NCBI GenBank assembly: GCA_035968315.1
Contig: JAVYIN010000007.1
Location: 404,996 to 468,995 of the forward strand
Length of the DNA stretch: 64,000 nucleotides
From: Nitrospira sp.
GTDB lineage: Bacteria > Nitrospirota > Nitrospiria > Nitrospirales > Nitrospiraceae
Direction of reading: 5' to 3'
The number at the start of each line of letters is the position of its first letter. The first letter of the stretch is position 1. The position numbers and the translations under genes were made by a program. Below the pieces are notes generated by a model. That model saw only the letters and a program-made list of their open reading frames with translations, did not search any database and was not told the origin of the DNA. Of the stretch, positions 1 to 64,000 are shown piece by piece.

Positions 1-695
1 ACGGGGCGCTGGCCGACAAGCCGGCGAAGCTCGTGTCTCTCGATGCGGCGATTGAGGTGGTGTCGCAAGCGACCAGGTTTGTGAGCCGGGGCGGTGACAA
101 GCTCATTGCCGCGCTCGATGCCTGTGCCGTCGATCCGCAAGGGGCTGTTTGTCTCGATGTCGGGTGTTCGACCGGGGGATTTACCGATTGCCTTCTGCAG
201 CGCGGTGCCGCGCGTGTCTATGCCGTGGATGTCGGCTATGGCCAGTTCGACTGGCGTCTGCGCCAGGACCCGCGCGTCTCCCTGTTCGAGCGCACCAACA
301 TTCGCTATGTCGATCGGTCGCTGATTCCGGAGCCGGTTTCCCTGGTGGTGATCGATGTCTCCTTTATCTCGCTCACCATGGTCTTGCCGCCGATTATCCA
401 GTTTCTGCGCCCTGGCGCGATCGTCATCGCACTGGTGAAGCCCCAATTTGAAGTGGGGAAAGGGCAGGTCGGGCGTGGCGGGATTGTGCGCGATGAAGGG
501 CTGCGGCAGTCGGCGTTGCAGCGCATTCTCGCGTCGGCGGCTCCGCTTGGACTGCGGTCCAAGGCGACTCTCGATTCCCCGATCAAGGGGAAAAAGGGGA
601 ACCTGGAATTTTTGGCAATTTTTGAGTTTGATCCGGCAAGTTGTGCTATGAAGGAAACGGCAAGCGCAGTGGATCCTCATGAGCTGGAGGGATGA
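1..695 (+). CDS. tlyA: TlyA family 2'-O-methyltransferase / hemolysin A (5' end cut off by window)
   Basis: RrmJ/FtsJ-like SAM-dependent methyltransferase; characterised TlyA proteins 2'-O-methylate cytidines in rRNA. The reading frame is open from base 3, so the small N-terminal S4 RNA-binding domain lies mostly outside the window; a GTG at 33 is internal rather than the true start. Visible family motifs, in order: SRGGDKL, the SAM loop DVGCSTGGFTDCLL, VDVGYGQFDWRLR, ERTNIR, DVSFISL and VKPQFEVG followed by GGIVRDE. Its TGA is directly followed by the ATG of the next gene, so the two are probably co-transcribed. Family assignment is secure; the rRNA target is inferred from the family. Confidence 0.93.
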   Translation, partial: GALADKPAKLVSLDAAIEVVSQATRFVSRGGDKLIAALDACAVDPQGAVCLDVGCSTGGFTDCLLQRGAARVYAVDVGYGQFDWRLRQDPRVSLFERTNIRYVDRSLIPEPVSLVVIDVSFISLTMVLPPIIQFLRPGAIVIALVKPQFEVGKGQVGRGGIVRDEGLRQSALQRILASAAPLGLRSKATLDSPIKGKKGNLEFLAIFEFDPASCAMKETASAVDPHELEG

Positions 696-1619
696 ATGAA
701 GGTGTTGGTCACGGGTGGCGCAGGCTTTATTGGATCGCATGTGGTCGATCGGCTGGTTGAGGAAGGCCACGATGTGGTGGTCGTCGATAATCTGTCGACC
801 GGGAAACGAAAAAATGTGAACCGTGCGGCGAATCTCTATAAAGCGGATATTCAAAGCTCGCGGCTGGAACGGATTTTCCGCAACGAGCGGCCCAGCGTCG
901 TCATTCACTTGGCGGCGCAGGTCAGTGTCAGGAAGTCCGTTGAGGATCCTGCGTTCGACGCGCAGGCGAATATTTTGGGCACGATGAATGTGGTGCACCA
1001 GGCCGTGCTGCATGGCGCTAGAAAGGTCGTGTTTTCCTCATCGGGCGGGGCGATTTACGGGGAGCAGGAGATCTATCCCGCGCCGGAATCCCATCCCACG
1101 AATCCTCTGTCACCGTACGGGATCAGCAAATTGTGCGGAGAGCACTATGTGTCATATTTTGAGCGGACCAGCGGGATTCAGACCGTCTGTCTGCGCTATG
1201 CCAACGTCTATGGGCCCAGGCAAGATCCGGAAGGGGAGGCCGGGGTCGTCGCGATTTTTATCCAGAAGATTCTGAACAATGAGCAGCCCATTATCAATGG
1301 AAACGGCCGCCAGACCCGCGACTTCGTGTTTGTCGATGATGTGGTCGAAGCCAATCTGGCGGTGATGGGGCAGCAGATTAAGGGCGTGTATAACGTGGGG
1401 ACGGGAGTGGAGACCTCCATTAATGAGCTCTTTAGAATGGTCGCGGATTATACCGGGGCGTCTTCCAAGGAAGTGCATGGCCCGGCGAAAAAGGGGGAGC
1501 AACAGCGCAGCCTCGTGGATTCCTCAAAAATCCGCCAAGAACTTGGCTGGGAAGTGAAGGTCGATCTCGCTGAGGGCCTCAAGAGAACCGTGGCCTATTT
1601 CCGAGAGAAGATGAGTTAG
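696..1619 (+). CDS. NAD-dependent epimerase/dehydratase (UDP-glucose 4-epimerase type)
   Basis: Extended short-chain dehydrogenase of 307 residues acting on nucleotide sugars. The Rossmann motif GGAGFIGSHVVDRL sits at the extreme N terminus, followed by DNLSTG, HLAAQVSV, and the catalytic Ser region with YGISK (Tyr-x3-Lys) near residue 145. The NVYGPRQDP and TRDFVFVDDVV stretches are typical of the GalE/WbpP/RmlB-like group, so a UDP-hexose 4-epimerase for surface polysaccharide is the most likely role. ATG start with a GGAGG ribosome site at 686-690 inside the end of tlyA and zero gap between stop and start. Exact substrate cannot be read from sequence. Confidence 0.9.
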   Translation: MKVLVTGGAGFIGSHVVDRLVEEGHDVVVVDNLSTGKRKNVNRAANLYKADIQSSRLERIFRNERPSVVIHLAAQVSVRKSVEDPAFDAQANILGTMNVVHQAVLHGARKVVFSSSGGAIYGEQEIYPAPESHPTNPLSPYGISKLCGEHYVSYFERTSGIQTVCLRYANVYGPRQDPEGEAGVVAIFIQKILNNEQPIINGNGRQTRDFVFVDDVVEANLAVMGQQIKGVYNVGTGVETSINELFRMVADYTGASSKEVHGPAKKGEQQRSLVDSSKIRQELGWEVKVDLAEGLKRTVAYFREKMS

Positions 1620-1682
1620 GTCAAAGGTATCCGTTGGGAGAAGCCTGCATCCCGAAGGGAAACGTGTAGGGACGGCAAGCGC

Positions 1683-2003
1683 CTAGTACCGGGGAACGCT
1701 GGTATCAACCTGCGTTGACCAGGCGTCGATTCCCCCGACCAGGTTCTTCACGTTGGCGAATCCCTGCTGAACCAGAAAGCCTGTCGCATCGGCACTCCGC
1801 ATACCGTGGTGGCAATAGGCGATGATTTCCGTATTCTTATCCAGTTTAGCGAGGGATTGCGGCAAGGTGCCCAGAGGGATCAGAACTGACCCGTCGAGCT
1901 TTGCCAGGGCATGTTCCCATGGTTCGCGGACGTCCAAGAGAACGAGTTTATCCCCTTTATCAAGTCTGGTCTTCAGTTCTTTCACGCCGATTGAATAGCT
2001 CAT
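1683..2003 (-). CDS. Rhodanese-like domain protein (single domain)
   Basis: Single-domain rhodanese of 106 residues, probably cytoplasmic (no signal peptide). The domain fills the protein: LLDVREPWEHALAKLDGSVLIPLG at the start and the active-site loop AYCHHGMRSADA, where Cys is the expected persulfide carrier, followed by GFANVKNLVGGIDAW. A good GAGGAG ribosome site precedes the ATG. Convergent with the epimerase gene. Role in sulfur transfer or detoxification is inferred from family; the sulfur acceptor is unknown. Confidence 0.9.
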   Translation of the reverse strand: MSYSIGVKELKTRLDKGDKLVLLDVREPWEHALAKLDGSVLIPLGTLPQSLAKLDKNTEIIAYCHHGMRSADATGFLVQQGFANVKNLVGGIDAWSTQVDTSVPRY

Positions 2004-2418
2004 TGAGAATCCTCCTCATCAATTACGTCGTGCATCATAAGTGACCGCCAAAAAGCCTGTCAAATTTTCATATGGACCGGTTGGCTTTCGTTTTGCCTGT
2101 CTGTCTGGTCTTGGTTTTTTATTGTGGGAGTGTGCAGATGGCGAATGGCAATTTTTGTCCAGCTATGCCAAAAAATGTCTTCCTGTAGCAATTTACGAAC
2201 ACTTAGGCGAGGGGCGTGTCAAAGAGTGCGAATGAGAGATGTGTAACACATTGATTTATATGAGTACCGTGAGCTATTGCTGATGTGGAAAGGGTATGGA
2301 AGTTGCGAAAGGCATCATTTAGATGGCGGAAGAGACATGAACGGTTGTCTATAAGTTATGTCATGAGGGTGGGGTAGTTGATGGCACCATCGTACTTGGG
2401 TAAGGTTCCTGGTTAGGA
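2004..2418. other. Intergenic region, divergent rhodanese / cutA
   Basis: 415 bases between divergently transcribed genes and AT-richer than its flanks, so it presumably carries both promoters. A GTG-initiated 64-codon frame (2041-2235) has no ribosome site and no recognisable domain. No clear hairpin, repeat or RNA gene was found. Confidence 0.4.
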
Positions 2419-2751
2419 ATGGCGATAGAGCAAAAGGATATTGTCGTCATATTGGTTGCGACTTCTGGACTCGAGGAGGCCAAGAAGATTGCCAATGCGG
2501 TTCTGACCGCTCGTGATGCCGCCTGTGTGACAATCGTTCCCGCAGTCCATTCGATGTATTGGTGGGAAGGGAAGATTGCGCAGGAAGAAGAGACGATGGT
2601 GATCATGAAGACGACGGCCAATCATTACGGGGCCATCGAGAAAACGATCAAGGGATTACATTCGTACAAGGTTCCTGAGATTTTATCGCTCTCGGTTAAG
2701 GATGGATTGCCACAATACCTAGAGTGGGTGATGCGAGAGGTGTCCACCTAA
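2419..2751 (+). CDS. cutA: Divalent-cation tolerance protein CutA
   Basis: Small trimeric cytoplasmic CutA1-family protein (110 residues, normal length). Diagnostic stretches: VATSGLEEAKKIANAVLTARDAACV near the N terminus, SMYWWEGKI(A)QEEE in the middle and the signature LHSYKVPEILSL near residue 84. CutA was linked to copper tolerance in E. coli but its biochemical role is unsettled, so function beyond the family name is uncertain. The ribosome site is weak. It precedes the M23 peptidase gene by 125 bases containing a structured leader. Confidence 0.93.
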   Translation: MAIEQKDIVVILVATSGLEEAKKIANAVLTARDAACVTIVPAVHSMYWWEGKIAQEEETMVIMKTTANHYGAIEKTIKGLHSYKVPEILSLSVKDGLPQYLEWVMREVST

Positions 2752-2796
2752 TAGATGTTTGGAGATTGGTCTGGTTTCAGAACAATCAAAATGGTT

Positions 2797-2868
2797 GACC
2801 CTGGTTGGTAGGGAAGGTACAGTACCACAATCCGTAAAGCACGCAGGGTCTCCCAGGCAGCGAGGGAG
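2797..2868 (+). promoter_or_regulatory. Structured leader that may hide the ribosome site of the M23 peptidase gene
   Basis: GACCCTG (2797-2803) is perfectly complementary to CAGGGTC (2844-2850), and CTCCC (2850-2854) is complementary to GGGAG (2864-2868), which is the likely Shine-Dalgarno sequence of the gene starting at 2877. GGTA/TACC at 2816-2825 forms a small hairpin inside the first loop. The segment CGTAAAGC...GGGTCT...GGCAGC (2833-2861) resembles the conserved core of GEMM-I cyclic-di-GMP riboswitches, but the closing helix is not convincing. Called as a structured leader; the ligand is speculation. Confidence 0.3.
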
Positions 2869-2876
2869 TAATCATT

Positions 2877-3914
2877 ATGGCACAAACACCGAATCAAGAG
2901 AGCAGCGACGCCTACACTGTCGTCATTTTTCGCGGGTCAACTGCGAAGCCTCTCCGTTTTAGTTTTTCGCGGAAGTTTGTTCGTAACTTATTGATTGCCG
3001 GGTGTATTTGTATCCTGGCCGATATCTTGGTCATCTCCCATTATGTAGTGAGGACCGGCGAAGTGTGGGAGCTGGCGGCTTTCCGAAACGAAGCGATGAG
3101 TGCCCGCGAGCAGACGGCGGCCTTTTCCTCTGCGATCGAAGACCTCAAAAAGCGAATTGTGGCGATGAAAGAGGTGAACCAACGCCTCAGAGTCATGTTG
3201 GGGATCGATACCTCCGCCAAGCCCGGCGATTTGGTGAACGGGCGAGGTGGTGAAGAAACGCCACTTCCTGAAGGCAGCGTGGTTCCGGGCATGGACAATC
3301 TGAAGGCTTCTGATTCGTCGGGATCCCCCTCAAGTGCCCTGCAGGGCGGGGAGGGTTCTCACGGCTTGCCGGTTGCGGGGTCTGGGGATTTGCCAGGGGA
3401 TGAGAAAGAAGTCGCGGCCTCTGTCAAGGAAAATTTGGAGTGGTTGACGAAAGAGGCTGCCAGCCAGGAGAAGATCTTGAGCGAATTGTCCCAAGTGGCT
3501 GAACAGCGGTCGTCCCGTTGGGCGGCCACTCCGTCGATCTGGCCCGTCAAAGGGTGGGTCACGTCAGGGTTCGGCCCGAGAATCTCTCCATTTACCGAAA
3601 AGCCGGCTTGGCACGATGGGCTCGATATTGGCGCAGCGCAAAATGCTCCGGTCCAGGCTCCCGCCCAAGGCCGAGTGACGTCGGTCGGGTTTGATCCCAA
3701 GCTCGGGAATTTGATTCGTCTCGACCATGGATTTGGGATTGAAACGGTCTATGGCCACTTGGCGAAGTCTCTCGTGAAAGAGGGGCAGCGGGTAAAGCGT
3801 GGCGATGTGGTGGGCCTTGTCGGAAGCAGCGGCTTGGCAACAGGTCCCCATCTTCACTACATGGTCAAGGTCAATGGCCAGGCGCTCGATCCCAATAAAT
3901 ACATTCTTGAATAG
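2877..3914 (+). CDS. M23 family (LytM) murein endopeptidase, membrane-anchored
   Basis: 345 residues: a short cytoplasmic N terminus, one membrane segment at about residues 39-58 (LLIAGCICILADILVISHYV), a coiled-coil stretch (about 75-110, SAIEDLKKRIVAMKEVNQRLRVML), a low-complexity Ser/Gly/Pro linker, a second helix, and a C-terminal M23 domain from about residue 225. Zinc-ligand motifs are intact: HDGLD (HxxxD) and HLHY (HxH), with YGHL between. This is the layout of periplasmic cell-wall hydrolases or their regulators that cleave peptide cross-links during growth or division. The intact motifs argue for an active enzyme rather than an EnvC-like degenerate one. The GAGGGAG ribosome site is 9 bases from the ATG and may be sequestered by the leader hairpin. 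Confidence 0.92.
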   Translation: MAQTPNQESSDAYTVVIFRGSTAKPLRFSFSRKFVRNLLIAGCICILADILVISHYVVRTGEVWELAAFRNEAMSAREQTAAFSSAIEDLKKRIVAMKEVNQRLRVMLGIDTSAKPGDLVNGRGGEETPLPEGSVVPGMDNLKASDSSGSPSSALQGGEGSHGLPVAGSGDLPGDEKEVAASVKENLEWLTKEAASQEKILSELSQVAEQRSSRWAATPSIWPVKGWVTSGFGPRISPFTEKPAWHDGLDIGAAQNAPVQAPAQGRVTSVGFDPKLGNLIRLDHGFGIETVYGHLAKSLVKEGQRVKRGDVVGLVGSSGLATGPHLHYMVKVNGQALDPNKYILE

Positions 3915-3945
3915 TCGTATCGGGCCGTTGTTGTTTTTCTTCCGG

Positions 3946-3980
3946 CGGGCTCAAGGGAAACCTTGAGCCCGTCTTGTTTT
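3946..3980 (+). terminator. Intrinsic terminator after the M23 peptidase gene
   Basis: Perfect 11-bp stem CGGGCTCAAGG (3946-3956) / CCTTGAGCCCG (3961-3971) with a GAAA tetraloop, followed by the T-rich tail TCTTGTTTT. Confidence 0.9.
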
Positions 3981-4079
3981 GCCCGCACCTGTGCAATGAT
4001 TCCTCTAGCCTCGTGACAAAGGCATGGTGTACTCTGCGCCGGTCATTGATGATTCACCCCAAATCTCGACTGGGTTATT

Positions 4080-5762
4080 GTGACTGATCTGCAAATTGCC
4101 CGATCCGTTCGCCCTCGTCCTATCCTTGATATTGCGGCAGAGCTTGGACTTCAAGACGACGAAGTCCTGTCATTCGGCTCAAACAAGGCCAAAGTCTCAT
4201 TGCGGGCAGTGACTCGCCTCAAGACTCGTCCGTTAGGGCGGTATGTGCTGGTGACCGCGATTAACCCGACCCCTCTTGGAGAAGGAAAAACCACGACGTC
4301 GATTGGGTTGGCCATGGGACTGTCCCGGTTGGGCAAGCGCGCGGTTGTGACGCTCAGGCAGCCGTCTCTCGGTCCGGTGCTTGGCATCAAGGGCGGGGGC
4401 ACGGGAGGCGGCCATGCGCAAGTGCTTCCGATGGAGGAGATCAATCTACATTTCACCGGCGATGCCCACGCGGTCGCGGCCAGCCACAATGTGCTCTCCG
4501 CGTTTCTCGACAATCACCTCTTTCATGGCAACGAGCGTGGGCTGGATCTCGCTCGCATCACCTGGCCGAGAACATTGGGAATCAGTGACCGCGCGCTTCG
4601 GCAGGTTCTCGTAGGAGAGGAGACGCACCGGCGAAGCGGCCAGTTTGTGATCACGGAAGCCTCAGAAATCATGGCCGTGCTCGCGCTAGCCTCCGGTCCG
4701 GCGGATCTCCGCCAACGACTTGGGCGGATCATGGTGGGGATGAAGCAATCCGGCGCGATCGGGACCGCTGAAGAACTCGGCTGTGCGGGGGCGATGGCGG
4801 TGTTGTTGAAAGATGCCTTGATGCCCAATCTGGTACAGACCTTGGAGGGGACGCCGGCTTTTGTGCATACCGGGCCGTTCGGCAATATCGCCCATGGCAA
4901 TTGTTCCATTCTTTCCGATGCCCTGGCGCTTCGGTGCGCCGATTATGTTGTGACAGAAGCTGGGTTTGGGAGTGATCTGGGCGCCGAGAAGTTTTTCAAT
5001 ATCAAGTGCCGTGTGTCGGGACTGAAGCCGGCTGCCGCCGTCGTGGTGGCGACCTTGCGGGCGCTCAAGCTGCATGGCGGGGGAGGAGCGGCCAAAGTGG
5101 GGGCGCCATTGCCCTCTGGATTGACCGGCCCCAATCAGCCGGCCTTGGAGAAGGGCTTTGCGAATCTGGAGCAGCATATTGCCAATGCACGGGCCCATGG
5201 CATCCCGGTCGTTGTCGCGGTCAATGCCTTCAAAGATGATATGCCTGCGGAATTGGAGTGGGTCAGGAATCGTTCTCGTGAGGTGGGCGCAATCGATGCC
5301 GCGGTCTCGACCCATTGGGCCGATGGCGGGCGAGGCGCCGAACAATTGGCCGATGCCGTGGTTCGAGCGGTGGAGCAGCCCGCCAATTTTGCTCATCTTT
5401 ACGATGTGAATTGGCCGATCAGGAAGAAGGTTGAAACGATCGCCACCAAAATGTATGGAGCCGCCGGAGTCAGGTTTGAGCCGGAGGTGGAACGGCAGAT
5501 CGACGAAGCAGAGGCCTTGGGATTTGGGCAGCTTCCTGTGTGCATGGCCAAGACGCCGCTTTCGCTCTCGCATGACCCGGCGCTTAAGGGAAGACCGGCC
5601 GGATTTACGGTTCCCATCAAGGAATTGCGCATTCTCGCGGGAGCGGGATTTGTGACCGCCGTCTGTTCGGGGATTCAGCTGATGCCGGGGTTGCCGAAAA
5701 AACCGGCTGGGGAACGAATCGACCTTGATCCGGTGAGCGGAGATATTGTCGGGTTATCGTAG
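4080..5762 (+). CDS. fhs: Formate-tetrahydrofolate ligase
   Basis: Cytoplasmic ATP-dependent ligase making 10-formyl-THF from formate and THF; 560 residues, normal for the family. The P-loop TPLGEGKTTTSIGLAMGL starts near residue 64 and is followed by the family block RQPSLGPVLGIKGGGTGGGHAQVLPMEEINLHFTGD, in which the GGGxGGG and H-FTGD parts contribute to the active site. The C-terminal KTPLSLSHDP and GAGFV stretches are also typical. GTG start; no strong ribosome site is visible. In organisms using a reductive glycine or Wood-Ljungdahl-type C1 route this enzyme feeds one-carbon units into the folate pool; here that is only inference. Convergent with hflC, 6 bases apart. Confidence 0.97.
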   Translation: MTDLQIARSVRPRPILDIAAELGLQDDEVLSFGSNKAKVSLRAVTRLKTRPLGRYVLVTAINPTPLGEGKTTTSIGLAMGLSRLGKRAVVTLRQPSLGPVLGIKGGGTGGGHAQVLPMEEINLHFTGDAHAVAASHNVLSAFLDNHLFHGNERGLDLARITWPRTLGISDRALRQVLVGEETHRRSGQFVITEASEIMAVLALASGPADLRQRLGRIMVGMKQSGAIGTAEELGCAGAMAVLLKDALMPNLVQTLEGTPAFVHTGPFGNIAHGNCSILSDALALRCADYVVTEAGFGSDLGAEKFFNIKCRVSGLKPAAAVVVATLRALKLHGGGGAAKVGAPLPSGLTGPNQPALEKGFANLEQHIANARAHGIPVVVAVNAFKDDMPAELEWVRNRSREVGAIDAAVSTHWADGGRGAEQLADAVVRAVEQPANFAHLYDVNWPIRKKVETIATKMYGAAGVRFEPEVERQIDEAEALGFGQLPVCMAKTPLSLSHDPALKGRPAGFTVPIKELRILAGAGFVTAVCSGIQLMPGLPKKPAGERIDLDPVSGDIVGLS

Positions 5763-5768
5763 CGGGCG

Positions 5769-6629
5769 TTAGCGCTGTTTCAGGTAGCGGAAGAATTCTG
5801 AATCCGGGCTCATCACCAGCGTCGATTTATCCTTGAACGTCTTCTTGTAGGCTTCCATCGAACGGGTAAATTCAAAAAACTTCGGATCTTGCCGATAGGC
5901 GTCGGCGTAGACTTTGAACGCTTTGGCGTCCCCCGCTCCGCGCAGCTCTTCCGCTTCTTTGTACGCCTGCGCCAGAATAATTTCGCGGTCCTTTTCCGCC
6001 TCGGAGCGGATCTTCTGCGCTTCTTCGGCGCCTTCGGCCCGGTATTGCTTGGCCTGCCGTTCCCGCTCGGCTTGCATGCGGGCGAACACCGCTTTCTCAT
6101 TTTGTTCGGGGAGATCGGCGCGCTTGATTCGCACGTCTTGGATCTCGATCCCATAGGCGGAGGCTTTCTCGTTGGATCGTTGGGTCACCACCTTCATCAA
6201 CTCCGCGCGAGTCGTCGAAACGATTTCCGCCAAATCATGCCGGCCTAATTCGACGCGCAGTTCGGAATAGATGATGTCATGCAGCCGCTGGAGCGCGCCG
6301 CGCTGGCTCTGGAAGTTCTGGTAGACCTTCAAGGGGTCGGTGATGCGCCACTTGGCAAAATTGTCCAGGAGCAGCGTCTTCTTATCCTGGGTGATCACAT
6401 CTTGTGGGTCTGAATCGTAATCCAAGAGCCGCTTGTCGAAGTAGGTGACTTCTTGGATGAAGGGAACTTTCAGGTAGAGTCCCGGCTCCGTAATATTCTT
6501 CACCGGCGCGCCCAGCTGGACGACGATGGCGTTTTGCGTCACGTCCACGACAAAGAGCGGCGAGGCGCCCAGCACGAAGAGGCCGACGGTCACGGCGATC
6601 ACGGCGATGGTCAGTCCCTGCTTGCTCAC
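5769..6629 (-). CDS. hflC: HflC, SPFH/band-7 regulator of FtsH protease
   Basis: 286-residue band-7 protein with one N-terminal membrane anchor (about residues 7-27) and a periplasmic SPFH domain beginning FVVDVTQNAIVVQLGAPV, then the long charged coiled coil (ERQAKQYRAEGAEEAQKIRSEA) that builds HflK/HflC rings. In enterobacteria HflKC forms a cage around FtsH in the inner membrane. The GTG start overlaps the hflK stop by 4 bases (GTGA), indicating translational coupling and co-expression. No odd features. Confidence 0.94.
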   Translation of the reverse strand: MSKQGLTIAVIAVTVGLFVLGASPLFVVDVTQNAIVVQLGAPVKNITEPGLYLKVPFIQEVTYFDKRLLDYDSDPQDVITQDKKTLLLDNFAKWRITDPLKVYQNFQSQRGALQRLHDIIYSELRVELGRHDLAEIVSTTRAELMKVVTQRSNEKASAYGIEIQDVRIKRADLPEQNEKAVFARMQAERERQAKQYRAEGAEEAQKIRSEAEKDREIILAQAYKEAEELRGAGDAKAFKVYADAYRQDPKFFEFTRSMEAYKKTFKDKSTLVMSPDSEFFRYLKQR

Positions 6630-7660
6630 GGTTTCTGCTCCTCAGCGGCCGCGCCGTTTCTGGCCTTTAGACGATCGAGCGGGAGGTACGGGAGAACCCG
6701 GTCGCCGCCTTTGCCGTCGATGATGATTTTATCGATCGTGGGCAGAATCTCTTCCATCGTTTCGATATAGAGCCGCTTGCTGATGATATCTTTGGCCTGG
6801 TTGTATTCTTTGAGGGTTGCCACGAACCGGTTCGCTTCGCCCTGCGCGCGATTCAGCCGCGCCTGGGCATAGCCCTTGGCTTGGTTCACCATCTGGGCGG
6901 CTTCACCCTTGGCTTTCGGGAGAATATCGTTGCGATAGCTTTGCGACTGGTTGATCAGCTTTTCCCGGTCTTCCTTGGCGTTCGTCACGTCTTTGAAGGC
7001 GGCGGCCACGGCTTCGGGCGGGTCCACATCTTGGAGCTGGATGGCCGCGACTTGGACGCCGGCGTGATATTGGTCGAGAATGGTTTGCAAGAGGGCTTGG
7101 GTGTCTTGCTGGATCTGGGCCTTGCCGGTCGTCAGGGCTTCATCGATTTTGCTTTTGCCCACAACCTCGCGCATCGACGCCTCGGCGGCCTTTCCGATGG
7201 TGTCGTGGATATCGGCGACGCTGAACAAATAATTGGAGGCTTCTTTAATCTTATACTGCACGATGAACTCAATGGCGAGGATGTTCATATCGCCGGTGAG
7301 CATCAAGGCTTCCTGGGGCACCATTTGCTGGTGCCCCTGCCGGTCGGTGCGGAATCCCACCTCCACGCGGTGGAGTTTTTCCACTTTGGGTTGCAAGACC
7401 GTTTCGACGACGGGAATCTTGAAGTGCGGACCAGGGCCGACGGTTCTGACCGGGGCGCCGAACTGCTTCACCACGCCCTCTTCGTCCGGGGCCACGATAA
7501 AGGCGCTTTGCCAGACGAGAAAGAGTGCGACGCCGACCAGCAGAAGGCTTTTGATCCCTCCGGAGGGAAGCACGCCGCGCAGCTGGGACTGCGCCTCTTT
7601 GAAGGCGTCGTCCAGCTTGTCGCTTTTTTTATTCCAGGGGTCGTTGGGATTCCAGACCAT
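6626..7660 (-). CDS. hflK: HflK, SPFH/band-7 regulator of FtsH protease
   Basis: 344-residue partner of HflC and first gene of the pair. The N terminus MVWNPNDPWNKK is the short HflK type, without the long Gly-rich tract seen in enterobacteria; a membrane helix follows at about residues 38-55 (SLLLVGVALFLVWQSAFIV), then the SPFH domain (PDEEGVVKQFGAPVRTVGPGPHFKIPVVE) and the coiled coil with AKGYAQARLNRAQGEANRF. The product is expected to assemble with HflC around FtsH in the inner membrane. Divergent from the ars operon, sharing a 120-base intergenic region. Confidence 0.94.
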   Translation of the reverse strand: MVWNPNDPWNKKSDKLDDAFKEAQSQLRGVLPSGGIKSLLLVGVALFLVWQSAFIVAPDEEGVVKQFGAPVRTVGPGPHFKIPVVETVLQPKVEKLHRVEVGFRTDRQGHQQMVPQEALMLTGDMNILAIEFIVQYKIKEASNYLFSVADIHDTIGKAAEASMREVVGKSKIDEALTTGKAQIQQDTQALLQTILDQYHAGVQVAAIQLQDVDPPEAVAAAFKDVTNAKEDREKLINQSQSYRNDILPKAKGEAAQMVNQAKGYAQARLNRAQGEANRFVATLKEYNQAKDIISKRLYIETMEEILPTIDKIIIDGKGGDRVLPYLPLDRLKARNGAAAEEQKP

Positions 7661-7745
7661 AGTTATTCAGCGGAGGGTGAAGGACACGTGAACCGCACGT
7701 ACCCTAGCAGAGTGTGTGCTGGCACGCAACCGGCCCTATACGGAC

Positions 7746-7774
7746 TTGAACCATCAAGTTATCTTGATGTATGA
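7746..7774 (+). promoter_or_regulatory. ArsR operator 1 inside the arsR promoter
   Basis: Inverted repeat ATCAAG-TTAT-CTTGAT (7753-7768), of the ATCAA-N6-TTGAT type bound by ArsR/SmtB repressors. It lies between TTGAAC (7746-7751) and GTATGA (7769-7774), spaced 17 bases, which I read as -35 and -10. Binding would block RNA polymerase until arsenite is sensed. With this promoter, transcription would start near 7781, favouring the ATG at 7782. Confidence 0.75.
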
Positions 7775-7781
7775 ATGGGCG

Positions 7782-8102
7782 ATGCAAAGTGTAGCGGGTA
7801 AGAGTCGGGAAAAAGTTGCCGCAGTATTCTCCGCCTTGGGGGATGAGACGCGGCTTGATATCCTCGCGCAACTGCGCGGCGGCGAGCGTTGTGTCTGCGA
7901 GCTGACCGAGGCCATTCAAACCAGCCAGTCTCGGCTGTCGTTCCATCTCAAAGTCCTGAAGGATGCGGGACTGATCAAGGATCGGCCGGAGGGGCGATGG
8001 ATCTATTACTCGATTCATGCCGGCGCGATGGAGGAGCTTGAAGAGATGGTGCGGCTTTTAAGAGAGGGCGGAAGAGCGTCGCGGGGGACGGCCCGCTGCT
8101 GA
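7782..8102 (+). CDS. arsR: ArsR-family arsenic-responsive repressor
   Basis: Winged-helix ArsR/SmtB repressor, 106 residues from the ATG at 7782; in-frame starts at 7767 (ATG) and 7716 (GTG) are possible, but 7767 overlaps the operator. Visible: AAVFSALGDETRLDILAQL (helix 1-2), ERCVCELTEAI with the CVCEL metal-binding motif in the recognition region, then SQSRLSFHLKVLKDAGLIKDRPEGRWIYYSI (helix-turn-helix and wing). CVC is the classical As(III)/Sb(III) sensor motif of E. coli-type ArsR. It begins the arsR-acr3-arsC operon. Confidence 0.93.
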   Translation: MQSVAGKSREKVAAVFSALGDETRLDILAQLRGGERCVCELTEAIQTSQSRLSFHLKVLKDAGLIKDRPEGRWIYYSIHAGAMEELEEMVRLLREGGRASRGTARC

Positions 8103-8121
8103 ATATTTTTTTACTGTATGT

Positions 8122-8137
8122 ATCAAGAATTCTTGAT
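8122..8137 (+). promoter_or_regulatory. ArsR operator 2 between arsR and acr3
   Basis: Perfect 16-bp palindrome ATCAAGAATTCTTGAT with the same half-sites as the operator before arsR, 7 bases upstream of the acr3 ribosome site. It suggests a second ArsR-controlled promoter or a roadblock separating arsR from the efflux genes. Confidence 0.78.
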
Positions 8138-8155
8138 TCATTGGGAGGAGCGATC

Positions 8156-9247
8156 ATGGAGGTCGTCATAGCTGCCGCACCGCCTGTACCCAAAAAGCGG
8201 CTCAATCTGTTTGAACGGTATCTCACCCTGTGGGTCGGCCTCTGCATGGTGGGCGGTGTGCTGCTCGGCCAAATGGCGCCGGGTATTGTCCAGACGCTCC
8301 GCACCTGGGAGTTCGGCGAGGGGAGTCACATCAATTTCCCGATGGCCGTCCTGATTTGGCTCATGATCATTCCCATGATGATGAAAGTCGATTTCGCGTC
8401 GATCGCACGGGTGCGTGAGCGGCCCACGGGATTGGCGGTCACGCTCTTCGTGAATTGGGTGGTCAAACCCTTCTCAATGGCCCTGTTGGCATGGATCTTT
8501 TTCAAATTCCTGTTTGCTCCGTGGATAGGCCCGGCGGAGGCGGACCAGTACATCGCCGGCTGTATCATCCTGGCGGCGGCCCCCTGCACGGCGATGGTCT
8601 TCGTCTGGAGCTATCTGACGGATGGCGATCCGGCCTATACCCTGGTGCAGGTGTCGGTGAACGATCTCATCATGCTGGTGCTCTTTGCGCCGATCGTGGG
8701 TTTTCTCGTGAGTGGGGCCTCATCCCTCTCCATTCCCGTACCCGTCCTGTTCTATTCCGTACTGGCGTTCATTGTGATTCCATTGGTCATGGGTTCCCTC
8801 GCACGATCATGGCTGGTCCGTCAGCAGGGCGTCCGATGGTTTGAAGCGGAGTGTCTCCCGCGTTTTGCGCCCGTGACGATCATGGCGTTGCTCCTCACTC
8901 TCACCATGATCTTTGCTTTTCAGGCCGACAATATCCTCGCCAAGACCCTCCATGTTGTGTTGATTGCCGTGCCGATTCTTGTGCAAGTGTACTTCAACTC
9001 GTCGCTGGCCTACGGACTGATGAGGTGGTTCCGGGTTCCGTACGCGGTGGCGGCGCCAGGAGCCTTGATCGGGGCGAGTAATTTCTTTGAATTGGCCGTG
9101 GCCACGGCGATCGCCTTATTCGGGCCGGAGTCCGGCGCCGCCTTGGCGACGGTAGTCGGCGTGTTAGTCGAAGTGCCGGTGATGCTCTCGGTGTGCCAGG
9201 TCTGCAATCGCACCAGGCATTGGTTTCCCGCACAGGAGGCCGTATGA
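8156..9247 (+). CDS. acr3: ACR3-family arsenite efflux permease
   Basis: Inner-membrane As(OH)3/H+ antiporter of the bile/arsenite/riboflavin transporter superfamily; 363 residues, about ten hydrophobic helices. The hallmark helix GCIILAAAPCTAMVFVWSYL carries the conserved Cys needed for arsenite transport, followed by DPAYTLVQVSVNDLIML; the later block ALIGASNFFELAVATAIALFG is also family-typical. ATG at 8156 chosen because GGAGGAG (8144-8150) sits 5 bases upstream; an upstream TTG at 8141 has no ribosome site. The stop overlaps arsC by 4 bases (ATGA). Confidence 0.95.
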   Translation: MEVVIAAAPPVPKKRLNLFERYLTLWVGLCMVGGVLLGQMAPGIVQTLRTWEFGEGSHINFPMAVLIWLMIIPMMMKVDFASIARVRERPTGLAVTLFVNWVVKPFSMALLAWIFFKFLFAPWIGPAEADQYIAGCIILAAAPCTAMVFVWSYLTDGDPAYTLVQVSVNDLIMLVLFAPIVGFLVSGASSLSIPVPVLFYSVLAFIVIPLVMGSLARSWLVRQQGVRWFEAECLPRFAPVTIMALLLTLTMIFAFQADNILAKTLHVVLIAVPILVQVYFNSSLAYGLMRWFRVPYAVAAPGALIGASNFFELAVATAIALFGPESGAALATVVGVLVEVPVMLSVCQVCNRTRHWFPAQEAV

Positions 9248-9660
9248 AACCGCGCGTGTTGTTTCTCTGCACGGGCAATTCCGCGCGCAGCCAGATGGCG
9301 GAAGGGTGGCTGCGGCATCTGGCGGGCGATCGCTTCGAAGTGTTCAGCGCGGGCACCCACCCGGTCGGTCTGAATCCCGGCTCAGTAGAGGCCATGGCCG
9401 AAGCCGGGATCGACATTGCCGGGCACCGGTCGAAAGGTGTTGGCGAATTGGCCGGCCAGTCGTTCGACTATGTGGTGACGGTCTGCGACCGGGCGAAGGA
9501 AACCTGCCCGCTCTGGCCGGGCCGAACGACAGTGATTCACTGGAGCTTCGACGATCCGGCGGCTGTGGCCGATGCCGATTTGCGGCGGCAGACATTCCGG
9601 CGGGTGCGCGACGAAATCGCGGAGTCGATTCGTGGATTCCTAAAAGAGCGGCAAGGGTAA
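9244..9660 (+). CDS. arsC: Arsenate reductase, low-molecular-weight phosphatase type
   Basis: 138-residue cytoplasmic ArsC related to low-Mr protein tyrosine phosphatases. The active loop CTGNSARSQMAEG (Cx5R) starts at Cys9, and the redox pair region VTVCDRAKETCPLWPG carries the two further cysteines used to release arsenite through an intramolecular disulfide, the thioredoxin-coupled mechanism. DDPA near residue 104 supplies the catalytic Asp. It converts arsenate to arsenite for ACR3 export. The start codon overlaps the acr3 stop, so translation is coupled. Confidence 0.95.
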   Translation: MKPRVLFLCTGNSARSQMAEGWLRHLAGDRFEVFSAGTHPVGLNPGSVEAMAEAGIDIAGHRSKGVGELAGQSFDYVVTVCDRAKETCPLWPGRTTVIHWSFDDPAAVADADLRRQTFRRVRDEIAESIRGFLKERQG

Positions 9661-9661
9661 A

Positions 9662-10702
9662 CTAAGCGGTGACCGTTCCGCCGCAGGAGGAGCCAGCCCC
9701 TGCCGTGCAGCCATAGCAATGGTTGCGCGTCACGATCGGGCGTCGATTGAGGCGGGTCGGATCGAAGTCGCGGATGTGGGGCGATGTTCCGGAATCCACG
9801 GGCAGATCCAGCATCTGGTTGAAATCGCAATCGAAGAGCTTTCCGTCCCAGCTCACCGATAAGGTATAGCGACACATCACCCCGGCAGCGGCGGCGGGAT
9901 TGAAGGCGTTGGCCAGCCGCTCCATATAGTGCTCATAGTTGCCGCTCTCCACCAGAAACTCCAGAAACCGGCTCACCGGCATGTTCGTGATGGTGTAGAG
10001 GTGGTTGAATTCCACTCCATGTCTGGCGCGCAGTTCTTTCCTGAACTGGGCTTCGACGGCTTCTTGCTTGGGAGGCAGGAAGGCGCCGACCGGATTATGC
10101 ACGAGATTCAAGCGCAAACCGCTGTCAGGCCGGCCGTATCCCAGCCGGTTCAAGAGGCGCAGCGCCTCAATCGACTTCTCGAAAATGCCCTCGCCGCGCT
10201 GTGCGTCGGTCTGGCTCGCCCGGTAATAGGGGAGCGAGGCGACGACTTCCACCCGATGGGCAGCCAGAAAATCGGCGAGGCCTGCCTGCGATGGGACCAG
10301 CAGGATCGAGAGATTGCACCGGTCCATCACCTGCCTGCCGAGTGTACGCGCCTGCTCCACCAGCCAGCGGAAATTCGGGTTCAATTCTGGCGCGCCCCCG
10401 GTGATATCGACCGTCGGAATATCGGTTTGGGCCAGCGCCGCGATGCACAGTTCCGCCGTCTCTCTCGACATGCTCTCGGTCCGGTCCGGTCCCGCATCGA
10501 CGTGGCAGTGTCGGCAGGTTTGATTGCAGAGTTTCCCCAGATTGATTTGGAAGACCGTCATGCCGGTGGCGTGGAGCGGCGACAGCCCAGCCTGCGAGAG
10601 TGTGGCGTCGAAGGCGGGAATGCCGGCCGTCGAGTCCAGAATCCGCAGCTGTTCGACCGAGGAGGCCAGCGGATTCTGACGGCTGAGGAGTGTGAGCGCC
10701 AT
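9662..10702 (-). CDS. arsS: ArsS-like radical SAM enzyme of arsenosugar biosynthesis
   Basis: Radical SAM protein with CNQTCRHC (Cx3Cx2C) binding the 4Fe-4S cluster, followed by HVDAGPDRTE and DITGGAPELNPNFRWLVEQAR, typical of the ArsS group. The C-terminal domain ends in HCYGCTAGAGSSCGG, a Cys-rich tail also seen in this group. ArsS acts after ArsM to transfer a 5'-deoxyadenosyl moiety to a methylated arsenical. ATG at 10702 chosen, 8 bases after the arsM stop; a GTG at 10738 would overlap arsM. 346 residues. It runs tail-to-tail with arsC with a 1-base gap. Confidence 0.9.
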   Translation of the reverse strand: MALTLLSRQNPLASSVEQLRILDSTAGIPAFDATLSQAGLSPLHATGMTVFQINLGKLCNQTCRHCHVDAGPDRTESMSRETAELCIAALAQTDIPTVDITGGAPELNPNFRWLVEQARTLGRQVMDRCNLSILLVPSQAGLADFLAAHRVEVVASLPYYRASQTDAQRGEGIFEKSIEALRLLNRLGYGRPDSGLRLNLVHNPVGAFLPPKQEAVEAQFRKELRARHGVEFNHLYTITNMPVSRFLEFLVESGNYEHYMERLANAFNPAAAAGVMCRYTLSVSWDGKLFDCDFNQMLDLPVDSGTSPHIRDFDPTRLNRRPIVTRNHCYGCTAGAGSSCGGTVTA

Positions 10703-10710
10703 CGGCGTGC

Positions 10711-11898
10711 CTAGCAGCAGCCGCCGCTGGGGGTGCAACTGGTTGCCGCGCCGCCGACCGGCTCGCCGGCCCGATTGAGAATGGCGAAGTGCGGGGCGTA
10801 TCCCTCTGTGGCAAGAACCGTGAGGGTTCTATCGCAGATTTCCTGAGGCTCGCCGCGTCGAAACACATGGTGATCATCGTCCTGCGCTTCCACGAAGGGG
10901 CCGGCCAGCAGGGCGAAATCGCCTTTCCACACGCAGGGTGTTTGTTCAGGCAGCACGGCGGTCCATCGCGGATCGGTCTGGCCGAGCGTGACGGGCTCAG
11001 TCGATAGGATCACGTGCGCGGCAAATGGCGGCTGGCTTAGCAAGAGTGCCGCTTCCGCGGTGAGTGCTTGTGGAATCCCACGCCGATACGTTGTCCCGAG
11101 TTCATCCACCACGCAGCTGAAGGGGCCGCGCAACGTGGCGTAGCGAGTCGTCGGCACACCGGGTGCCTTGGCCAGCTTGTAGCCGGTGAGCGTCACGGAG
11201 AAAAAGTGGATGCCGTCGATCCGCTGCCAGGGCGACGACTTGATCAGATGGATGCCGACAAACCCCGCTTCCGTCATGCCTGCCATATAGTCGGTGAGTG
11301 TCAGGGCGCCGGAGAGGCAGTCGCCCCACTTCTCCGCGTCGTGAACGAGATATTGCGGCACGGGCTGGTCGGCGACGATATCCGAGATCGTGAAGCGCCC
11401 GCCTGGCTTGGCGACGCGGAACATTTCACGGAAGACCTTGCGCTTATCCGGGGCCAGATTGATCACGCAATTGGAGATGATCAAATCAACCGTGCCGTCC
11501 GCTACCGGCATGGCGTCGGCCATGCCTTTCCGGAATTCCACATTGGAGGAGGGATAGCCAAGATTGCCGGCCACGATCACGGCGTTCCGGCGCGCGATCT
11601 CCAGCATCGTATCGGTCATGTCGATCCCGATCACATGGCCGGTCGGGCCGACCAGGCGCGAGGCCTCAAAACAGTCGATGCCGCCGCCGGATCCGATGTC
11701 CAAGACCGTTTCCCCGGCGCGCACCGTTTTCAGTCCGGCCGGCGTGCCGCAGCCATAGGAGATCTTGAGGACTTCCTCGGGGATAAACGATTTGAGATTG
11801 GCCATGTCGTAGCTGGTCGGGCAGCACATCTGCTCGCCAGAACGGGCGGCCTTGGCATAGCGGTCGCTGACTTTCTTCTCGATTTCGTCTATCGGCAT
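10711..11898 (-). CDS. arsM: ArsM arsenite S-adenosylmethionine methyltransferase
   Basis: 395 residues. Class I methyltransferase domain with the SAM motif VLDIGSGGGIDCFEASRLVG near residue 65, a Cys pair in EQMCCPTSYD, and the region SNCVINLAPDKRKVFREMFRVAKPGGRF containing another expected As(III)-binding Cys. The C-terminal third is an extra domain ending CTPSGGCC, longer than minimal ArsM proteins. It methylates arsenite and pairs with ArsS downstream for organoarsenical synthesis. GAGGA ribosome site upstream of the ATG. No ArsR-type palindrome was seen in front of arsM, so its control may differ from the arsR operon. Confidence 0.92.
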   Translation of the reverse strand: MPIDEIEKKVSDRYAKAARSGEQMCCPTSYDMANLKSFIPEEVLKISYGCGTPAGLKTVRAGETVLDIGSGGGIDCFEASRLVGPTGHVIGIDMTDTMLEIARRNAVIVAGNLGYPSSNVEFRKGMADAMPVADGTVDLIISNCVINLAPDKRKVFREMFRVAKPGGRFTISDIVADQPVPQYLVHDAEKWGDCLSGALTLTDYMAGMTEAGFVGIHLIKSSPWQRIDGIHFFSVTLTGYKLAKAPGVPTTRYATLRGPFSCVVDELGTTYRRGIPQALTAEAALLLSQPPFAAHVILSTEPVTLGQTDPRWTAVLPEQTPCVWKGDFALLAGPFVEAQDDDHHVFRRGEPQEICDRTLTVLATEGYAPHFAILNRAGEPVGGAATSCTPSGGCC

Positions 11899-12328
11899 CG
11901 TGTCCTCATCATGGGGATGGTCTAGGGAATGCGATTATGTACCAACCCCTCCCGATCTGCGTCAACCGGGAGCTGATGGATGTGGCGGGAATCATGGGGG
12001 TAAAGACACCCACTGAGCACCACCCTCGGCCAGTACCGCGACGAGAGGTTCAGCCGCATGCCAGGCCGGACGATAATGATCGTGAATCAGGGGTGAGGAA
12101 GCTGGTTGGACAAATCACTCGTACGGACAATGGGTGAGACTGAAAGACGGTGAAGAAGGAGAGGGTGTAAATAGATTGCGAGCCTGTCGTTCGCAGCCCT
12201 AACGTATTTGAATTCTGCCCCGTATTGCGACTCCGCTAAATTTGAGAAAACTCCCAGAGGATCGCCATCTAACTAATCCTACCGCTTCGCATGATTTCTC
12301 GCGTTGAATAGCGTATGTTTCCCCTAGA
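11899..12328. other. Intergenic region at the edge of the accessory island
   Basis: 430 bases between divergent arsM and the SIR2 gene. Base composition shifts to AT-richer from about 12170 onward, marking the island boundary. A 66-codon frame at 11937-12137 has no ribosome site or recognisable domain. No tRNA, direct repeat or integrase site was recognised. Confidence 0.4.
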
Positions 12329-13330
12329 ATGAGTGACGATATCCTTCCCATACCTCGCATTCCTGAGGGGCTCCGTGAGGCTGCTCAGCGAGGCGTCTTG
12401 ATACCGTTCATTGGTGCAGGCGCCGCACGAATCGCAGGCTGTCCTGGCTGGTCAGAGTTTGCTGACGGAGCACTTCGACATTTTATTGATCAAGGAAAAT
12501 TTTCTCATAAACAACTGGCTCAAATTTCCCATCTGAATCCACGAGTAAAGTTGTCGATCGCTTTAGGACTCGAAAAGGAGCATGCGACCCATATCGATTT
12601 TCGTAAACTATTGCACCCGTCAGGAAAGAAAGACCACATTAAGGGGCGGAAGCTTTTTGCGAGTCTGTCCAAACTTGGAAAGACATTTGTTACGACCAAC
12701 TATGACGAATGGCTTGATGAAGAGATCGATTTGCCCCCAGTTGCTGCAGTGGTCGCATTCGGCCCAGCAGCGCCAGCCACTACGAACACACGGACCGTTA
12801 TTCATAAAGTTCATGACCTGACGCTGGCTAATCTCAATAAACCTAATACGGTTATCCATCTCCATGGCTCATTGGTAAACCCCGATGGCATGATCCTGAC
12901 TACGCAACACTATGTGCGTCATTATGCCAATGACAGGCTTTCCGGAAATGCTGAGAAGGAAAATCGAGTCCTGACTTTTCTCGAGCATCTCTTCAATGAA
13001 AAAACCGTTTTATTTGTTGGTTATGGCTTGGAAGAACTCGAGATCCTCGAATATGTCATCCTTAAGGCTCAACGCCCTCCTGGTGGGGTGCCACATGAGG
13101 CAAAGCACTACATTCTTCAAGGCTTCTATTCCCATGAACATGAATTAATGCGTAGCCTTACACGATACTATCTTGATGAATGCGGGATTCAGCTCATTCC
13201 GTTTCTTCGGGACAACAAGGACTGGGATCAGCTCCTAGAAGTCTTAGAGGAATTCGCACGCACTGCTCCTGCATCAAACCTGCAATTCTTGCAAGAGTTC
13301 AAGGAGATGGGGGAGCTTCTGAATGACTAA
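12329..13330 (+). CDS. SIR2-like NAD-binding domain protein, putative defence effector
   Basis: 333 residues. The SIR2-like motifs are complete: IPFIGAGAARIAG (Gly-rich NAD loop, residues 25-37), TTNYD (122-126, with the Asn needed for NAD hydrolysis in defence sirtuins), HLHG (177-180, catalytic His of the HG pair) and LFVGYGLEELEIL. No membrane segment or signal peptide. Many SIR2-like proteins in bacteria deplete NAD+ on phage infection (Thoeris ThsA, DSR, short-Argonaute partners), so an NADase effector is plausible. The stop overlaps the next ORF by 8 bases, indicating a two-gene unit. Codon use is visibly AT-richer than the flanking arsenic genes, a sign of transfer. No clear Shine-Dalgarno at this start. 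Confidence 0.82.
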   Translation: MSDDILPIPRIPEGLREAAQRGVLIPFIGAGAARIAGCPGWSEFADGALRHFIDQGKFSHKQLAQISHLNPRVKLSIALGLEKEHATHIDFRKLLHPSGKKDHIKGRKLFASLSKLGKTFVTTNYDEWLDEEIDLPPVAAVVAFGPAAPATTNTRTVIHKVHDLTLANLNKPNTVIHLHGSLVNPDGMILTTQHYVRHYANDRLSGNAEKENRVLTFLEHLFNEKTVLFVGYGLEELEILEYVILKAQRPPGGVPHEAKHYILQGFYSHEHELMRSLTRYYLDECGIQLIPFLRDNKDWDQLLEVLEEFARTAPASNLQFLQEFKEMGELLND

Positions 13331-16199
13331 GCTCACGGCAAAACAAGAATCGTTCATCGCCCTTATGCTCAAGAGCGAAGAGCATGCGCGTAGAGGCTTC
13401 GATGTTCTCCTTGCGCGGCCTGGATACGAAAAGCTGTTCGACGCTCTTGAAGAAGCGGGGCTTTTTAATCCAAGTCGTAACCCTGCCCCTATTCCTGCAG
13501 GAGAGCCTGGGTACGTTCGAATCCCTTACTGGGATGCTCTAGATTATCTTGAAGCCGTTGCAAAGTTGTCTGGCGAGAGGAACGATATTCATCTTGCCGA
13601 AAATGTGTTGGCGGTTGTCAAAACTGTTAGCGAAGCCTTTGAAGAAAATCCGAGTACCCGTGACAACTACCATACAAATCGAAAGTTTGCTGAAATTCTC
13701 GGTTTTGTTCCGACGACTACCATTACGGAGGCTCACCTCAGTTTTATTCCTGAATGGCTTGAAGGGAAATATGATCAAGGCATGGTTTGTCACGCTCTCA
13801 GTAAGGGGGCAATGCATCGCTTTCTGGGAAGCCAGTCACCTGACGATTGGATCAAAGCATGCACCATCCTTCGTTACTGCACCGCCGTTATTTGGATCGA
13901 TGAAGCAGCCCTTGGAGAGAAACGCAAGCGGCCGGCGACGGTTACTGAAGACCACTGGTTAAAAGAACTAATTAACCACCACACCAAAGAATTGGGCAGG
14001 CGAGCCGGGAAGCTTTCCGCTGAAATTCTTCTCGATCGCCTCCGTGAAGTATTCGACCAACAACGCCGAAATGTTCCGAGTTGGCTACATCGTCCAGCGG
14101 TTGAAGACAACGCTCAAAACCATGAATGGCTTGGACCTGAAAATCGATTTGTAGATGGCCTCCGCGATGTCCTGCTGAGCTGGGTCGATAGTGATACATC
14201 AACAGCCAAACCATTCATCGAAAAACTGCTGACTGATACGTCAGAGATGGTTCGCCGCATCGGAATCTATGTCATAGGTCAAAGATGGGAAATCTTAGGG
14301 CAGCTATACAGCCCTCTTGTTCACGAAAATTTTTTCACAGACGGTCACCTACATGAACTCTACTGTCTCCTAAAAAACCAGTTTGAGTCATTTAGCGCCT
14401 CTGCCAAGGCCTCGACTATTGAAGCCATTCGACACCTCGAACAGGCGACAACAGACGAAGAGCATCTGCGACAGCTAAAGCGAGTTCAGCGGAAGTGGCT
14501 TTCTGCTGTCATAGGGAAAGGCTACGAACCTGCGGACCAATGGTTTAAGAGCCTGATGACAGAGCATGATCTCGGCGGTGTGTCCGAGCATCCAGAATTT
14601 CATTCCTATATGGAAATTCAGCGTGGACCAGGTCCATCTCCATATCAGGTTCAGGAACTGCTCGCTTTTGCAGAACTTGGGAGCGTTGTTGAAGAGTTAA
14701 ATAGTTTTCAGGAATTGGACACATGGCGAGGCCCGACCGTACGTGCGCTTGTGGATTCGTTGGAGGAAGCCGTAATACTTGCCCCTACTACGTTTCTCAA
14801 GCTGCTACCAAAATTCGTTTCTGCGAAGCGTCCATTTCAATTCGGAGTCATTGAGGGATTTAGGCGTCTCTGGATTGATGCCGATCAAACCAGTCAGTCT
14901 ATTGACTGGAACACAGCCTGGGAAGAACTGATTCGTTTCTTCGAGCAACTGATCCAAACATCTGACTTCTGGACTGAACAAGTTATCGAAGATCACAACA
15001 GGACACCAAATCGAGACTGGATTCCTCCGGCAATCGCTGATTGCATTAAAGCCGGAACACGGAGTGACAACAAAGCTTACTCTCCATCCTTATTATCTAG
15101 AACATGGGCGCTTCTGCAAATTTTGCTTGATAAGTTAGAGTACATACAGGATGCCCCCAGGTCCGATGCAACGAATCAAACTATCAATTGGCCTAGAGGA
15201 AAGGCGATTGAAGCTCTGTTTATTCACGCTCTCAGAGAATGTCGTGTAGGCGATCAGACTCGGAAGGAGCACTCAGGCGTTTGGGAAATCATGAAGCCCA
15301 CTTTTGATGCTCAACTTGCCAAATGTCAGAACGCGAATTTCGAATTTTCAACCATGGCAGGGAATTATCTTCCCAATCTGGAATACATGGCCCCCGAATG
15401 GCTTCGGGTTAACATCGGAAGAATATTTCCATCCACCTTTCGCGACAATCTCAAATGCGCGCTCGATGGTCTGGCCTATACGACAGTTTCCGATTCACTG
15501 TATGACCAGCTTGTTAAAAGTGGCGTGATTGAGTTGGCTCTCTGTGATCAAGACACGGACAGACGTGTTCGAGAGAGACTCATCGAACGAATATCCCTAG
15601 CTTATATTTCGGGCAATGAGCAGCTCGACTCACCAATATTTGGCTACCTATTCCAACCACAACACCTTGAAGATCTCCAGGATGCATGCGGTTGTTTTTG
15701 GGACATCAGAGAGGAGCAGTTATCGCCAGAACACATTGCACGAATACTCCAATTCTGGGATCGCTGTGTAGGATGGAGTCGTGGCCTCCCCACTCCCCCA
15801 ACAGCACTCCTATCCAGCCTGAGCAGATTGAGTTGTTATCTTCAAGGTTTGGGCTCACGAGAAACAGAATGGCTACTTGCCGTCGCGCCCCATGTGAAGG
15901 TTAATTACAATTATGATTTCTTCCTGGAAGAGCTTGATAGATTGGTGGATACCAACCCTACTGAGGTCAGCACTGTCATGAAGGCCTTCCTTGATTCATA
16001 CCTGCCAGATTACGATTTCGAGGACAGACTCAAGTCAATAATCAGGAAGCTTGCTCAACTTGGAAAGCGACAAGATGCGATTAACTATGCGGAGAAACTT
16101 AGGCACCTTTCTGGCATGCTTGAGCTATACACGAATTTGGGAGAAATAGCGGGGAAACGTCAACGTGGACTCAATGTGGAAGAGTCAAAAAGTGGCTAA
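13323..16199 (+). CDS. Large protein of unknown function coupled to the SIR2 gene
   Basis: 958 residues, predominantly predicted helical, with no P-loop, HKD, nuclease or membrane motif that I can recognise. Helical-repeat-like texture throughout (for example SEMVRRIGIYVIGQRW near residue 310, and NWPRGKAIEALFIHALREC then MAGNYLPNLEYMAPEWL in the third quarter), suggesting a scaffold or sensor. The C terminus (DAINYAEKLRHLSGMLELYTNLGEIAGK) looks TPR-like. Overlaps the SIR2 gene by 8 bases, so translation is coupled and the products probably act together, with this one sensing and SIR2 as effector (inference). It may belong to the DUF4020-type partners of SIR2 genes, but I cannot confirm that. 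AT-rich like its partner. Confidence 0.8.
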   Translation: MTKLTAKQESFIALMLKSEEHARRGFDVLLARPGYEKLFDALEEAGLFNPSRNPAPIPAGEPGYVRIPYWDALDYLEAVAKLSGERNDIHLAENVLAVVKTVSEAFEENPSTRDNYHTNRKFAEILGFVPTTTITEAHLSFIPEWLEGKYDQGMVCHALSKGAMHRFLGSQSPDDWIKACTILRYCTAVIWIDEAALGEKRKRPATVTEDHWLKELINHHTKELGRRAGKLSAEILLDRLREVFDQQRRNVPSWLHRPAVEDNAQNHEWLGPENRFVDGLRDVLLSWVDSDTSTAKPFIEKLLTDTSEMVRRIGIYVIGQRWEILGQLYSPLVHENFFTDGHLHELYCLLKNQFESFSASAKASTIEAIRHLEQATTDEEHLRQLKRVQRKWLSAVIGKGYEPADQWFKSLMTEHDLGGVSEHPEFHSYMEIQRGPGPSPYQVQELLAFAELGSVVEELNSFQELDTWRGPTVRALVDSLEEAVILAPTTFLKLLPKFVSAKRPFQFGVIEGFRRLWIDADQTSQSIDWNTAWEELIRFFEQLIQTSDFWTEQVIEDHNRTPNRDWIPPAIADCIKAGTRSDNKAYSPSLLSRTWALLQILLDKLEYIQDAPRSDATNQTINWPRGKAIEALFIHALRECRVGDQTRKEHSGVWEIMKPTFDAQLAKCQNANFEFSTMAGNYLPNLEYMAPEWLRVNIGRIFPSTFRDNLKCALDGLAYTTVSDSLYDQLVKSGVIELALCDQDTDRRVRERLIERISLAYISGNEQLDSPIFGYLFQPQHLEDLQDACGCFWDIREEQLSPEHIARILQFWDRCVGWSRGLPTPPTALLSSLSRLSCYLQGLGSRETEWLLAVAPHVKVNYNYDFFLEELDRLVDTNPTEVSTVMKAFLDSYLPDYDFEDRLKSIIRKLAQLGKRQDAINYAEKLRHLSGMLELYTNLGEIAGKRQRGLNVEESKSG

Positions 16200-16395
16200 T
16201 CAACTCGTTTTTACCTGTTTATTCCCCGCAATGAGTACAATTACTTTCGGCGGATGTGAAAACATGGGTAGGCAGAATAAGAGACGGGATGCATGATGAA
16301 TGCGAAAAGCGTCTGTCAGGTCTTTCAGCTTCTGTAGTCTCGATACCTGGTAGGATTTGGCTCTATGGCCTGCTGCCGGTTTAGTTGACACCATC
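16200..16395. other. Short non-coding gap between the 958-residue gene and the IS3 remnant
   Basis: 196 bases; a 64-codon minus-strand frame has no ribosome site. The last 15 bases (TTGACACCATCCTAC) abut the transposase remnant and could hold one end of the former insertion sequence, but no matching inverted end was found. Confidence 0.3.
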
Positions 16396-16618
16396 CTACG
16401 CTAATTCCGCCTGTCGTTCGAACTCCATTGGACTGAGATACCCCAATGTGGAGTGCCGCCGACGGGGATTGTAAAACCGCTCGATGTAATCGAACACATC
16501 GGCTTTCGCCTGGTCTCGCGTGTGGTACAGCGTTCGCGCGGTACGTTCGGTCTTCAGCGAGGAGAAGAAGCTCTCCATCGCGGCGTTGTCCCAGCAGTTG
16601 CCGGAGCGGCTCATGCTA
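16396..16618 (-). pseudogene. IS3-family transposase OrfB, C-terminal remnant
   Basis: About 72 codons matching the end of an IS3-group integrase: SMSRSGNCWDNAAMESFFSSLKTE, with the last Glu of the DDE triad in AMESFF, then FDYIERFYNPRRRHSTLGYLSPMEFE. The normal protein is about 280 residues; homology stops abruptly near 16618 where an unrelated sequence begins, so the element is truncated and inactive. It sits between the SIR2 unit and a toxin-antitoxin pair and marks past transposition here. Confidence 0.88.
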
Positions 16619-16705
16619 CAGCTGAATATAAGGGGTCGGATACCTTTGTTCGCACAAAACCATGCGGAGACGGACAGCGCATGGGGAGGTTCTCTTCTAG
16701 TCTGA

Positions 16706-17017
16706 CTATGCCGCGCCTTTGCGCGGCTCTTGGTGCAGCGCCTCGGCGACGGCGCGCGGATTGCGCGCGGCTACACGGAGGAGGGCCAGCGCCGGGCCGT
16801 CTGGCGTCCGTCGGCCTTGCTCCCAGTTGCGAAGAGTAGCCACGCTGACGCCGATCATGAGGGCGAATTCAGTCTGTGAGGCCTTGAGCGTCTTTCGAAC
16901 GCTCTTCACATCGGCCGGTCGAAACGTGGTGACTCGGCCGGGCTTCAAGGTGCCGCGCCGGATGCGTCCTGCCTGTCGGATGCTGGTAAGTAGCTCTTCG
17001 AATGCTGCCTCTTTCAT
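16706..17017 (-). CDS. XRE/HigA-type antitoxin with helix-turn-helix
   Basis: 103 residues. The helix-turn-helix lies at about 38-95: VKSVRKTLKASQTEFALMIGVSVATLRNWEQGRRTPDGPALALLRVAARNP. This matches the NadS/HigA antitoxin group. The preceding 35 residues probably contact the toxin. The start overlaps the upstream toxin stop by 4 bases. In such pairs the antitoxin represses its own promoter; here that is inferred. The gene order (toxin first) is that of higBA. Confidence 0.85.
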   Translation of the reverse strand: MKEAAFEELLTSIRQAGRIRRGTLKPGRVTTFRPADVKSVRKTLKASQTEFALMIGVSVATLRNWEQGRRTPDGPALALLRVAARNPRAVAEALHQEPRKGAA

Positions 17018-17331
17018 GTGAACTCCTCCCGAACAAGTGTGGCAAGGGTCTTGATTTGTGCCGGCGTCAAGTCGTCTTGCTCGTTCTTCGCATACAGATA
17101 CAACATATAAAAGACTTCACTTCCTCGTTCCCAATAATAGATGAGGCGAACGCCGCCTCGTTTCCCTCGGCCAGGAGCTGCCCAGCGGAGTTTGCGCAGC
17201 CCTGCTCCGCCCTTGATGAGTGCGCCCTGTGTAGGCCTGAGCAGCAGTGCTACCTGAAGCGCACGATACGTGTCATCGTCCAAATGCCGCCGAAGGATGG
17301 CGGTAAAGACCGGAGTTTCGATGAACCGCAT
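17014..17331 (-). CDS. RelE/HigB-type toxin
   Basis: 105 residues of the RelE/HigB mRNA-interferase fold: LIKGGAGLRKLRWAAPGRGKRGGVRLIYYWERGSEVFYMLYLYAKNEQDDLTPAQIKTL, where the GKRGGVRLIYY and LYAKNEQDDLT blocks are typical of NadS-linked or YgjN/HigB toxins. Expected to cut mRNA on the ribosome when free of the antitoxin encoded downstream. A weak promoter-like TTGCAC/TACCAT pair lies just upstream, leaving almost no leader. It sits in the same accessory island as the SIR2 unit. Confidence 0.85.
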   Translation of the reverse strand: MRFIETPVFTAILRRHLDDDTYRALQVALLLRPTQGALIKGGAGLRKLRWAAPGRGKRGGVRLIYYWERGSEVFYMLYLYAKNEQDDLTPAQIKTLATLVREEFT

Positions 17332-17498
17332 GATGTTTATGGTACGTCAATGGCGTATATTCGTGCAAGGGATTAGACTGCGAGATTTGTGCGCGCAGGG
17401 GCCTGGCTGGGGCGATAGCTGTCTCTGGTTGCCGGTCGGTCTTGTCTTTCTGGTGGCTGACGACGGGATAGACCGAAGAGACCAGACAGACTCAGCCC

Positions 17499-17861
17499 TC
17501 ACGCCCGCTTGCTCCGCCACCACCATCCATAGATCGTCAGATTCACGGCGACGACTATCGCGCCAAGGATCAGTTGGATATCCTGTGTGAGTGCCTCCGG
17601 GTAGAGAATGGGCACGACATAGCGGATGATGAAGTCTCCTTCATGGCCGCCCTCGCCCCCCTGCGTTCGCAGCCAATTCTCCAACGGCGTCAGCGGGCAG
17701 ATCCAGCCGCTGAATTCGATGAACGCGCCCCAGGCCACTGCCGGCAGGTGCAGCCACATGATTCGTGGCCATTTCAGGACCAAGAGCCCGCCGAGCAGTA
17801 CGAAGAGCACAAAGCTGAGGTGCAGGAGGACGACGAGATCGGCAGCAAGTCGATAGAGCAT
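17499..17861 (-). CDS. DUF2784 membrane protein
   Basis: 120 residues with three to four hydrophobic helices: ADLVVLLHLSFVLFVLLGGLLVL, the conserved WLHLPAVAWGAFIEFSGWICPLTPLENWLR block, and a C-terminal LILGAIVVAVNLTIYGWWW. That central block is the DUF2784 signature. Role unknown; inner-membrane location is clear. The ATG at 17861 begins just before the membrane region; the open frame extends upstream into the DUF488 gene without a better start. Last gene of a seven-gene minus-strand run. Confidence 0.85.
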   Translation of the reverse strand: MLYRLAADLVVLLHLSFVLFVLLGGLLVLKWPRIMWLHLPAVAWGAFIEFSGWICPLTPLENWLRTQGGEGGHEGDFIIRYVVPILYPEALTQDIQLILGAIVVAVNLTIYGWWWRSKRA

Positions 17862-17901
17862 GGGCTTAGTGTGGAGAAAGCGGGCGGCCGGTGCAATGGG
17901 G

Positions 17902-18459
17902 CTAGTCGAACAGCCGAGGGACGGCGTCCGGATCGGGGTATGTGAGTGTCCCATTCTGGCTGACGGCGAAGGAAGTGAGCTGGTGCCGGTCGGCCTTTGA
18001 CTCGGTCATGATGTGCCGGACCTCCCAGCCCCGGCTGATCAGTGCATCGGCGATCAGTGACCGGTGGCAGCGCCAGGGGACGGCTTCGGCGCACATGACG
18101 GCGGTTCGATGCAATCGGCCCTCAGCCATCAGCTCCTCGACCGCTCGTTGAAATTCCTCCGTCTGCATGTAGTCGGCATAGCCGCGAAAACTCTCGTTCC
18201 GCCACCCGGTATTGCGAGAGTCCTTGTTCGGTTTGCGCAATCCACCGAGCGCGGGCATGTGCCGATACTGGATTCCCTTGCTTCGTAACGATTGCGCCAG
18301 CGTGTCCGTGTTAAATTGTGGATTGTGCCGCGAGCGAGGCACCGTGCGCACGTCGATGAGTTCGGCGATGGCATGAGCCTGCAGCAGCGCGATGAATTCG
18401 TCTATCGGCCTGGTCGAATGGCCGATGGTCCAGAGAGTGGGACGCGGTCCATCGCTCAC
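17902..18459 (-). CDS. DUF488 family protein
   Basis: 185 residues, DUF488 hallmark order: TIGHSTRPIDEFIALLQAH near the N terminus, LIDVRTVPRSRHNPQFN, YRHMPALGGLR, and the Cys motif VMCAEAVPWRCHRSLIADAL. Cytoplasmic, no signal peptide. The biochemical function of DUF488 is not established; the conserved Cys and His residues suggest a nucleic-acid or redox-linked enzyme. The start overlaps the TfoX-like gene stop by 4 bases, so these are co-translated. Confidence 0.88.
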   Translation of the reverse strand: MSDGPRPTLWTIGHSTRPIDEFIALLQAHAIAELIDVRTVPRSRHNPQFNTDTLAQSLRSKGIQYRHMPALGGLRKPNKDSRNTGWRNESFRGYADYMQTEEFQRAVEELMAEGRLHRTAVMCAEAVPWRCHRSLIADALISRGWEVRHIMTESKADRHQLTSFAVSQNGTLTYPDPDAVPRLFD

Positions 18460-18764
18460 GGCTGGCCTGCCTGCTTGGCCCAGTCGGTCAATTGCTCCGC
18501 GTCCTCGATCACGTCGAGCGGGACTTCATAATAAGATTTGAGCGTCTGCTTGGTATTGGCCTTGAACGGTTTCATGCCCTGGTCTTGATAAAGCGTGACG
18601 GTGGCTGGTGAGACTTTGAAGTAGAGCCGCCCTTTGTGGACGATGCCAAAAAATGTTTTCCCGGAGTAGAGTCCGAATCCGCCGAACATGGCGCGACAGG
18701 TCAGGCCTCGGAGATCGGCCAGCTGGTCCAGCACAAAATCCTTGAAGCCGTCGGCTTTGGCCAT
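18456..18764 (-). CDS. TfoX N-terminal domain protein
   Basis: 102 residues containing only the TfoX_N domain: FVLDQLADLRGLTCRAMFGGFGLYSGKTFFGIVHKGRLYFKV, with the family motif RAMFGGFGLY. Full-length TfoX/Sxy proteins (about 200 residues) activate competence genes; stand-alone N-terminal domain proteins are common and of unknown role, so competence control should not be assumed. Embedded in the minus-strand run between the methyltransferase (9-base gap) and DUF488. Confidence 0.87.
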   Translation of the reverse strand: MAKADGFKDFVLDQLADLRGLTCRAMFGGFGLYSGKTFFGIVHKGRLYFKVSPATVTLYQDQGMKPFKANTKQTLKSYYEVPLDVIEDAEQLTDWAKQAGQP

Positions 18765-18773
18765 CGGTCCCCT

Positions 18774-19631
18774 CTACAAGGGTTTTCGCGCGGCTACCAT
18801 CCGCACCGCCATCGGAAACACGATGCGTTCCCCGCGACGGTAATTCGACGCCGCTTGCAAGATGCGCTGTTTCACGTCCTGCTGCTGTGCCTCGGTCAGC
18901 TTGGCCATGAGATTCTGGACCGGCGCGGCGATCTCCATCAGGCTGGTGTAGTACTCGTCAGCCGACGCATAGGACCAGTCCGCAAGAAACTCCTGCTCCG
19001 CGACATCGACCAATCCGGCCTGTTGGAATATCCCGGCAAGGTCGTCCGGCTTTGCCAGCCGGAAGATGCCCGGTGCTGTGGGGTCGGGCGGCGGCAGCTC
19101 GATGACTTGCTTGATAGCGGCCATCGAGAGCCCGATAGAGGGATTTCTGTCCGGTGCGGACCAGACGGCCGCCGCGACCCATCCACCCGGTCTCAAGACC
19201 CGCGCAATTTCTGACGCGGCCTTCGGAATTTCCGGGAGAAACATCAGGCAGAAGCGGCTGGTGACCGCGTCGAATGAGTTGGCTTCAAAGGGCAGCGTCG
19301 TCACGTCGCCGGTTTTGAATGAGATGTTGCTCAGGCCGAGGCGCTTGGCCTTGCGGTCCGCTGCGGCGAGCATGTGCTCGGCGAGATCCATGCCGATGAC
19401 GCTGCCGGTCGGTCCGACCGTCTGAGCGCCGAGCAGGGCCGGGTAGCCGGTGCCGGATCCAAGGTCGAGCACCTTCATGCCCGCATGGAGACGCGCGTCG
19501 GCCACGAGGCGATGGTTCAGAAAGGCCATCTGCTCGTCGAACAACCGGTCCCATTTTTCCCAGCCGCCTGCGACGCGGTTCCAGTCCTGACGCTGGCCTG
19601 CAATGAGCTTCGTGTTCTCGGGGGTTGGCAT
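18774..19631 (-). CDS. Class I SAM-dependent methyltransferase (UbiE-like)
   Basis: 285 residues. Motif I VLDLGSGTGYPALLGAQTVG near residue 53, motif II acidic end VIGMDLAEHML, then TGDVTTLPFEANSFDAVTSRFCLMFLPE and RVLRPGGWVAAAVW: the standard small-molecule methyltransferase order of the UbiE/COQ5 group. Substrate unknown; there is no ubiquinone gene context. Gap of 17 bases to the MoaD-like gene upstream and 9 bases to the TfoX-like gene downstream, so it is part of one transcript. Confidence 0.88.
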   Translation of the reverse strand: MPTPENTKLIAGQRQDWNRVAGGWEKWDRLFDEQMAFLNHRLVADARLHAGMKVLDLGSGTGYPALLGAQTVGPTGSVIGMDLAEHMLAAADRKAKRLGLSNISFKTGDVTTLPFEANSFDAVTSRFCLMFLPEIPKAASEIARVLRPGGWVAAAVWSAPDRNPSIGLSMAAIKQVIELPPPDPTAPGIFRLAKPDDLAGIFQQAGLVDVAEQEFLADWSYASADEYYTSLMEIAAPVQNLMAKLTEAQQQDVKQRILQAASNYRRGERIVFPMAVRMVAARKPL

Positions 19632-19648
19632 CGTGTCTCCTCTCAGGT

Positions 19649-19909
19649 TTATCCGCCGCTGAGGGCACAGATAACGTAAAGATGGTCCTCTTGCTGCAGG
19701 GGACTGTTCAAGTCCTGCCGCTGTTCATCGTTTACGAAGATTCTGATGTGCGGCCTGATGGTATCCTGTTCCGTGATGATGCGAAACCGGATGCCGGGAT
19801 AACGGCGATCCAAGGCCGCCAGCGCTTCGGCGAGCGTGGCGCCTTCCACCGGCACCTCGCGCTGCTGTGCTGTGTAGGACCGCAGAGCGCTGGGGATGTG
19901 GGCGATCAT
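19649..19909 (-). CDS. MoaD/ThiS-like ubiquitin-fold sulfur carrier
   Basis: 86 residues with beta-grasp character: VEGATLAEALAALDRRYPGIRFRI, then IRIFVNDEQRQDL and the C-terminal LYVICALSGG ending in the diglycine needed for adenylation and thiocarboxylation. The start overlaps the stop of the Asp-box propeller gene by 4 bases, giving tight coupling. No E1-like partner (MoeB/ThiF) or MoaE is nearby, so the process it supplies with sulfur is unknown. Confidence 0.85.
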   Translation of the reverse strand: MIAHIPSALRSYTAQQREVPVEGATLAEALAALDRRYPGIRFRIITEQDTIRPHIRIFVNDEQRQDLNSPLQQEDHLYVICALSGG

Positions 19910-21066
19910 CGACTGAGCGTGGCCGCTTCCACGGAATAGATTTCCGGCAGATGTCTGGCGATGCAGGTCCAGGTCGCTCCCTCGTTCCGGCTCGCCCAAA
20001 TCTCCCCTTGCGTCGTGCCCACGTAGAGGCCGACCGCCTCGTGGGTGTCGCGTGTCATCGCCTGGCGTTTGACCGTCCACCAGGCGTTCGACTTTGGGAG
20101 GCCCTTGTCCTGCCGGGTCCAGCTTTTCCCGGCGTTGCGTGTGACATAGGCGGCGGGTTTCCCATCCGGACTGACCCGCGGCCATACCGTTGTGCTGTCC
20201 ATTGGAAAGACCCAGGCCATATCGGCATCGCGTGGATGCACGGTCATGGGAAATCCAATGTCGCCGACTTTCTTCGGCATGTTTTTCCCGATCCGCACCC
20301 AGGTATCCGAGGGCCGATCGAGCCGGTAGATGCCGCAATGGTTCTGCTGATAGAGCCGGTCCGGATTGCTCGGACAGAGCCGTATACAGTGGGGATCGTG
20401 GAAGGTTGGCGTAGAGGGGTCGAACCCTTCGACGACATCCAGCCCTTGAATGAGCGTCTGAAAGGTCTTGCCTCCGTCGAGAGACTCATGCACGCCGCCG
20501 CCGGACATCCCGAAGTAGAGATGTTTTGGGTCGCGCGGGTCGACGATGATCGAGTGCAGCTTTGGACCGTCCGGGGTGCCGTCCTGCACGCTGCCCATCC
20601 ACTCGCGGTATTGCGGATCGGCATTGATGTAGGAGAATGGCTTCCAGGTGGCGCCTCCGTCGTCTGAACGAAAGAGGCCCTGCGGAGAGGTCCCGGCGTA
20701 CCAGGCATTCGGTTCGTTCGCGTGGCAGGGCATGAGCCAGAAAATATGACCGACCGAGCGGCCCTCTTCGCCCTCCGCGGCTTTCTTGAACGCCGGCGGC
20801 GCGGCCGACTCCTTCCACGTCTTCCCGGCATCGGTAGAGCGAAATAGAGTTGGCCCCAAGTGCCCTGTACTGGCCGCCATTAACATCGTGCGGCGGTCCC
20901 GCGGGTCGGCGACGATGTGATGGATGATGTGGCCGAGGAAGAGCGGCGCCGAGACTTTCCAGGTCCGTCTCATCCGGTCGCTCTTGAGGATGAAAGCGCC
21001 TTTTCTGCTGCCGACCAACAATGTGACGGCACCGCTGCTTGCTGGGGTCGTCGTCGAGGATCTCAT
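19906..21066 (-). CDS. Sialidase-like beta-propeller with Asp-box (BNR) repeats
   Basis: 386 residues from the ATG at 21066, with GGAGG 7 bases upstream (a GTG at 21069 is less well placed). Repeated Asp-box motifs S/T-x-D/N-x-G-x-T/S-W/F mark the propeller blades: STDAGKTW, SDDGGATW, SLDGGKTF, TRNAGKSW and SRNEGATW. No signal peptide is evident, which is unlike secreted sialidases. Similar proteins are annotated as glycosyl hydrolases or YCF48-like, but no catalytic sialidase triad is obvious. Direct coupling to the MoaD-like gene suggests the two act together; how is unknown. Confidence 0.86.
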   Translation of the reverse strand: MRSSTTTPASSGAVTLLVGSRKGAFILKSDRMRRTWKVSAPLFLGHIIHHIVADPRDRRTMLMAASTGHLGPTLFRSTDAGKTWKESAAPPAFKKAAEGEEGRSVGHIFWLMPCHANEPNAWYAGTSPQGLFRSDDGGATWKPFSYINADPQYREWMGSVQDGTPDGPKLHSIIVDPRDPKHLYFGMSGGGVHESLDGGKTFQTLIQGLDVVEGFDPSTPTFHDPHCIRLCPSNPDRLYQQNHCGIYRLDRPSDTWVRIGKNMPKKVGDIGFPMTVHPRDADMAWVFPMDSTTVWPRVSPDGKPAAYVTRNAGKSWTRQDKGLPKSNAWWTVKRQAMTRDTHEAVGLYVGTTQGEIWASRNEGATWTCIARHLPEIYSVEAATLSR

Positions 21067-21086
21067 CACCGACCTCCGTCTGACGA

Positions 21087-21521
21087 TTACTTCAAAGTTT
21101 GTAAGGTCTCCCGCAGTTCCTTCAGTTCGGCACTTAGGAGTTCAAGATGCTGGTCACGCTGGGGTTGATCGTTCTTGAATTTCCAGAGCCGCCCGAATAT
21201 GGCGCCGAGTTCTTTTTTGTGCGTCTTGGCCAAGTCATACGCCGGCGTGTTGGCCTGGGCGTCTGTCACGCCGCAGAAGGAATCCAAGAGGGCGTGGAAC
21301 TGATTGTGCAAATCATCGAAGGCATTATCGACACCTTTCCCGCCCTTCGCTTTCGCAGCGGTGGCTTCCATCATCGTGGTGAGATTGATCATGGTTTCGA
21401 CGCCGCTCGCGCCTTTGGCCTGCGTTGCGTAGTCGCCGGCGCGGGGGTAGAAGAGATAGCTGCAGCCGCTGAGCCCGGTGAGGAGAAGGGCGAGCGCGAA
21501 TACGCCAAGTGTTCGTTGCAT
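21087..21521 (-). CDS. Small lipoprotein of unknown function
   Basis: 144 residues. Lipoprotein signal MQRTLGVFALALLLTGLSGC with the lipobox LSGC; the mature part is helical and charged. ATG at 21521 is set by a strong GGAGG seven bases upstream. First gene of the minus-strand run that continues through the propeller, MoaD-like and methyltransferase genes. No family recognised. Confidence 0.75.
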   Translation of the reverse strand: MQRTLGVFALALLLTGLSGCSYLFYPRAGDYATQAKGASGVETMINLTTMMEATAAKAKGGKGVDNAFDDLHNQFHALLDSFCGVTDAQANTPAYDLAKTHKKELGAIFGRLWKFKNDQPQRDQHLELLSAELKELRETLQTLK

Positions 21522-21701
21522 GGCAGCCTCCTTTGGTGAACGGGTTGCGTGTGTAGTCAATCATGTTGGTCTGATGAGGTCAATCGGTCCTGTGGTGCTA
21601 GAGGGGACGGAGGGCTTCGTCCATGCGTCTTTCGCGGAGGCCAGCGCAAAAGTCTCAAAGGATGTGGCCGTGGCTTGATCGTTCAGGAGTAAGGCGAAAA
21701 A

Positions 21702-22283
21702 TTATTCGACGACGCGGAGTCCAATCTCCGCCGCTTGTACGATGGCCTCCTTGGCCGCGCCCGATTTGATCATCACAATCAGGCCTTGCATCATAGTGGT
21801 GAAAAACTGTGCAAGCGCGCGTGGATCCTGTTCAGCGCTGAGTTCTCCCTGATTTCTGGCCCGAGTAAGGAGGCTGAGGAGCGCCTCTTCGCCCATCCGC
21901 AGGGCTTGCTTCAACTGGTCCGCGATATCGCCCTCATGGGGGGCTAGTTCCATGACGGTGTTGGCAAGGAGGCAGCCACGCCGCTGGGGGTCGGCCAGCG
22001 CGCCGTCGATCATGCCCCGAATAAACTGGCGCAGCAGCGGCAAGGCCGGGCCCGGTTGCGTGAGCCGCGAGAAGAGGGGGGCGACGATGCCCTGGCAATA
22101 CCGATCGAGGGCTTTCACAAAGAGCTGGCGCTTGCCGCCGAAGGTGTCGTAGAGCGAGCCACGGTTCAGATGCATCGCCGCGAGCAAATCCTCCATCGAC
22201 GTGGCTTCGTAGCCTTTATGCCAAAAGACGTGCATCGCGTGATCGAGCGCGTCGTCCGGGTTGAACTCTTTCGGGCGGGGCAT
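21702..22283 (-). CDS. TetR/AcrR family transcriptional regulator
   Basis: 193 residues. N-terminal TetR helix-turn-helix: DALDHAMHVFWHKGYEATSMEDLLAAMHLNRGSLYDTFGGKRQLFVKALDRY, close to AcrR/YxaF-type repressors; the C-terminal ligand domain is similar to the TetR_C group with FTTMMQGLIVMIKSGA. ATG at 22283 chosen for the AGGAG upstream; the open frame runs 63 codons further without support. Divergent from the PilZ-like gene and the MFS exporter, which may be its target. Confidence 0.9.
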   Translation of the reverse strand: MPRPKEFNPDDALDHAMHVFWHKGYEATSMEDLLAAMHLNRGSLYDTFGGKRQLFVKALDRYCQGIVAPLFSRLTQPGPALPLLRQFIRGMIDGALADPQRRGCLLANTVMELAPHEGDIADQLKQALRMGEEALLSLLTRARNQGELSAEQDPRALAQFFTTMMQGLIVMIKSGAAKEAIVQAAEIGLRVVE

Positions 22284-22433
22284 GGGACTTCTCCTATGGA
22301 TCTGGAACGGGTAGTAGGGTAGCAAATACTGGAATGATTGGTCAAGATCGTGCGATTGGTGCCAGTGTCGAATAATCGCGGCCATGAGATTGGCGATTTG
22401 GTGTTTGTGCCGGAGCCGATACGTGAAGAATTG

Positions 22434-22490
22434 ACTACGTAGTTCTAGGGAATCCTTTTGGCTTCTATACAATCATATGGGCGGTATAAT
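22434..22490 (+). promoter_or_regulatory. Candidate promoter and 10-bp palindrome between tetR-type and pilZ-like genes
   Basis: Perfect palindrome ACTACGTAGT (22434-22443) and a consensus -10 TATAAT (22485-22490) on the plus strand, 64 bases before the PilZ-like start. No good -35 is visible at 17 bases. The palindrome is a plausible TetR-family operator. Confidence 0.35.
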
Positions 22491-22553
22491 ACAACGTCAA
22501 CGCGACGAGGCAGCGGCACAGCTCTTCTCAGGATGAGAGGAGGCCGAGCGATC

Positions 22554-23027
22554 ATGGATGGAATTATGGGGCGGAAATTTATGAAGCAGATCGTGGCATC
22601 GATCGGATCCTATAGCAAAAAGATTTTTCGGCAGCTGGGGTTCAGTCAGAGCGAGCCCACGCTTCCAATGGTGGCCTGGGAAGCAGGAGGTCCGTTGCGG
22701 GTCGAACGCCGGCGTGAGGCGCGCAGTCCCAAGCTCAGTCCCTGTACCTATGGGCTGATGCGGTCCGTCGATCGCGATGGGGTCACGCTCGAAGAGGGGC
22801 TGGGGACCGCGGTAAACGAGAGCCCCGCTGGCTTGCGGCTCTTGCTGGGCATCGCGCCGCATCCGGGGCAGCTCTTGGAAGTGCAAACCAATCAATCGAC
22901 GTTCAGTTGCGGACTGTATCTGGCCGAAGTTTGTTGGACGAAGCCGTTGCGGGAGGATGAGCAAGGGGCGCTCTACCTCGTCGGATGCCGTGTGAATTTC
23001 GGCGCCGCGCGCGTCGCGATGTTTTAG
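22554..23027 (+). CDS. PilZ-like domain protein
   Basis: 157 residues. Two elements match PilZ cyclic-di-GMP binding motifs: RREAR (RxxxR, near residue 45) and NESPAG (N/D-x-S-x-x-G, near residue 79), followed by a beta-rich segment LLLGIAPHPGQLLEVQTNQS and LYLAEVCWTKPL. The N-terminal 40 residues are basic and helical. ATG at 22554 chosen because GAGGAGG lies 10 bases upstream; the open frame starts at 22458. A cyclic-di-GMP effector role is inferred from the motifs. Confidence 0.7.
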   Translation: MDGIMGRKFMKQIVASIGSYSKKIFRQLGFSQSEPTLPMVAWEAGGPLRVERRREARSPKLSPCTYGLMRSVDRDGVTLEEGLGTAVNESPAGLRLLLGIAPHPGQLLEVQTNQSTFSCGLYLAEVCWTKPLREDEQGALYLVGCRVNFGAARVAMF

Positions 23028-23084
23028 CCGTCCGCGTATTTGTTCCTGTCTCCCCGCGCAGCCCTCTGGTAGGATGCAGGCACC

Positions 23085-24320
23085 ATGGCTGCCTCTGCTT
23101 CCGCCACCCCGCCGCGTCAGGCGGCCATCCTCTTCATTCTGATCACCGTCATGCTCGACGTGCTCTCCTTCGGGATCATTATTCCTGTGCTGCCGAAGCT
23201 CGTCGAAGAGTTTTTGGCCGGCGACACGGCGCAGGCCGCGCTGATCTATGGGCTCATGGGCACGGCCTGGGCTCTCATGCAATTTGTCTGTTCGCCCATT
23301 CAAGGCGCGCTGTCGGACCGGTTCGGCCGCAGGCCGGTCGTGCTGCTCTCGAATCTCGGCTTGGGTCTCGATTACATCTTTATGGCGCTGGCGCCCAGTG
23401 TCACCTGGCTCTTCGCGGGCCGGGTCATATCGGGCATCGCCGCCTCCAGCTTCAGCACAGCCGGGGCGTATATCGCCGACGTGACGCCGCCGGAGAAGCG
23501 GGCCGCCGGGTTCGGCATGATCGGCGCGGCGTTCGGATTGGGATTTGTGCTGGGCCCCGCAGTGGGCGGGATGCTCGGCGCCATCGATCCGCGCCTGCCA
23601 TTTTGGGGCGCGGCGGCGACGAGTGTGGTGAATGCCTGCTACGGGCTGTTTGTCCTGCCGGAGTCGCTTCCGCGCGAGAGACGGATGGGGTTTTCCTGGA
23701 AGCGGGCCAATCCGATTGGCTCGCTGGTCTTGCTCCGCTCGCATCGGGAGCTGTTCAGCCTGGCGGCCGTCGCGTTTCTCGGATATCTCGCCCATGCGGT
23801 CCTGCCGAGCACGGCCGTCCTCTATGTCGGCTATCGGTATGGATGGGGGCCGTCGGCGGTCGGCTTCATGCTGGCCGGGGCCGGCATCAGCGCCATGCTG
23901 GTGCAAGGAGTGCTCATGCGGCCCATCACCGCCGCCTTGGGCGAGAGACGGACGCTGCTGACCGGGCTGTTGTGCGGCGCCGCCGGGTTTACGGTGTACG
24001 GACTGGCGCCCACGGCCTGGATCTATTGCGCGGGCATTCCGATCATGGCCTGCTGGGGGCTGGCGGGACCGGCCACCCAAGCCCTCATGACGCGGCGTGT
24101 CAGTGCGTCCGAGCAGGGCCAGTTGCAAGGCGCGATTGCCGGCCTGGCCGGCATCGCCGGGCTCGTCGGGCCGGGTCTGTTCACGCAGACCTTCGCCTTC
24201 TTCATCAGGAGCGGCTCCGTCCTCAGCACGTCCCTGTATCTTCCCGGCGCGCCCTTTCTCCTTGCGGCACTCCTCCTGCTATTGGCGATGACGTTGGCCT
24301 GGCGGGCGACCGCACGGTGA
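23085..24320 (+). CDS. MFS drug exporter, TetA-like
   Basis: 411 residues, twelve hydrophobic segments. Motif A, GALSDRFGRRPVVLLS, lies in the loop between helices 2 and 3, and the helix 5 antiporter motif is seen in GFGMIGAAFGLGFVLGPAVGGMLG. The N terminus FILITVMLDVLSFGIIIPVLPKLV is characteristic of TetA(B/G)-type H+ antiporters, though substrate cannot be assumed to be tetracycline. Starts 57 bases after the PilZ-like gene; the divergent TetR regulator 800 bases upstream may control it. Confidence 0.92.
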   Translation: MAASASATPPRQAAILFILITVMLDVLSFGIIIPVLPKLVEEFLAGDTAQAALIYGLMGTAWALMQFVCSPIQGALSDRFGRRPVVLLSNLGLGLDYIFMALAPSVTWLFAGRVISGIAASSFSTAGAYIADVTPPEKRAAGFGMIGAAFGLGFVLGPAVGGMLGAIDPRLPFWGAAATSVVNACYGLFVLPESLPRERRMGFSWKRANPIGSLVLLRSHRELFSLAAVAFLGYLAHAVLPSTAVLYVGYRYGWGPSAVGFMLAGAGISAMLVQGVLMRPITAALGERRTLLTGLLCGAAGFTVYGLAPTAWIYCAGIPIMACWGLAGPATQALMTRRVSASEQGQLQGAIAGLAGIAGLVGPGLFTQTFAFFIRSGSVLSTSLYLPGAPFLLAALLLLLAMTLAWRATAR

Positions 24321-24435
24321 ACCGCAACCCCTCGATCGCGCGTCCCGCCGAAAGCCGGGAATTGACAAGGACGCCGAACGCATCGTACTGTAAAGGAGTC
24401 CTAAGTACATAGGATGAAGAGGAGAGGAGGCGCCA

Positions 24436-24690
24436 ATGGAGGCTGTCAAGGTGTTCGATACCTGGGTGGAAGCGGGAGGCCGCATGCATCATTTCGATGT
24501 GATGACGCGCGACGAGGCGACGGCGTTAAAGCTGGCCAACGAACATATGGCCTCGATGGGGCTTGCGTCGGCGGTGGTGACGACCCAGGAGTGCCAGTTT
24601 TGCCATCAGGAGCCCTTAGCCTTCTTCTCGGATGCGCAGCAGCGGGCGTTTCGCGAGTCGGGCGGCTTTATTGTCAGGCTGTCCGAATAA
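24436..24690 (+). CDS. DUF2024 family protein
   Basis: 84 residues. KVFDTWVEAGGRMHHFDVMTRD and the C-terminal CQFCHQE(P) with GFIVRL match the small DUF2024 family. Strong GAGGAGG ribosome site. The CxxC-H segment could bind a metal. Function unknown. Confidence 0.8.
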   Translation: MEAVKVFDTWVEAGGRMHHFDVMTRDEATALKLANEHMASMGLASAVVTTQECQFCHQEPLAFFSDAQQRAFRESGGFIVRLSE

Positions 24691-24865
24691 GGAAGGCCCC
24701 TTCGCACGGAATCTGTGCCCGCCTCAGGCCTCTTGCCGGTGCGTGTTGATGGAGCGTGCTCTCTTCGAGTAGGCGCCGGCTCATGCGGCAATCTTGACAT
24801 TCCCCCTCGGACCCCATTACAAAGTCGGCCCTTGTCTTCGATTATTCTCCGCCAAGGAATCATTC

Positions 24866-26242
24866 ATGGAGCCGATGAGCATCCCTGTGTCTGCGAAGCC
24901 GTCCGTGCTGGATCTCGTGCCGGACGAAAATCCCACCTGGTGCACGATCGACCTGCGGCTGGTCATTGCGATCGTCATGGTGTGCGGCGCCATCGTTGCC
25001 ACGGCCGTGCGATTCAACCACGAGTTGTTCGATCCCTTGGCGGAATCGTTCCAGTTGCAAGGCTGGGCCGCCGTGATCGCCCGGCCGAGCCTGCTGTGGT
25101 TTTCCATGGGGATGCTGTTGCTGGTGATCCGGACCTTGCTCTGGGTGCGGTATCGGCCGTATGCCGCGGTGGAGGCCGAGCAGGCGCCGCGGATGTCCAT
25201 CATCATTCCGGCCTATAACGAAGGGCCGCTGGTGCGCCAGGCGGTGGAGGCCTGCGTCCGCGCGGACTATCCTCGCGAGCGGCTCGAAATCATCGTAATC
25301 GACGACGGGAGTACGGATGACACCTGGCACCATATCGCGCAGGCGCGCGACGAATGGCCGCAGCGGGTGGAGGCCGTCCGGCTTCCGGTGAACGGCGGCA
25401 AACGCGGGGCGCTGGCCGCGGGGTTTGCCAAAGCGACCGGCGACATTCTCGTGACGGTCGATTCCGACAGTGTGATCGAGCGCGGCGCGCTGCTGGCCAT
25501 TGCCGGGCCGTTTCGGAACGAGCAGGTCGGGGTCGTGGCGGGGAAAGTCTGCGTGCTCAACCGGTTCCGGTCGCTGCTGCCGCGCATGCTCCATGTGCGG
25601 TTCGTGCTGTCGTTCGATTTTCTCCGGAGCGTGCAGTCCACCTATGGAACGGTCTATTGCTGTCCGGGGGCGCTCTCGGCCTATCGGGCGTCCGTCGTCA
25701 AGCCGTTGATTCCCGCGTGGCTGCGGCAGCAGTTTTGGGGGGAAGATTGCACGATCGGGGAGGACCGCGCGCTGACGAACGATATCCTGGCCGCGGGCTA
25801 CCGGTCGGTCTATCAGCGGTCGGCGGTTGTCCATACCCTGGCCCCCGAGCGGTATCGCCAGCTGTGCAACATGCTGCTGCGGTGGGATCGGAGTTATATC
25901 CGGGAAGAAATTCGCCTGTGGAAAATCATGTGGCGGTTTCCCCTTTCGTCGCTGCTGCTCACGCTGCTGGAAACCGTCATCACCAATCTCCGGTATCCCG
26001 TCGCCTATAGTTCCCTGGGGCTGATGTTCTATCTTTGCGTGCAGGATCCCTGGACGATCGTCCGCTTTGTCTTGTCGATCGGCGTGGTGTCGCTGTTCTA
26101 TACGCTGTATTTCTTCCACTCCGAACGGTCCCGTGAATTTCTGTTCGGCATCGCCTATGTGTATTTCTACATCGTGAGCCTCGTGTGGATTTTCCCCTAT
26201 GCGCTGGTCACGGTGCGGAATCGCGCGTGGCTGACCCGGTAG
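24866..26242 (+). CDS. Processive family-2 glycosyltransferase (NodC/hyaluronan synthase-like)
   Basis: 458 residues. Two N-terminal membrane helices, then a GT-A domain: SIIIPAYNEGPLVRQAV, VIDDGSTDDTW, VTVDSDSV (DxD), GEDRALTNDIL (general-base region) and LLRWDRSYIREE, equivalent to the QxxRW acceptor motif of processive synthases, followed by four or so membrane helices. That combination resembles NodC, HasA and chitin-synthase-like enzymes that polymerise and extrude a beta-linked sugar. Product unknown; it stands alone without export partners. ATG at 24866 preceded by AAGGA. Confidence 0.9.
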   Translation: MEPMSIPVSAKPSVLDLVPDENPTWCTIDLRLVIAIVMVCGAIVATAVRFNHELFDPLAESFQLQGWAAVIARPSLLWFSMGMLLLVIRTLLWVRYRPYAAVEAEQAPRMSIIIPAYNEGPLVRQAVEACVRADYPRERLEIIVIDDGSTDDTWHHIAQARDEWPQRVEAVRLPVNGGKRGALAAGFAKATGDILVTVDSDSVIERGALLAIAGPFRNEQVGVVAGKVCVLNRFRSLLPRMLHVRFVLSFDFLRSVQSTYGTVYCCPGALSAYRASVVKPLIPAWLRQQFWGEDCTIGEDRALTNDILAAGYRSVYQRSAVVHTLAPERYRQLCNMLLRWDRSYIREEIRLWKIMWRFPLSSLLLTLLETVITNLRYPVAYSSLGLMFYLCVQDPWTIVRFVLSIGVVSLFYTLYFFHSERSREFLFGIAYVYFYIVSLVWIFPYALVTVRNRAWLTR

Positions 26243-26284
26243 CGCTGGCAGACCGTTTCGGCATCCTGGTAGAATCGCTCCCCC

Positions 26285-27019
26285 ATGGCGATCCAGACGC
26301 ATCAGGCTCAGGTTGACGCAATCCGCACGCTCACCCATGACGTGCGCGAGGTGGATCTGCGTGTGGTCGAGCCGGCGGCTATCGCGTTCAAGCCGGGCCA
26401 GTTCATTTCGTTCGAGATGCCGCACCCGCAGACTGGCCGCCTCGTGACGCGGGCCTATTCCATTGCCTCGCCGCCCAGCCGCCCGGATGTCATCACCCTG
26501 CTGTTCAATCTGGTATCGGGAGGACCGGGGTCCGGGTTTCTCTTCAACCTCACCGTCGGAGATACGGTCCGCTTCAAAGGGCCGGCGGGGAGCTTTCATC
26601 TGCGTGACGATCCGGGGCGCGAGCTGTTCTTTATCGCGACCGGTACCGGCATCGCGCCGCTCCGGTCGATGATCCTGGCGAATGCCGAACGAGCCGATCC
26701 GCGCCCCGCGACCCTTTTCTGGGGGCTGCGCAGCCAGCGGGATCTGTATTACCAGGATGCCTGGGCGGCGTTGAGCCGGCGCGTGCCGAACTTCACCGCC
26801 ATCACGACCCTGTCTCGTCCCGAGCCGGGCTGGCTCGGCGAAACGGGCCGTGTCCAGCGGCTTGTCGAAGAGCGTGTCGCATCGGTGGAGTCTCTCGCCG
26901 TCTATGTGTGCGGGAACGGCGGCATGATTGCCGACGTCATTGCGGCCTTGCAGGCGAAAGGGCTCTGTCCGATCTATCGCGAGAAGTGGTACGACGAGAA
27001 AGGATCGGCGCAGGAATGA
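26285..27019 (+). CDS. Ferredoxin/flavodoxin-NADP+ reductase-like flavoprotein
   Basis: 244 residues, one FNR module. FAD-binding RAYSIASPPS near residue 59, the linker FKGPAGSFHL, NAD(P)-binding GTGIAPLRSMI near residue 120, and the terminal YVCGNGGMI. No 2Fe-2S or flavodoxin domain is fused, so a separate electron carrier partner is needed. Followed 43 bases later by the lipoprotein gene; a functional link is not evident. Confidence 0.88.
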   Translation: MAIQTHQAQVDAIRTLTHDVREVDLRVVEPAAIAFKPGQFISFEMPHPQTGRLVTRAYSIASPPSRPDVITLLFNLVSGGPGSGFLFNLTVGDTVRFKGPAGSFHLRDDPGRELFFIATGTGIAPLRSMILANAERADPRPATLFWGLRSQRDLYYQDAWAALSRRVPNFTAITTLSRPEPGWLGETGRVQRLVEERVASVESLAVYVCGNGGMIADVIAALQAKGLCPIYREKWYDEKGSAQE

Positions 27020-27062
27020 CAGGGCGTCCGATCAGACGTTGTCATCGCATGGCCTCATCGTT

Positions 27063-28004
27063 ATGAAGGCCGATTGGTCTAAAGGCGCCATTCTGTTGCT
27101 TGCCGCAATGGTCGTTGCCCTGGCCGCCTGCAGCCAGTTCGAGCCGCGCGACAAGCGCTTCTACTACCGCGCGTTGTGGAACTTCGCGTTGCGCGAAGAT
27201 CTCGCCGAGCTCGACAGTGAATTTAACGGGGTCGATTTCGGCCATTCCAATCTCTACGAAAATCTGTTGCTGACCGGCGGAACAGATGTGCCGGCCATCG
27301 ACGACCGGGCACGCAAGGAAACCCTCGCCTTCATTGCCACCAAGCCCCGGCTCAATCCCAACGAGGAGGCCATCGCCCCCACCTATATGAAGCTGGCCTG
27401 GCGCGCGCAGAACACCTTCGACGAAGCGCATGCCCTGCACCGGGCCACCTACGACATTATGGCGTCCGACGAGCCGGACAAAGCCCGCGCGCTCCGGAAC
27501 GTGCTGGCTTATTACCAGGAGAGCCCCTACGCCATCACGGCCAAGCGGTTGGATCATCGGCGGCTGGATCAGTTTCCCTATTCCAAGACCTTCCGCCGGC
27601 GGTTTCCGCTCTTCAACGCCACCATCTGGTCCTATCACTATCTGCAAGTCGCCGTGTACGATCCCCTGCAGGCCGCGCGCGACCGTGAAGCCAAGACCCT
27701 GGCGGTGCGGCCCATCCTCGCGGCCTATCGCCGGTATCTCGAACAGCCGCCGGTCGAGTGGACCTTCATGCCGCTGACGGCGGAATTGAGCCCGGGCTTC
27801 GCCGCGCGCTATCCGGAGATCGCCAACATCTTCGACAATCTCCACATGCTGCATGACAACATCAGTGACATCCTGGCGAGCGAGGTGCTGCCGACCTGGG
27901 AAGAGAAGCGGGCGGAGATTTATCGCTTGGTGGACACCTATTATCTGGCAAGTGCCGATGCGGCGAATCCGATGATCGTGCAAGACCGGGAGCACCACCA
28001 TTGA
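27063..28004 (+). CDS. Lipoprotein of unknown function
   Basis: 313 residues. Lipoprotein signal LLLAAMVVALAAC (lipobox LAAC), then a helical periplasmic part with HxxxH-type pairs (HALHRATYD; NLHMLHDNISD) but no recognised domain. The ATG at 27063 directly precedes the signal peptide. The next gene starts inside its stop codon (TTGA), so the lipoprotein and the beta-barrel-like protein form a pair, perhaps an outer-membrane complex. Confidence 0.75.
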   Translation: MKADWSKGAILLLAAMVVALAACSQFEPRDKRFYYRALWNFALREDLAELDSEFNGVDFGHSNLYENLLLTGGTDVPAIDDRARKETLAFIATKPRLNPNEEAIAPTYMKLAWRAQNTFDEAHALHRATYDIMASDEPDKARALRNVLAYYQESPYAITAKRLDHRRLDQFPYSKTFRRRFPLFNATIWSYHYLQVAVYDPLQAARDREAKTLAVRPILAAYRRYLEQPPVEWTFMPLTAELSPGFAARYPEIANIFDNLHMLHDNISDILASEVLPTWEEKRAEIYRLVDTYYLASADAANPMIVQDREHHH

Positions 28005-28786
28005 AGCGGCTGGTGGGGCGCACAATCAGCGTGATGATCCTGCTCCTGCTCGGGCTGTGGCCTCTGCGGAGCCTGGCCCTGGATCACGATAATCTCGACC
28101 CGAACCGGCCGATCGGGATGGAAGACGCCTACGCGATTCCGAAAGGCGAAATCGGGCTGGAAGGCGGCGTGCGTTTCAACGACCGGCGAGAGGGCCGCAC
28201 CCGCGTCACCTTCCAGCCGCAGATCATCTACGGCGCCTTCGACAACACGCAGATCGAAATTCAGGGGGATCTGATGTCCGATCCCAACAGCCTTGTCGGT
28301 TCGGCGAAGTCGGGCGACCTGCATCTGGGGGTGCTCTACAACTTCAATACGGAAACGTTGCCGCTCCCGGCCTTCGCGGCCCGCGTCGAGGTGGATCTGC
28401 CCACCGGTCTGAACTCAAAAGGCGTGGACACGCAGGTGACCGGCATCCTCACCCGTTCCTTCGGGCGGCTGCGCGCGCACCTCAACGCGGGCTATACCGT
28501 TCTCGGCACGCCGCAGGGGCAGGAGCGGCCGGGGGCCTATCGTGCGGTCGCCGCCGTGAGCTATCCCCTGGGCTATCCCACCAGCTTCCGCGACACGCTG
28601 ATCGCCAGCGTCTATACCAGACAGTCGGACCTGCGCGGCCAGCAGAATCACACCGGCATCGAAATAGGTCTGCGCCATCAGCTGTCCTCACGCGTGGTCT
28701 TGGACGGCGGCCTCGGCACCGAATTCGCCGGGCCCTCTGACCGGGCGGCGCTTCTTGGCACGGTGGGCGTCTCAGTCGGATTTTAA
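28001..28786 (+). CDS. Predicted outer-membrane beta-barrel protein
   Basis: 261 residues with an N-terminal signal (VMILLLLGLWPLRSLA) and alternating beta strands typical of barrels (IGLEGGVRFNDRREGRTRVTFQPQIIYGAFDNTQIEIQGDL; the end RAALLGTVGVSVGF terminates in Phe, as outer-membrane barrels often do). TTG start overlapping the lipoprotein stop by 4 bases; ATG at 28034 is an alternative but would cut the signal's basic start. Transport substrate unknown. Confidence 0.72.
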   Translation: MKRLVGRTISVMILLLLGLWPLRSLALDHDNLDPNRPIGMEDAYAIPKGEIGLEGGVRFNDRREGRTRVTFQPQIIYGAFDNTQIEIQGDLMSDPNSLVGSAKSGDLHLGVLYNFNTETLPLPAFAARVEVDLPTGLNSKGVDTQVTGILTRSFGRLRAHLNAGYTVLGTPQGQERPGAYRAVAAVSYPLGYPTSFRDTLIASVYTRQSDLRGQQNHTGIEIGLRHQLSSRVVLDGGLGTEFAGPSDRAALLGTVGVSVGF

Positions 28787-28790
28787 CGCG

Positions 28791-29672
28791 TCACGGCTTC
28801 CGCGGCAGCGTCACCTGTTGCAGCGCGGTCATGGGGCCGCGCTGCTGTAGGATGGCCAGCTGCGCCGCATTTTTCACCAGCAGCGTGCCGGCGAACGCCA
28901 GCGCATTGATCGAGATCCCCTCGAAATATTCCTGAGACCGGGGCACCAGCAGCAGCCATTGTCTTGTGACGAGCAGGTTGTAGGGAGTTGAGGCCGCCTC
29001 ATCGGACAGGCCTGTTGCGTGCAGTAGCGATCGATAGCAGGCGAGCAGGGCGGCGGCGCCGTCTTGAATTGAGCGTAGCCAGTCCTGGTGCATCGGCGCA
29101 ACGGCGTGCAGGAACGGGAAGCCTGGCACAGTGCCAATCGCGCCATCTCCCCGTACGCGGCGCAAGAGCGGCGCGATCGGCAGTTGCGCATCAGGGAAGG
29201 CCGACGACGGAATCAGTTGGAGATGTTTGTGGCGCTGGCTGGCTCCGGCGGCGGCGCCCGCGTTGTAAAACCCCAGCCCGTCGATCTCGGCGAGGCACAG
29301 CAGCAGGGCCGCGCAATCCTCGCGGGTCAGCAGTGCCGTTTGTGCCTCGAATGCCCGTGTCACCATCAAGAGGTGGTGCTCGACCACATTGAACTTGTTC
29401 AGCAGGGCCACGTGAGTCGGGGAGAGGTCCGCGACGAACAAGTCGGGATCGTACGGCAGGAAGGGATCGGCGCCGGTTGGCGCTGCCGCTGCAAACGCCT
29501 TCATCGCCAGCGCCGTGACCACATGCACCTGAAATGCCACGCCGCTCTGCTCGATCACTTCCGGCTCCGTGGGGATCGATTGAATCGCTCCGCAGCGCCG
29601 GGCATGGGCTGCGCGTTCAAGCCATGCGGCCCAAAGAGTGCCGGGCGTGAGAAACCGGTCGGGATGATCCAT
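28791..29672 (-). CDS. Ap4A phosphorylase / ATP adenylyltransferase-like protein
   Basis: 293 residues of the HIT superfamily, APA1/APA2 type. The catalytic signature GASQRHKHLQLIP (H-x-H-x-Q) lies near residue 150, preceded by NKFNVVEHHLLMVTRAFE and followed by TPYNLLVTRQWLLLVPRS, the usual family order. It splits or makes diadenosine tetraphosphate in the cytoplasm. ATG at 29672 begins the conserved region; the open frame runs another 104 codons without support. Convergent with the beta-barrel gene. Confidence 0.88.
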   Translation of the reverse strand: MDHPDRFLTPGTLWAAWLERAAHARRCGAIQSIPTEPEVIEQSGVAFQVHVVTALAMKAFAAAAPTGADPFLPYDPDLFVADLSPTHVALLNKFNVVEHHLLMVTRAFEAQTALLTREDCAALLLCLAEIDGLGFYNAGAAAGASQRHKHLQLIPSSAFPDAQLPIAPLLRRVRGDGAIGTVPGFPFLHAVAPMHQDWLRSIQDGAAALLACYRSLLHATGLSDEAASTPYNLLVTRQWLLLVPRSQEYFEGISINALAFAGTLLVKNAAQLAILQQRGPMTALQQVTLPRKP

Positions 29673-30176
29673 ACAGGCGGAAAGGGTACGCGAAGTCGAC
29701 CTGGAGGAAAAGAGGAAAGTAGAGCGCCCGTTTCGTATGGGCCCGGATACGGTCAGTATCGTCCAGGATACGTAGATCCACCAGCTTCTTCCGCCAGACG
29801 ATGAGATTTGCCTTGCTATGCAGATATCCAAGGTCTCAGGCCGGAGACTTGCAGAGTGTGTGGGAGAGCGCAGCCGTGTCGCTGGCCCGTGATGAGGCGA
29901 GCAACGGACAGGAGCTGTGCGGGGATGGGAGCCTGATGCCTCGCCGGAGATGCTGATCACAGCGCTGGGAGCGATTTCCATCAAGATGTGTGTTCTCAGG
30001 GCTGTGAGAAGTGCGCCGTGGTCATGCGCGATGAGAAGGCGGTGAACGCCGGTTTCTCTAATGATCGATTGTAGGATAAGTAGTACACCTAAACGTACTA
30101 TTTCTAATTCCCGATCAACCTGTTATGTGTGGGCGCCAGGATACATCCCGACACACGATGGTAATGCGTCTTTGAT
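29673..30176. other. Intergenic region before the giant-protein operon, with a dyad
   Basis: 504 bases without a supported gene. It holds an inverted repeat TAGTAC-N8-GTACTA (30081-30100) about 77 bases before the operon and presumably its promoter. No Shine-Dalgarno precedes the ATG at 30177. Confidence 0.4.
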
Positions 30177-33100
30177 ATGACCATTCAGCGCCTGGGCTTA
30201 TTCGATTTGCTGGCGCCCCACTATCTTGTGGGGTTCGATTTCCCCGAGTATATCCACCGGTACCTCTCCATCATTTCCGTCGATGAACTGCGGACGCAGG
30301 TCGGACCCCAAGCCATCCTCTACAGCGGAACCTGTTCGCTGGATGGCGCCGGAGCTGGAACCGAAATTGTCCATGAACCGCCGGGCGGCGGGGGCGGCCG
30401 GTTTCGCTGGAACGGCTTGCGGATGCGCTTCCGCATGGTCGTCCCGCGCGACGGGGCCGCATTTGTCAACACCGTTGCGCACTCGTCCAGCAACGGCAGT
30501 CTGCCTCAAGTGGCCGGCGTGCTGGATGATCTGTTGCCCACGGAACCGACATCCACGGCCGTCTCCGATTATCCGGGCCTGAGATTCCGCCTTGAACTGC
30601 TGGTTGATGCCCTGACCTTTTCGCTCGGCGACGAGTGGCTGCCGGGCAGGATCCATCCCACCACGCGGAGGGTCGAGCGGGATACCGACCCTCGCTTTGC
30701 GGGCAAGCCGGTGGAAATCCGTTTGCCGAAAGTGCTGCTCAGTTACAGCCAGGGCGACGATGACAATGATTTGAGCCCGCAATTTCGTCTGGAAGCCTGG
30801 GGAACGGCGGGATTTGACGGCCCGCACGATTTGGGCGTGGGCGAATTCATCAACATGGAACCGGGGATTGCCCTGCACCGTTCCGGCAGTTTTGCCTTCA
30901 GCATCGACGAAGTCGTGCTGGATACCAGCCCGGAATCCACGCCGCCTGAAATACTCGATCACTTTGGCGTCGGCGATGACTGGGAAGGGCTGTACATCAA
31001 GCAGCTTCTGCTCTACTACTCGAACGACCAGGGTGTTGGTTTCACGGCCCGGCTGGCCGACGCCCTGTTCTCCTTTCATGGGAAAGTGTCGTTCGAAGCC
31101 GAGCTCGATGTCTATCCCGATCTCGCGCTCACGATATTTTCCGTCACGCCCCGGTTTTTCCACGGGCCGACCAGGATCGAGTTCCGCCGCGGCACCGTCA
31201 GCGACGCGCTCGACACGCCTCCCGCCGGCGACCCGCCCGGGCTGGTCAATCTGATTCAGGGCGATGTGCTGCAGCTGGATGTCGGAGGAGGCACGCCGGA
31301 CTACACCATCGAAGTGCTCGATGGCAGCACCGATGTATGGGAGAGTTCGTCGCGCCGCGCCGTGTTCAATAGCCCCGGCACGCATGATGTGTTCATCAAG
31401 GTCACCGACAGCCGCGCGGGAACGCCCCGCCGCCATCGCGAATACCTGCGCATCGTGGTCGCCGCCGCCACGACGGCGGCTCCGCCCTCCGGCACCCCGG
31501 TCGACCGCCGCTCCGACGACCATCCGTTGCCGGCGCTCCAGTATGCGGTGTCTGCCGGGCAAACCGGCGGGCATGACCTGATCAAGGAACGCGAAGAAGG
31601 CACAAGCGCTCATTTCAGAGTGGAGGGCGGGGAGCAATTTACCGTCACCGTTACGCCCCACGGCGGCGGGGCCGTGCTTCGGACCATCACCAACCAGCGC
31701 CAGTTCACGCTGGATGTGGCCGAAGGCAGCGATGTCGATATCGAAGTCCAGTATCAAGCCATACCGGCCGGTCCTGTATCGGCGCAGTTCATCCGGTTTC
31801 AATTTGACCGGCCGGGCAATACCGAGCTGCCGCGGTACCTCGATCACACGAGCGGCGACAGCGAGTTCGAAAGCACGCTTGGCGCGTTCAACTTCCCGGA
31901 GGCGTCCACCGTCCAAAGTATTCAGTTGGACGGCTACGCGAGCAATGATCCCAGCAACGCCGCGCGCGACCAGGCGCTCTCCGGGCGGCGAAACCAGGCC
32001 GTGCAGGCGGCACTGGCCGCCCGGTACCCTAGTGCGACGTTCACGGCCAATGCGCACGGACATGGCACCACCGGAGATCCGCTGCCCAACCCGGCGAATA
32101 CGTCGGATCCGGCCAACCGGACTGTGCGGGTGGCCTTCACTCTGAGCGGCACAGGCGCGCACACACTCACGGCCCGTGCGCAGCGCGACGCCTACACCCC
32201 TCCGTCCAGCGGCTCTGGTCCTGAGCCCGCGCCTGTTCCACCGACGCCCGCCGCGCCGCCGCTCCCGGACCGGCTGCCCCCGGCCATCAAGCAACTCGGG
32301 GTCCGGATCAAGATCGACCAGGGCGACCTGGCGTTGTTCGAGCTGTACGGCAGCATCGATTTCGAGTCCGATCTGGAACAGAAGCTGCGCACGGGAGGGG
32401 CGCCCGCTCCGGAAGAAGGGGATACCTCCTGGACAAGCCACGACGGAATCCTCAATTTCAAATTGATTTATCAGTGGGACCGCGCGGCCGACGAAACCGC
32501 CATCGCGCTGCAATTGAGTTCCGACGAGGAAGATCGGGACGGCCTGCTGCATTTCAACAACAACGCGGCCCGCGACGACCGGTTCAAGAACATCGCCGGG
32601 GCGCTCATGTTGTTCGCGCCGATCATCAATGCGGCGGCGTCGGCGGCAGCCGACAACAGCCAGGACGCCGGCAACTGGGTGGCGTTGGGCGTGAGCGTGG
32701 CGGTGCCGGTCGCGATCGGGGGATTGAACGTCTTCCGCACCCGCCGGGGCATCCTCTACGGCGGCGAAGGCCGCTTCAAATGGATCAAATCCGCCAGCGG
32801 CGGTCCGGACCGCTGGGACTTCGCGATCGTCCTCGACTATGGCGTGGAATTCGATATCGTGGTGGAGTCGCTGGGAATCGGCCGCGACCGGCTGCCGGGC
32901 GCGCCCACGCCGCTGCCACCGCCGCTGAAAGCCCGGTACAAAGCCATCGGGTTCAATATCGCGCGCGGCCCTGCCGGCGAGGTCGTGTATACCGCGATCT
33001 TCGACCAAAGCAAGGGGTACGACCTCGACCTCTCCGATCCCAGCCTGTTCCGTCTGCCGGACCCGCTCGGGAACCTGTTCAGTATCGTGGGAGCCCGTGT

Positions 33101-36100
33101 GGCGCGGTTCAATCCCGTCACGCTCGAAATCGACTTTGCCATCAAGGTGGACCTTGGCGTCATCACGGTCGACCGGTTCAAGGTCAAAATTCCGCTCGAC
33201 CCGGTCGGCGTTCCCCAGATTCTGCCCAGCGGAGTCCGGGTCAATATTCCCGGCGTGCTCATCGGGAACGGCTTCGTCAACATTGTCGATGCGGATGTCA
33301 CGGACTCGAACGGCAACAGCATCCGCTCCAAGGGCATCGAAGGGGGGCTGGATCTCACGCTGGTGTCGTTGAAGCTCCGCATTGCCGGCAACATCGCCGT
33401 CGGCACGATCAAAGACAACAGCAGCGGGCGCGAAGCCATCGCGGTGTTTGTCGGCCTGATCGTCGAGTTCCCGACCCCGATCGTCCTGGGCCAGTCGGGG
33501 CTGGGTTTGTTCGGCCTTTCCGGCTTGTTCGCCATGCACTACCGGCGTCTGGAGGATCCGCGCAATCCCACCGAGGCCGTCGGGCCCGCGCTCAAATGGC
33601 TGATCAAAGCCCAGGGCGAGCCCTACAACCTCTACGCGCCGCCGCCCCCGCGCACGCCGGACAAGCGTCTGTGGGGTCCTGAATTCGACCGCTGGAGTTT
33701 CGGGGTCGGCGCGGTCTTGGGCACGCTGGAAGGCGGGATCCTGATCAATTTCCAGGGCATGTTCGTGCTCGAACTGCCCGGCCCGCGCATCCTGATCATG
33801 GTGAAAATCAGAATGATCAGCGCGCCGCCCAAAGTAGGGGACAACCCCAACCAGCTGAGCGTCGGCATCATCGGCATCATCGACCTGGATTTCGGCAAAG
33901 GAACGGTGACGGTCGGGGTCATGATCAATTTCGAGATCCAGGAATTGCTGAAGCTGGCGATTCCGATCGAAATCTTTTTCAATCTCAGAGAGGGCTCCGA
34001 CTGGCATTTCTATCTCGGCACGATTTCCCAGCCGGCGTCCGCCGAAATCCTCAACATCGTGCGCGGCAGCGCCTACTTCATGTTGCAGGGCAAGCAGCTG
34101 GTCTATGCCGACTACGGCAGCCGGGTGCCGGAGTTTTTGCGGGATAAGATTTTGCCGGGCGTGGCCATCGCGGCGGGGATCGAAGCCTCCATCCTGCTGG
34201 GGGATCCCGGTTCGATCTATCTCCGGATCTCCGCCGGGCTTGACGTCGGCGTGGCGTTCTCGCCGTTCATCATCGTCGGCACGATGCGGCTCGAAGGCGA
34301 ACTGCGTCTCCTGATCATCAGCATCGGCGCGCGCGGAGAGTTCAACGCGCTGATTTCGCAGCGGCCCGACAACTCGTACAAGACCTATCTGCAAGGCGAA
34401 ATCTGCGGCAGCGTCAGTTTCTTCTTCTTTTCGATTTCCGCCTGTGTGGGCATCGAAATCGGCACGGAAGATTTCGACCTCAAGCCGCCCGCGCTGCTGC
34501 GGGGCGTGTTCCTGCAAAGCTACTCGCCGGTCCTGGTGTCGGGGCAGGCGGCGAACCAAAAACCCATCGATGCGAGTTTGGGGAACGCCAAAGAAGTCAC
34601 CGGGGCCACTCCTCCGGCCGGTGAGCTGCTCAGCGTGCCGATCGACTCGGTCATCGTCCTGCAAATGTCGTTTGCGCCGGAGCTGGCGGCCACCTTCAAT
34701 ACGAATACATTCACCGAAGACGCGCTGGCCGCTCCCGGACGCCCGTCCGGCGGCTGGTATGGTTTGAGCGGCGACATCAGCCTGCAATACACACTCAACA
34801 GCCTGACGTTGACGGAAAACGGCGCGGCCTATGCCGGGACGGAGCCGCCGATCACCTGGCGCCTTGACCGGCCCCACCAGCCCAACGGCGCGGATACGGC
34901 CATCGATCTAGCTTTGTTCAGCCGGGTGCCCACGGCGGCGGAATATGCCGTGGAGCGGTCCACCGACCTGCGGGAAAATATTACGGTGCGCTGGGGCGAC
35001 GTCTGCAAGAGAGCGGCCCCCCCGGCGCGTGTGTTGTACACCTTCTGCGGACAGCCCCTGGGCCCGTCGATGCATGGCTGGCAGTTGCGGGGAACGGCCT
35101 ATCCGGATCCGCCGGACACCGTGCGGGTGGAACCGCCCGACACGCTCATGAGAGTGTATGCGCCGGAGTCCTGCGCCGGGCCTTCGACCCTCGACATCCT
35201 GCTGGCAGAAATGGGCTATCCCTATGAGGTGCCCGCCCAGATCATCGGCGACGACAGTCAGAACGATCTCAGCCCGGCCGGGCCGACCTCCGTCGAAAAG
35301 AAATGCTACGAGCTGTTTTTGCCCGAGCGCACCTACATGCCCAATCCCTTCAAGGTCGAAGACGCGCTGGTAATCTACAGCGCAGCCACGAAGAAGGATC
35401 TGGTCGTCTCGAAGTTGGGCGGATTTATTCCCGAAGAGCAGTTTGTGCGCAACCGCCGCTACCCCCTGCGCACGCAAATGCGGGATGTCGCCGGCTATCG
35501 GGGGGTGTCCCTGCGCGAATATATGCGCATCGACGTGCTCGGCCCGTCCGCGCAAGCCGTGACGGTGAAGATCTGGTCCAAGAACCAGCCGAAAACCACG
35601 CTGACGGTGTACGCCTACGACAGAGCCGGACGCTTGTTGAACAAGGTTCGCTGGCGGCCGACATCCGGAAAAGAGACCGAGCAAGCGTCGATCCGCATCA
35701 CGGGCGCCGAGATTCATCATCTGATTCTGACTAACCGGTATTTTACCGGCCTGCTCATCGAAGTGTGTCTGGAGCGGGCGCAGACCAGGCCAGACCGGCC
35801 GGCCGGCCACCGCTGCCACCGCGCCCTCGAATTGCCCTATGTCGAACGGCGCCGGGTGGCCCAAGGACAGGGGACCGACCAGGCTCAACTGAATCCCGAC
35901 CTCGTCGCCAAGTATCTCAGTGAGCGGGAGTCCTGTTCCTACGTGACCTTCGACACCGATGCCTGCGAGGAAGTCCTGTTCTGCGGCGCCGTCTACGGCA
36001 AGTTTTACGGGAAGGTCCAGGTGCTGGAAGTCGATGAGAAGGATCAGGTGGTGGCGGCCCACCTCCTGAGCGCCCTGGCGCCCACGGTGCTGGCCAGCCC

Positions 36101-37586
36101 GAGCCAGCTGCCGGCCCGCTGGCTCGATCCTGCCGGACCCTGGCGGTCCAGCGTGATGCCGGTGAGCCAATTCCTGTTCGGCTCCCGCTTGGCGTCCTAC
36201 GACAAAATTCTGTTCTCGGTCAAACCCAAGCCCGAGACCCGCAAGATCCGGATCTCAACGGCGCTGGTCACCGATGCGCTGCCGGCCATGTTCGTGGCGC
36301 TCGCCGAAACCTTGACGATGGGCGAAGTCCAGCGCCACGCCACGGTGACCGAGAGCATCGAGACCGACAAGGAAACCTTGACGGGCTATCTCAACGACAA
36401 TACGCCCCGCCCGCTGCTGAAGCCCAATACGGTCTATCGGCTGTCGGCCGGGTACACCGTCGTCGCCACGCACCCGACCAAGGGAGAAGTCTACAATCAG
36501 ACGCAGACCCAGGATTTCGCGTTCCGCACCGATAGTAAAGTTCCGGCGGAACTGGCCCCCTATGTGCTGGGCACCACGCCGGATATGGATGAACGCTTCC
36601 ATTTCTTCGCCGACCCCCTCCAGGTGTTGTTCAACGACCCGGCTATCCTCCGCATGGTGGAGGCGTACGGCAAACAACTGCGGGCGATCATCCGGGGCGC
36701 AGACGGAGCGCCGGTGGCGCAGAGTCCCGAAGTGATCTCCACGCTCACCGAGACGCCGGCCAGCGTGCTGTCGCCCTACCGCGACACCGTCCTGGCGCTG
36801 ATCGAGGCGGGTCTCTTCCCCTGCCTGGGCGGCTCGTATACCTTTACCGGCCATGCGGTGTACCAGGCGCCGTTCGAGCTGAAGCCGCTGACGCCCTACG
36901 TCTTTGACTTGGAATACACGGTGCCGGAGGCCGTGCCCGCCGGTCAGGCCGTGACCCCGTTGTACCGGCGCACGTTCCAGACGTCCCGCTATGCCGATGT
37001 GACCGATTTCGCCGCCAGCCACCGGGTCTATCCCATACGCCACCGGGCCCTGTCGGCCGACATCACGGGCTTGCCGGTTCCTGGCGGAAGCGGCACGCCG
37101 GTCGCGGGAGCCACCGACGTCGAAATCCAAAATGCCATTCTGGCGGCGGGCATGCCGCTGGATGACGATACCGAGACCACCGGCTTTACCATCCTGTGGC
37201 GCGAGGCAAGCGGACAGTACTATCCCTATGCGGTGCTGATCGATGCGGCCGAGCCCATGTGGCGCGTCCGGCAGGAGCCGTTGAAACGAACAGTCGTGAA
37301 CGAACACAACGAAGTCCTCGATCCGGCGTTCGTCGTGTACGAACAACAGACCGTCGAGCATCTCAAGCTCCGGCCCGCCAGCGGGCAGACCCGCATCCGT
37401 CACTTCGTGCGCTCCACCGGAGGCACCCGCACGCTGGCCTTCCTGCAGCGGAGCCCGGTGCTCACCGGCCGTGAAACGCTCACGATCGAAATCGTGCGCA
37501 CCGCGAGCGCGTTATTCGGGTTGGCCGAGCAGAGCGCCGTCCTGCTTCAACTGGAACTTTCACCCACTCCCCCGTGGGAGGCCTAA
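30177..37586 (+). CDS. Giant 2469-residue protein with internal OmpA-like region
   Basis: First of three large co-directional genes. No signal peptide (MTIQRLGLFDLLAPHYLVG). A PKD-like segment is at about 361-430 (QLDVGGGTPDYTIEV...TVTDSRAG-type), an OmpA/peptidoglycan-binding-like segment at about 537-655 (LDGYASNDPS, LSGRRNQAVQAAL), then a Pro-rich linker (about 674-703). A long central part to about residue 1430 is rich in short hydrophobic beta segments (DLDFGKGTVTVGVMINFEIQ; FFFFSISACVGIEIG). The C-terminal third has beta-domain texture without a family I recognise. GC content matches the genome, so it does not look recently acquired. Could be a surface or scaffold protein or an injection-system component; no such core genes are here. 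Starts without a clear ribosome site. Confidence 0.85.
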   Translation: MTIQRLGLFDLLAPHYLVGFDFPEYIHRYLSIISVDELRTQVGPQAILYSGTCSLDGAGAGTEIVHEPPGGGGGRFRWNGLRMRFRMVVPRDGAAFVNTVAHSSSNGSLPQVAGVLDDLLPTEPTSTAVSDYPGLRFRLELLVDALTFSLGDEWLPGRIHPTTRRVERDTDPRFAGKPVEIRLPKVLLSYSQGDDDNDLSPQFRLEAWGTAGFDGPHDLGVGEFINMEPGIALHRSGSFAFSIDEVVLDTSPESTPPEILDHFGVGDDWEGLYIKQLLLYYSNDQGVGFTARLADALFSFHGKVSFEAELDVYPDLALTIFSVTPRFFHGPTRIEFRRGTVSDALDTPPAGDPPGLVNLIQGDVLQLDVGGGTPDYTIEVLDGSTDVWESSSRRAVFNSPGTHDVFIKVTDSRAGTPRRHREYLRIVVAAATTAAPPSGTPVDRRSDDHPLPALQYAVSAGQTGGHDLIKEREEGTSAHFRVEGGEQFTVTVTPHGGGAVLRTITNQRQFTLDVAEGSDVDIEVQYQAIPAGPVSAQFIRFQFDRPGNTELPRYLDHTSGDSEFESTLGAFNFPEASTVQSIQLDGYASNDPSNAARDQALSGRRNQAVQAALAARYPSATFTANAHGHGTTGDPLPNPANTSDPANRTVRVAFTLSGTGAHTLTARAQRDAYTPPSSGSGPEPAPVPPTPAAPPLPDRLPPAIKQLGVRIKIDQGDLALFELYGSIDFESDLEQKLRTGGAPAPEEGDTSWTSHDGILNFKLIYQWDRAADETAIALQLSSDEEDRDGLLHFNNNAARDDRFKNIAGALMLFAPIINAAASAAADNSQDAGNWVALGVSVAVPVAIGGLNVFRTRRGILYGGEGRFKWIKSASGGPDRWDFAIVLDYGVEFDIVVESLGIGRDRLPGAPTPLPPPLKARYKAIGFNIARGPAGEVVYTAIFDQSKGYDLDLSDPSLFRLPDPLGNLFSIVGARVARFNPVTLEIDFAIKVDLGVITVDRFKVKIPLDPVGVPQILPSGVRVNIPGVLIGNGFVNIVDADVTDSNGNSIRSKGIEGGLDLTLVSLKLRIAGNIAVGTIKDNSSGREAIAVFVGLIVEFPTPIVLGQSGLGLFGLSGLFAMHYRRLEDPRNPTEAVGPALKWLIKAQGEPYNLYAPPPPRTPDKRLWGPEFDRWSFGVGAVLGTLEGGILINFQGMFVLELPGPRILIMVKIRMISAPPKVGDNPNQLSVGIIGIIDLDFGKGTVTVGVMINFEIQELLKLAIPIEIFFNLREGSDWHFYLGTISQPASAEILNIVRGSAYFMLQGKQLVYADYGSRVPEFLRDKILPGVAIAAGIEASILLGDPGSIYLRISAGLDVGVAFSPFIIVGTMRLEGELRLLIISIGARGEFNALISQRPDNSYKTYLQGEICGSVSFFFFSISACVGIEIGTEDFDLKPPALLRGVFLQSYSPVLVSGQAANQKPIDASLGNAKEVTGATPPAGELLSVPIDSVIVLQMSFAPELAATFNTNTFTEDALAAPGRPSGGWYGLSGDISLQYTLNSLTLTENGAAYAGTEPPITWRLDRPHQPNGADTAIDLALFSRVPTAAEYAVERSTDLRENITVRWGDVCKRAAPPARVLYTFCGQPLGPSMHGWQLRGTAYPDPPDTVRVEPPDTLMRVYAPESCAGPSTLDILLAEMGYPYEVPAQIIGDDSQNDLSPAGPTSVEKKCYELFLPERTYMPNPFKVEDALVIYSAATKKDLVVSKLGGFIPEEQFVRNRRYPLRTQMRDVAGYRGVSLREYMRIDVLGPSAQAVTVKIWSKNQPKTTLTVYAYDRAGRLLNKVRWRPTSGKETEQASIRITGAEIHHLILTNRYFTGLLIEVCLERAQTRPDRPAGHRCHRALELPYVERRRVAQGQGTDQAQLNPDLVAKYLSERESCSYVTFDTDACEEVLFCGAVYGKFYGKVQVLEVDEKDQVVAAHLLSALAPTVLASPSQLPARWLDPAGPWRSSVMPVSQFLFGSRLASYDKILFSVKPKPETRKIRISTALVTDALPAMFVALAETLTMGEVQRHATVTESIETDKETLTGYLNDNTPRPLLKPNTVYRLSAGYTVVATHPTKGEVYNQTQTQDFAFRTDSKVPAELAPYVLGTTPDMDERFHFFADPLQVLFNDPAILRMVEAYGKQLRAIIRGADGAPVAQSPEVISTLTETPASVLSPYRDTVLALIEAGLFPCLGGSYTFTGHAVYQAPFELKPLTPYVFDLEYTVPEAVPAGQAVTPLYRRTFQTSRYADVTDFAASHRVYPIRHRALSADITGLPVPGGSGTPVAGATDVEIQNAILAAGMPLDDDTETTGFTILWREASGQYYPYAVLIDAAEPMWRVRQEPLKRTVVNEHNEVLDPAFVVYEQQTVEHLKLRPASGQTRIRHFVRSTGGTRTLAFLQRSPVLTGRETLTIEIVRTASALFGLAEQSAVLLQLELSPTPPWEA

Positions 37587-37589
37587 GCC

Positions 37590-40500
37590 ATGTCCACTGT
37601 CACGCCGCAATTCAGGCTGTTTGCCGAACCGCTGCCTTGGCCCTTGGGGCCGGAAGGCAAGCCGGTCGAGACCGCCGAGTTTGTCAACGCCGCGCAGGAG
37701 GCGCTCAAAAAGTTTCAGACGGGCGAGCCGGTGACGCCCAATTACACGCCGGACTTTTCCGCGCTGCCGGTAGGGCTGCGCTGGACCATGCTGCCCGAGT
37801 TCGGATTTCCCCGGCAGCCGTTCCGGCTCTATCGCCGTGTCCGGAAGTACAGCATGGATAAACTGGTCACCTCCCCCCTCGCGGTGTCCGGCGAAGCCAA
37901 TGTGCCCTTTCCAACCGAGATGTATGTGCTGGAAGTGGGGGTGACGCTCGCCGCCGGCCAGAGCCTGACGCTGGAGCCCCGTGATCGCAATGGACAGGCA
38001 TTGCCGGGAGCCCGGCAGGTGCTGACAGCCAGCGGCACGGCCAGGTTCCGGTCGCCGTTTATGGCGTCGCTGCGTTGCGCCGGTGCGGGCACGGTCAATT
38101 ACGTGTTGGGCACGCCCACCGACCGCGTCGTGAATGCGAACGACTGGCAGTTGGTGCAGATCGTCGGACTGCCGTTCCCCCCCGGTGTCACGACCGCGTA
38201 CAGCAGCGCGCTGCAGGGATTTGCGTCGTCGCCGACCAGGCCGGATCTGGCGGCGTTCCAACGGCTGTTGCTCGGCTATTATCTCAAGCCGCCGGTGCCG
38301 GACCTTGGCGCGGCTCCGCTGGCCACGCCGGATTGGCAAGCCCCCCGGCCGGATAAATATGTGCAGTACCTGACCACGGATCCGGGAAGCCTGCTGGTCG
38401 ATATTCAGAAGTGCCTGGAAATCTCCGACGACAGTTCCTGGAATCCCGCCGACCGGCAACCGGCCTATATCGCCGAGCGCACGGTCTCGGGTATTCATCA
38501 AACCGGCGTGGCGCCCTCGACGTCCGGAACCGCGCGGTTCCCCGTCGTGGCGAGCACGCTCTTGCAGGTCAGCAGCGACAGCTTCGGTTCGCTGGCGCTG
38601 GGCTACGGCACGTACGATTTCGCCCGGATGGTCGATCAGCCCACCCTGGCCGCCGTTCCTCTGGCGTACGATTATAAAGTTGAAGCGGAGTATGTGCTGC
38701 GGCCTGGCCGGCCGATCAAGCTTCCGGAACTCTTCGACAGTGTTTCGGACCGGCATATCTTCGCCGCGCTTTCCGAAGGGTTGCCCGCGCCGGCGGTCCC
38801 CGCCGACCTGCGCGAGCGCACCTTGCGGAAGAACCGGCCGGAGAGCCGCGACGGGCAGGCGTCCGAAGCCGTTAAAGTGTCCTGGCAGCAACCGGAGCTG
38901 CCGGAAGCCTGGGGCCTGGTCGCGAGCCGGCAAACCGGGCCGGCCGAATGGCTCAATACCGAAAACTTCTTCTCCGAAAAAAGCTACCAGCCCTATCTCA
39001 CCCGTGCGCCGCAGAACGAGCTGCCGGGCGAAGACACGGGCCGGTTCAATTATGTGGACGCCGAAACGCCGCTGCCGCCGTACGGCACGATTCCCGTGCG
39101 GTACTTCGTCGCCGGGATCGATGTGCTCGGGCGCTGGTCGGCGTTCCGGGACGTCGTGCATGCGAGTGAGGCCCTTCCTTCGCAGCGCCCGATCATCAAC
39201 ACGGTGAAGCTGGCCTTGCCGGATCCGAACGTGTTTCCTCCTCCGACGCCGGCTGCGGTGGACTGCCGATTGGAAATCGAATTTTCCTGGGAGTGGAGCG
39301 ACCGCCGCGCCGCTCAGATCCAGTTCGCCGGACAATTTTACCCCGCTCGCACCACGCCCCCGGCTGCGGCGCCAGCGGGGTTCTCGGTGCATTCGTCCAA
39401 CGCCGCGCATCCCTTGGTCACCGTCACGTTCGACATGAACGGGAACCCGACCGGCACGGACTTGGGCAGCGTCTACCGTTTGGCCGATGTGCCGCCGGAT
39501 GGGGCGTCTCTGCCGCCCCTGCCCGGCCTTGTCCAATACCGGCTGGAGATTCCCGTGGTCACGGCAGTCTTCCCCTCCGGTGATCCGCATGCCGTGGGCT
39601 ATGCCGCCTATGTGCGAGGGCTGGAGCGATTGCGCCAGCCGGTCACGGAGTACTCGCCTTGGTCGCCGCCCGCCACCACGGAACTGCCGGACCCCCGCAA
39701 GCCCGCGGTCGTGAACCTTCCGGCTGATGTGCAGTGGACGGCCCTGCCGGACGCGACGAAGAAAGCGCGTGGGCGCCTGAGCTGGCCCTCGGCCGCCAAT
39801 GCACTCGGGTACATCGTGTGGGAAGCCAGCGAAACGGCGCTGCGGTTTGCGCTCGGCGAGGTGCTTAAGACCAGATTCCCCGGCGATCAAAGCCGGTGGC
39901 TCCTGCCCTTGAGCGACTCGCATGTGGCGCGGGCCACGCAGCTGCGGGGGTTGCTCCTGCAGCCGGAGTATGCCCAGCTCTGCGCGAAAGCCTTCACCCG
40001 CTACAACCGGGAATTGCTGCCCGCGACATTTGTGGAGCTGGAACTGGCCGGCAGTGCCGAAGGGCTGACGGTGTTCCGCGTTTCGTCCGTCAATCGGTCC
40101 AACATCGAATCGGACAAGTCCGCTCCGGTGTTTTTTGCCGTGCCCCGGCTCAATCGCCCGGTCGCGCCCAATCTTTCGCTCAAGGCGAACGGGACTGGCA
40201 TCGAAGTGCAGGTGTTGGGCAACAGTCCGGCCACCACCGCGGGCTACCGGGTCTACCGGACGCGCAAGCCGCCGCTCTCCCGGGATGTGGGCGCCAAGGG
40301 GCTGCCGGCATTCCGGGAAGACAATCCGGCGTGGCAAAACTTCACGGCACAGATGCTCCATGGACCGGCGTTGAACGGCAAGAAGATCCTCGATCCCGTC
40401 GCGGCGCGTTCCTGGCGGCCCTTGTATTACCAGGTCACCGCCATCGGCACGGCCGATCCGGCGCGGGGCACCTATGCCGCCGAATCGGCCGGCTCTTCCA

Positions 40501-40871
40501 CCAGGCTGGCCTATTGGGCGCCGGACGTTCCGCCGCTCCTGGCCCTCACCGGCCCGGCAGCCTTGCCGGTCCTGCATCTGCGGACCGATCTGCCGTTCCA
40601 TGCCGTGGAGCTGGGCAAGGCGCTGATCGACGTGTTTCGAACAGACACCATCCCGGGCACCGGAGTCGTGAAAACACCGGTGGGGCAATGGATCGCCGAT
40701 GCGCTGCCGCCCGCCTCGCCGCCACCGGCGGCGCCGCGCCTGGAGAATGTGGTGACCACGACCGGCACGGGCATCACCACGTTCGATCTGGTGCTGCCGG
40801 CCGGGGTTGTGTCCGGAATCGTGCGCGTCACCGATCCGTTGGGGCGGTCGACATCGATCATGTTTTCCTAA
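37590..40871 (+). CDS. Large 1093-residue protein with fibronectin-like segments
   Basis: Second gene of the operon, 3 bases after the first. No signal peptide or membrane helix. Segments resembling fibronectin type III strands are visible: KARGRLSWPSAANALGYIVWEAS (about 728-750) and TTAGYRVYRTRKPPL (about 880-896), plus beta-rich repeats such as FSWEWSDRRAAQIQFAGQFY. The C terminus ends with IVRVTDPLGRSTSIMFS. No enzyme motif found. Ribosome site GGGAGG overlaps the end of the previous gene, so translation is probably coupled. It may assemble with its neighbours; function unknown. Confidence 0.82.
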   Translation: MSTVTPQFRLFAEPLPWPLGPEGKPVETAEFVNAAQEALKKFQTGEPVTPNYTPDFSALPVGLRWTMLPEFGFPRQPFRLYRRVRKYSMDKLVTSPLAVSGEANVPFPTEMYVLEVGVTLAAGQSLTLEPRDRNGQALPGARQVLTASGTARFRSPFMASLRCAGAGTVNYVLGTPTDRVVNANDWQLVQIVGLPFPPGVTTAYSSALQGFASSPTRPDLAAFQRLLLGYYLKPPVPDLGAAPLATPDWQAPRPDKYVQYLTTDPGSLLVDIQKCLEISDDSSWNPADRQPAYIAERTVSGIHQTGVAPSTSGTARFPVVASTLLQVSSDSFGSLALGYGTYDFARMVDQPTLAAVPLAYDYKVEAEYVLRPGRPIKLPELFDSVSDRHIFAALSEGLPAPAVPADLRERTLRKNRPESRDGQASEAVKVSWQQPELPEAWGLVASRQTGPAEWLNTENFFSEKSYQPYLTRAPQNELPGEDTGRFNYVDAETPLPPYGTIPVRYFVAGIDVLGRWSAFRDVVHASEALPSQRPIINTVKLALPDPNVFPPPTPAAVDCRLEIEFSWEWSDRRAAQIQFAGQFYPARTTPPAAAPAGFSVHSSNAAHPLVTVTFDMNGNPTGTDLGSVYRLADVPPDGASLPPLPGLVQYRLEIPVVTAVFPSGDPHAVGYAAYVRGLERLRQPVTEYSPWSPPATTELPDPRKPAVVNLPADVQWTALPDATKKARGRLSWPSAANALGYIVWEASETALRFALGEVLKTRFPGDQSRWLLPLSDSHVARATQLRGLLLQPEYAQLCAKAFTRYNRELLPATFVELELAGSAEGLTVFRVSSVNRSNIESDKSAPVFFAVPRLNRPVAPNLSLKANGTGIEVQVLGNSPATTAGYRVYRTRKPPLSRDVGAKGLPAFREDNPAWQNFTAQMLHGPALNGKKILDPVAARSWRPLYYQVTAIGTADPARGTYAAESAGSSTRLAYWAPDVPPLLALTGPAALPVLHLRTDLPFHAVELGKALIDVFRTDTIPGTGVVKTPVGQWIADALPPASPPPAAPRLENVVTTTGTGITTFDLVLPAGVVSGIVRVTDPLGRSTSIMFS

Positions 40872-40889
40872 ACCGGCGAAGAGCACGTT

Positions 40890-43800
40890 ATGTCTTTTCT
40901 ATCTGACGCAGCCACAGTCGCCTTTCGAGAAGCCGGCCTGCAGCCGCTGGGCATCGGCATGCCGTTCATCTCCAAAAAATGGTGCAGCCACAGCGCGGCC
41001 GACGCAGGCGGACGCATCGCCTTCAACGCCGCGCGCCTCTCGTTGACGCTCTCGGGCAGCGAGACCTGGCTCTGTCCGATTTCGGCCCGGGCCGTCAAAA
41101 CCAATGCGTCCGATCGCAAACCGACCGTCACGCTGACCAAAGCCGACGGCACAGCCGTGAACGGCGCCGGGTTGCTGTTCGAACTGTTCCCCGGCGCGCT
41201 GCAGCGCCTGAGACGGCTGTACGTCCGCCGCCTGGAAGCGGCCAGTCCCGTCAACTACCCGAATAAACCGGCCGACCGGCCCATCAGACCGGTCCCGAAG
41301 TATGTCTTCATCGAGTCGGGTGACGTGGCCGAGGCTGTCACCGGCGGATGGCTCCATGCGGGGCAGGACACGGGGATCGCGGGCGAACTCTTCTTCTTCG
41401 ACGAGCAGGGACATATCATCCATCCCCTGATGGTGGCCTCCTGCTGGACCGTCCTGGCCGGCGCTTATGCCGGCCTCGTGAAAGAGAGCACGCCGGACCA
41501 GATCACCGGCATTGCGGGGCTGAGCGCCGCGTCGTTCACCGTGCGGATGGTCAAGCCGGACGGGACGCCGTACGGCGGAGCCTTTGTGAACGGCAAAACC
41601 GACGCGACGCCGGCCATCGGGCTCTTCACGGTGTCGGCCTATGCCGGTTCCGATACGGAACTCAAAGGCGAGCTGACCCGCCAGGCCGATACCGGCGCAA
41701 CCGGGGCCTTTCCGCTGGAACAGGCCCGGCACCTCCACCTGGGATTGGATACGTTCGGGCGGCTCGGCAACCGGTGCGCCCTGCCCGCGCTTCCCGCTTC
41801 CACCACGCTGACGCACGACTTTTTCACCGTCAAAGTGCTCGACACCAGCACGTACCTCACGGGAGCGCCGGACCGGTCTACCGCCGGCTACATGGGATCC
41901 CGCCTCGAACCGGCTCCGGTGGTGCGGTTGCATGAAGATCTCACGACCCTGGCGGACGGCAATGCCGTGATGCAGCGGCTGCATGGCCTGTTCAACGGAG
42001 CGGCGACCGAATCGCTGGCGGCCGCGGCGGAGATCAATCCGAAATTCGTCCTGCCGGCCGGCACGGATCTGTATTGGCCCGCCTTCCCGCCGCTGACCGG
42101 CTCCAGCGCGCCGGCCGACGACGCCACGTTCCCATCCGATTTCAAACAGCAAGTGATCGCGGCCAGCCGCGCCGTTGTCATCGACGGAAGCAGTCCCGAT
42201 GTGCGGCTCACCCTCGCCGGCCTGCCGGTGGATTGCGCCGTGCGGGTCTACCATCGGGTGTTTAGCAGCGGCGCCGTGCTGAGCCGGGGGGATGGAGCCG
42301 GAGGGCTGGCCAATAGCGTTGCGGCACCAGCCGCGGGCCGAACCTTCAACGGACAATGTGTCCTGCGCCTGGCGAACCCGCTGGGGCTCGAACCGCCGTT
42401 CACCTTCGCCCCGGCGCCCAAATTGATTTTTGACATGGTCGTGGTCGAGCGCTCCGGGAAGAAGCGGATTTTCGGGAACCTCGAATTGCCGTTGAACACG
42501 ACTCCCGAAGCAGGCCCTGCGGCGGTGGCCGACAATGCGGTGGCGACGGCCGCCAAACAGGGGGTGTGCCGGGCCGGCGTCCTGGGCCTGCGCCGGACGA
42601 GCGCGCCGCTGCCGGCGCTCGTCGATCTGAATGCGCTCTTGAACGCCATCGTGCAACTGGGAGGGGAAACCCCTCCGCGCGATGCGCCGCGGCTGCCCAC
42701 CATGGCGCGCCGCGATCTGCTGGCCGCCGCCAAGCGCGGCGCCAACTGGACGGCGGTGCTGGCCGGAGGCCCGATCGGGCCCGCCATGCATTCGGCCCAG
42801 CCAACCCTCGGCGCGCCCGGTTCGCAGGGCGGTCCCGAAACGCAGTATGCCGGCGTCTCCACCCAAAATGCCGTGCTGGCTTACGACATCGCCCGCATGG
42901 CTTTCCGGCGCACGACCTCGTTGTATGACCGGATTCAGCAACTGAACAACAGCACCTGGGACGAGCCTGTGCGCAATACGCCGCTCACGCTCGGCGAATC
43001 GCCCAACGGCACACGCGGCACGATGGCCGGCGCGGTGTTGCAGACGATCGCGCCTTATTGCGAAACCCCGGAGCTGGCGCTGCTCAAGTCGGTGGTGGAG
43101 GCGAACATCGGGTCGATCCCGCGCGATTGGAACGCCCTGGTGGACCTGGTGGTGAGTTGGATCGATGGCCTCAACCTGGCCGGGCTGCCCAGTCCGCTGG
43201 ATACGGCCGGCGCCCGGTTGAACACCGAGCTCAGGAACCGGCTCAACGCGCTCAAGGACAACGATCCCGGACGCGAATCGCAGCGGGAACGCCTGTACGG
43301 CGAACTCCTGCGTGAGCTGAGCGCGGCCTGTTTCGGCCGCCGCGATGCGCAGTGGGCGCTGGAACAGGCCATCAAAAACGCACGCCGGTTCATCTATCTC
43401 GAAACGCCGGGGCTCTCCTTTACCGAAGCCGGCACGGCGCAGCCCTATTCGCGCAATTTGAAGAGCCTGTTGGCGGCGCAGATCTCGACCCATCCGGGCC
43501 TCAAGGTGGTGATCTGTGTGCCGAAGGCGCCGGACTACGGGAAGGGCTACGAGCAATACCGGGCCAAAGAGGTGAAAGACCGGTTCGACCTGGTGCTGGA
43601 CCTGCCGTCGGCGAACGTGGTGTCGTTCCACCCGGTCGGGTTCCCGGGGCGGCCCAGCCGCCTGGAATCGCAGGTGGTCATCGTGGACGACGAGTGGGCG
43701 ATGGTCGGATCCTCCAGCTTCCGCCGGCGCGGGCTCGCGTTCGACGGCAGCAGCGACCTGGTGTGGACCGATCTTGAGCGCAGCGACGGAGTGGCCCCTT

Positions 43801-44090
43801 CCATTGCCGCGTTCCGCAGGACGCTGATGGCGGCGCGCCTGGGCATTACCGGCGACGGGTTCGACAGCCGCCGGTTGATGCTGGAGGATGTGGCCGACGT
43901 GTTCCACCTCATCCGCGAAACCCTGCGCGACGGCGGCCTGGGGCGCATCGAGCCCTTGTGGAATGGGCGGACGGACGGCGTCACCTATTCCGAACCCACC
44001 CTCGACAGCAACTTGGTGAACCCGGACGGGGTCGAATTCCAAACGCTGAACGCGCTGGTATTGGCCGCGCTGGGCAGCGTGCCGCTGTGA
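40890..44090 (+). CDS. Large 1066-residue protein with degenerate phospholipase-D-like C-terminal domain
   Basis: Third gene of the operon, 18 bases after the second. No signal peptide. The N-terminal 600 residues are beta-rich and unrecognised. A phospholipase-D-like half begins at about residue 815 (WALEQAIKNARRFIYLETPG) and ends with VVIVDDEWAMVGSSSFRRRGLAFDGSSDLVW near 929-958. At the place of the HxK(x4)D motif the sequence is E926-S-Q928 with D933 kept, so the catalytic His and Lys are gone. The domain is therefore probably structural or binding rather than hydrolytic. Only one such half is evident, where active PLD enzymes need two. Confidence 0.82.
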   Translation: MSFLSDAATVAFREAGLQPLGIGMPFISKKWCSHSAADAGGRIAFNAARLSLTLSGSETWLCPISARAVKTNASDRKPTVTLTKADGTAVNGAGLLFELFPGALQRLRRLYVRRLEAASPVNYPNKPADRPIRPVPKYVFIESGDVAEAVTGGWLHAGQDTGIAGELFFFDEQGHIIHPLMVASCWTVLAGAYAGLVKESTPDQITGIAGLSAASFTVRMVKPDGTPYGGAFVNGKTDATPAIGLFTVSAYAGSDTELKGELTRQADTGATGAFPLEQARHLHLGLDTFGRLGNRCALPALPASTTLTHDFFTVKVLDTSTYLTGAPDRSTAGYMGSRLEPAPVVRLHEDLTTLADGNAVMQRLHGLFNGAATESLAAAAEINPKFVLPAGTDLYWPAFPPLTGSSAPADDATFPSDFKQQVIAASRAVVIDGSSPDVRLTLAGLPVDCAVRVYHRVFSSGAVLSRGDGAGGLANSVAAPAAGRTFNGQCVLRLANPLGLEPPFTFAPAPKLIFDMVVVERSGKKRIFGNLELPLNTTPEAGPAAVADNAVATAAKQGVCRAGVLGLRRTSAPLPALVDLNALLNAIVQLGGETPPRDAPRLPTMARRDLLAAAKRGANWTAVLAGGPIGPAMHSAQPTLGAPGSQGGPETQYAGVSTQNAVLAYDIARMAFRRTTSLYDRIQQLNNSTWDEPVRNTPLTLGESPNGTRGTMAGAVLQTIAPYCETPELALLKSVVEANIGSIPRDWNALVDLVVSWIDGLNLAGLPSPLDTAGARLNTELRNRLNALKDNDPGRESQRERLYGELLRELSAACFGRRDAQWALEQAIKNARRFIYLETPGLSFTEAGTAQPYSRNLKSLLAAQISTHPGLKVVICVPKAPDYGKGYEQYRAKEVKDRFDLVLDLPSANVVSFHPVGFPGRPSRLESQVVIVDDEWAMVGSSSFRRRGLAFDGSSDLVWTDLERSDGVAPSIAAFRRTLMAARLGITGDGFDSRRLMLEDVADVFHLIRETLRDGGLGRIEPLWNGRTDGVTYSEPTLDSNLVNPDGVEFQTLNALVLAALGSVPL

Positions 44091-44234
44091 GCAGGGCCTT
44101 CATGCCGTGAGAGCCGCACCGGTTGAGGTATGGCTAGCTCCGCAGGGTGATTCCAGCGGCAGCTCCTGTCTATGCCGAACCGTTTCGCGCCGCCAGATCC
44201 GACGCACAGACCGCTTTGTTGACACTCTGTGGGC

Positions 44235-44278
44235 AGCCCGAGAATCCGCCGCCCCTCGGGGCGGCGGATTCTCGGGCT
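44235..44278. terminator. 21-bp perfect hairpin between convergent genes
   Basis: AGCCCGAGAATCCGCCGCCCC (44235-44255) pairs perfectly with 44258-44278, leaving a two-base gap and so a CTCG-type tetraloop in practice. It sits between the ends of the 1066-residue gene and the multicopper oxidase gene and can fold on both strands. No T-run follows on the plus strand, so it may also act as an RNA-stabilising or repeat-derived structure. Confidence 0.7.
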
Positions 44279-44294
44279 GACAAGGCGGGACTGA

Positions 44295-46010
44295 TTACGG
44301 CTCCACGACGAATGGCCGCATCATTTCGTGGTCCTCATGTTCCAGGATATGGCAGTGCCACACATAGCGGCCCGGTTTATCGAACTTGGCGATGATCCGC
44401 GTCACTTCTCCGGGGTAGGCCCGCACGGTGTCTTTCCATCCTCTTTCATTCGCTTCCGGGCCGGCCGGTTGCCCGATCACTGCCAGCGTCTCCGGCCGTC
44501 CCGGCACGAACTGATGCGCCTGAAATCGCTGGCGGCTGAGAATCTGAAACTGCACCAGGTGAAGATGGACGGGATGGGCGTCTTCCGTGGCGTTGATGAT
44601 CGTCCAGATTTCCGTCGAGTTGAGCTCGGGCCGTTCCGTGACCGGATCGTCCCACATCAAGGGCCCGTTGGCCGCCGTGCCCAGTTGCGGCCGCAGCCGT
44701 CCCAGCGGATCCGTCTCCTCGACCAAGACCAAGGCCCGCGCCGGTGCGGACGCCGTCAATGGCATGATCGGGCGCCAGGGGCGCAGGACATCGGGCAGCG
44801 CGCTCGTGTCGGGACCGGCCAGCGGTTTTGTGACGCGAAATTGCATGATCTGGCCGACCGTCAATGGGTCGGGCGTCTCGCCTTTGGGGAATGGGGAGCG
44901 GGCGGTGTTGCGCAGCGTGATTGTCTGGCCGGTGCGGCCGGAAAAATCGAGGATCACGTCGGCGCGCTCGCCGGGGCCGACGACCAGGTGCGAGACGGTC
45001 ACCGGTTCGTTCAATAGCCCGCCGTCCGTGCCGATCTGGTGAAACGGCTGCTCCGAGGACAAGCCCAAATCGTAGAAGCGTGAATTGGATCCGTTCACGA
45101 TCCGGAACCGGTATTTCCTGGGTTCCACCTGAAGGTAGGGCCACACCTTGCCATTGACCAGAATCGTGTCGCCGAAGAATTCCGGCACGATGGACGGCGC
45201 GGGCTCCAGCGGTTCCGGCGGTTCGGCCCCCGTGGCGTAATCCAGCGTGCCATCGGCATGAAACCGCCGGTCCTGGATCAGCAGCGGAATTTCATACGGC
45301 CCTTTCGGGAGATTGAGGCGGTCCTCCTGATCGTCGCGAATAACGTAGAGCCCGGCCAGCCCGGCGTAGACGTTCAAGCGGGTAATTCCGAGCGCATGAT
45401 CGTGATACCAGAGTGTCGCCGCCTCTTGATCGTTCGGGTACAGAAATGGGGCGGGGAGGAAGGCCGGTCCGTTTTGCGCGAATCCAGGCGTGAACCAGGC
45501 TTCCGGATCGCCGTCGCTGTCAGGGCCGACGTGTCCGCCGTGCAGGTGGACGACCGTGCGCACGAGCGGCGAGCAGGCCGACGTGCCGGGTCCGCAGTGC
45601 AGTGTGGTATCGACCGGCAGTAGGTGTTTGGAGGGCAGGGCGCTGGTATAGAGGATTTTGACCGGCTTGCCCGGCGCGGCCGTATTGTGGGGCAGCGTGG
45701 AACGGGCCTCGATCGTGGGGCCCGGGTACTGTCCGTTGTAGCCCCACAGGGGGGTTGGCGGGAGATCGCGGTGCAGCGAGTGGCGAAACTGCGTCATGGA
45801 GATCGTGTAGTAGTCGGTGCCGGGGTACAGCGTCGTGTCGGGCGTCAGCACGGATGGAATCGGCAGAGGATCGACGAACTTCGCGAGCTTCGCCGCGTTG
45901 AGCCGGGGTTTCGCGGATGCGGCGAACAGCCGTGGCGCGGCGCCGCCGTCGAGCGCCAGTCCGGCGCCGATGACGGCCGCAGAGGTGAGGAGTTTTCGCC
46001 GGGTCAGCAT
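44295..46010 (-). CDS. Multicopper oxidase (CotA/bilirubin-oxidase-like)
   Basis: 571 residues. N-terminal MLTRRKLLTSAAVIGAGLAL resembles a short Tat-type signal (TRRKLL), so periplasmic export is likely. All copper motifs are intact: HLHGGH, WYHDHALGITRLN, HPVHLHLVQF and the C-terminal HCHILEHEDHEMM that carries the type-1 Cys-His ligands. The long region after the first copper motif with DPEAWFTPGF is typical of CotA-like proteins. Possible ferroxidase, laccase or copper-detoxification role; its upstream Fur box favours an iron link. ATG at 46010 has an AGGAGG upstream. Confidence 0.93.
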   Translation of the reverse strand: MLTRRKLLTSAAVIGAGLALDGGAAPRLFAASAKPRLNAAKLAKFVDPLPIPSVLTPDTTLYPGTDYYTISMTQFRHSLHRDLPPTPLWGYNGQYPGPTIEARSTLPHNTAAPGKPVKILYTSALPSKHLLPVDTTLHCGPGTSACSPLVRTVVHLHGGHVGPDSDGDPEAWFTPGFAQNGPAFLPAPFLYPNDQEAATLWYHDHALGITRLNVYAGLAGLYVIRDDQEDRLNLPKGPYEIPLLIQDRRFHADGTLDYATGAEPPEPLEPAPSIVPEFFGDTILVNGKVWPYLQVEPRKYRFRIVNGSNSRFYDLGLSSEQPFHQIGTDGGLLNEPVTVSHLVVGPGERADVILDFSGRTGQTITLRNTARSPFPKGETPDPLTVGQIMQFRVTKPLAGPDTSALPDVLRPWRPIMPLTASAPARALVLVEETDPLGRLRPQLGTAANGPLMWDDPVTERPELNSTEIWTIINATEDAHPVHLHLVQFQILSRQRFQAHQFVPGRPETLAVIGQPAGPEANERGWKDTVRAYPGEVTRIIAKFDKPGRYVWHCHILEHEDHEMMRPFVVEP

Positions 46011-46032
46011 GGATAGACCTCCTGGTTGCAGG

Positions 46033-46073
46033 CATAAATAAAAAGCCCAAGACACCGTCAGGCGCCTTGGGCT
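46033..46073 (-). terminator. Intrinsic terminator in the leader of the multicopper oxidase gene
   Basis: On the minus strand: stem AGCCCAAG/CTTGGGCT plus inner GCGCC/GGTGT, loop TGAC, then TTTTTATTT. Stem positions 46044-46073. It lies between the Fur-box promoter and the ribosome site of the oxidase gene, so most transcripts should end here unless it is relieved. Confidence 0.85.
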
Positions 46074-46139
46074 CTGGAACGACAGTTCTCTGGCCTCTGA
46101 ATGTTTACGCGGAGAGGATCCTCGCAATGATCCTGATAA
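46036..46139 (-). ncRNA. Candidate Fur-controlled small RNA or attenuated leader
   Basis: From the predicted start near 46139 to the T-run of the terminator, about 100 nucleotides with no open frame. GGATC...GATCC (around 46108-46132) can form an internal hairpin before the terminator stem. Promoter plus Fur box plus terminator is the architecture of Fur-repressed small RNAs such as RyhB, but it may equally be a leader. No match to a known RNA family is claimed. Confidence 0.4.
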
Positions 46140-46175
46140 TTATTATCAATAGCACTCTGGGCTGATATCGGTCAA
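46134..46175 (-). promoter_or_regulatory. Promoter with perfect 7-1-7 Fur box
   Basis: TGATAAT-T-ATTATCA at 46134-46148 is a perfect 7-1-7 inverted repeat matching the known Fur core consensus TGATAATNATTATCA. Upstream on the minus strand, TTGACC (46170-46175) and TATTGA (46146-46151) are spaced 18 bases and read as -35 and -10, so the Fur site covers the -10 and start. Iron-bound Fur would repress transcription toward the multicopper oxidase. Confidence 0.75.
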
Positions 46176-46317
46176 GTAGGGGGCTGCACTCCGCCGCATC
46201 GGAGTCAGGACTAGAGGAGGAGGCCCGGGAATGGCCGGCTTGTGCCTCGATCCCCAGGCCTGTCTCAACCTGCGAGGCCGATTGTAACGACCACGGAATT
46301 CCTGTATCTACAGACGC

Positions 46318-46608
46318 GTGTTTACCTGGGATCTTTCGCAGGCCAAAGCCAACGTCGAGAAGCACGGCGTCCCGTTCGAGGAGGCGGCCACTGCCTTTTG
46401 CGATGCCAACGGGCTCGACTGGGACGAGCTGTCGGAGGAGTCCCGTGAACGCCGGTTCAAGCGGCTGGGCCTCACGGCCAACAAATGGCTCGTGCTCGTC
46501 TTGTATACGATCAGGAGAACAGAACATGATCAGGAAACGGTTCGGATCATCAGCGCGCGGCACGCGAGCGAGCGGGAAGGCCGAGCCTACCTCCGCTTCG
46601 CGCCCTGA
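46318..46608 (+). CDS. brnT: BrnT-family toxin
   Basis: 96 residues (DUF497/BrnT, a RelE-like RNase). Family signature at the N terminus: FTWDLSQAKANVEKHGVPFEEAATAF, then RFKRLGLTANKWLVLVLYTIRR and the conserved VRIISARHASERE tail. GTG start. The antitoxin gene begins inside its last third. Free toxin would cleave RNA and arrest growth. Confidence 0.88.
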   Translation: MFTWDLSQAKANVEKHGVPFEEAATAFCDANGLDWDELSEESRERRFKRLGLTANKWLVLVLYTIRRTEHDQETVRIISARHASEREGRAYLRFAP

Positions 46609-46819
46609 TTTCTCGGATATTCCGGAATCCACCGAAGAGGAGTTCCGGCGCTCGCGCCAGGTGGGGCGGCCGTCCGGGAAGATGGCGCAGCAGCTCATCG
46701 CCCTGCGGCTCTCGCCCTGGCTGGTCAATCAGCTGCGGAAAATGGCGGCCCGCCAGCGCAAGCCCTATCAGACCCTCATCCACGAAATCTTGGAGCGTTC
46801 GGTGTCCCGCGTCTCGTAA
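46526..46819 (+). CDS. brnA: BrnA-family antitoxin
   Basis: 97 residues, overlapping the toxin gene by 83 bases in another frame, started by ATG at 46526 with AGGAG 8 bases upstream. RPDFSDIPESTEEEFRRSRQVGRPSGK leads into the ribbon-helix-helix-like part ALRLSPWLVNQLRKMAARQRKPYQTLIHEILE, typical of BrnA, which neutralises BrnT and represses the operon. An overlap of 83 bases is larger than usual for this pair. Confidence 0.85.
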   Translation: MIRKRFGSSARGTRASGKAEPTSASRPDFSDIPESTEEEFRRSRQVGRPSGKMAQQLIALRLSPWLVNQLRKMAARQRKPYQTLIHEILERSVSRVS

Positions 46820-46836
46820 GCCGCCGGGGCGTGAAT

Positions 46837-47751
46837 CTATGGCAGGAGCGCGGCGGCCAGGTAGGGGAGCCAGGGCAGCAGCGCCACGCCGAGACAGATC
46901 GAGAGCGCCACGATCGAGGCGACCAAATCTTCATCCAGCCCGGTTTCTCCCGCAAAGATGACTGCCATCACCGCCGAGGGCATTCCGGCGATCAGGATCA
47001 CCACCGCCCGTTCCAGGCCCGTGAGATCCAGCAGCCACGTGGCGGCGAACCCCAGCAGCAGCCCGCCGGCCATGCGCATGGCCACGCCCAGGCAGGCCAG
47101 CGGCCAGGTCCGCCGCACCGCCTCCAGGCTGATCGAGAGGCCGAGGACAAGGCTCGCCAGCGGGGTGGTCGCGAGATGCACCGGCGTCAACAGCTCATGG
47201 AGCCAGGAGGGCAGATGGAGTCCGGCGGCCTTCAGGGCCAGGCTGACCGCCAAGGCCCAAAGCGGGGGCGAGGAGAGCAGGCGCGTCAGCGAGGCGCGCG
47301 CCGACGGGGCGGCGGTGCCATGCCAGAGAGCCATCGTATAGAGCGCCGTGAGGGTGAAGGTGGTTTGGCCGAGGTCGAAGAGAATCGCCTGCGCGAGGCC
47401 GTCCTGTCCGAACGTGGCCAGCGTCACGGGATAGGCGAAGTAGATGGAATTGATGCAGCCGATGGCGAGCAGGAATCCGCCTTGTGCCGGGCGGGCGAGC
47501 TGCAGCCGGCGGGCGAGGGGCCAGGAGGCGAGCACCAGCGGGAGCGTCACGAGGCAGGCGGCCAGCGGCAGCTTCCAGGCCGTCGCCGCGAAGGCCACGC
47601 GATCCAGCGAGACGAGAATCGTGGCCGGCAGCGTGACGGAAAAGACGAAGCTGCCCAGCCGCTCCGCGTGCGGCTTGCCGAGCAGGCCGCACAGGCGCAG
47701 CGCCGCCCCGGCGACGAAGAGCATCAGGAAGGCGTGCAGGGCGATGGGCAT
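46837..47751 (-). CDS. AEC family permease
   Basis: 304 residues, eight to ten hydrophobic segments. Opens with ALHAFLMLFVAGAALRLCGLLGK and contains the family-typical NSIYFAYPVTLATFGQDGLAQAILFDLGQTTF (helix 4-5 region) and the C-terminal GMPSAVMAVIFAGETGLDEDLVASIVALS. The auxin efflux carrier family transports small organic acids or auxin-like compounds; the substrate is unknown. It is 33 bases away from the downstream end of the membrane hydrolase gene on the same strand. Confidence 0.88.
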   Translation of the reverse strand: MPIALHAFLMLFVAGAALRLCGLLGKPHAERLGSFVFSVTLPATILVSLDRVAFAATAWKLPLAACLVTLPLVLASWPLARRLQLARPAQGGFLLAIGCINSIYFAYPVTLATFGQDGLAQAILFDLGQTTFTLTALYTMALWHGTAAPSARASLTRLLSSPPLWALAVSLALKAAGLHLPSWLHELLTPVHLATTPLASLVLGLSISLEAVRRTWPLACLGVAMRMAGGLLLGFAATWLLDLTGLERAVVILIAGMPSAVMAVIFAGETGLDEDLVASIVALSICLGVALLPWLPYLAAALLP

Positions 47752-47784
47752 GGAGGGGAGCGTAGCAGAAAGGGGTGGTGGAGC

Positions 47785-49971
47785 CTATCGCGGCGCGGCC
47801 CGCTCCGTATGATCGAGCGGCGTGAGATGTTTCATATAATAGAAACAGGAGATCACGTAGGCCATCGTGGCGAGATAACAGGCCGAGATGGTCATGCCGG
47901 CCCAGCCGCCGACTTCCAATAGCTCGCCGAGGCTCCAGCCGGATTCCGCCGAGGGCTCCGCTCCACCGAGAAGATGATGGCCGGTGCAGGCCAGCCCCGC
48001 CGAGAGGGCGAAGGTGAACAGCCCGCCGCCGACGCGCCACCAGACCGTTCGCCAGAATCCGCCTTCGGTCTTGAGGGACAAGCGTTGGCCCGCCTCCTGC
48101 GCCGAGGCCCTATCGTACGTGGCGTGATCGCGCTGTACGACACGTGTGGAGAGGCGGAACGTTTTCCAGTTCTGTTCGACGCGATAGTCTCGCCGCTCGT
48201 TCAGCCAGATCAGAATGCGGCGCCAGGCCACCATGCCGCGCACGAGGTTCGCGAGGAGGCCGGCCTTCGGACGCCAACGTTCGTGCCACGTCGAGGCGGC
48301 GGCCTGTGTATTGCGTTCTCCCGACGGCCTCAATTCCTTGGCATAGCCCTGGCGAAGATTGGGGACCACCCAGAGGAGCAGGGCTCCGGCGATGGCGGCG
48401 GCGTAGCTCATGGAAAAGTCTTTGGTGGCCAGGCTGATCCAGCCATAACTCAGGAGCCCGCCGGTGAGCACTGCGGCGATGAGGGGAACGCGAAAATAGG
48501 CCCATACCAGGGCTGTTTTGTAGGCCCCCGGTTGTTGAATGAAGTCGGGATCGACAAACGTGCCTTTGGGGCCGTCATCAATGACTTCCTTCACCAGGTT
48601 GTTGAAGAGGTCGTGGTCTTTCCAATATTGGACATGCGCGGCCCCGGGCACGGGATAGCGCCGGAACACGACATCGCGAAAGGCCACCTGGTTCCGTTCG
48701 TAGCGGAAGACCTTGCGGTAGTTGGCGGTGGCGGACGCGACATCGAGGTGATGGCCGACCGGGTCCTGCTCGTCGCACAGGTTGTAGTGCAGGATCTGCC
48801 GGTCCTGTGCCGCCAGCGCCGCGTCGTCCAGCCAGCCCTCGGCCCACTCCGGCTCGACGCCGTGGCGGTGCGGAAGCCCCATATGGCGGTAGTTGTGGTG
48901 CCAGAGCACATGATACTTGTCGATCGGGGAGCCCAGCGAGATAAAGTGTTTGACATGGTTGCGCCAGAGCAGCGGCGGATTCTCGGGCGGGCTGGCGGGA
49001 AGGTCGGGGAACCGCGCCGTCAGCGCGTGCCAGTCCTGCGCTCCATCGGGAAGGCCCTGTCGCCGTGGCGCCTCGCGAATGTCGCGGATCAAGCTCTGCC
49101 AGGAAGTTTCTTCATCGCGTTCTTCACACGAACAGCGCTCCGTATAGCCGGGGAAGGGGATGGAGCTGGCCGGATGGCGCTCGCCGCCGCTGCGGATTTC
49201 GGCTTTCGCAAACGCATAGACCAGCGCATCGAAGCTCATCACGGTTCCCAGGCTGTGCGCCAGAATTGTGAAGACCGGCGGGACATAGGGTTCATCCGCC
49301 GTTGTGCGTTCGAAGCGGCACCACTGCGCATAGTCGCGCAGAAAGATTTCGTCCAGCACCCAATGAAAACGCCGGACGGCCTGGCCTCTCGTGCGGGCGT
49401 AGTCGCCGTAGAGATGGATATCGCCGATCACACGATTGAAAACGAGATCTTCCAGCTCCGGGGAGACCCGTTTCATGAGCGTCTTGGCCGGCACGACGGA
49501 GGCATCGACTTCCCGCAGCAGCGGCATGGCCCAGTTCGGCATCCAGCCCGCCGGCGTAAAGGGTTCCGACAGGCGTTGGACGCGCGCGCTGGCCCACTGC
49601 TCCGGCGGCGAGCTGAAGGCGGCCGCATGGTCCTGGAGAATATCCGCCCAGCGCAGATCGACGAAGCGGAAGTTGCGGCCGGCCGTGCGGGCCGCGCGCG
49701 TGCCGTCGAACCGGCCGGTGTCGCCCTGCGGATCGACGGGAATCCCGCGGAATTCCGACCAGCCGTGCCCGCCGCCGGGGCGGCGAATGGATTGCGAGGA
49801 GAGATCGGCTGGCATCAGCCCGGCCAAGGGCACGGGCCCGCCGGTATGGGACCGGGCTTCGGCGAAGCGGTGCACCACCTCCACCGTCGTCTCGTTGTGG
49901 CGCTGCTCGCCGATGCCATGCACGACGATGATGTAGTGGCGGGGGAACGATTGTGCGGCCGAGGTGCCCAT
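47785..49971 (-). CDS. Alpha/beta-hydrolase-like protein with C-terminal membrane helices
   Basis: 728 residues. Opening YIIVVHGIGEQ (oxyanion-hole region) and AHSLGTVMSFDAL, a G-less GxSxG elbow with Ser in the HSLG context, indicate a lipase-class alpha/beta fold in the first 250 residues. The middle contains a second conserved-looking block (KHFISLGSPIDKYHVLWHHNYRHM), and four hydrophobic segments follow at about 500-560 and 650-720 (LIAAVLTGGLLSYGWI; ALLLWVV; LFTFALSAGLACTGHHLL; ISACYLATMAYVISCFYYMK). Membrane-anchored lipase-like enzyme; substrate unknown. Gene sits head to tail with the AEC transporter. Confidence 0.75.
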   Translation of the reverse strand: MGTSAAQSFPRHYIIVVHGIGEQRHNETTVEVVHRFAEARSHTGGPVPLAGLMPADLSSQSIRRPGGGHGWSEFRGIPVDPQGDTGRFDGTRAARTAGRNFRFVDLRWADILQDHAAAFSSPPEQWASARVQRLSEPFTPAGWMPNWAMPLLREVDASVVPAKTLMKRVSPELEDLVFNRVIGDIHLYGDYARTRGQAVRRFHWVLDEIFLRDYAQWCRFERTTADEPYVPPVFTILAHSLGTVMSFDALVYAFAKAEIRSGGERHPASSIPFPGYTERCSCEERDEETSWQSLIRDIREAPRRQGLPDGAQDWHALTARFPDLPASPPENPPLLWRNHVKHFISLGSPIDKYHVLWHHNYRHMGLPHRHGVEPEWAEGWLDDAALAAQDRQILHYNLCDEQDPVGHHLDVASATANYRKVFRYERNQVAFRDVVFRRYPVPGAAHVQYWKDHDLFNNLVKEVIDDGPKGTFVDPDFIQQPGAYKTALVWAYFRVPLIAAVLTGGLLSYGWISLATKDFSMSYAAAIAGALLLWVVPNLRQGYAKELRPSGERNTQAAASTWHERWRPKAGLLANLVRGMVAWRRILIWLNERRDYRVEQNWKTFRLSTRVVQRDHATYDRASAQEAGQRLSLKTEGGFWRTVWWRVGGGLFTFALSAGLACTGHHLLGGAEPSAESGWSLGELLEVGGWAGMTISACYLATMAYVISCFYYMKHLTPLDHTERAAPR

Positions 49972-50059
49972 TGCGCAGATTTCCTTAGGGTTGAAACAAG
50001 CGAAAATTGTGACGCGATCTTAGTGAGAGGGGCGGGCCGAGTCAAGGCGCGCCGCGGGA

Positions 50060-50956
50060 TCATCGCCGCTGCCGGAACGTCTTCGGCCCTCCTGCCGCCA
50101 GCGTGGCAAACTGGCTTTTGAGCAGCGCGATTCTGGTCAGGTAGGTCTGCACGTCGTGGTCGCCGCAGCGCTGATGGGGCGTGAGCCGCAACCCGCGCCT
50201 GGCGTAGTCCTGGCCCGCGCCCGCGCCGCAGAGGTGAATGAGCGCCGCCAGATCCTGTTTCTGCCGCAGCGTCGCCGTGCCGCTCTGCCGGTGCCCGAGC
50301 GCGCGGGCGACCGCGCGATCCAGCTGCGCCGCCGTCAGCTCGATGGCATGGCTCGGAACCACCCGCGAGTAGAAGCGGTTGAACCAGCAGGCGTTCAGGT
50401 CGTGCCAGGGGCCGTCTTCCACCACCGCATGGTCATGGATGCAGTAGCGCCGGGCCTGTTCAAAGGTCCCGTCGGTGATCTGGTACATGCCCACCGCGCT
50501 CGACGCCGGCTGATACCACTCAAAGGGATTCCATGAGAGGTGCCAGCGCCAGTAGGTGCGCGCCACCGGATTGCCCGCGCCCTCCGTCTGCGCCAGCGCC
50601 GCCAGCAGCTCCGGCGTGATGACGGCGGTCGCATGCTCGCGGAAGAGCGGGCCGTATTCCTTCCAGGTATCCGCCGGAGTTTTGTTCAACGCGTGGTCCA
50701 GGGGAAAGAGGACTTCCGTCGGCTTGTTGAACGCGTGATAGGCCCAGTTCGCGCCCAGCCAGAGCAGCAGCAGGCCTGAGACGATGAGGATGGCGCGCAG
50801 CGTCGGCGGTGAGCGGAGCACCGCCTTCATGACGCGGCGCACATTCTTCCAGCGTCTGAGCAGAAACCGCCAAGTGGCGGTGAAGGGTCTCCGCCGTCCG
50901 CGCCGCCTGCGGCGGCGCGGAGAGGGGCGGGTGCGGCGATTGGGACGGGAGGACAT
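50060..50956 (-). CDS. SLT-type lytic transglycosylase-like protein
   Basis: 298 residues. A very basic cytoplasmic start (RRRRRRGRRRP) is followed by one membrane helix (about 52-71, LRAILIVSGLLLLWLGANWAYH), then an SLT-like domain: LLAALAQTEGAGNP with the catalytic Glu, and SSAVGMYQITDGTFEQARR, the SA-G-Y/L-Q motif. A Cys-rich C-terminal part (CIHDHAV...CWFN...CGAGAG) is unusual for this family. Expected to cleave peptidoglycan from the periplasmic side of the membrane. The gene is followed after 88 bases by the hydrolase gene on the same strand. Confidence 0.83.
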   Translation of the reverse strand: MSSRPNRRTRPSPRRRRRRGRRRPFTATWRFLLRRWKNVRRVMKAVLRSPPTLRAILIVSGLLLLWLGANWAYHAFNKPTEVLFPLDHALNKTPADTWKEYGPLFREHATAVITPELLAALAQTEGAGNPVARTYWRWHLSWNPFEWYQPASSAVGMYQITDGTFEQARRYCIHDHAVVEDGPWHDLNACWFNRFYSRVVPSHAIELTAAQLDRAVARALGHRQSGTATLRQKQDLAALIHLCGAGAGQDYARRGLRLTPHQRCGDHDVQTYLTRIALLKSQFATLAAGGPKTFRQRR

Positions 50957-51307
50957 GGGGGAATAATATAACCGATTGCGAGGGGGAGGAGATGCTTATG
51001 CGGGTCCTGTCACGGCGAACAGCCTCACCGTGCTCACTCCACCCATCCCCCAGTGGGTCCCTTCCGTTGCAGGCGCTCGGTGAAAGCCGCGTCTTGGCGC
51101 GGCAGGGGTGGGCGGGTGAGAAAGGCGCCAGTTCGCCGTGCCACCCGCATACATAGATGAGTGATTTCGCAATCGGGAGGAGAGGGAGCAGGCGAGCGAG
51201 TGCTGTGGGTGGTGCTCATTCCACGTGCGCAGTGGGGGACTCCACCAGTCCACCCCTGAGGGGAAGGAGAGGGTAAGTGTGGAGAGGGGAGTTATATAAG
51301 GATGGGG
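50957..51307. other. Intergenic region with imperfect repeats
   Basis: 351 bases upstream of the transglycosylase gene and downstream of the serine hydrolase gene. Two related blocks containing GTGCTCAxTCCAC and CAGTGGG (near 51027 and 51213) recur about 185 bases apart. No gene, tRNA or clear terminator was seen. Confidence 0.35.
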
Positions 51308-52402
51308 CTAGGGACAGGCCAGCCACTGTTCGACGTTGGGCCGGACGGCTCGTTCGATGGCGATGCCGTTGGGAAAGGTTCCGAGCGCGCCCTGGCGGGC
51401 GACGATGCCGAAATAGCCGTTGCTGCGATCCCAGAACGGATAGGCTCCGTAGGCGCCGGGGCTGGAGACTCTGGTGCCGGCCGTGCAGTTAAACGTGGCG
51501 CTCTGACATTCCTGCCAGAGGCCGAATCCATAGTGCCAGTCTTCGCCCAGCCCGACCAGGGCCGGTGAATAGGTCATCGTGGCGGCGGCGGTGTGATCCG
51601 CCAGCAGCTGCCCCATCGATGTACTGTTCAGCAGCGCACCGTTTTTCAGCGCCTTCAGAAAAGCCATATAGTCCTCGCCGGTCCAGTGCATGCCGCCGGC
51701 CAGGCGGGGATTGGTGGCAGAGGGCAGGTCATAGGTCGAGTTGGGGAAGAGGCCAGTTTGCGTTGTGAATTCCGTGAAGACATCCTGCCAGGTCGCGACG
51801 CCTCGCGCCTTGATGGCCATGAGTCCTGCCACTTGCAGATGGGTGCTGGCGTAATAGAACTGTTGTCCGGGTGTCAGGCCGTTTGCGATGTTGGTGTTGG
51901 CGATGTTGATCACGCAGGTCTCAAAATTCGATCCTCCGAAGTTCTGGCAAGGCGGCTCGGTCGTCAGGCCGGAGGTGAAGCTCAATAATTGCGCCAGTGT
52001 CATGCCGTAGAGACTGTTGCCGCTGCCGATAGGCCAGGCGGGGATACGATCCTGCGGCCGGTCCGACAGATTCAAATACCCCTGCTCCACCAGCCGCAGA
52101 ATGATGACTGCTGAGACCAATTTCGATGTTGAGGCCGATTCATAGGAGGTGAGCAGCGTGGAGCCGCCCCGGTTGTAGCTGTAGCGGCGGCCATCCTGCC
52201 GTTCCACCGAAAAGGAGAAGTCCACGTCCGACGTGGTCTGGGCCAGCGTGCTATCCATCGCCCCTTCAAGCTGCGCGACCGAACAGGAGGGCCCGGTGAC
52301 TGGGCCTGGTGCGGGAGGGGCCTCCGATCCGCTGCTGCCGCAGCCGGCCAGGAGACTGATGGCAAACGAGAGGCAGATGGTCAGGATCGTAGAGTGTTGC
52401 AT
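51308..52402 (-). CDS. Serine hydrolase of the beta-lactamase/DD-peptidase class (lipoprotein)
   Basis: 364 residues. Lipoprotein signal MQHSTILTICLSFAISLLAGC with lipobox LAGC. SxxK is seen as STSK in YESASTSKLVSAVIILRLVEQG, and YAST at about residue 195 fills the YxN place; this is the class C/DD-carboxypeptidase/esterase layout. The C terminus carries two Cys-containing loops that could form disulfides. Role in wall remodelling or ester hydrolysis is inferred. ATG at 52402 directly precedes the signal peptide; the frame is open much further upstream through a repeat copy, which is not coding. Confidence 0.85.
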   Translation of the reverse strand: MQHSTILTICLSFAISLLAGCGSSGSEAPPAPGPVTGPSCSVAQLEGAMDSTLAQTTSDVDFSFSVERQDGRRYSYNRGGSTLLTSYESASTSKLVSAVIILRLVEQGYLNLSDRPQDRIPAWPIGSGNSLYGMTLAQLLSFTSGLTTEPPCQNFGGSNFETCVINIANTNIANGLTPGQQFYYASTHLQVAGLMAIKARGVATWQDVFTEFTTQTGLFPNSTYDLPSATNPRLAGGMHWTGEDYMAFLKALKNGALLNSTSMGQLLADHTAAATMTYSPALVGLGEDWHYGFGLWQECQSATFNCTAGTRVSSPGAYGAYPFWDRSNGYFGIVARQGALGTFPNGIAIERAVRPNVEQWLACP

Positions 52403-52552
52403 GGGGACAATAACGCGGAACCCGAAGAACGGTTGACCTGCTATAAAGCCAAGCCTGGCGCGCTGTTCCTGAGAGGAAGGGAGGCGGCAGGAAACGGATT
52501 GTAGCAGGCGCACGAACGGGAATAACAGCCTGTGAGCCGGAGATGGGGATGG

Positions 52553-52640
52553 CGCAGCCAGCCGGTCCTTCTTGCTCGCTGAGGCCGCACGATGGGCATG
52601 TGCTCCCTCAATGCGCGCACGTGAAGGCCCAATTGGCCGC
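52553..52640. repeat. Structured repeat, copy 1 (partial)
   Basis: Contains CCAGCCGGTCCTTC, GAGGCCGCACGAT, CTCCCTCAATGCGCGC and GTGAAGG in the same order as the two fuller copies at 53570-53702 and 54419-54554. It lacks the 5' hairpin part seen in those. Confidence 0.8.
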
Positions 52641-52696
52641 TCGCGCTGGGTTTCCGTGCATCTCGTGTCCATGTCATCGACTGCGGGCTCCTATTC

Positions 52697-52726
52697 TTGA
52701 CAGGAATATACTGAAACTTGCATATT
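52697..52726 (+). promoter_or_regulatory. Promoter of the HigB-like toxin gene (leaderless)
   Basis: Consensus -35 TTGACA (52697-52702), 18-base spacer and -10 CATATT (52721-52726), preceded by TTG as an extended -10. The predicted start is at or next to the ATG at 52733. A direct repeat TGAAAC (52712-52717, 52727-52732) could bind the antitoxin. Confidence 0.65.
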
Positions 52727-52732
52727 TGAAAC

Positions 52733-53059
52733 ATGAGTGAGAAGGGGATCCTGTGGCTGGGGTCATCCCGGCGGGATCTTCAGGCCTTCCCGTCAGATGC
52801 CAGGCGCCTGGCTGGGTTTCAGCTTCGTCAGGTCCAGAAGGGCCTGGACCCGATGGATTGGAAAACGATGCCGACGATCGGTGTCGGCGTCTGCGAGATG
52901 AGAATTCATACGGCAGTCGAACATCGAGTCTGTTATGTGGCCAAGTTTGCGGAAGCGATCTACGTCCTGCATGCCTTTGAAAAGCGGACAAGGAAAACAG
53001 CGCAACGCGATATTGATCTCGCCAGGCAACGCTATCAGGCGCTTGTGGCACAACGCTGA
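52733..53059 (+). CDS. HigB/RelE-like toxin (phage Gp49-like family)
   Basis: 108 residues of the DUF891 branch: LGSSRRDLQAFPSDARRLAGFQLRQVQKGLDPMDWKTMPTIGVGVCEMRIH, then HRVCYVAKFAEAIYVLHAFEKRTRKTAQRDIDLARQRY, with the conserved LHAFEKRTRKT stretch of this toxin class. Translation begins at or next to the predicted transcription start. Paired with the HTH gene 29 bases downstream. Lies between repeat copies 1 and 2. Confidence 0.87.
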   Translation: MSEKGILWLGSSRRDLQAFPSDARRLAGFQLRQVQKGLDPMDWKTMPTIGVGVCEMRIHTAVEHRVCYVAKFAEAIYVLHAFEKRTRKTAQRDIDLARQRYQALVAQR

Positions 53060-53088
53060 ATGCGAACAGGACCAATGAGGAGCTGCCT

Positions 53089-53385
53089 ATGAAGGTGAAA
53101 ATCACGCCGTCCAGCGGAAATGTCTTTCGTGACCTTGGGTTTGGCCGCGAAGAGGCCGAACATTTGCTGGTCCGGTCTGATCTGATGATTCAGGTCCAGA
53201 AAATCATCGCGTCACGCGGTCTCAAACAGAAAGCCGCAGCCAAAATACTGGGCGTGACCCAGCCCCGTGTGAGCGCGCTCCTTCGTGGGCGCATCGATTT
53301 ATTCAGTACGGATGCGTTAATCGATATCCTGGCCAGGCTTGGTGCGCAGGTGCGTCTCACCGTGAAAGTTCGCACTGCGGCATAG
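53089..53385 (+). CDS. XRE-type antitoxin (HTH_37/HigA-like)
   Basis: 98 residues. The helix-turn-helix lies in the middle: MIQVQKIIASRGLKQKAAAKILGVTQPRVSALLRGRIDLFSTDALIDILARLGAQVRLTV, the pattern of the antitoxins paired with Gp49-like toxins. Good GAGGAG ribosome site. It neutralises the toxin encoded directly upstream and probably represses the promoter at 52697. Cassette-like position between repeat copies. Confidence 0.88.
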   Translation: MKVKITPSSGNVFRDLGFGREEAEHLLVRSDLMIQVQKIIASRGLKQKAAAKILGVTQPRVSALLRGRIDLFSTDALIDILARLGAQVRLTVKVRTAA

Positions 53386-53771
53386 GCCTGAACGATCCCT
53401 CAGAACCATCACAAGCTTATCCAAGAGTGATCCGCTCCCTACCGCACGCATAGCGTTGCCCGCAGGCCATGACGTCATTTGCAATCAAGTTGCCCAGCAC
53501 CGAGTATCAACAGGCTGGCATCATCGCGCGTCTTTAGCAGGGAGGGTGAGGGGCAGCCTGGTCGTCCTCTTGCTCGTGGAACGCGAGGGCCGTGAGCAGC
53601 CAGTCGGTCCTTCTTGCTCGCTGAGGCCGCACGATCGGCCTGTGCTCCCTCAATGCGCGCAGTGAAGGCCCATCTGGCCGTTTCCCTTATGGCAATGCGG
53701 GGAATCCTGAAGGAAGATGGTATTGCGTACGGCCTTGACAGAAGCTGCGACATTGAAGAGGATTGCTCCCT
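53386..53771. other. Intergenic region holding repeat copy 2
   Basis: 386 bases between the two small gene pairs; the structured repeat occupies 53570-53702. The rest contains no supported frame. Confidence 0.5.
53570..53702. repeat. Structured repeat, copy 2
   Basis: 133 bases very similar to the copy at 54419-54554, from TTGCTCGTGGAACGCGAG through CCAGTCGGTCCTTC, GAGGCCGCACGATCGGCC, TGTGCTCCCTCAATGCGCGC, GTGAAGGCC to CCCTTATGG. AGGCCG/CGGCCT forms an inner hairpin. Confidence 0.88.
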
Positions 53772-54008
53772 GTGAGCACCAGGCAACAAAACGAACGGAA
53801 GTTCGAGCAGTGGGAAGACTTGCCTCGTGGAGAAAGACGATATTGGATCAATGTCGCAAGCCGATCAGGCTGGAAAGTTCGATACGTCAAAGAGGTCGAT
53901 GCCAACGAAGTGACGCTCCGTTTCTATCAAGAGGTCTACAACGAGATTGGAGAAATGATTGAGGTGCATCACAAATATCCGGTAGACTTAGGCCATCGAA
54001 AGGTCTAG
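53772..54008 (+). CDS. Small unknown protein, first of a candidate two-gene pair
   Basis: 78 residues from the GTG at 53772 (TTG at 53763 also in frame). Charged and soluble: NERKFEQWEDLPRGERRYWINVASRSGWKVRYVKEVDANEVTLRFYQEVYNEIGEMIEVHHKYPVDLGHRKV. The pattern of a beta-rich small protein with paired Lys/Glu is reminiscent of small toxins, but no family is recognised. The next gene follows after 5 bases, and the unit lies between repeat copies 2 and 3, as the HigB/HigA-like pair lies between copies 1 and 2. Confidence 0.6.
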   Translation: MSTRQQNERKFEQWEDLPRGERRYWINVASRSGWKVRYVKEVDANEVTLRFYQEVYNEIGEMIEVHHKYPVDLGHRKV

Positions 54009-54013
54009 CCGAT

Positions 54014-54277
54014 ATGCCGCTTGTCACCTGTGAATCGGTTGCAGAAAAGCTTGGCGCCTATCTCCATCATGATCTGTCCTTGTCCGCTCTTGTGGACTGG
54101 GCGGAATCGGCGCTGATGAGTGACGACTTCGACCCGGCCCATCTGACGACCATTCGGGATGCCGTGGCCAGAATTGGCGCCGCGGATGTCCGCACATTTG
54201 GACTGGCCTGGGAAGACTGTGAGCAGCTCCTCTCCCAACTCGGCTATTCCGCTCAAATCAACATCGTCGCCCGATAA
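54014..54277 (+). CDS. Small unknown protein, second of a candidate two-gene pair
   Basis: 87 residues, ATG start, helical and acidic: VAEKLGAYLHHDLSLSALVDWAESALMSDDFDPAHLTTIRDAVARIGAADVRTFGLAWEDCEQLLSQLGYSAQINIVAR. No signal peptide. The arrangement (two tiny genes, 5-base gap, bounded by repeats) and the acidic helical character suggest an antitoxin or immunity-type partner, but I do not recognise the family. Confidence 0.6.
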   Translation: MPLVTCESVAEKLGAYLHHDLSLSALVDWAESALMSDDFDPAHLTTIRDAVARIGAADVRTFGLAWEDCEQLLSQLGYSAQINIVAR

Positions 54278-54788
54278 CCAAGCCGCAGCGGGTGTGTTGC
54301 TGTAACTTGCAGCGCGCCCGTTCCTCTAAGGCGATGGCTCTCCGCCAGCTCATAGAGCCGCCGTCTGCCAAATCCCGCCGCATCGGATTCAAGACCGGAG
54401 TGAAAGAAAAGAATCCCGTTGCTCGCGGAACGCGAGGGCCGTGAGCAGCCAGTCGGTCCTTCTTGCTCGCTGAGGCCGCACGATCGGCCTGTGCTCCCTC
54501 AATGCGCGCAGTGAAGGACCGGCTGGCAGCTCCCCTTATGGTGAAGTGGGGAAAGGTGAACGAGGGTTATGCTGCGTGCACAGCGGGGGATGAATTCAGG
54601 CCATTTCTAGGAGAGACGCGAGCGAACTTGGAGGGAGCATTGGAAGGTCTGTCTGCCGCGCGCATTCGAGGAGCGCCCAGGCCGCACTTGTTACGAGAAT
54701 GAGCAAGCTTGAAGGGCCTTTAGGGGATATGTCTGACGTGGGCTGCGGCGAGAAAAGATCCCCTTTTCTCATTTTTCGCTATTTCATC
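54278..54788. other. Intergenic region holding repeat copy 3
   Basis: 511 bases between the small pair and the TPR gene. The repeat covers 54419-54554. A 26-base stretch near 54375 (CCGCCGCATCGGATTCAAGA) resembles one near 46190. A 79-codon frame at 54463-54702 spans the repeat and is not supported. Confidence 0.5.
54419..54554. repeat. Structured repeat, copy 3
   Basis: 136 bases. Hairpin CTCGCG/CGCGAG (54422-54436), then CCAGTCGGTCCTTC (54449-54462) pairing with GAAGGACCGGCTGG (54513-54526) as a 14-bp stem with one G-T pair, enclosing AGGCCG/CGGCCT. Closest to copy 2. Confidence 0.88.
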
Positions 54789-56288
54789 CTACTTGGCCAG
54801 TTCTATCAGTCGCATGGAAATGATTTGTTCCAAGGGTGCAAGCTTATCGGTGTCCTTTGAGCCTTCCGAAACTAGCGCTTCTGCTGTTTTTGGATCTTGC
54901 CGCCTTTCCTCTCGGGCAAGGTGAAGAAGAGCACGCACAACGGATCGTAGATCTTTCCTGTTTCTTGCCTCAATTATGGCCATCTGATACAAGGATCGCC
55001 CTTCCTCAGGTGCACCAGATCTAAAACGAAGCAATCCTTTGGTGGCAAGATATGTTGGTTTATATGCGCTATTGTTTTCGGGTAGGACAATCTTCTCAAA
55101 GCTATCGCAGGCTTCATCTATCTTGCCCTGGTAGGCTAAAGCTACCGTCAGATTGTTGAGCAGTAGAAAGTCTGAAGGATGCATACGCAGTCCATAGCGG
55201 GCTATAGACTCACCTTCTTCAGCGCCTGAGGTGGATAATAATGCTACCCAAGATCCAAATACGGCTGCTCTTTTTGCAAATGGCTCATCTGCTAACCAAA
55301 GTTGGGCTGCTTTTAAGCTCTCATCCCACTGGGACTCACCAATGGCTGACCAAGCTCTCGCCTCGAATGACCTAGGTACTTGGAGCAAGCTGGGGTCCAC
55401 GCCGATATTGTCCGACCTCCTTGATAGCCAGGCTGCTTGAGCAACAGAGTTTTCTGTCGGTTTCTCAAGTGCTTTGCGGAAGAGTTTTTTTACTGAGCGA
55501 ATATTCCCAGCTTCCCAATCAAGCGTACCCAATGCCCCCGCTAGTTCAGAAATGTGCGATGGGTGGAACTTATGTGATTCAATGCAATGCCTTCCCGTTT
55601 TTATGAGTTTGGAGGTTCTTCCTGCGGCACTAGCCACAGCAATTTCGGCCGCGAGCAACCATGGGTCTTCTTTTACATTGCTTGCCCGACGTAACAGATC
55701 ATGAGCTTGCTCAGCGTCGTCGTAGTGGAGGAAAAATCTAGAAGCTGATCTTAGAACGAATCGATTGGAGGGTGCTAAACTTAACGCCATCTGCATGGGC
55801 TTCAAAGCATGAAGGGGTTGCCCCAAGGCTACGTACTCGCGGGCAAGATCCAGGTATGCAAGGGGGTTTCTAGGGAACTCCTGGAGTACTTTCCGAAGTA
55901 GCCGGATGTTTTGCCTGGTAGACTCGATTGATTGAAGTGGAGGATCGGGTAGCAAGGTTTGAGCACGAGATCTATCGGCAATAATCATGTGTGCGAGATC
56001 GCGTGCTGCTTTTGACGCCGGTCGATCCGAATTCAGAATAAACTCGGCAGCCGGCTTTGCGACGGATGATTGGCCTAGAGCAAAGGCTGCTCCAATAAAA
56101 TCTCCTGCGAAGGGGAGGCTGTGATGAGTGTCCCAATCTGCCTTAGCCTTGGTTAGTTCCTCAAGTTGGGGTTTCAAAGGAGTGTGTCGATCCGCAGAAC
56201 TATCAACGCCTCCGAGACTAATGGCTTCTCTCCAGGGTCGCCAACGCGGAACTACTCTTCTTCTGGGATCTTCTAATGATGAAGACAT
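54789..56288 (-). CDS. TPR-repeat protein of the kinase operon
   Basis: 499 residues, helical, with degenerate tetratricopeptide texture in the middle and C-terminal half: AYLDLAREYVALGQPLHALKPMQMALSLAPSNRFVLRSASRFFLHYDDAEQAHDLLRRA, LLNNLTVALAYQGKIDEACDSFEKIVLPEN. The N-terminal 90 residues are not TPR. No catalytic motif. It follows the kinase gene by 5 bases on the same strand, so the two are co-transcribed and it is likely the partner, substrate or sensor of the kinase. AT-richer than the surrounding genes. Confidence 0.8.
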   Translation of the reverse strand: MSSSLEDPRRRVVPRWRPWREAISLGGVDSSADRHTPLKPQLEELTKAKADWDTHHSLPFAGDFIGAAFALGQSSVAKPAAEFILNSDRPASKAARDLAHMIIADRSRAQTLLPDPPLQSIESTRQNIRLLRKVLQEFPRNPLAYLDLAREYVALGQPLHALKPMQMALSLAPSNRFVLRSASRFFLHYDDAEQAHDLLRRASNVKEDPWLLAAEIAVASAAGRTSKLIKTGRHCIESHKFHPSHISELAGALGTLDWEAGNIRSVKKLFRKALEKPTENSVAQAAWLSRRSDNIGVDPSLLQVPRSFEARAWSAIGESQWDESLKAAQLWLADEPFAKRAAVFGSWVALLSTSGAEEGESIARYGLRMHPSDFLLLNNLTVALAYQGKIDEACDSFEKIVLPENNSAYKPTYLATKGLLRFRSGAPEEGRSLYQMAIIEARNRKDLRSVVRALLHLAREERRQDPKTAEALVSEGSKDTDKLAPLEQIISMRLIELAK

Positions 56289-56293
56289 ATGGT

Positions 56294-57349
56294 TTATGTT
56301 CGGAGCCCAATTTCGGCTCTACTCGCTAATAGGTTAAATAGCGAAACATATCTTTGAAGCGAAAACGGGTTTCCAAATTTCATACTTCGGTCTCTTGGGT
56401 GGCCTCGTAATGATGGATCAGGATCACATAATTGGCTCAGTGCTTCACGTAGCTCTGATCTAAACTCAGCCGGGAACTCATGTGCTGAATAATCCAGTGC
56501 GTCAGCGAAAGCTGCTCTAAGATATGGAAGCACTTCTTCGTAGGTTCCGTGCCAGTTGAGCCAATGAAATCGCTCATCGAGAGTCATTTGAATGAGCTGT
56601 GTCATGCTCAGGGTTGTAAAAAAAGATGAGATCATACTTCCCAAAAGGTAGGCGTCGCAGCCCATCCGTCTTGCTTCCCATGAGCTAGGAGCTGAGCCGT
56701 AGAGAAGCTCGGGTGGTGCATAGCGCTGCTCACCTGGAATAACAAGGTCGTAATGCGGTGGCTCAACTCCTCGAGCAGCAGCCCGACCGACATCGGCTAT
56801 CTTTGAAGATGAGGCATCATCGAAGACCAAAACATTAGACGGTTTGAGGTCTTGATGCGCTACATTTATCGAGTGAAGCTGTTCCACCCCTAATGCAATA
56901 TGGTGTAGTGATCGAAACATCCATGCGATATCAACCTGGTCTGCCTTCGCAAGTTGTGAGCGAATATCCCCATCAGCAAGTTCGAATATTATGTACTGGA
57001 CCGTAGATGGAGGAGGAATTCCTGGTACAGTAACGGCCCCATCATCCAAGGCTGTCACAACTCGGGATAGCTTTCTATCTCTGCATCTGTGTAATAGGTC
57101 ACATTCAAACACAAACGCGTCAATATATGGTTTTAGGGCTACTGCTGGATTTGTATGGTCCGAAAGTCTTGAGAAAAAATCCAGTGCTTTGACGTAGCCT
57201 TGTTTCCCATCTTTGTGCTGGGCAATATATCCACAAGAGAAGAAGCCTCCTGTGCTGGTCCCATGCTTTTCCACTCTTTTTAGGACATGCCAATCATTGG
57301 CAAGAGTCAAGCCCTCTAAGAGTTCATGGGGAAATGTTCTGGTTGTCAT
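56294..57349 (-). CDS. Hanks-type serine/threonine kinase (variant catalytic loop)
   Basis: 351 residues, protein kinase fold with no transmembrane helix. Gly-rich stretch GTSTGGFFSCG (30-40), candidate Lys54 (YVKALDF), Glu82 in FECDLL, catalytic loop HQDLKPSN (165-172) with Asp167, Lys169, Asn172, and DVG (186-188) in place of DFG; then the activation segment GEQRYAPPELL. HRD is replaced by HQD, which keeps Asp. This looks active but belongs to a divergent branch. Three-gene unit with HTH upstream and TPR downstream; AT-rich, suggesting transfer. Strong AGGAGGAGT ribosome site. Confidence 0.85.
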   Translation of the reverse strand: MTTRTFPHELLEGLTLANDWHVLKRVEKHGTSTGGFFSCGYIAQHKDGKQGYVKALDFFSRLSDHTNPAVALKPYIDAFVFECDLLHRCRDRKLSRVVTALDDGAVTVPGIPPPSTVQYIIFELADGDIRSQLAKADQVDIAWMFRSLHHIALGVEQLHSINVAHQDLKPSNVLVFDDASSSKIADVGRAAARGVEPPHYDLVIPGEQRYAPPELLYGSAPSSWEARRMGCDAYLLGSMISSFFTTLSMTQLIQMTLDERFHWLNWHGTYEEVLPYLRAAFADALDYSAHEFPAEFRSELREALSQLCDPDPSLRGHPRDRSMKFGNPFSLQRYVSLFNLLASRAEIGLRT

Positions 57350-57364
57350 GACTCCTCCTGGAAA

Positions 57365-57727
57365 TCATACTTGCGAACGTTGGATTGGTTTGCGCTTCTT
57401 CAGTTCAGCTTCAAGCTCAGCCTTGAGCTCAACTTGCCGCCCCTCAGGTAACTCTCCGATTAGCCTATATAGTGCTACTTGTGTCGATGATCGTGGAGCA
57501 GAATTTTCAGGGGTTCTTTGGACGGCTGCATGGAGCATGTCAGGGTCTAGTTCTAGTTCGTGAGCAATTGATTGAAGCGTTTCCTCAGCGATTCCAGGGG
57601 AGTTGCTAGATCTTTCGAGTAAAACAATGTAAGCGGGAGATTTGCCGATTCGTCTGGCAAGTTCCCGTAGTGTCAATGACTTCTTTTGCCGTGCCTCTTT
57701 TATAAGTCTGCCGATTTTGGACGTCAT
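57365..57727 (-). CDS. XRE-family transcriptional regulator
   Basis: 120 residues. Classical N-terminal helix-turn-helix: IGRLIKEARQKKSLTLRELARRIGKSPAYIVLLERSSNSPGIAEETLQSIAHELELDPDML. The C-terminal half is acidic and helical (EGRQVELKAELEAELKKRK), likely for dimerisation. The gene leads the XRE-kinase-TPR unit and has a perfect palindrome 20 bases upstream of its start, so self-repression is likely. Similar regulators control defence islands and phage-linked genes. Confidence 0.86.
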   Translation of the reverse strand: MTSKIGRLIKEARQKKSLTLRELARRIGKSPAYIVLLERSSNSPGIAEETLQSIAHELELDPDMLHAAVQRTPENSAPRSSTQVALYRLIGELPEGRQVELKAELEAELKKRKPIQRSQV

Positions 57728-57746
57728 AGGGATCTCAACGTGTTTC

Positions 57747-57768
57747 GTGTTAAGTGAACACTTAACAC
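57747..57768 (-). promoter_or_regulatory. Perfect 10+10 bp palindromic operator before the XRE gene
   Basis: Half-site GTGTTAAGTG, two spacer bases AA, then its exact reverse complement CACTTAACAC (57747-57768). Ends 19 bases before the start codon, in the position expected for the promoter or its operator. A perfect 20-bp dyad is unlikely by chance and fits binding by the XRE regulator encoded next to it. Confidence 0.75.
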
Positions 57769-57811
57769 TGCTTGCGGGGCTAAGTCAACTGTAGAATAAA
57801 AAAGGGAGACA

Positions 57812-57873
57812 AGAAAAGTGGCCGGTGGTCGGAAATATTATTGATCGCCTTGCCCGCTCGTGATGCGTGCGAT
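57812..57873. repeat. Short dispersed repeat, copy A
   Basis: Shares GAAAAG, GGAAATATTATTGATCGC and GCTCGTGATGCGTGCGAT with copy B at 59851-59905, about 70-80 percent identical by eye. No gene inside. Confidence 0.65.
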
Positions 57874-58229
57874 ATCAGCTTCCCATTCATAGAGCCCGCG
57901 CCAGCACTCGCCTAGCCTATATCTGACTCTCCAATGGTCGGGGTACTGCTCGTTAGATGACACCCGAACCGACTCAGTCGTCCACCCTTCTAACGCAGCC
58001 GTCGAGCAGCTGTGGCGGGGAGATGTGATTGCGGCGATAAGGTCGTGCGTGCGGAATCATGGGCTGAAAGAATCGTGAAATATACAGGCGGCGGGCTGCT
58101 TTTGGGACAACGACATGTTGTCAGGCCCCTTTGGGCGAACGGACTGTCTCTTGCCTCCCCCCTCCTTCGACGATAGACCGCGTTTGTCGGGACGGATACA
58201 ATGGTGGCCGGCACACCGAAGGACACGCC

Positions 58230-58715
58230 ATGACCTACCGGGGAACGACACCGCCCTTTCGCGGTCCTGATGGCCGGGTCCTGCCTGACAGCATCGCGGA
58301 GATTACCTACCTGCGCTTGGGCGGTCTTGATCAATGGGTGATGATCCGTGGCAGGAACCTCACCAACCCGATCTTGATTCTCCTGCATGGCGGGCCGGAA
58401 GCCTCCATCATTGATCTCCCCAATATTCTGCGAGGATGCCTCTGGTCTCCGAAACTGATGTGGGATGAAATTTCCGCCGTGGATCTCACCAAGACGGTTC
58501 CCGTCTTGCAGATGCCCATCTTTTTCTTCATAGGACGCCATGATCATGTGGTCGCCGGGGAAACCAGCGCCGCCTATTTCGAATCGCTCTCGGCACGTTC
58601 GAAGCGGTTCGTCTGGTTTGAGGAGTCCGCCCATGAGCCGGCGGTCGAGGAAGCGGACACGTTCAACCGGGCGATGGCTGAATGGGTGTTGCCGGTGGTG
58701 CAGCCATTGTCCTGA
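58230..58715 (+). pseudogene. Alpha/beta hydrolase remnant with internal deletion
   Basis: 161 residues. N-terminal half shows the start of a hydrolase (MTYRGTTPPFRGPDGRVLPDSIAEITYLRLGGLDQWVMIRG, then ILILLHGGPEASI), while the C-terminal part is the end of one (LTKTVPVLQMPIFFFIGRHDHVVAGETSAAYFESL and FEESAHEPAVEE). The nucleophile elbow GxSxG that should lie between them is absent, and the protein is about half the normal length (about 300-380 residues). The frame is intact across the join, so an in-frame deletion is the simplest explanation. No catalytic Ser is seen. Confidence 0.7.
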
Positions 58716-58792
58716 GAGACTTCTCGGGAGGTCCGCATCGTCACTCATGAAGCCACACAAGACTGGGCGTCCGCCAAGGGAGGAAGAGGATC

Positions 58793-59839
58793 ATGACACA
58801 CACACGTATTATCGTGAGCCACTACGGCGGGCCTGATGCCCTGCGGGTGATTCAAGAAGAGTGTCCTGAGCCGAAGGCCGGTGAAGTGCGGGTGCGAGTG
58901 CTGGTTGCGGGTGTGTCCCTGCCCGACTTGATGATGCGCGAGGGCATTCATCCCGAGACGCCCCCGCTGCCCTTCACGCCGGGCTGGGATCTGGTGGGCG
59001 TGGTGGACCGGCTTGGCGCCGGTGTCTCCGGAATCGAACCGGGCCAGCGGGTTGCCGCGCTGCCGATCAGCGGCGCCTATGCGGAGTTCATCTGTCTGCC
59101 GCCGCGTGAACTGGTTCCAGTGCCGTCTGGGCTGGATCCTGCCGAGGCGGTCAGCCTCGTGCTGAACTATGTGACGGCGTACCAGATGCTGCATCATTCC
59201 GCCCGGGTGCAGCCGGGCCAGCGGGTGTTGATTCACGGGGCAGCCGGAGGGGTCGGCTCGGCGCTCTTGCAGCTTGGGCGCCTTGCCGGGCTGGAGCTGT
59301 ATGGCACCTGTTCATTGCGCGGGGCGCAGACGGTTTCGGATCTGGGCGGCATCCCGATCGATTACGAGCATCAGGATTTCGTGACAGCCATTCACCGCCT
59401 CACGGGCGAGGGCGTGGACGCCGTGTTTGACAGCATCGGCGGCGCGCATATCTGGCAGTCCCGCAAAGCGCTTCGTTCTGGCGGGCGGGTGGTGGCCTAC
59501 GGCCTGACCGGCTCGCTCCGCGGGGGACGATTGGCTTCAGGCCGTTCAGGCGGGCGGCATCGCTTTCGCGCCATCGCGGTCTTCGGGTTGTATATTGCCG
59601 GCGGCTGGCTGTTCCCCGGCCGGAAACGGGTGGTGCCCTACAGCATTCAATGGCTTAAACGGCTGAGACCGGCATTGTTTCGGCAGGACTTGACCGCCTT
59701 GTTGGATCTCCTTCACCAGCAGAAGATCAAGCCGCTTATCGCGCAACGATTTCCTCTTGCCGAGGCACGACAGGCGCACGAGCTGCTCGGGGAAGGAGGC
59801 GTGACGGGCAAGATCGTGCTCGGAGGAAAGAATGAGTGA
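58793..59839 (+). CDS. Quinone oxidoreductase-like MDR enzyme
   Basis: 348 residues, medium-chain dehydrogenase of the zeta-crystallin/QOR type without zinc ligands. N-terminal catalytic domain with LPFTPGWDLVGVVDRLGAGV, then the nucleotide-binding loop RVLIHGAAGGVGSALLQLGRLAG and GVDAVFDSIGG. NADPH use is expected from the family; the substrate is unknown. GAGGAAGAGG ribosome site. Stands between hydrolase remnant and repeat copy B. Confidence 0.9.
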   Translation: MTHTRIIVSHYGGPDALRVIQEECPEPKAGEVRVRVLVAGVSLPDLMMREGIHPETPPLPFTPGWDLVGVVDRLGAGVSGIEPGQRVAALPISGAYAEFICLPPRELVPVPSGLDPAEAVSLVLNYVTAYQMLHHSARVQPGQRVLIHGAAGGVGSALLQLGRLAGLELYGTCSLRGAQTVSDLGGIPIDYEHQDFVTAIHRLTGEGVDAVFDSIGGAHIWQSRKALRSGGRVVAYGLTGSLRGGRLASGRSGGRHRFRAIAVFGLYIAGGWLFPGRKRVVPYSIQWLKRLRPALFRQDLTALLDLLHQQKIKPLIAQRFPLAEARQAHELLGEGGVTGKIVLGGKNE

Positions 59840-59850
59840 AGAGGGGAACA

Positions 59851-59905
59851 CGAAAAGAGGGCGGGAATATTTTTGATCGCTTGGTCTGCTTGTGATGCGT
59901 GTGAT
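59851..59905. repeat. Short dispersed repeat, copy B
   Basis: Matches copy A (57812-57873): ACGAAAAGAGGGCGGGAATA then TTTTTGATCGC, GCTTGTGATGCGTGTGAT. Lies directly after the MDR gene. Confidence 0.65.
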
Positions 59906-60114
59906 GAAGGTACTGATCCGTAAACCCCCGTGCTAACCTCACTTAGAGGAGATCTGATTAATTCTCGATTACAGAAGGCCCGCCATTCTTCATTTCTGAT
60001 CACGGTCGTAATCCCGTCAACGGGCTGGTGAGGTGCGCGTTCTCTTCGTGAGAGGCTCACGGAGGCCTGTCATCACTCGTGGCAGGATTTCAGACCCATC
60101 GAGAGGCGCTCGCG

Positions 60115-61152
60115 ATGATTGCTTTCCTCGGCACACGTGTCGGACTCGTGATGGTCGTGCTCCTGGGCGCTGGGGGCGGCAGTTTTGCCGAGCCGCTTTC
60201 GGCCGGCCCCGCGCCGCCGCTCACGACTTCCGCGCCTACGCTGCTCTTCAAGTCAAACTTCGGGCCTGGCGTCTCGCTCGGCGCGCCCCGGAATTTATAC
60301 GCGCCTTCCACTGGCGGGGGCGGAGGCTGGCAGGATCTTGCCGGGACCGATCGGGAAACCGGTTTTATCTGGCCAGTTGCCGCGTTGGGCGCGAAGTTTT
60401 CAGGGATACAACTCATCACAGTCGATCCGATCACGCCCGAAACCGTGGGCGAGCACATCACGGCTGAGATCCGGCAGGTGCCGGGGCCCAACGGCACGCC
60501 GGTCTCCGCTCTGTTTCAACGTGTGCACAAGAAAGCGCCGGCGGGCATGGTGCCGGCGGGGAAGGGGCATGCGCAGGCGCCGCTCATTCTCATCAGGCCG
60601 GCGGCGCTCGGCGATGTTCCTGATGTGTATCTTTCCTATTGGTTCAAGCACCAGGCCGATCTCGCGACGCAACTGGACAACACGGTGCCTGCTGGAAATT
60701 GGCGGGCGCAATTCGAGTTCAAGACGGGAGGCTATCGCGGCATTGATGGGCAGGGGGATTACCGGATTATCACGTATGTGATGAAGGGGGCTGATGGCCG
60801 GCTCTTTTGGCGGGCCAAGGGGGACAATGACGCCAATGGCCCACGAGTCGGGCCCAGGGTGGACTATTGGATCGAGGATAATTCCCGGGTTCCCGTTCCG
60901 GTGGATGCGTGGTTCAAATATGAAGTGTTCTGGCACCGGTCAAGTGGCAGCGATGGCCGTTTCTGGGCGGCGGTGAACGGCCAGGTGGTCGCCGATCATC
61001 ACGGCCCCAACATGGGCGCGTACAACCTTCCCATTACTCGTCTGATGATCACGACCGCCTACAGTGGCGGGCATTCCGGTGTGCAGAGTTTGATGACGGG
61101 GCTGGAGATCTGGAATGGATTTCCCTGTGGTGTGGGGGTGTCCTGTTATTAG
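60115..61152 (+). CDS. Secreted protein of unknown function with lyase-like beta-jelly-roll texture
   Basis: 345 residues with an N-terminal signal (MIAFLGTRVGLVMVVLLGAGGGSFA). The rest is beta-rich (AQFEFKTGGYRGIDGQGDYRIITYVMKGADGRLFWRAKGDN, then YWIEDNSRVPVPVDAWFKYEVFWHRSSGSDGRFWAAVNGQVVADHHGP), resembling concanavalin-like polysaccharide lyase or glucanase folds. Similar short secreted lyase-like proteins occur in PL families, but catalytic residues were not identified. Secretion to the periplasm is clear; enzyme activity is a guess. The esterase gene follows. Confidence 0.7.
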   Translation: MIAFLGTRVGLVMVVLLGAGGGSFAEPLSAGPAPPLTTSAPTLLFKSNFGPGVSLGAPRNLYAPSTGGGGGWQDLAGTDRETGFIWPVAALGAKFSGIQLITVDPITPETVGEHITAEIRQVPGPNGTPVSALFQRVHKKAPAGMVPAGKGHAQAPLILIRPAALGDVPDVYLSYWFKHQADLATQLDNTVPAGNWRAQFEFKTGGYRGIDGQGDYRIITYVMKGADGRLFWRAKGDNDANGPRVGPRVDYWIEDNSRVPVPVDAWFKYEVFWHRSSGSDGRFWAAVNGQVVADHHGPNMGAYNLPITRLMITTAYSGGHSGVQSLMTGLEIWNGFPCGVGVSCY

Positions 61153-61254
61153 CAGAGTGTTGAAAAGATTTGCCGGCGGCGTTCCCTGCCTTCGCCGAAG
61201 CGTTTGCGCAGAATGATTGGTGGCTTGCCCCTCGCATCGGCGAGGAGGGTGGAG

Positions 61255-62253
61255 ATGGAGCACACGATGCAGACTCGATTGAAACGCGGTCTTGTGCTGA
61301 TGGGGCTGGGGTGTGGTCTTGCCGCCGCCGGTCTCTTTGCCGTACCGGCGGCGCAGAGCCAGGCTGCTCCGGAGTGGGTGACCCCGGCGGTCCGTGCGCC
61401 GCATCTCGTCCAACGCCTGTTTCACAGCGCGGCGGCGAAGACGGACGTCAGTTATCACATCTACATTCCGGACTCGTATGAGGCCGACCCGGCGCGGCGG
61501 TTCCCAGTGATCTATTGGCTGCATGGCCATGGCGGCGGGGTGCAGGCGCTGCCGCAGATTGTGGAGTATTTCGACCGGGCGATGCGCTTGGGAAAAATCC
61601 CGCCCGCTTTGGTGGTGTTTCCCAACGGCATGCCGGAAAGCATGTGGTGCAACTCGAAGGACGGCGCGGTGCCGATGGAAACGGTGGTGATCGACGAATT
61701 GGTGCCGCAGGTCGATGCGGCGTGGCGCACGATCCCTTCCCGCGCCGGCCGGCTGATCGAGGGATTCAGCATGGGCGGCTATGGCGCGGCCCGGCTGGGG
61801 ATGAAATATCCCGCGTTGTTCGGCGCGATCTCTTTACTGGGTGCCGGGCCGATGCAGCGGGAGTTTCACGCCTCTGTGGGCCCTAGGAACTTGGCGGCCG
61901 ACCGGGCCAGAATTTTAGAACAGGTCTATGGCGGCGACCAGGCGTACTTCCAGGCCCTCAATCCCTGGGCGCTGGCGGAGCAACAGGCGGACGTGTTGCG
62001 GGGTCGGACCAGGCTGCGCATCGCGGTGGGCGATCAGGATGCGATGCAAGGGCCGAATCAGGATTTCGCGGCGCACGTGTTGCGTTTGCGCATCCCCCAT
62101 ACGTTTCATCTCGTCCCCAACGTGGCGCATCAGCCGCTGAGACTGTTGCAGGCGCTGGGCGATGCCAACTGGGACTTCTATCGCGCCGTCTTGAGCGGCA
62201 CGCTGTCCGGCAACCTCACGGGTGATGCCACAAGCCAGCAGCCAGGGCGATAG
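61255..62253 (+). CDS. Secreted esterase, alpha/beta hydrolase (EstA/esterase D-like)
   Basis: 332 residues. Signal peptide LKRGLVLMGLGCGLAAAGLFA followed by an esterase domain: FPVIYWLHGHGGGVQALPQIVEYFD, the nucleophile elbow IEGFSMGGYGAARLGMKYP (GFSMG) and HQPLRLLQAL near the end with the candidate catalytic His in NVAHQP. Asp of the triad is likely in GDQDAMQGP. ATG at 61255 fits the AGGAGG at 61243-61248; 61267 is an alternative. Hydrolyses short acyl or feruloyl-like esters by family; substrate unknown. Confidence 0.86.
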   Translation: MEHTMQTRLKRGLVLMGLGCGLAAAGLFAVPAAQSQAAPEWVTPAVRAPHLVQRLFHSAAAKTDVSYHIYIPDSYEADPARRFPVIYWLHGHGGGVQALPQIVEYFDRAMRLGKIPPALVVFPNGMPESMWCNSKDGAVPMETVVIDELVPQVDAAWRTIPSRAGRLIEGFSMGGYGAARLGMKYPALFGAISLLGAGPMQREFHASVGPRNLAADRARILEQVYGGDQAYFQALNPWALAEQQADVLRGRTRLRIAVGDQDAMQGPNQDFAAHVLRLRIPHTFHLVPNVAHQPLRLLQALGDANWDFYRAVLSGTLSGNLTGDATSQQPGR

Positions 62254-62396
62254 TCCGGTGGGGAGGGTATTGGAATTCTCCCTGGCAATCCCGGGCAGGA
62301 CTATCATGTTGTCTTCCCACTCCACGGCTTTTCGTTGACACCTCGGCATGACGGCGGTAGCCTGCCGTCTTCTCCCTCTCATTCTAGGAGGCTGCT

Positions 62397-62774
62397 ATGG
62401 CTCAGTCTGCCGGTGTGCGCTGGTTGAAAATCGCGGTGGTGTATCTCGTCATCGGGGTTGGATTGGGGATCGTGATGGGGGTCTCCCAAAACCATACGCT
62501 CTTTCCCGCCCATGCGCACATCAACCTGCTCGGCTGGGTGTCGCTGGCGGTGATCGGCCTGGTGTACCGCCAGTTTCCGGAGATTGCCGGGAACCGGCTG
62601 GCCACGATTCAGTTTTGGCTCCATAACGTGGCGCTGCCGATTACGATGCTGTCCCTGAGCGGCATTCTGCTCGGGTACCGCCATCTTGAGCCGTTTGTCG
62701 GCATCGGTTCGCTGCTGCTGGGCGCCTCGGTCGTGCTGTTTGCGGTCAATGTGTGGAAGCTGGCCTCGAAATAG
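62397..62774 (+). CDS. Short haem-copper-oxidase-like membrane protein
   Basis: 125 residues, about four membrane helices: LKIAVVYLVIGVGLGIVMGVSQN, then PAHAHINLLGWVSLAVIGLVYRQFP with conserved His pairs, FWLHNVALPITMLSLSGILLG, and a final helix. It resembles a fragment of the NorB/cbb3 subunit I region and the small single-gene cytochrome-oxidase-like proteins found in many genomes. Whether it binds haem is unknown. AGGAGG ribosome site 6 bases from the ATG. Stands alone after the esterase. Confidence 0.75.
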   Translation: MAQSAGVRWLKIAVVYLVIGVGLGIVMGVSQNHTLFPAHAHINLLGWVSLAVIGLVYRQFPEIAGNRLATIQFWLHNVALPITMLSLSGILLGYRHLEPFVGIGSLLLGASVVLFAVNVWKLASK

Positions 62775-63030
62775 CCGCGGTCGCCAGATCACGTCCCCAT
62801 CCGGCTTGCGTCGATCCGGCGCGGCGGCCGGTCTGAGACCTTCCCTTCATGCCCCCGCGTGTCATCGGCAGGGCTGTACCTGCATACCGGTCTTGCGCTC
62901 ATGGTTGTTCTCGGGTAGGTTGGCTACGGAATTTTCCAGTAAGAGAACAGGGTGTGGAATCAGCCGGCTCGCGGATCTGACGGGGCGGTCAATGCCGGTT
63001 GCCCAACGCCCCATTGCCAGGAGGCAGTCT

Positions 63031-63900
63031 ATGTGGATGAGAGGATTGTGCGTGATGGCGGCTCTGGCCCTGTCGGGCTGCGGGCTGACACAGGTGCAGA
63101 AGGACACGATTGGAGAGTTTGGCCGGTCCTCGGCGTCATTTAGTGAGACCGTCGGCGCGGAGCTGGCCGATGCCCGCCGTGCCGTGATGGAGGCCAATGC
63201 GTCGGTGTTGATCCTCACGCCGCAGCGCATCAAGGATCGTGAGAGGATCGATGGGGCGCTCACGCCGGATCGGGTCGGCGCGCGGGTGCGTGCCGCGGAG
63301 ACGCTTCGGACCTATGCGGAATTGCTGGTAGCGCTGGTGGAGGAGACGGGGCAGGCGGAGCTGGCACAGGCCTCCGCCACATTCACGGACAGCATCCGGG
63401 GGCTCGATCCTGAGAGCCGGCGGCTGAATGAGGAGCAACTGACGGCGGTCGGGGAGCTGGTGCAGGACATCGGCGGCCTGGTGGTGGACTACAAGAAGCG
63501 CAAGGCCTTGGAGAAGATTGTGCCGCAGGCCGATGAGCAGGTGCAGCGGATTGCGGGTCTCTTCGCGGCGGAGTTTGGGCAGGATGGGCCGTTGACCCAA
63601 TACGTCAATGGCGTGGGCTTGCTGGCAGTGACGGCGGCGGACTCCGTGCTGGATCAGCCGAACGCGAGTGTGCAGGACCGGATTCCCGCCGTCGAGGCCA
63701 ATCGCCGGGGTGTGGAGTTGAGGCGGACGACGGAGACGGTGTATCTGGAGATTGCCCGCGCGGCGGCGCAGCTCAAGGCGGGGCATGCGGATTTGGTGCA
63801 GGCGGTGCAGGGCCACACGGTCACGCGGGCGGATCTCACGGCGCTGACGAAGACGGTCAAGACGCTGGTCTCGCATGCCAAGACGGTGCTCATCAAGTAA
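63031..63900 (+). CDS. Helical lipoprotein of unknown function
   Basis: 289 residues. Lipoprotein signal MWMRGLCVMAALALSGC (lipobox LSGC) followed by an all-helical coiled protein with long amphipathic stretches, e.g. FGRSSASFSETVGAELADARRAVMEA and LRTYAELLVALVEETGQAELAQASA. ATG at 63031 set by CAGGAGG upstream; open frame extends 115 codons further without support. Resembles periplasmic filament or membrane-stress lipoproteins; no family recognised. Followed 15 bases later by another gene. Confidence 0.8.
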   Translation: MWMRGLCVMAALALSGCGLTQVQKDTIGEFGRSSASFSETVGAELADARRAVMEANASVLILTPQRIKDRERIDGALTPDRVGARVRAAETLRTYAELLVALVEETGQAELAQASATFTDSIRGLDPESRRLNEEQLTAVGELVQDIGGLVVDYKKRKALEKIVPQADEQVQRIAGLFAAEFGQDGPLTQYVNGVGLLAVTAADSVLDQPNASVQDRIPAVEANRRGVELRRTTETVYLEIARAAAQLKAGHADLVQAVQGHTVTRADLTALTKTVKTLVSHAKTVLIK

Positions 63901-63915
63901 CGAGAAAGGGACGAC

Positions 63916-64000
63916 ATGGCGGCCATCAATGATGCACTCTGGGAACTGCGCGAAACGTATCGGGCCGAGCCGAATCCGGAACGGCGGCAGCAGCTTCAGG
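63916..64000 (+). CDS. Partial gene at the window edge
   Basis: ATG at 63916 with a GAGAAAGGG ribosome-like site, open to the window end: MAAINDALWELRETYRAEPN and onward. No family can be read from 28 residues. Closely follows the lipoprotein gene, so they may form an operon. Confidence 0.55.
   Translation, partial: MAAINDALWELRETYRAEPNPERRQQLQ

Follow-up and report, generated by a model that had tools for sequence, protein, structure and literature searches.

The locus examined here lies in a 64-kb stretch (the window) of a 3.1-Mb Nitrospira genome, where a gene for a SIR2-family protein is directly followed by one for a much larger helical protein, and it raises the question of which kind of system the two genes form. 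Profile comparison indicated that the window holds a split, two-gene DSR1-like SIR2 system. The pair is genuine and very probably involved in defence. Coordinates of the features are collected in Table 1.

Table 1. Features of the window and of homologous loci (locus names precede coordinates outside the window).
Feature	Position	Strand	Details
Predicted SIR2-family NADase subunit	12329..13330	+	333 aa; GAG 29-31, N124/D126, H179
All-helical HEAT-like solenoid subunit	13323..16199	+	958 aa; counterpart of the C-terminal, putative sensor half of DSR1
Coupling junction	13310..13330	+	GGGGAG 7 nt 5' of the second start codon; 8-nt overlap ATGACTAA
IS3 transposase C-terminal remnant, 72-aa ORF	16396..16614	-	rve_2, 1.4e-15; NCBIfam transpos_IS3, 2.7e-26, positions 305-369 of 369 only
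NadS/HTH antitoxin	16706..17017	-	NCBIfam NadS, 75 bits (cut-off of 60 exceeded)
RelE-family toxin	17014..17331	-	Pfam RelE, 1.2e-08 (cut-off exceeded)
Variable segment	12092..17515	.	Not in the closest sister genome found, G397 (~60 bp there)
Pairs within type I restriction-modification clusters	L026:2193-12727; L028:3995-14433; L029:5271-18681		
Helical partner as separate gene	L013, L040, L042, L044, L048, L049, L056, L057		
Helical partner, fused	L039, L041, L045, L046, L050		
Helical partner, upstream gene incomplete in the fetched stretch	L012		

The ORFs read from the sequence, encoding a 333-aa SIR2 protein and a 958-aa protein, were found to share 8 nt (ATGACTAA), in agreement with the overlap of the SIR2 stop with the larger gene that had been noticed originally. 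A ribosome-binding motif and a start codon were located at this overlap. The RNA of the junction showed no unusual fold (z = 0.13), and scans for promoters and terminators returned fewer hits than were obtained from shuffled sequence. The pairing is far beyond chance, as its gene order and coupling recur among the many homologues of the two proteins.

Comparison of the SIR2 protein to Pfam gave a match to SIR2_2 (2e-16), while the PADLOC Dsr1 model PDLC04166 was matched over profile positions 5-302 (1.3e-51). The glycine-rich loop, TTNYD and HLHG motifs that had been noticed originally were all located, as GAG at residues 29-31, TTNYD with N124 and D126, and HLHG with H179. Among 21 homologous SIR2 proteins G29, G31, N124 and H179 were invariant, and D126 was nearly so. 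A profile of the protein also matched the solved structures of DSR2 (1.5e-15), KomC and ThsA, and its TTNYD and H-G motifs stand in register with the catalytic motifs TTNYD (N133) and H-G (H171) of the DSR2 structures. In DSR2, the NADase is less active when Y134, D135 or H171 is mutated (PMC11263360).

The 958-aa protein matched the same PADLOC model over positions 316-1202 (5.7e-95). Its AlphaFold2 model (mean pLDDT 87, pTM 0.54) was almost entirely helical, bearing out the helical character first proposed for it. Foldseek returned CAND1/importin-type HEAT solenoids as the top matches, with TM-scores of 0.14-0.37 among the 50 best; because these scores are low, only a general fold class is claimed. 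No specific structural relative is named, the matches being to generic HEAT solenoids, and the label of sensor for this protein therefore rests on analogy. Searches by sequence against solved structures, DSR2 included, found no match, even with a profile of 18 sequences, and no homologue of the large protein was found among phages and viral contigs. The suggestion that Pfam DUF4020 might be involved was discarded, as neither window protein matched this family at E-values up to 1.

The two window proteins thus tile PDLC04166 (SIR2 5-302, large protein 316-1202), and a fused 1242-aa protein of Ornithinibacillus matches this model end to end with 1750 bits. For these reasons the window genes are taken to encode one half each of a DSR1-type protein. 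The order is the same as in DSR1, a SIR2 half followed by a large helical half, and the traits of membership are present in the pair, namely a SIR2 domain with the Asn/His catalytic residues (GAG, N124, H179) and, in the 958-aa protein, the large C-terminal helical region. DSR1 is a single polypeptide, however, and has been described in the literature as a single-gene system (PMC10973363), whereas the window has two overlapping ORFs in a layout conserved across relatives. Furthermore, the NCBIfam Dsr1 equivalog model (NF041818) has a cut-off of 1400 bits, which was not reached by the SIR2 protein (16.6 bits), while the large protein gave no hit; nor was it reached by two fused relatives, L006 (80 bits) and L034 (64 bits). 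The pair is consequently filed as a split DSR1-like variant and not as DSR1 proper. Since it equals DSR1 in two genes, the pairing itself is not new in content. The original prediction of an undescribed pairing thus did not hold for the proteins, which correspond to the halves of a catalogued system, but did so for their arrangement: to our knowledge, neither the stable two-gene form nor the exchange of partners found in distant relatives has been described within the literature searched.

Other SIR2 systems resemble the pair in part. DSR2 shares the SIR2 fold with aligned catalytic residues and possesses a helical HEAT-type sensor region, but it is one chain of 1005 aa (structures 8k98, 8wyb and others), and the 958-aa protein matched neither the Dsr2 models nor the DSR2 chains. 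The closest two-gene SIR2 system in the literature, among those compared, is Nezha (SIR2-HerA), which likewise combines a SIR2 NADase with a large partner. This partner is the ATPase HerA, while the 958-aa protein matched no ATPase family in the Pfam and PADLOC searches. Thoeris has a related SIR2 NADase domain in ThsA, but its ThsB is a TIR-domain partner, and no TIR match was found for the 958-aa protein in the same searches.

Searches covered 396 genomes of the phylum, 85,462 species genomes and plasmids. A SIR2 gene directly followed by the large gene was identified at 29 loci, the window included, from Nitrospirota, Pseudomonadota, Myxococcota, Zixiibacteriota, Bacteroidota, Omnitrophota, Planctomycetota and others. 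Within the phylum sample the large protein was present in 13 of the 396 genomes, and a genome of the same genus (G165) also carries the pair. Overlapping genes were seen in most of the 29 pairs. The overlap amounts to 8 nt in the window and close relatives of its pair, but to 4 nt in many others, so that the second gene lies in different frames across lineages. Fused forms were found at L006, L034 and L010 (the last interrupted). In a maximum-likelihood tree fused L006 was sister to split L009 with support of 100/100, and the positions of the two fused rows placed require two separate changes. The split form is real and old. The large gene was also seen to be broken by stops or frameshifts at L010, L022, L025 and L035, through decay or assembly errors.

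In the window the pair is part of a 5.4-kb variable segment, as the closest sister genome found (G397) is without positions 12092-17515 and has the same flanks, 79-88% identical. In a blastn comparison of the window with G397 (L087), homology stopped at 11970 and restarted at 17516, apart from a 78-bp remnant (12014-12091) at the edge of the segment, left from the last part of a Crp/Fnr-like gene that is intact in G397 (L087:15227-15928). The features originally reported around the pair were all recovered: the adjoining ORF corresponds to the C-terminal end of an IS3 transposase, the toxin-antitoxin pair is of the NadS/RelE type, and the GC content is lower over 12.0-16.5 kb (0.47-0.49) than in the flanks (0.57-0.64). 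An arsenic-type cluster, assigned by eye and common to G397, flanks the segment at 7716-11898, with an ArsR-like regulator, an Acr3-like pump, an ArsC-like phosphatase, a radical SAM protein and an ArsM-like methyltransferase.

A survey of the neighbourhoods of homologues, as had been proposed at the outset, placed type I restriction-modification genes beside the pairs of L026, L028 and L029. At these loci the pair begins a few nucleotides after the end of hsdS, with hsdM before hsdS and hsdR nearby, and in L028 an LA2681-type HEPN gene lies 2 nt after the large gene. Restriction-modification neighbours were thus present at three of 15 loci, as a raw count. Fused L034 was found near a GmrSD-type restriction gene and the pair of a Vibrio plasmid near a gene for a SLATT-domain protein. 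Phage-integrase proteins accounted for four of the 114 neighbours scanned.

Distant homologues of the large protein that lack SIR2 were identified at 14 loci (HMM E-values of 1e-44 to 1e-75), with scores of up to 188 bits against PDLC04166. At nine of these, a gene for a protein of ~240 aa lies 5' of the large gene, usually overlapping it, and at the remaining five an equivalent region of ~200 aa is fused at the N-terminus. These helical partners share H58, R61, E62, W168 and H180 (L044 numbering) in the motif H-x2-R-E ... W ... H, with H58 invariant and the others nearly so, and neither GAG nor TTN was found in them. The partner was predicted to be all-helical in a model of moderate quality (pLDDT 75), for which Foldseek found nothing significant, and the PADLOC catalogue does not hold this type. 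Weak matches to Pfam pP_pnuc_1 were obtained for four of 13 members (best E-value 0.0016), some of them below the curated cut-off, and this likeness is only a lead. Among 76 Nitrospira genomes the partner family occurred three times, each time beside the large gene. The large protein of L043, L047, L051 and L052 is paired with a more distant SIR2 protein, outside the main DSR1-like clade, and in the two tested (L043 and L052) this SIR2 scored best against ThsA models. The maximum-likelihood tree separated the main SIR2 clade from a clade with the helical partner and the ThsA-like SIR2 (100/100). The simplest interpretation is that partners have been exchanged on a shared scaffold, and the helical partner is a candidate new effector family. 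The chances are evenly balanced that in the DSR1 family the large HEAT-like protein senses infection in general and can work with different effectors, SIR2 in one clade and the ~240-aa helical partner in the distant one, each either split or fused, and that the latter is a new type of effector, possibly a nuclease.

Two explanations would trace the two ORFs back to one gene or one product. A DSR1 gene split by a frameshift, through mutation or assembly error, would make the window a pseudogene; the ORFs do form one continuous PDLC04166 profile and fused relatives (L006, L034) exist. This was rejected as extremely unlikely, being contradicted by conservation of the layout across 29 loci of many phyla, including a closed plasmid of Vibrio coralliilyticus on which the annotation shows two genes that overlap by 8 nt. 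In addition, both ORFs are otherwise intact and GGGGAG precedes the second start. Overlapping ORFs that together make up one profile would also fit programmed ribosomal frameshifting, by which a full-length DSR1-like fusion would be made. The different frames of the second gene among relatives, with overlaps of 4 nt in some lineages and 8 nt in others, argue against frameshifting as well as against error, and frameshifting was set aside as very unlikely given also the ordinary fold of the junction RNA and the start signals at the overlap.

Accepting two subunits, their role could be other than defence against phage. That the pair shares a small variable segment with an adjacent toxin-antitoxin pair would suit a toxin-antitoxin-like function in guarding that segment, with the large protein serving as antitoxin to SIR2 and not as a phage sensor. 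This is unlikely, as a solenoid of 958 aa is far bigger than usual antitoxins, its domain is fused to SIR2 in some relatives and accompanied by non-SIR2 partners in others, and its homologue in Dsr1 is the C-terminal half of that protein. Membership of the SIR2 superfamily would likewise permit a true protein deacylase with the large protein as adaptor in a housekeeping role. Here the match to SIR2_2 and those to SIR2 proteins of the NADase type (DSR2, KomC, ThsA) speak against it, as do the sporadic distribution of the large protein in the phylum and the absence of the segment from G397, and there is hardly any likelihood left for such a role.

The preferred reading is that the pair is probably a two-gene DSR1-like abortive-infection system in which a solenoid sensor would activate a SIR2 NADase. 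The defence role originally proposed for an NADase with a coupled helical partner is upheld by the identity with the Dsr1 profile, the conserved catalytic residues, the homologues in restriction-modification operons and the variable insertion. Translational coupling through the 8-nt overlap would ensure joint production of both subunits, and the 958-aa solenoid would act as sensor and regulator, keeping the SIR2 NADase, a separate subunit, inactive within a complex. In DSR2, the tail tube protein binds the C-terminal HEAT-repeat region and switches the NADase on (PMC11263360). Following this precedent, the solenoid may bind a structural protein that the phage produces late in infection, upon which SIR2 would be activated, NAD+ hydrolysed and phage production stopped. 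The analysis directly supports the gene structure and its coupling, the homology to the two parts of Dsr1, the intactness of the catalytic residues, the stability of the split form and the defence-type setting, while complex formation, the phage trigger, the loss of NAD+ and the direction of control are inferred by analogy. According to a review, the cell survives when phage is stopped by DSR1, in contrast to DSR2 (PMC10952713), so the term abortive may not hold for the window system.

DSR1 has so far been handled as one protein, and the split form now separates its halves. Owing to this natural split, effector and sensor could be expressed separately and the control of SIR2 examined by mixing the subunits. 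Single-gene models would miss or half-annotate split systems of this kind. The exchange of partners points to a defence family that is defined by the large domain and is wider than DSR1, and such a family would include at least one effector absent from PADLOC.

What the first reader, a model, noticed from the sequence alone, without database searches (positions are those of the whole stretch)
30177..44090. Operon of three giant proteins without signal peptides
2469, 1093 and 1066 residues, gaps of 3 and 18 bases, one strand, genome-like composition. Beta-rich texture, a PKD-like and OmpA-like region in the first, fibronectin-like strands in the second and a PLD-like end in the third suggest a large extracytoplasmic or injected assembly, yet none has an export signal. 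The lack of tail or secretion genes nearby leaves the delivery route open.
Basis: partly seen in the sequence, partly recalled or inferred. Interest (0 to 1): 0.75.

Follow-up and report, generated by a model that had tools for sequence, protein, structure and literature searches.

The report
Giant-protein cassette with swappable hydrolase
Three adjacent giant genes in a Nitrospira bacterium form a conserved, mobile and apparently undescribed gene cassette, found also in distant bacteria, in which two large scaffold-like proteins travel with an interchangeable enzyme that attacks lipids or cell walls (here decayed), so it may be an unknown kind of cell-envelope weapon or remodelling complex.

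Summary
In detail: genes A (2469 aa), B (1093) and C (1066), gaps of 3 and 18 bases, no export signal, purifying selection on all three (dN/dS 0.09-0.16). A and B occur together in all seven divergent loci found (Nitrospira, two other Nitrospirota lineages, Rhizobium tropici, Paracoccus, Azospirillum, Mycetohabitans); six have a third gene. A contains a divergent relative of DUF6603 (profile-profile E 4e-19; shuffled controls nil). The third gene is interchangeable: intact eukaryote-type phospholipase D, M15 peptidase or, here and in R. tropici, a PLD-derived domain without its catalytic His and Lys. Canonical DUF6603 operons share the design: 14 Nitrospirota operons have PLD, PhoD-like phosphatase or M64 peptidase directly upstream. 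The cassette sits in a variable region, at different sites in related species; no relatives in phages or viral contigs. Contractile-injection or T6SS genes are not required: a complete carrier genome has none detected. Most likely reading: a modular, signal-less, envelope-directed effector complex with unknown delivery route; here the enzyme has become a pseudoenzyme. Cassette identity is firm; function is inferred. AlphaFold models failed (pLDDT 28-30). PKD and fibronectin readings were not confirmed.

The parts
30177..37586 (+). gene A, 2469-aa giant protein with a divergent DUF6603-like core
31908..32057 (+). OmpA-like segment of A (residues 578-627), sub-threshold, recurring in the R. tropici and Paracoccus homologues
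33078..34499 (+). DUF6603-like core of A (about residues 968-1441)
   Evidence: profile-profile E 2e-18 to 4e-19 with canonical DUF6603; shuffled controls nil
37590..40871 (+). gene B, 1093-aa partner protein, no library match
37776..37838 (+). N-terminal LRW...GFP...F.LYRR signature of B (residues 63-83), shared by the B proteins of other loci (by eye)
40890..44090 (+). gene C, 1066-aa third-position protein, PLD-derived at its C-terminal end
43350..43844 (+). PLD-like domain of C (residues 821-985), single recognisable half
43665..43691 (+). degenerate HKD motif of C, ESQVVIVDD instead of HxKxxxxDD
44234..44279 (.). 21-bp perfect hairpin between the operon and the convergent multicopper oxidase gene, probable bidirectional terminator
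   Evidence: fold z-score -8.15

Best explanation
The operon is one system: a divergent member of a broad class of giant-protein cassettes centred on DUF6603-type proteins. SHOWN: A carries a divergent DUF6603-like core; A and B are inherited together in divergent bacteria; the third position is interchangeable and elsewhere holds hydrolases of phospholipid (PLD) or peptidoglycan-type peptides (M15), and in canonical DUF6603 operons also PhoD-like phosphatases and M64 peptidases; here that position holds a PLD-derived protein lacking its catalytic His and Lys. INFERRED: A and B assemble into a large soluble beta-rich scaffold in the cytoplasm, C docks on it, and the complex works on a cell envelope (A's OmpA-like segment may hold peptidoglycan; C's PLD fold may bind phospholipid). 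Because no protein has an export signal, the complex would leave the cell by lysis or an unknown route, as phage-tail-like particles do, and act on neighbouring cells; in this lineage C would be a lipid-binding or structural pseudoenzyme.
For: Co-inheritance and translational coupling of A, B and a third gene in divergent loci; DUF6603 homology of A with clean controls; exchangeable hydrolases: PLD with intact HKD, M15 with intact zinc-site pattern, PhoD and M64 in canonical operons; the PLD profile matches true phospholipases including the type VI effector PldA rather than nucleases (PMC9550806); purifying selection on all three genes; mobility and patchiness.
Against: No experiment; no reliable structure; no delivery route found; C of this genome is catalytically degenerate; no immunity gene; Azospirillum's third protein has no recognised domain and Paracoccus has no third gene. 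An enzyme in an operon does not prove that it acts outside the cell.
Confidence: 0.42

Rival explanations
1. An intracellular conflict (anti-phage or abortive-infection-like) system: A and B are a large sensor or scaffold and the third protein is the effector that damages the cell's own membrane or wall.
For: Patchy, plasmid-borne or in variable regions; signal-less; exchangeable effector. Some loci lie near restriction, OLD-type nuclease or toxin-antitoxin genes; the window also carries a SIR2 gene pair elsewhere.
Against: No matching PADLOC system; the MkoB and DrmC matches are weak and lie in the PLD region only. Several loci have no defence neighbours. M64 and M15 enzymes are unusual for abortive infection.
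Confidence: 0.2
2. A surface or extracellular structural assembly (adhesin, coat or wall-bound matrix) exported by an unrecognised route.
For: Beta-rich giant proteins, OmpA-like segment, LamG-like repeats in the C-terminal half of the Mycetohabitans homologue; giant bacterial proteins are often surface proteins (PMC12863079).
Against: No signal peptide, anchor or secretion gene; the swappable hydrolase is not explained.
Confidence: 0.18
3. Cargo of a type VI or extracellular contractile injection system encoded elsewhere in the genome.
For: The PLD profile matches the type VI effector PldA; the own genome has tube-like genes on C9 and a sheath-like gene on C5, and G355 and G420 have adjacent tube and sheath genes.
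Against: G129 (100% complete) has no tube, sheath or VipB match, and neither do G014, G040 and G384 (87-88% complete). The own-genome tube and sheath genes lie on different contigs with no recognised tail cluster.
Confidence: 0.1
4. A lipid-handling machine: the DUF6603 core forms a hydrophobic beta groove that carries or holds lipids, and PLD-type partners modify them (bridge-like lipid-transfer analogue).
For: The core is a long run of alternating-hydrophobic strands (sequence; strand pattern in the low-confidence model), and PLD is a common partner.
Against: The model is unreliable; no matching solved structure by sequence; M15 and M64 partners do not act on lipids.
Confidence: 0.1

Closest known systems
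DUF6603 (Pfam PF20248) giant-gene operons
   Same: Homologous core domain in A; multi-gene giant operon without signal peptides; exchangeable hydrolase beside it
   Different: A is below the Pfam cut-off; B and C are not related to the canonical partner proteins; A is twice as long as canonical DUF6603 proteins
Bacterial/eukaryote-type phospholipase D, including the type VI effector PldA (7v53; PMC9550806)
   Same: C-terminal PLD-like half of C; intact true PLDs stand in this position in Mycetohabitans and G355
   Different: C lacks His and Lys of the HKD motif, only one PLD half is recognisable, and no secretion system is linked
Extracellular contractile injection systems and tailocins
   Same: Large signal-less proteins with exchangeable enzymatic components; release by lysis is plausible (general knowledge)
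   Different: No sheath, tube, baseplate or AAA gene in the cassette; a complete carrier genome has no tube or sheath match
Polymorphic toxin systems
   Same: Conserved large carrier with a variable toxic enzyme
   Different: The enzyme is a separate gene rather than a swapped C-terminal domain; no immunity gene; no known trafficking domain

Membership tests
DUF6603 (PF20248) | Score over the curated Pfam cut-off | tested here: not met
   No PF20248 hit for P0001 at E up to 5; none in the own genome
DUF6603 (PF20248) | Homology along the domain | tested here: met
   hhalign E 2.2e-18 and 4.3e-19 over about 400 columns; shuffled and unrelated controls negative
DUF6603 operon class | Giant co-directional partner genes with a hydrolase-type gene in the operon | tested here: met
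   Layout met in seven A-type loci; hydrolase intact in three, degenerate in two including this one, unrecognised in Azospirillum, absent in Paracoccus
Phospholipase D | HxKxxxxD catalytic motifs, two per active site | tested here: not met
   ESQVVIVDD in C; no first half recognised
Phospholipase D | Sequence homology to the PLD fold | tested here: met
   Residues 828-1053 match plasmid-borne PLDs, best E 1e-6; below the Pfam cut-off
OmpA-like peptidoglycan-binding domain | Score over the curated cut-off | tested here: inconclusive
   15.1 against 27.2 bits; similar weak hits at the same place in two homologues
Contractile injection system / T6SS | Sheath, tube and baseplate genes in or linked to the cassette | tested here: not met
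   None in the neighbourhood; G129 without tube, sheath or VipB match
Polymorphic toxin system | Linked small immunity gene | tested here: not met
   No small co-directional gene follows C: the next genes of the window are on the other strand, and in G040 the next gene reads as RNase HI
Secreted surface protein | Signal peptide or anchor | tested here: not met
   Frame-limited N-termini without hydrophobic core; heuristic, no SignalP

The most novel reading that the evidence does not exclude
DUF6603-type cassettes, including this A-B-C branch, are an undescribed class of mobile, signal-less giant-protein particles, shared by bacteria and haloarchaea, that carry exchangeable envelope-attacking enzymes and reach other cells without a phage-tail apparatus.
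Probability: 0.25. Interest if true: 0.9.

Novelty: new variant of a known kind. Interest (0 to 1): 0.62.

Why it matters
It turns three orphan giant genes of a nitrifier into a branch of a cross-phylum, cross-domain gene-cassette class with a clear design rule (conserved giants plus swappable hydrolase), for which I found no paper in the open-access library. If the complex acts on other cells or on the cell's own envelope, it would be an undescribed delivery or remodelling machine; even if not, it gives DUF6603, a family of unknown function, a testable functional context.

Tried and rejected
AlphaFold of the A core and of C: alignments of only 3-4 close orthologues were possible, and both models failed (pLDDT 29.9 and 27.7), so no fold search was run. 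Viral-contig scans for A, Mycetohabitans A and canonical DUF6603: nothing. The genome search could not be centred outside Nitrospirota, so the spread in other phyla rests on plasmid records only. A match of B residues 113-210 to a peptidase structure (3njh, E 0.004) vanished with a profile and is rejected. PADLOC MkoB/DrmC matches are weak and cover only the PLD region. B and C against the canonical operon partners: no relation. Orphan tube and sheath genes in the own genome were considered as a delivery route: they lie on different contigs with no recognised tail cluster around them.

Full report
OBSERVATION. The window lies in a Nitrospira metagenome assembly, contig C7 of an 11-contig, 99.97% complete genome (genus inferred from the named near relatives). 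The genome holds one copy of each. They are real genes: against two sister species dN/dS is 0.09-0.16 for all three, and the long minus-strand ORFs over the same DNA are broken by stops in a relative. No longer N-terminus is possible, because the open frames begin only 4, 1 and 6 codons upstream, and no hydrophobic signal core is present; this is a hydropathy heuristic, not SignalP. A 21-bp perfect hairpin at 44234-44279 separates the operon from a convergent multicopper oxidase gene and probably terminates both.

DOMAINS BY LIBRARY. The OmpA trace recurs at the corresponding place in the R. tropici and Paracoccus homologues (E 0.0021 and 0.082), so it is probably real but divergent.

DISTRIBUTION IN NITROSPIRA. 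Among 99 relatives searched, A, B and C are in only two besides the own genome, G014 and G040. A further assembly, W63, holds C and part of B on a short contig, and G384 holds A and the start of B, cut by the contig end. Wherever the contig allows, the three are together and in the same order. G000 and G014 share the insertion site, next to the Ap4A phosphorylase and the membrane-transporter genes; G040, G384 and W63 have a different site, beside genes that read as chorismate synthase and/or RNase HI. In G022 the transporter and the flavin reductase that flank this region lie about 730 bases apart without the cassette. The cassette therefore sits in a variable segment.

RELATIVES IN OTHER TAXA. 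tblastn and profile searches found the same module in Rhizobium tropici CIAT 899 (megaplasmid, A-B-C, about 28% identity), Paracoccus aminophilus (plasmid, A-B), Azospirillum oryzae (plasmid, A-B-third gene), Mycetohabitans (plasmid, B-C-A), G129 (another Nitrospirota family, A-B-third gene) and G355 (another Nitrospiraceae genus, B-C-A). In all seven divergent loci A and B are adjacent or separated only by C, with gaps of -8 to +18 bases. B proteins diverge fast but give weak mutual profile matches and share an N-terminal signature LRW..(G.P)..F.LxRR, read by eye and loose in Paracoccus.

A IS A DIVERGENT DUF6603 PROTEIN. A profile of six A cores matches a profile of canonical DUF6603 domains with hhalign probability 99 and E 2.2e-18 (4.3e-19 without the two most divergent members). 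Ten column-shuffled controls gave E 0.12 or worse, the reversed control 0.004, and B, C and other giant partner proteins gave nothing. The A profile also picks canonical DUF6603 genes out of whole genomes at about 1e-6. By the Pfam cut-off A is not a member.

THE THIRD POSITION IS INTERCHANGEABLE. In Mycetohabitans and G355 it is a phospholipase D with intact HKD motifs. In G129 it is a protein with an M15 peptidase domain whose zinc-site pattern is intact (also matched by a phage endolysin family). In Nitrospira and R. tropici it is a protein of about 1070 aa whose C-terminal part is PLD-like, but with His and Lys replaced (ESQVVIVDD, RSTTVIVDD). In Azospirillum it has no recognised domain; in Paracoccus no third gene was found. 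A profile of the four PLD-type proteins matches PLD alpha 1 (6kz8, 1.8e-17), PLD2 (6ohm, 6e-11) and the type VI effector PldA (7v53, 9e-9) better than nucleases (PMC9550806); the two intact members probably drive this match.

CANONICAL DUF6603 OPERONS FOLLOW THE SAME RULE. DUF6603 is in 30 of 296 Nitrospirota genomes and in none of 14 control genomes. The usual operon is [enzyme]-DUF6603-giant-giant-smaller protein. Directly upstream of DUF6603 I found PLD (G229, G057, G145, G042, G012), PhoD-like phosphatase (G281, G231, second locus of G012, G018, G179, G069) or M64 peptidase (second copy of G145, G182, G308), 14 operons in all; a few other loci have an unassigned gene there. Of the PhoD assignments, G281, G231 and G018 pass the Pfam cut-off, G012 and G179 rest on similarity to G018, and G069 is below the cut-off. 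Plasmid loci in haloarchaea, Streptomyces and Nocardia repeat the giant-gene layout, with PhoD, peptidoglycan-binding or S8 peptidase proteins in the operon. The canonical giant partners are not detectably related to B or C, so this operon is a separate branch.

DELIVERY. No phage or viral-contig relatives were found. Tube, sheath and VipB families have no match in G129, a 100% complete genome that carries the cassette, nor in G014, G040 and G384 (87-88% complete). The window's genome has two tube-like genes on C9 and a sheath-like gene on C5, with no tail cluster recognised around them. A contractile system is therefore not a general requirement, and no secretion genes are linked.

MECHANISM. 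Shown: one co-inherited, selected, mobile unit; A has a DUF6603-like core; the third position is an exchangeable hydrolase that is degenerate here. Inferred: A and B form a large soluble scaffold which the enzyme joins; the complex is directed at the lipid or wall of a cell envelope; its exit from the cell is by lysis or an unknown route. I give the envelope-directed reading 0.42, with an intracellular conflict system (0.2) and a surface assembly (0.18) as main rivals. Structure prediction could not help: with the few closely related sequences allowed, both models failed.

NOVELTY. The library of 5.39 million open-access papers has no mention of DUF6603; the genes may be described under other names or in papers not held. 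I rate it a new variant of a known but functionally uncharacterised kind, with a fair chance that the whole class is a new type of system.

Noticed in passing
window 12329-16199: Low-GC gene pair, SIR2-like protein (PF13289, E 2e-16) followed by a 958-aa protein without Pfam match, overlapping by 8 bases: looks like a SIR2-type phage-defence pair (GC 0.48).
   Followed up: partly
window 54789-57349: Low-GC pair of a serine/threonine-type kinase (PF00069) and a TPR protein, in a second low-GC island.
   Followed up: partly
window 44234-44279: Perfect 21-bp hairpin with a 4-base loop and no T-run, between convergent genes (fold z-score -8.15).
   Followed up: partly
G000 contig C5 about 960365 and contig C9 about 92377-93270 (L127, L125): A sheath-like gene and two tandem tube-like genes (PF04984, PF06841) lie on different contigs of the window's genome with no tail cluster recognised around them.
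   Followed up: partly
L107 and L101: A third DUF6603 operon type (first locus of G012, and G079) with its own partner proteins; the G012 locus has an intact PLD directly upstream.
   Followed up: partly
L104 (G145) and L105 (G182): Tandem DUF6603 genes, separated in G145 and G182 by an M64 peptidase gene.
   Followed up: no
L109:11883-14664: Two tandem paralogous proteins upstream of DUF6603 in G236 that read by eye like trypsin-type serine proteases (LTNHHVASSIG); no Pfam match for the one scanned.
   Followed up: no
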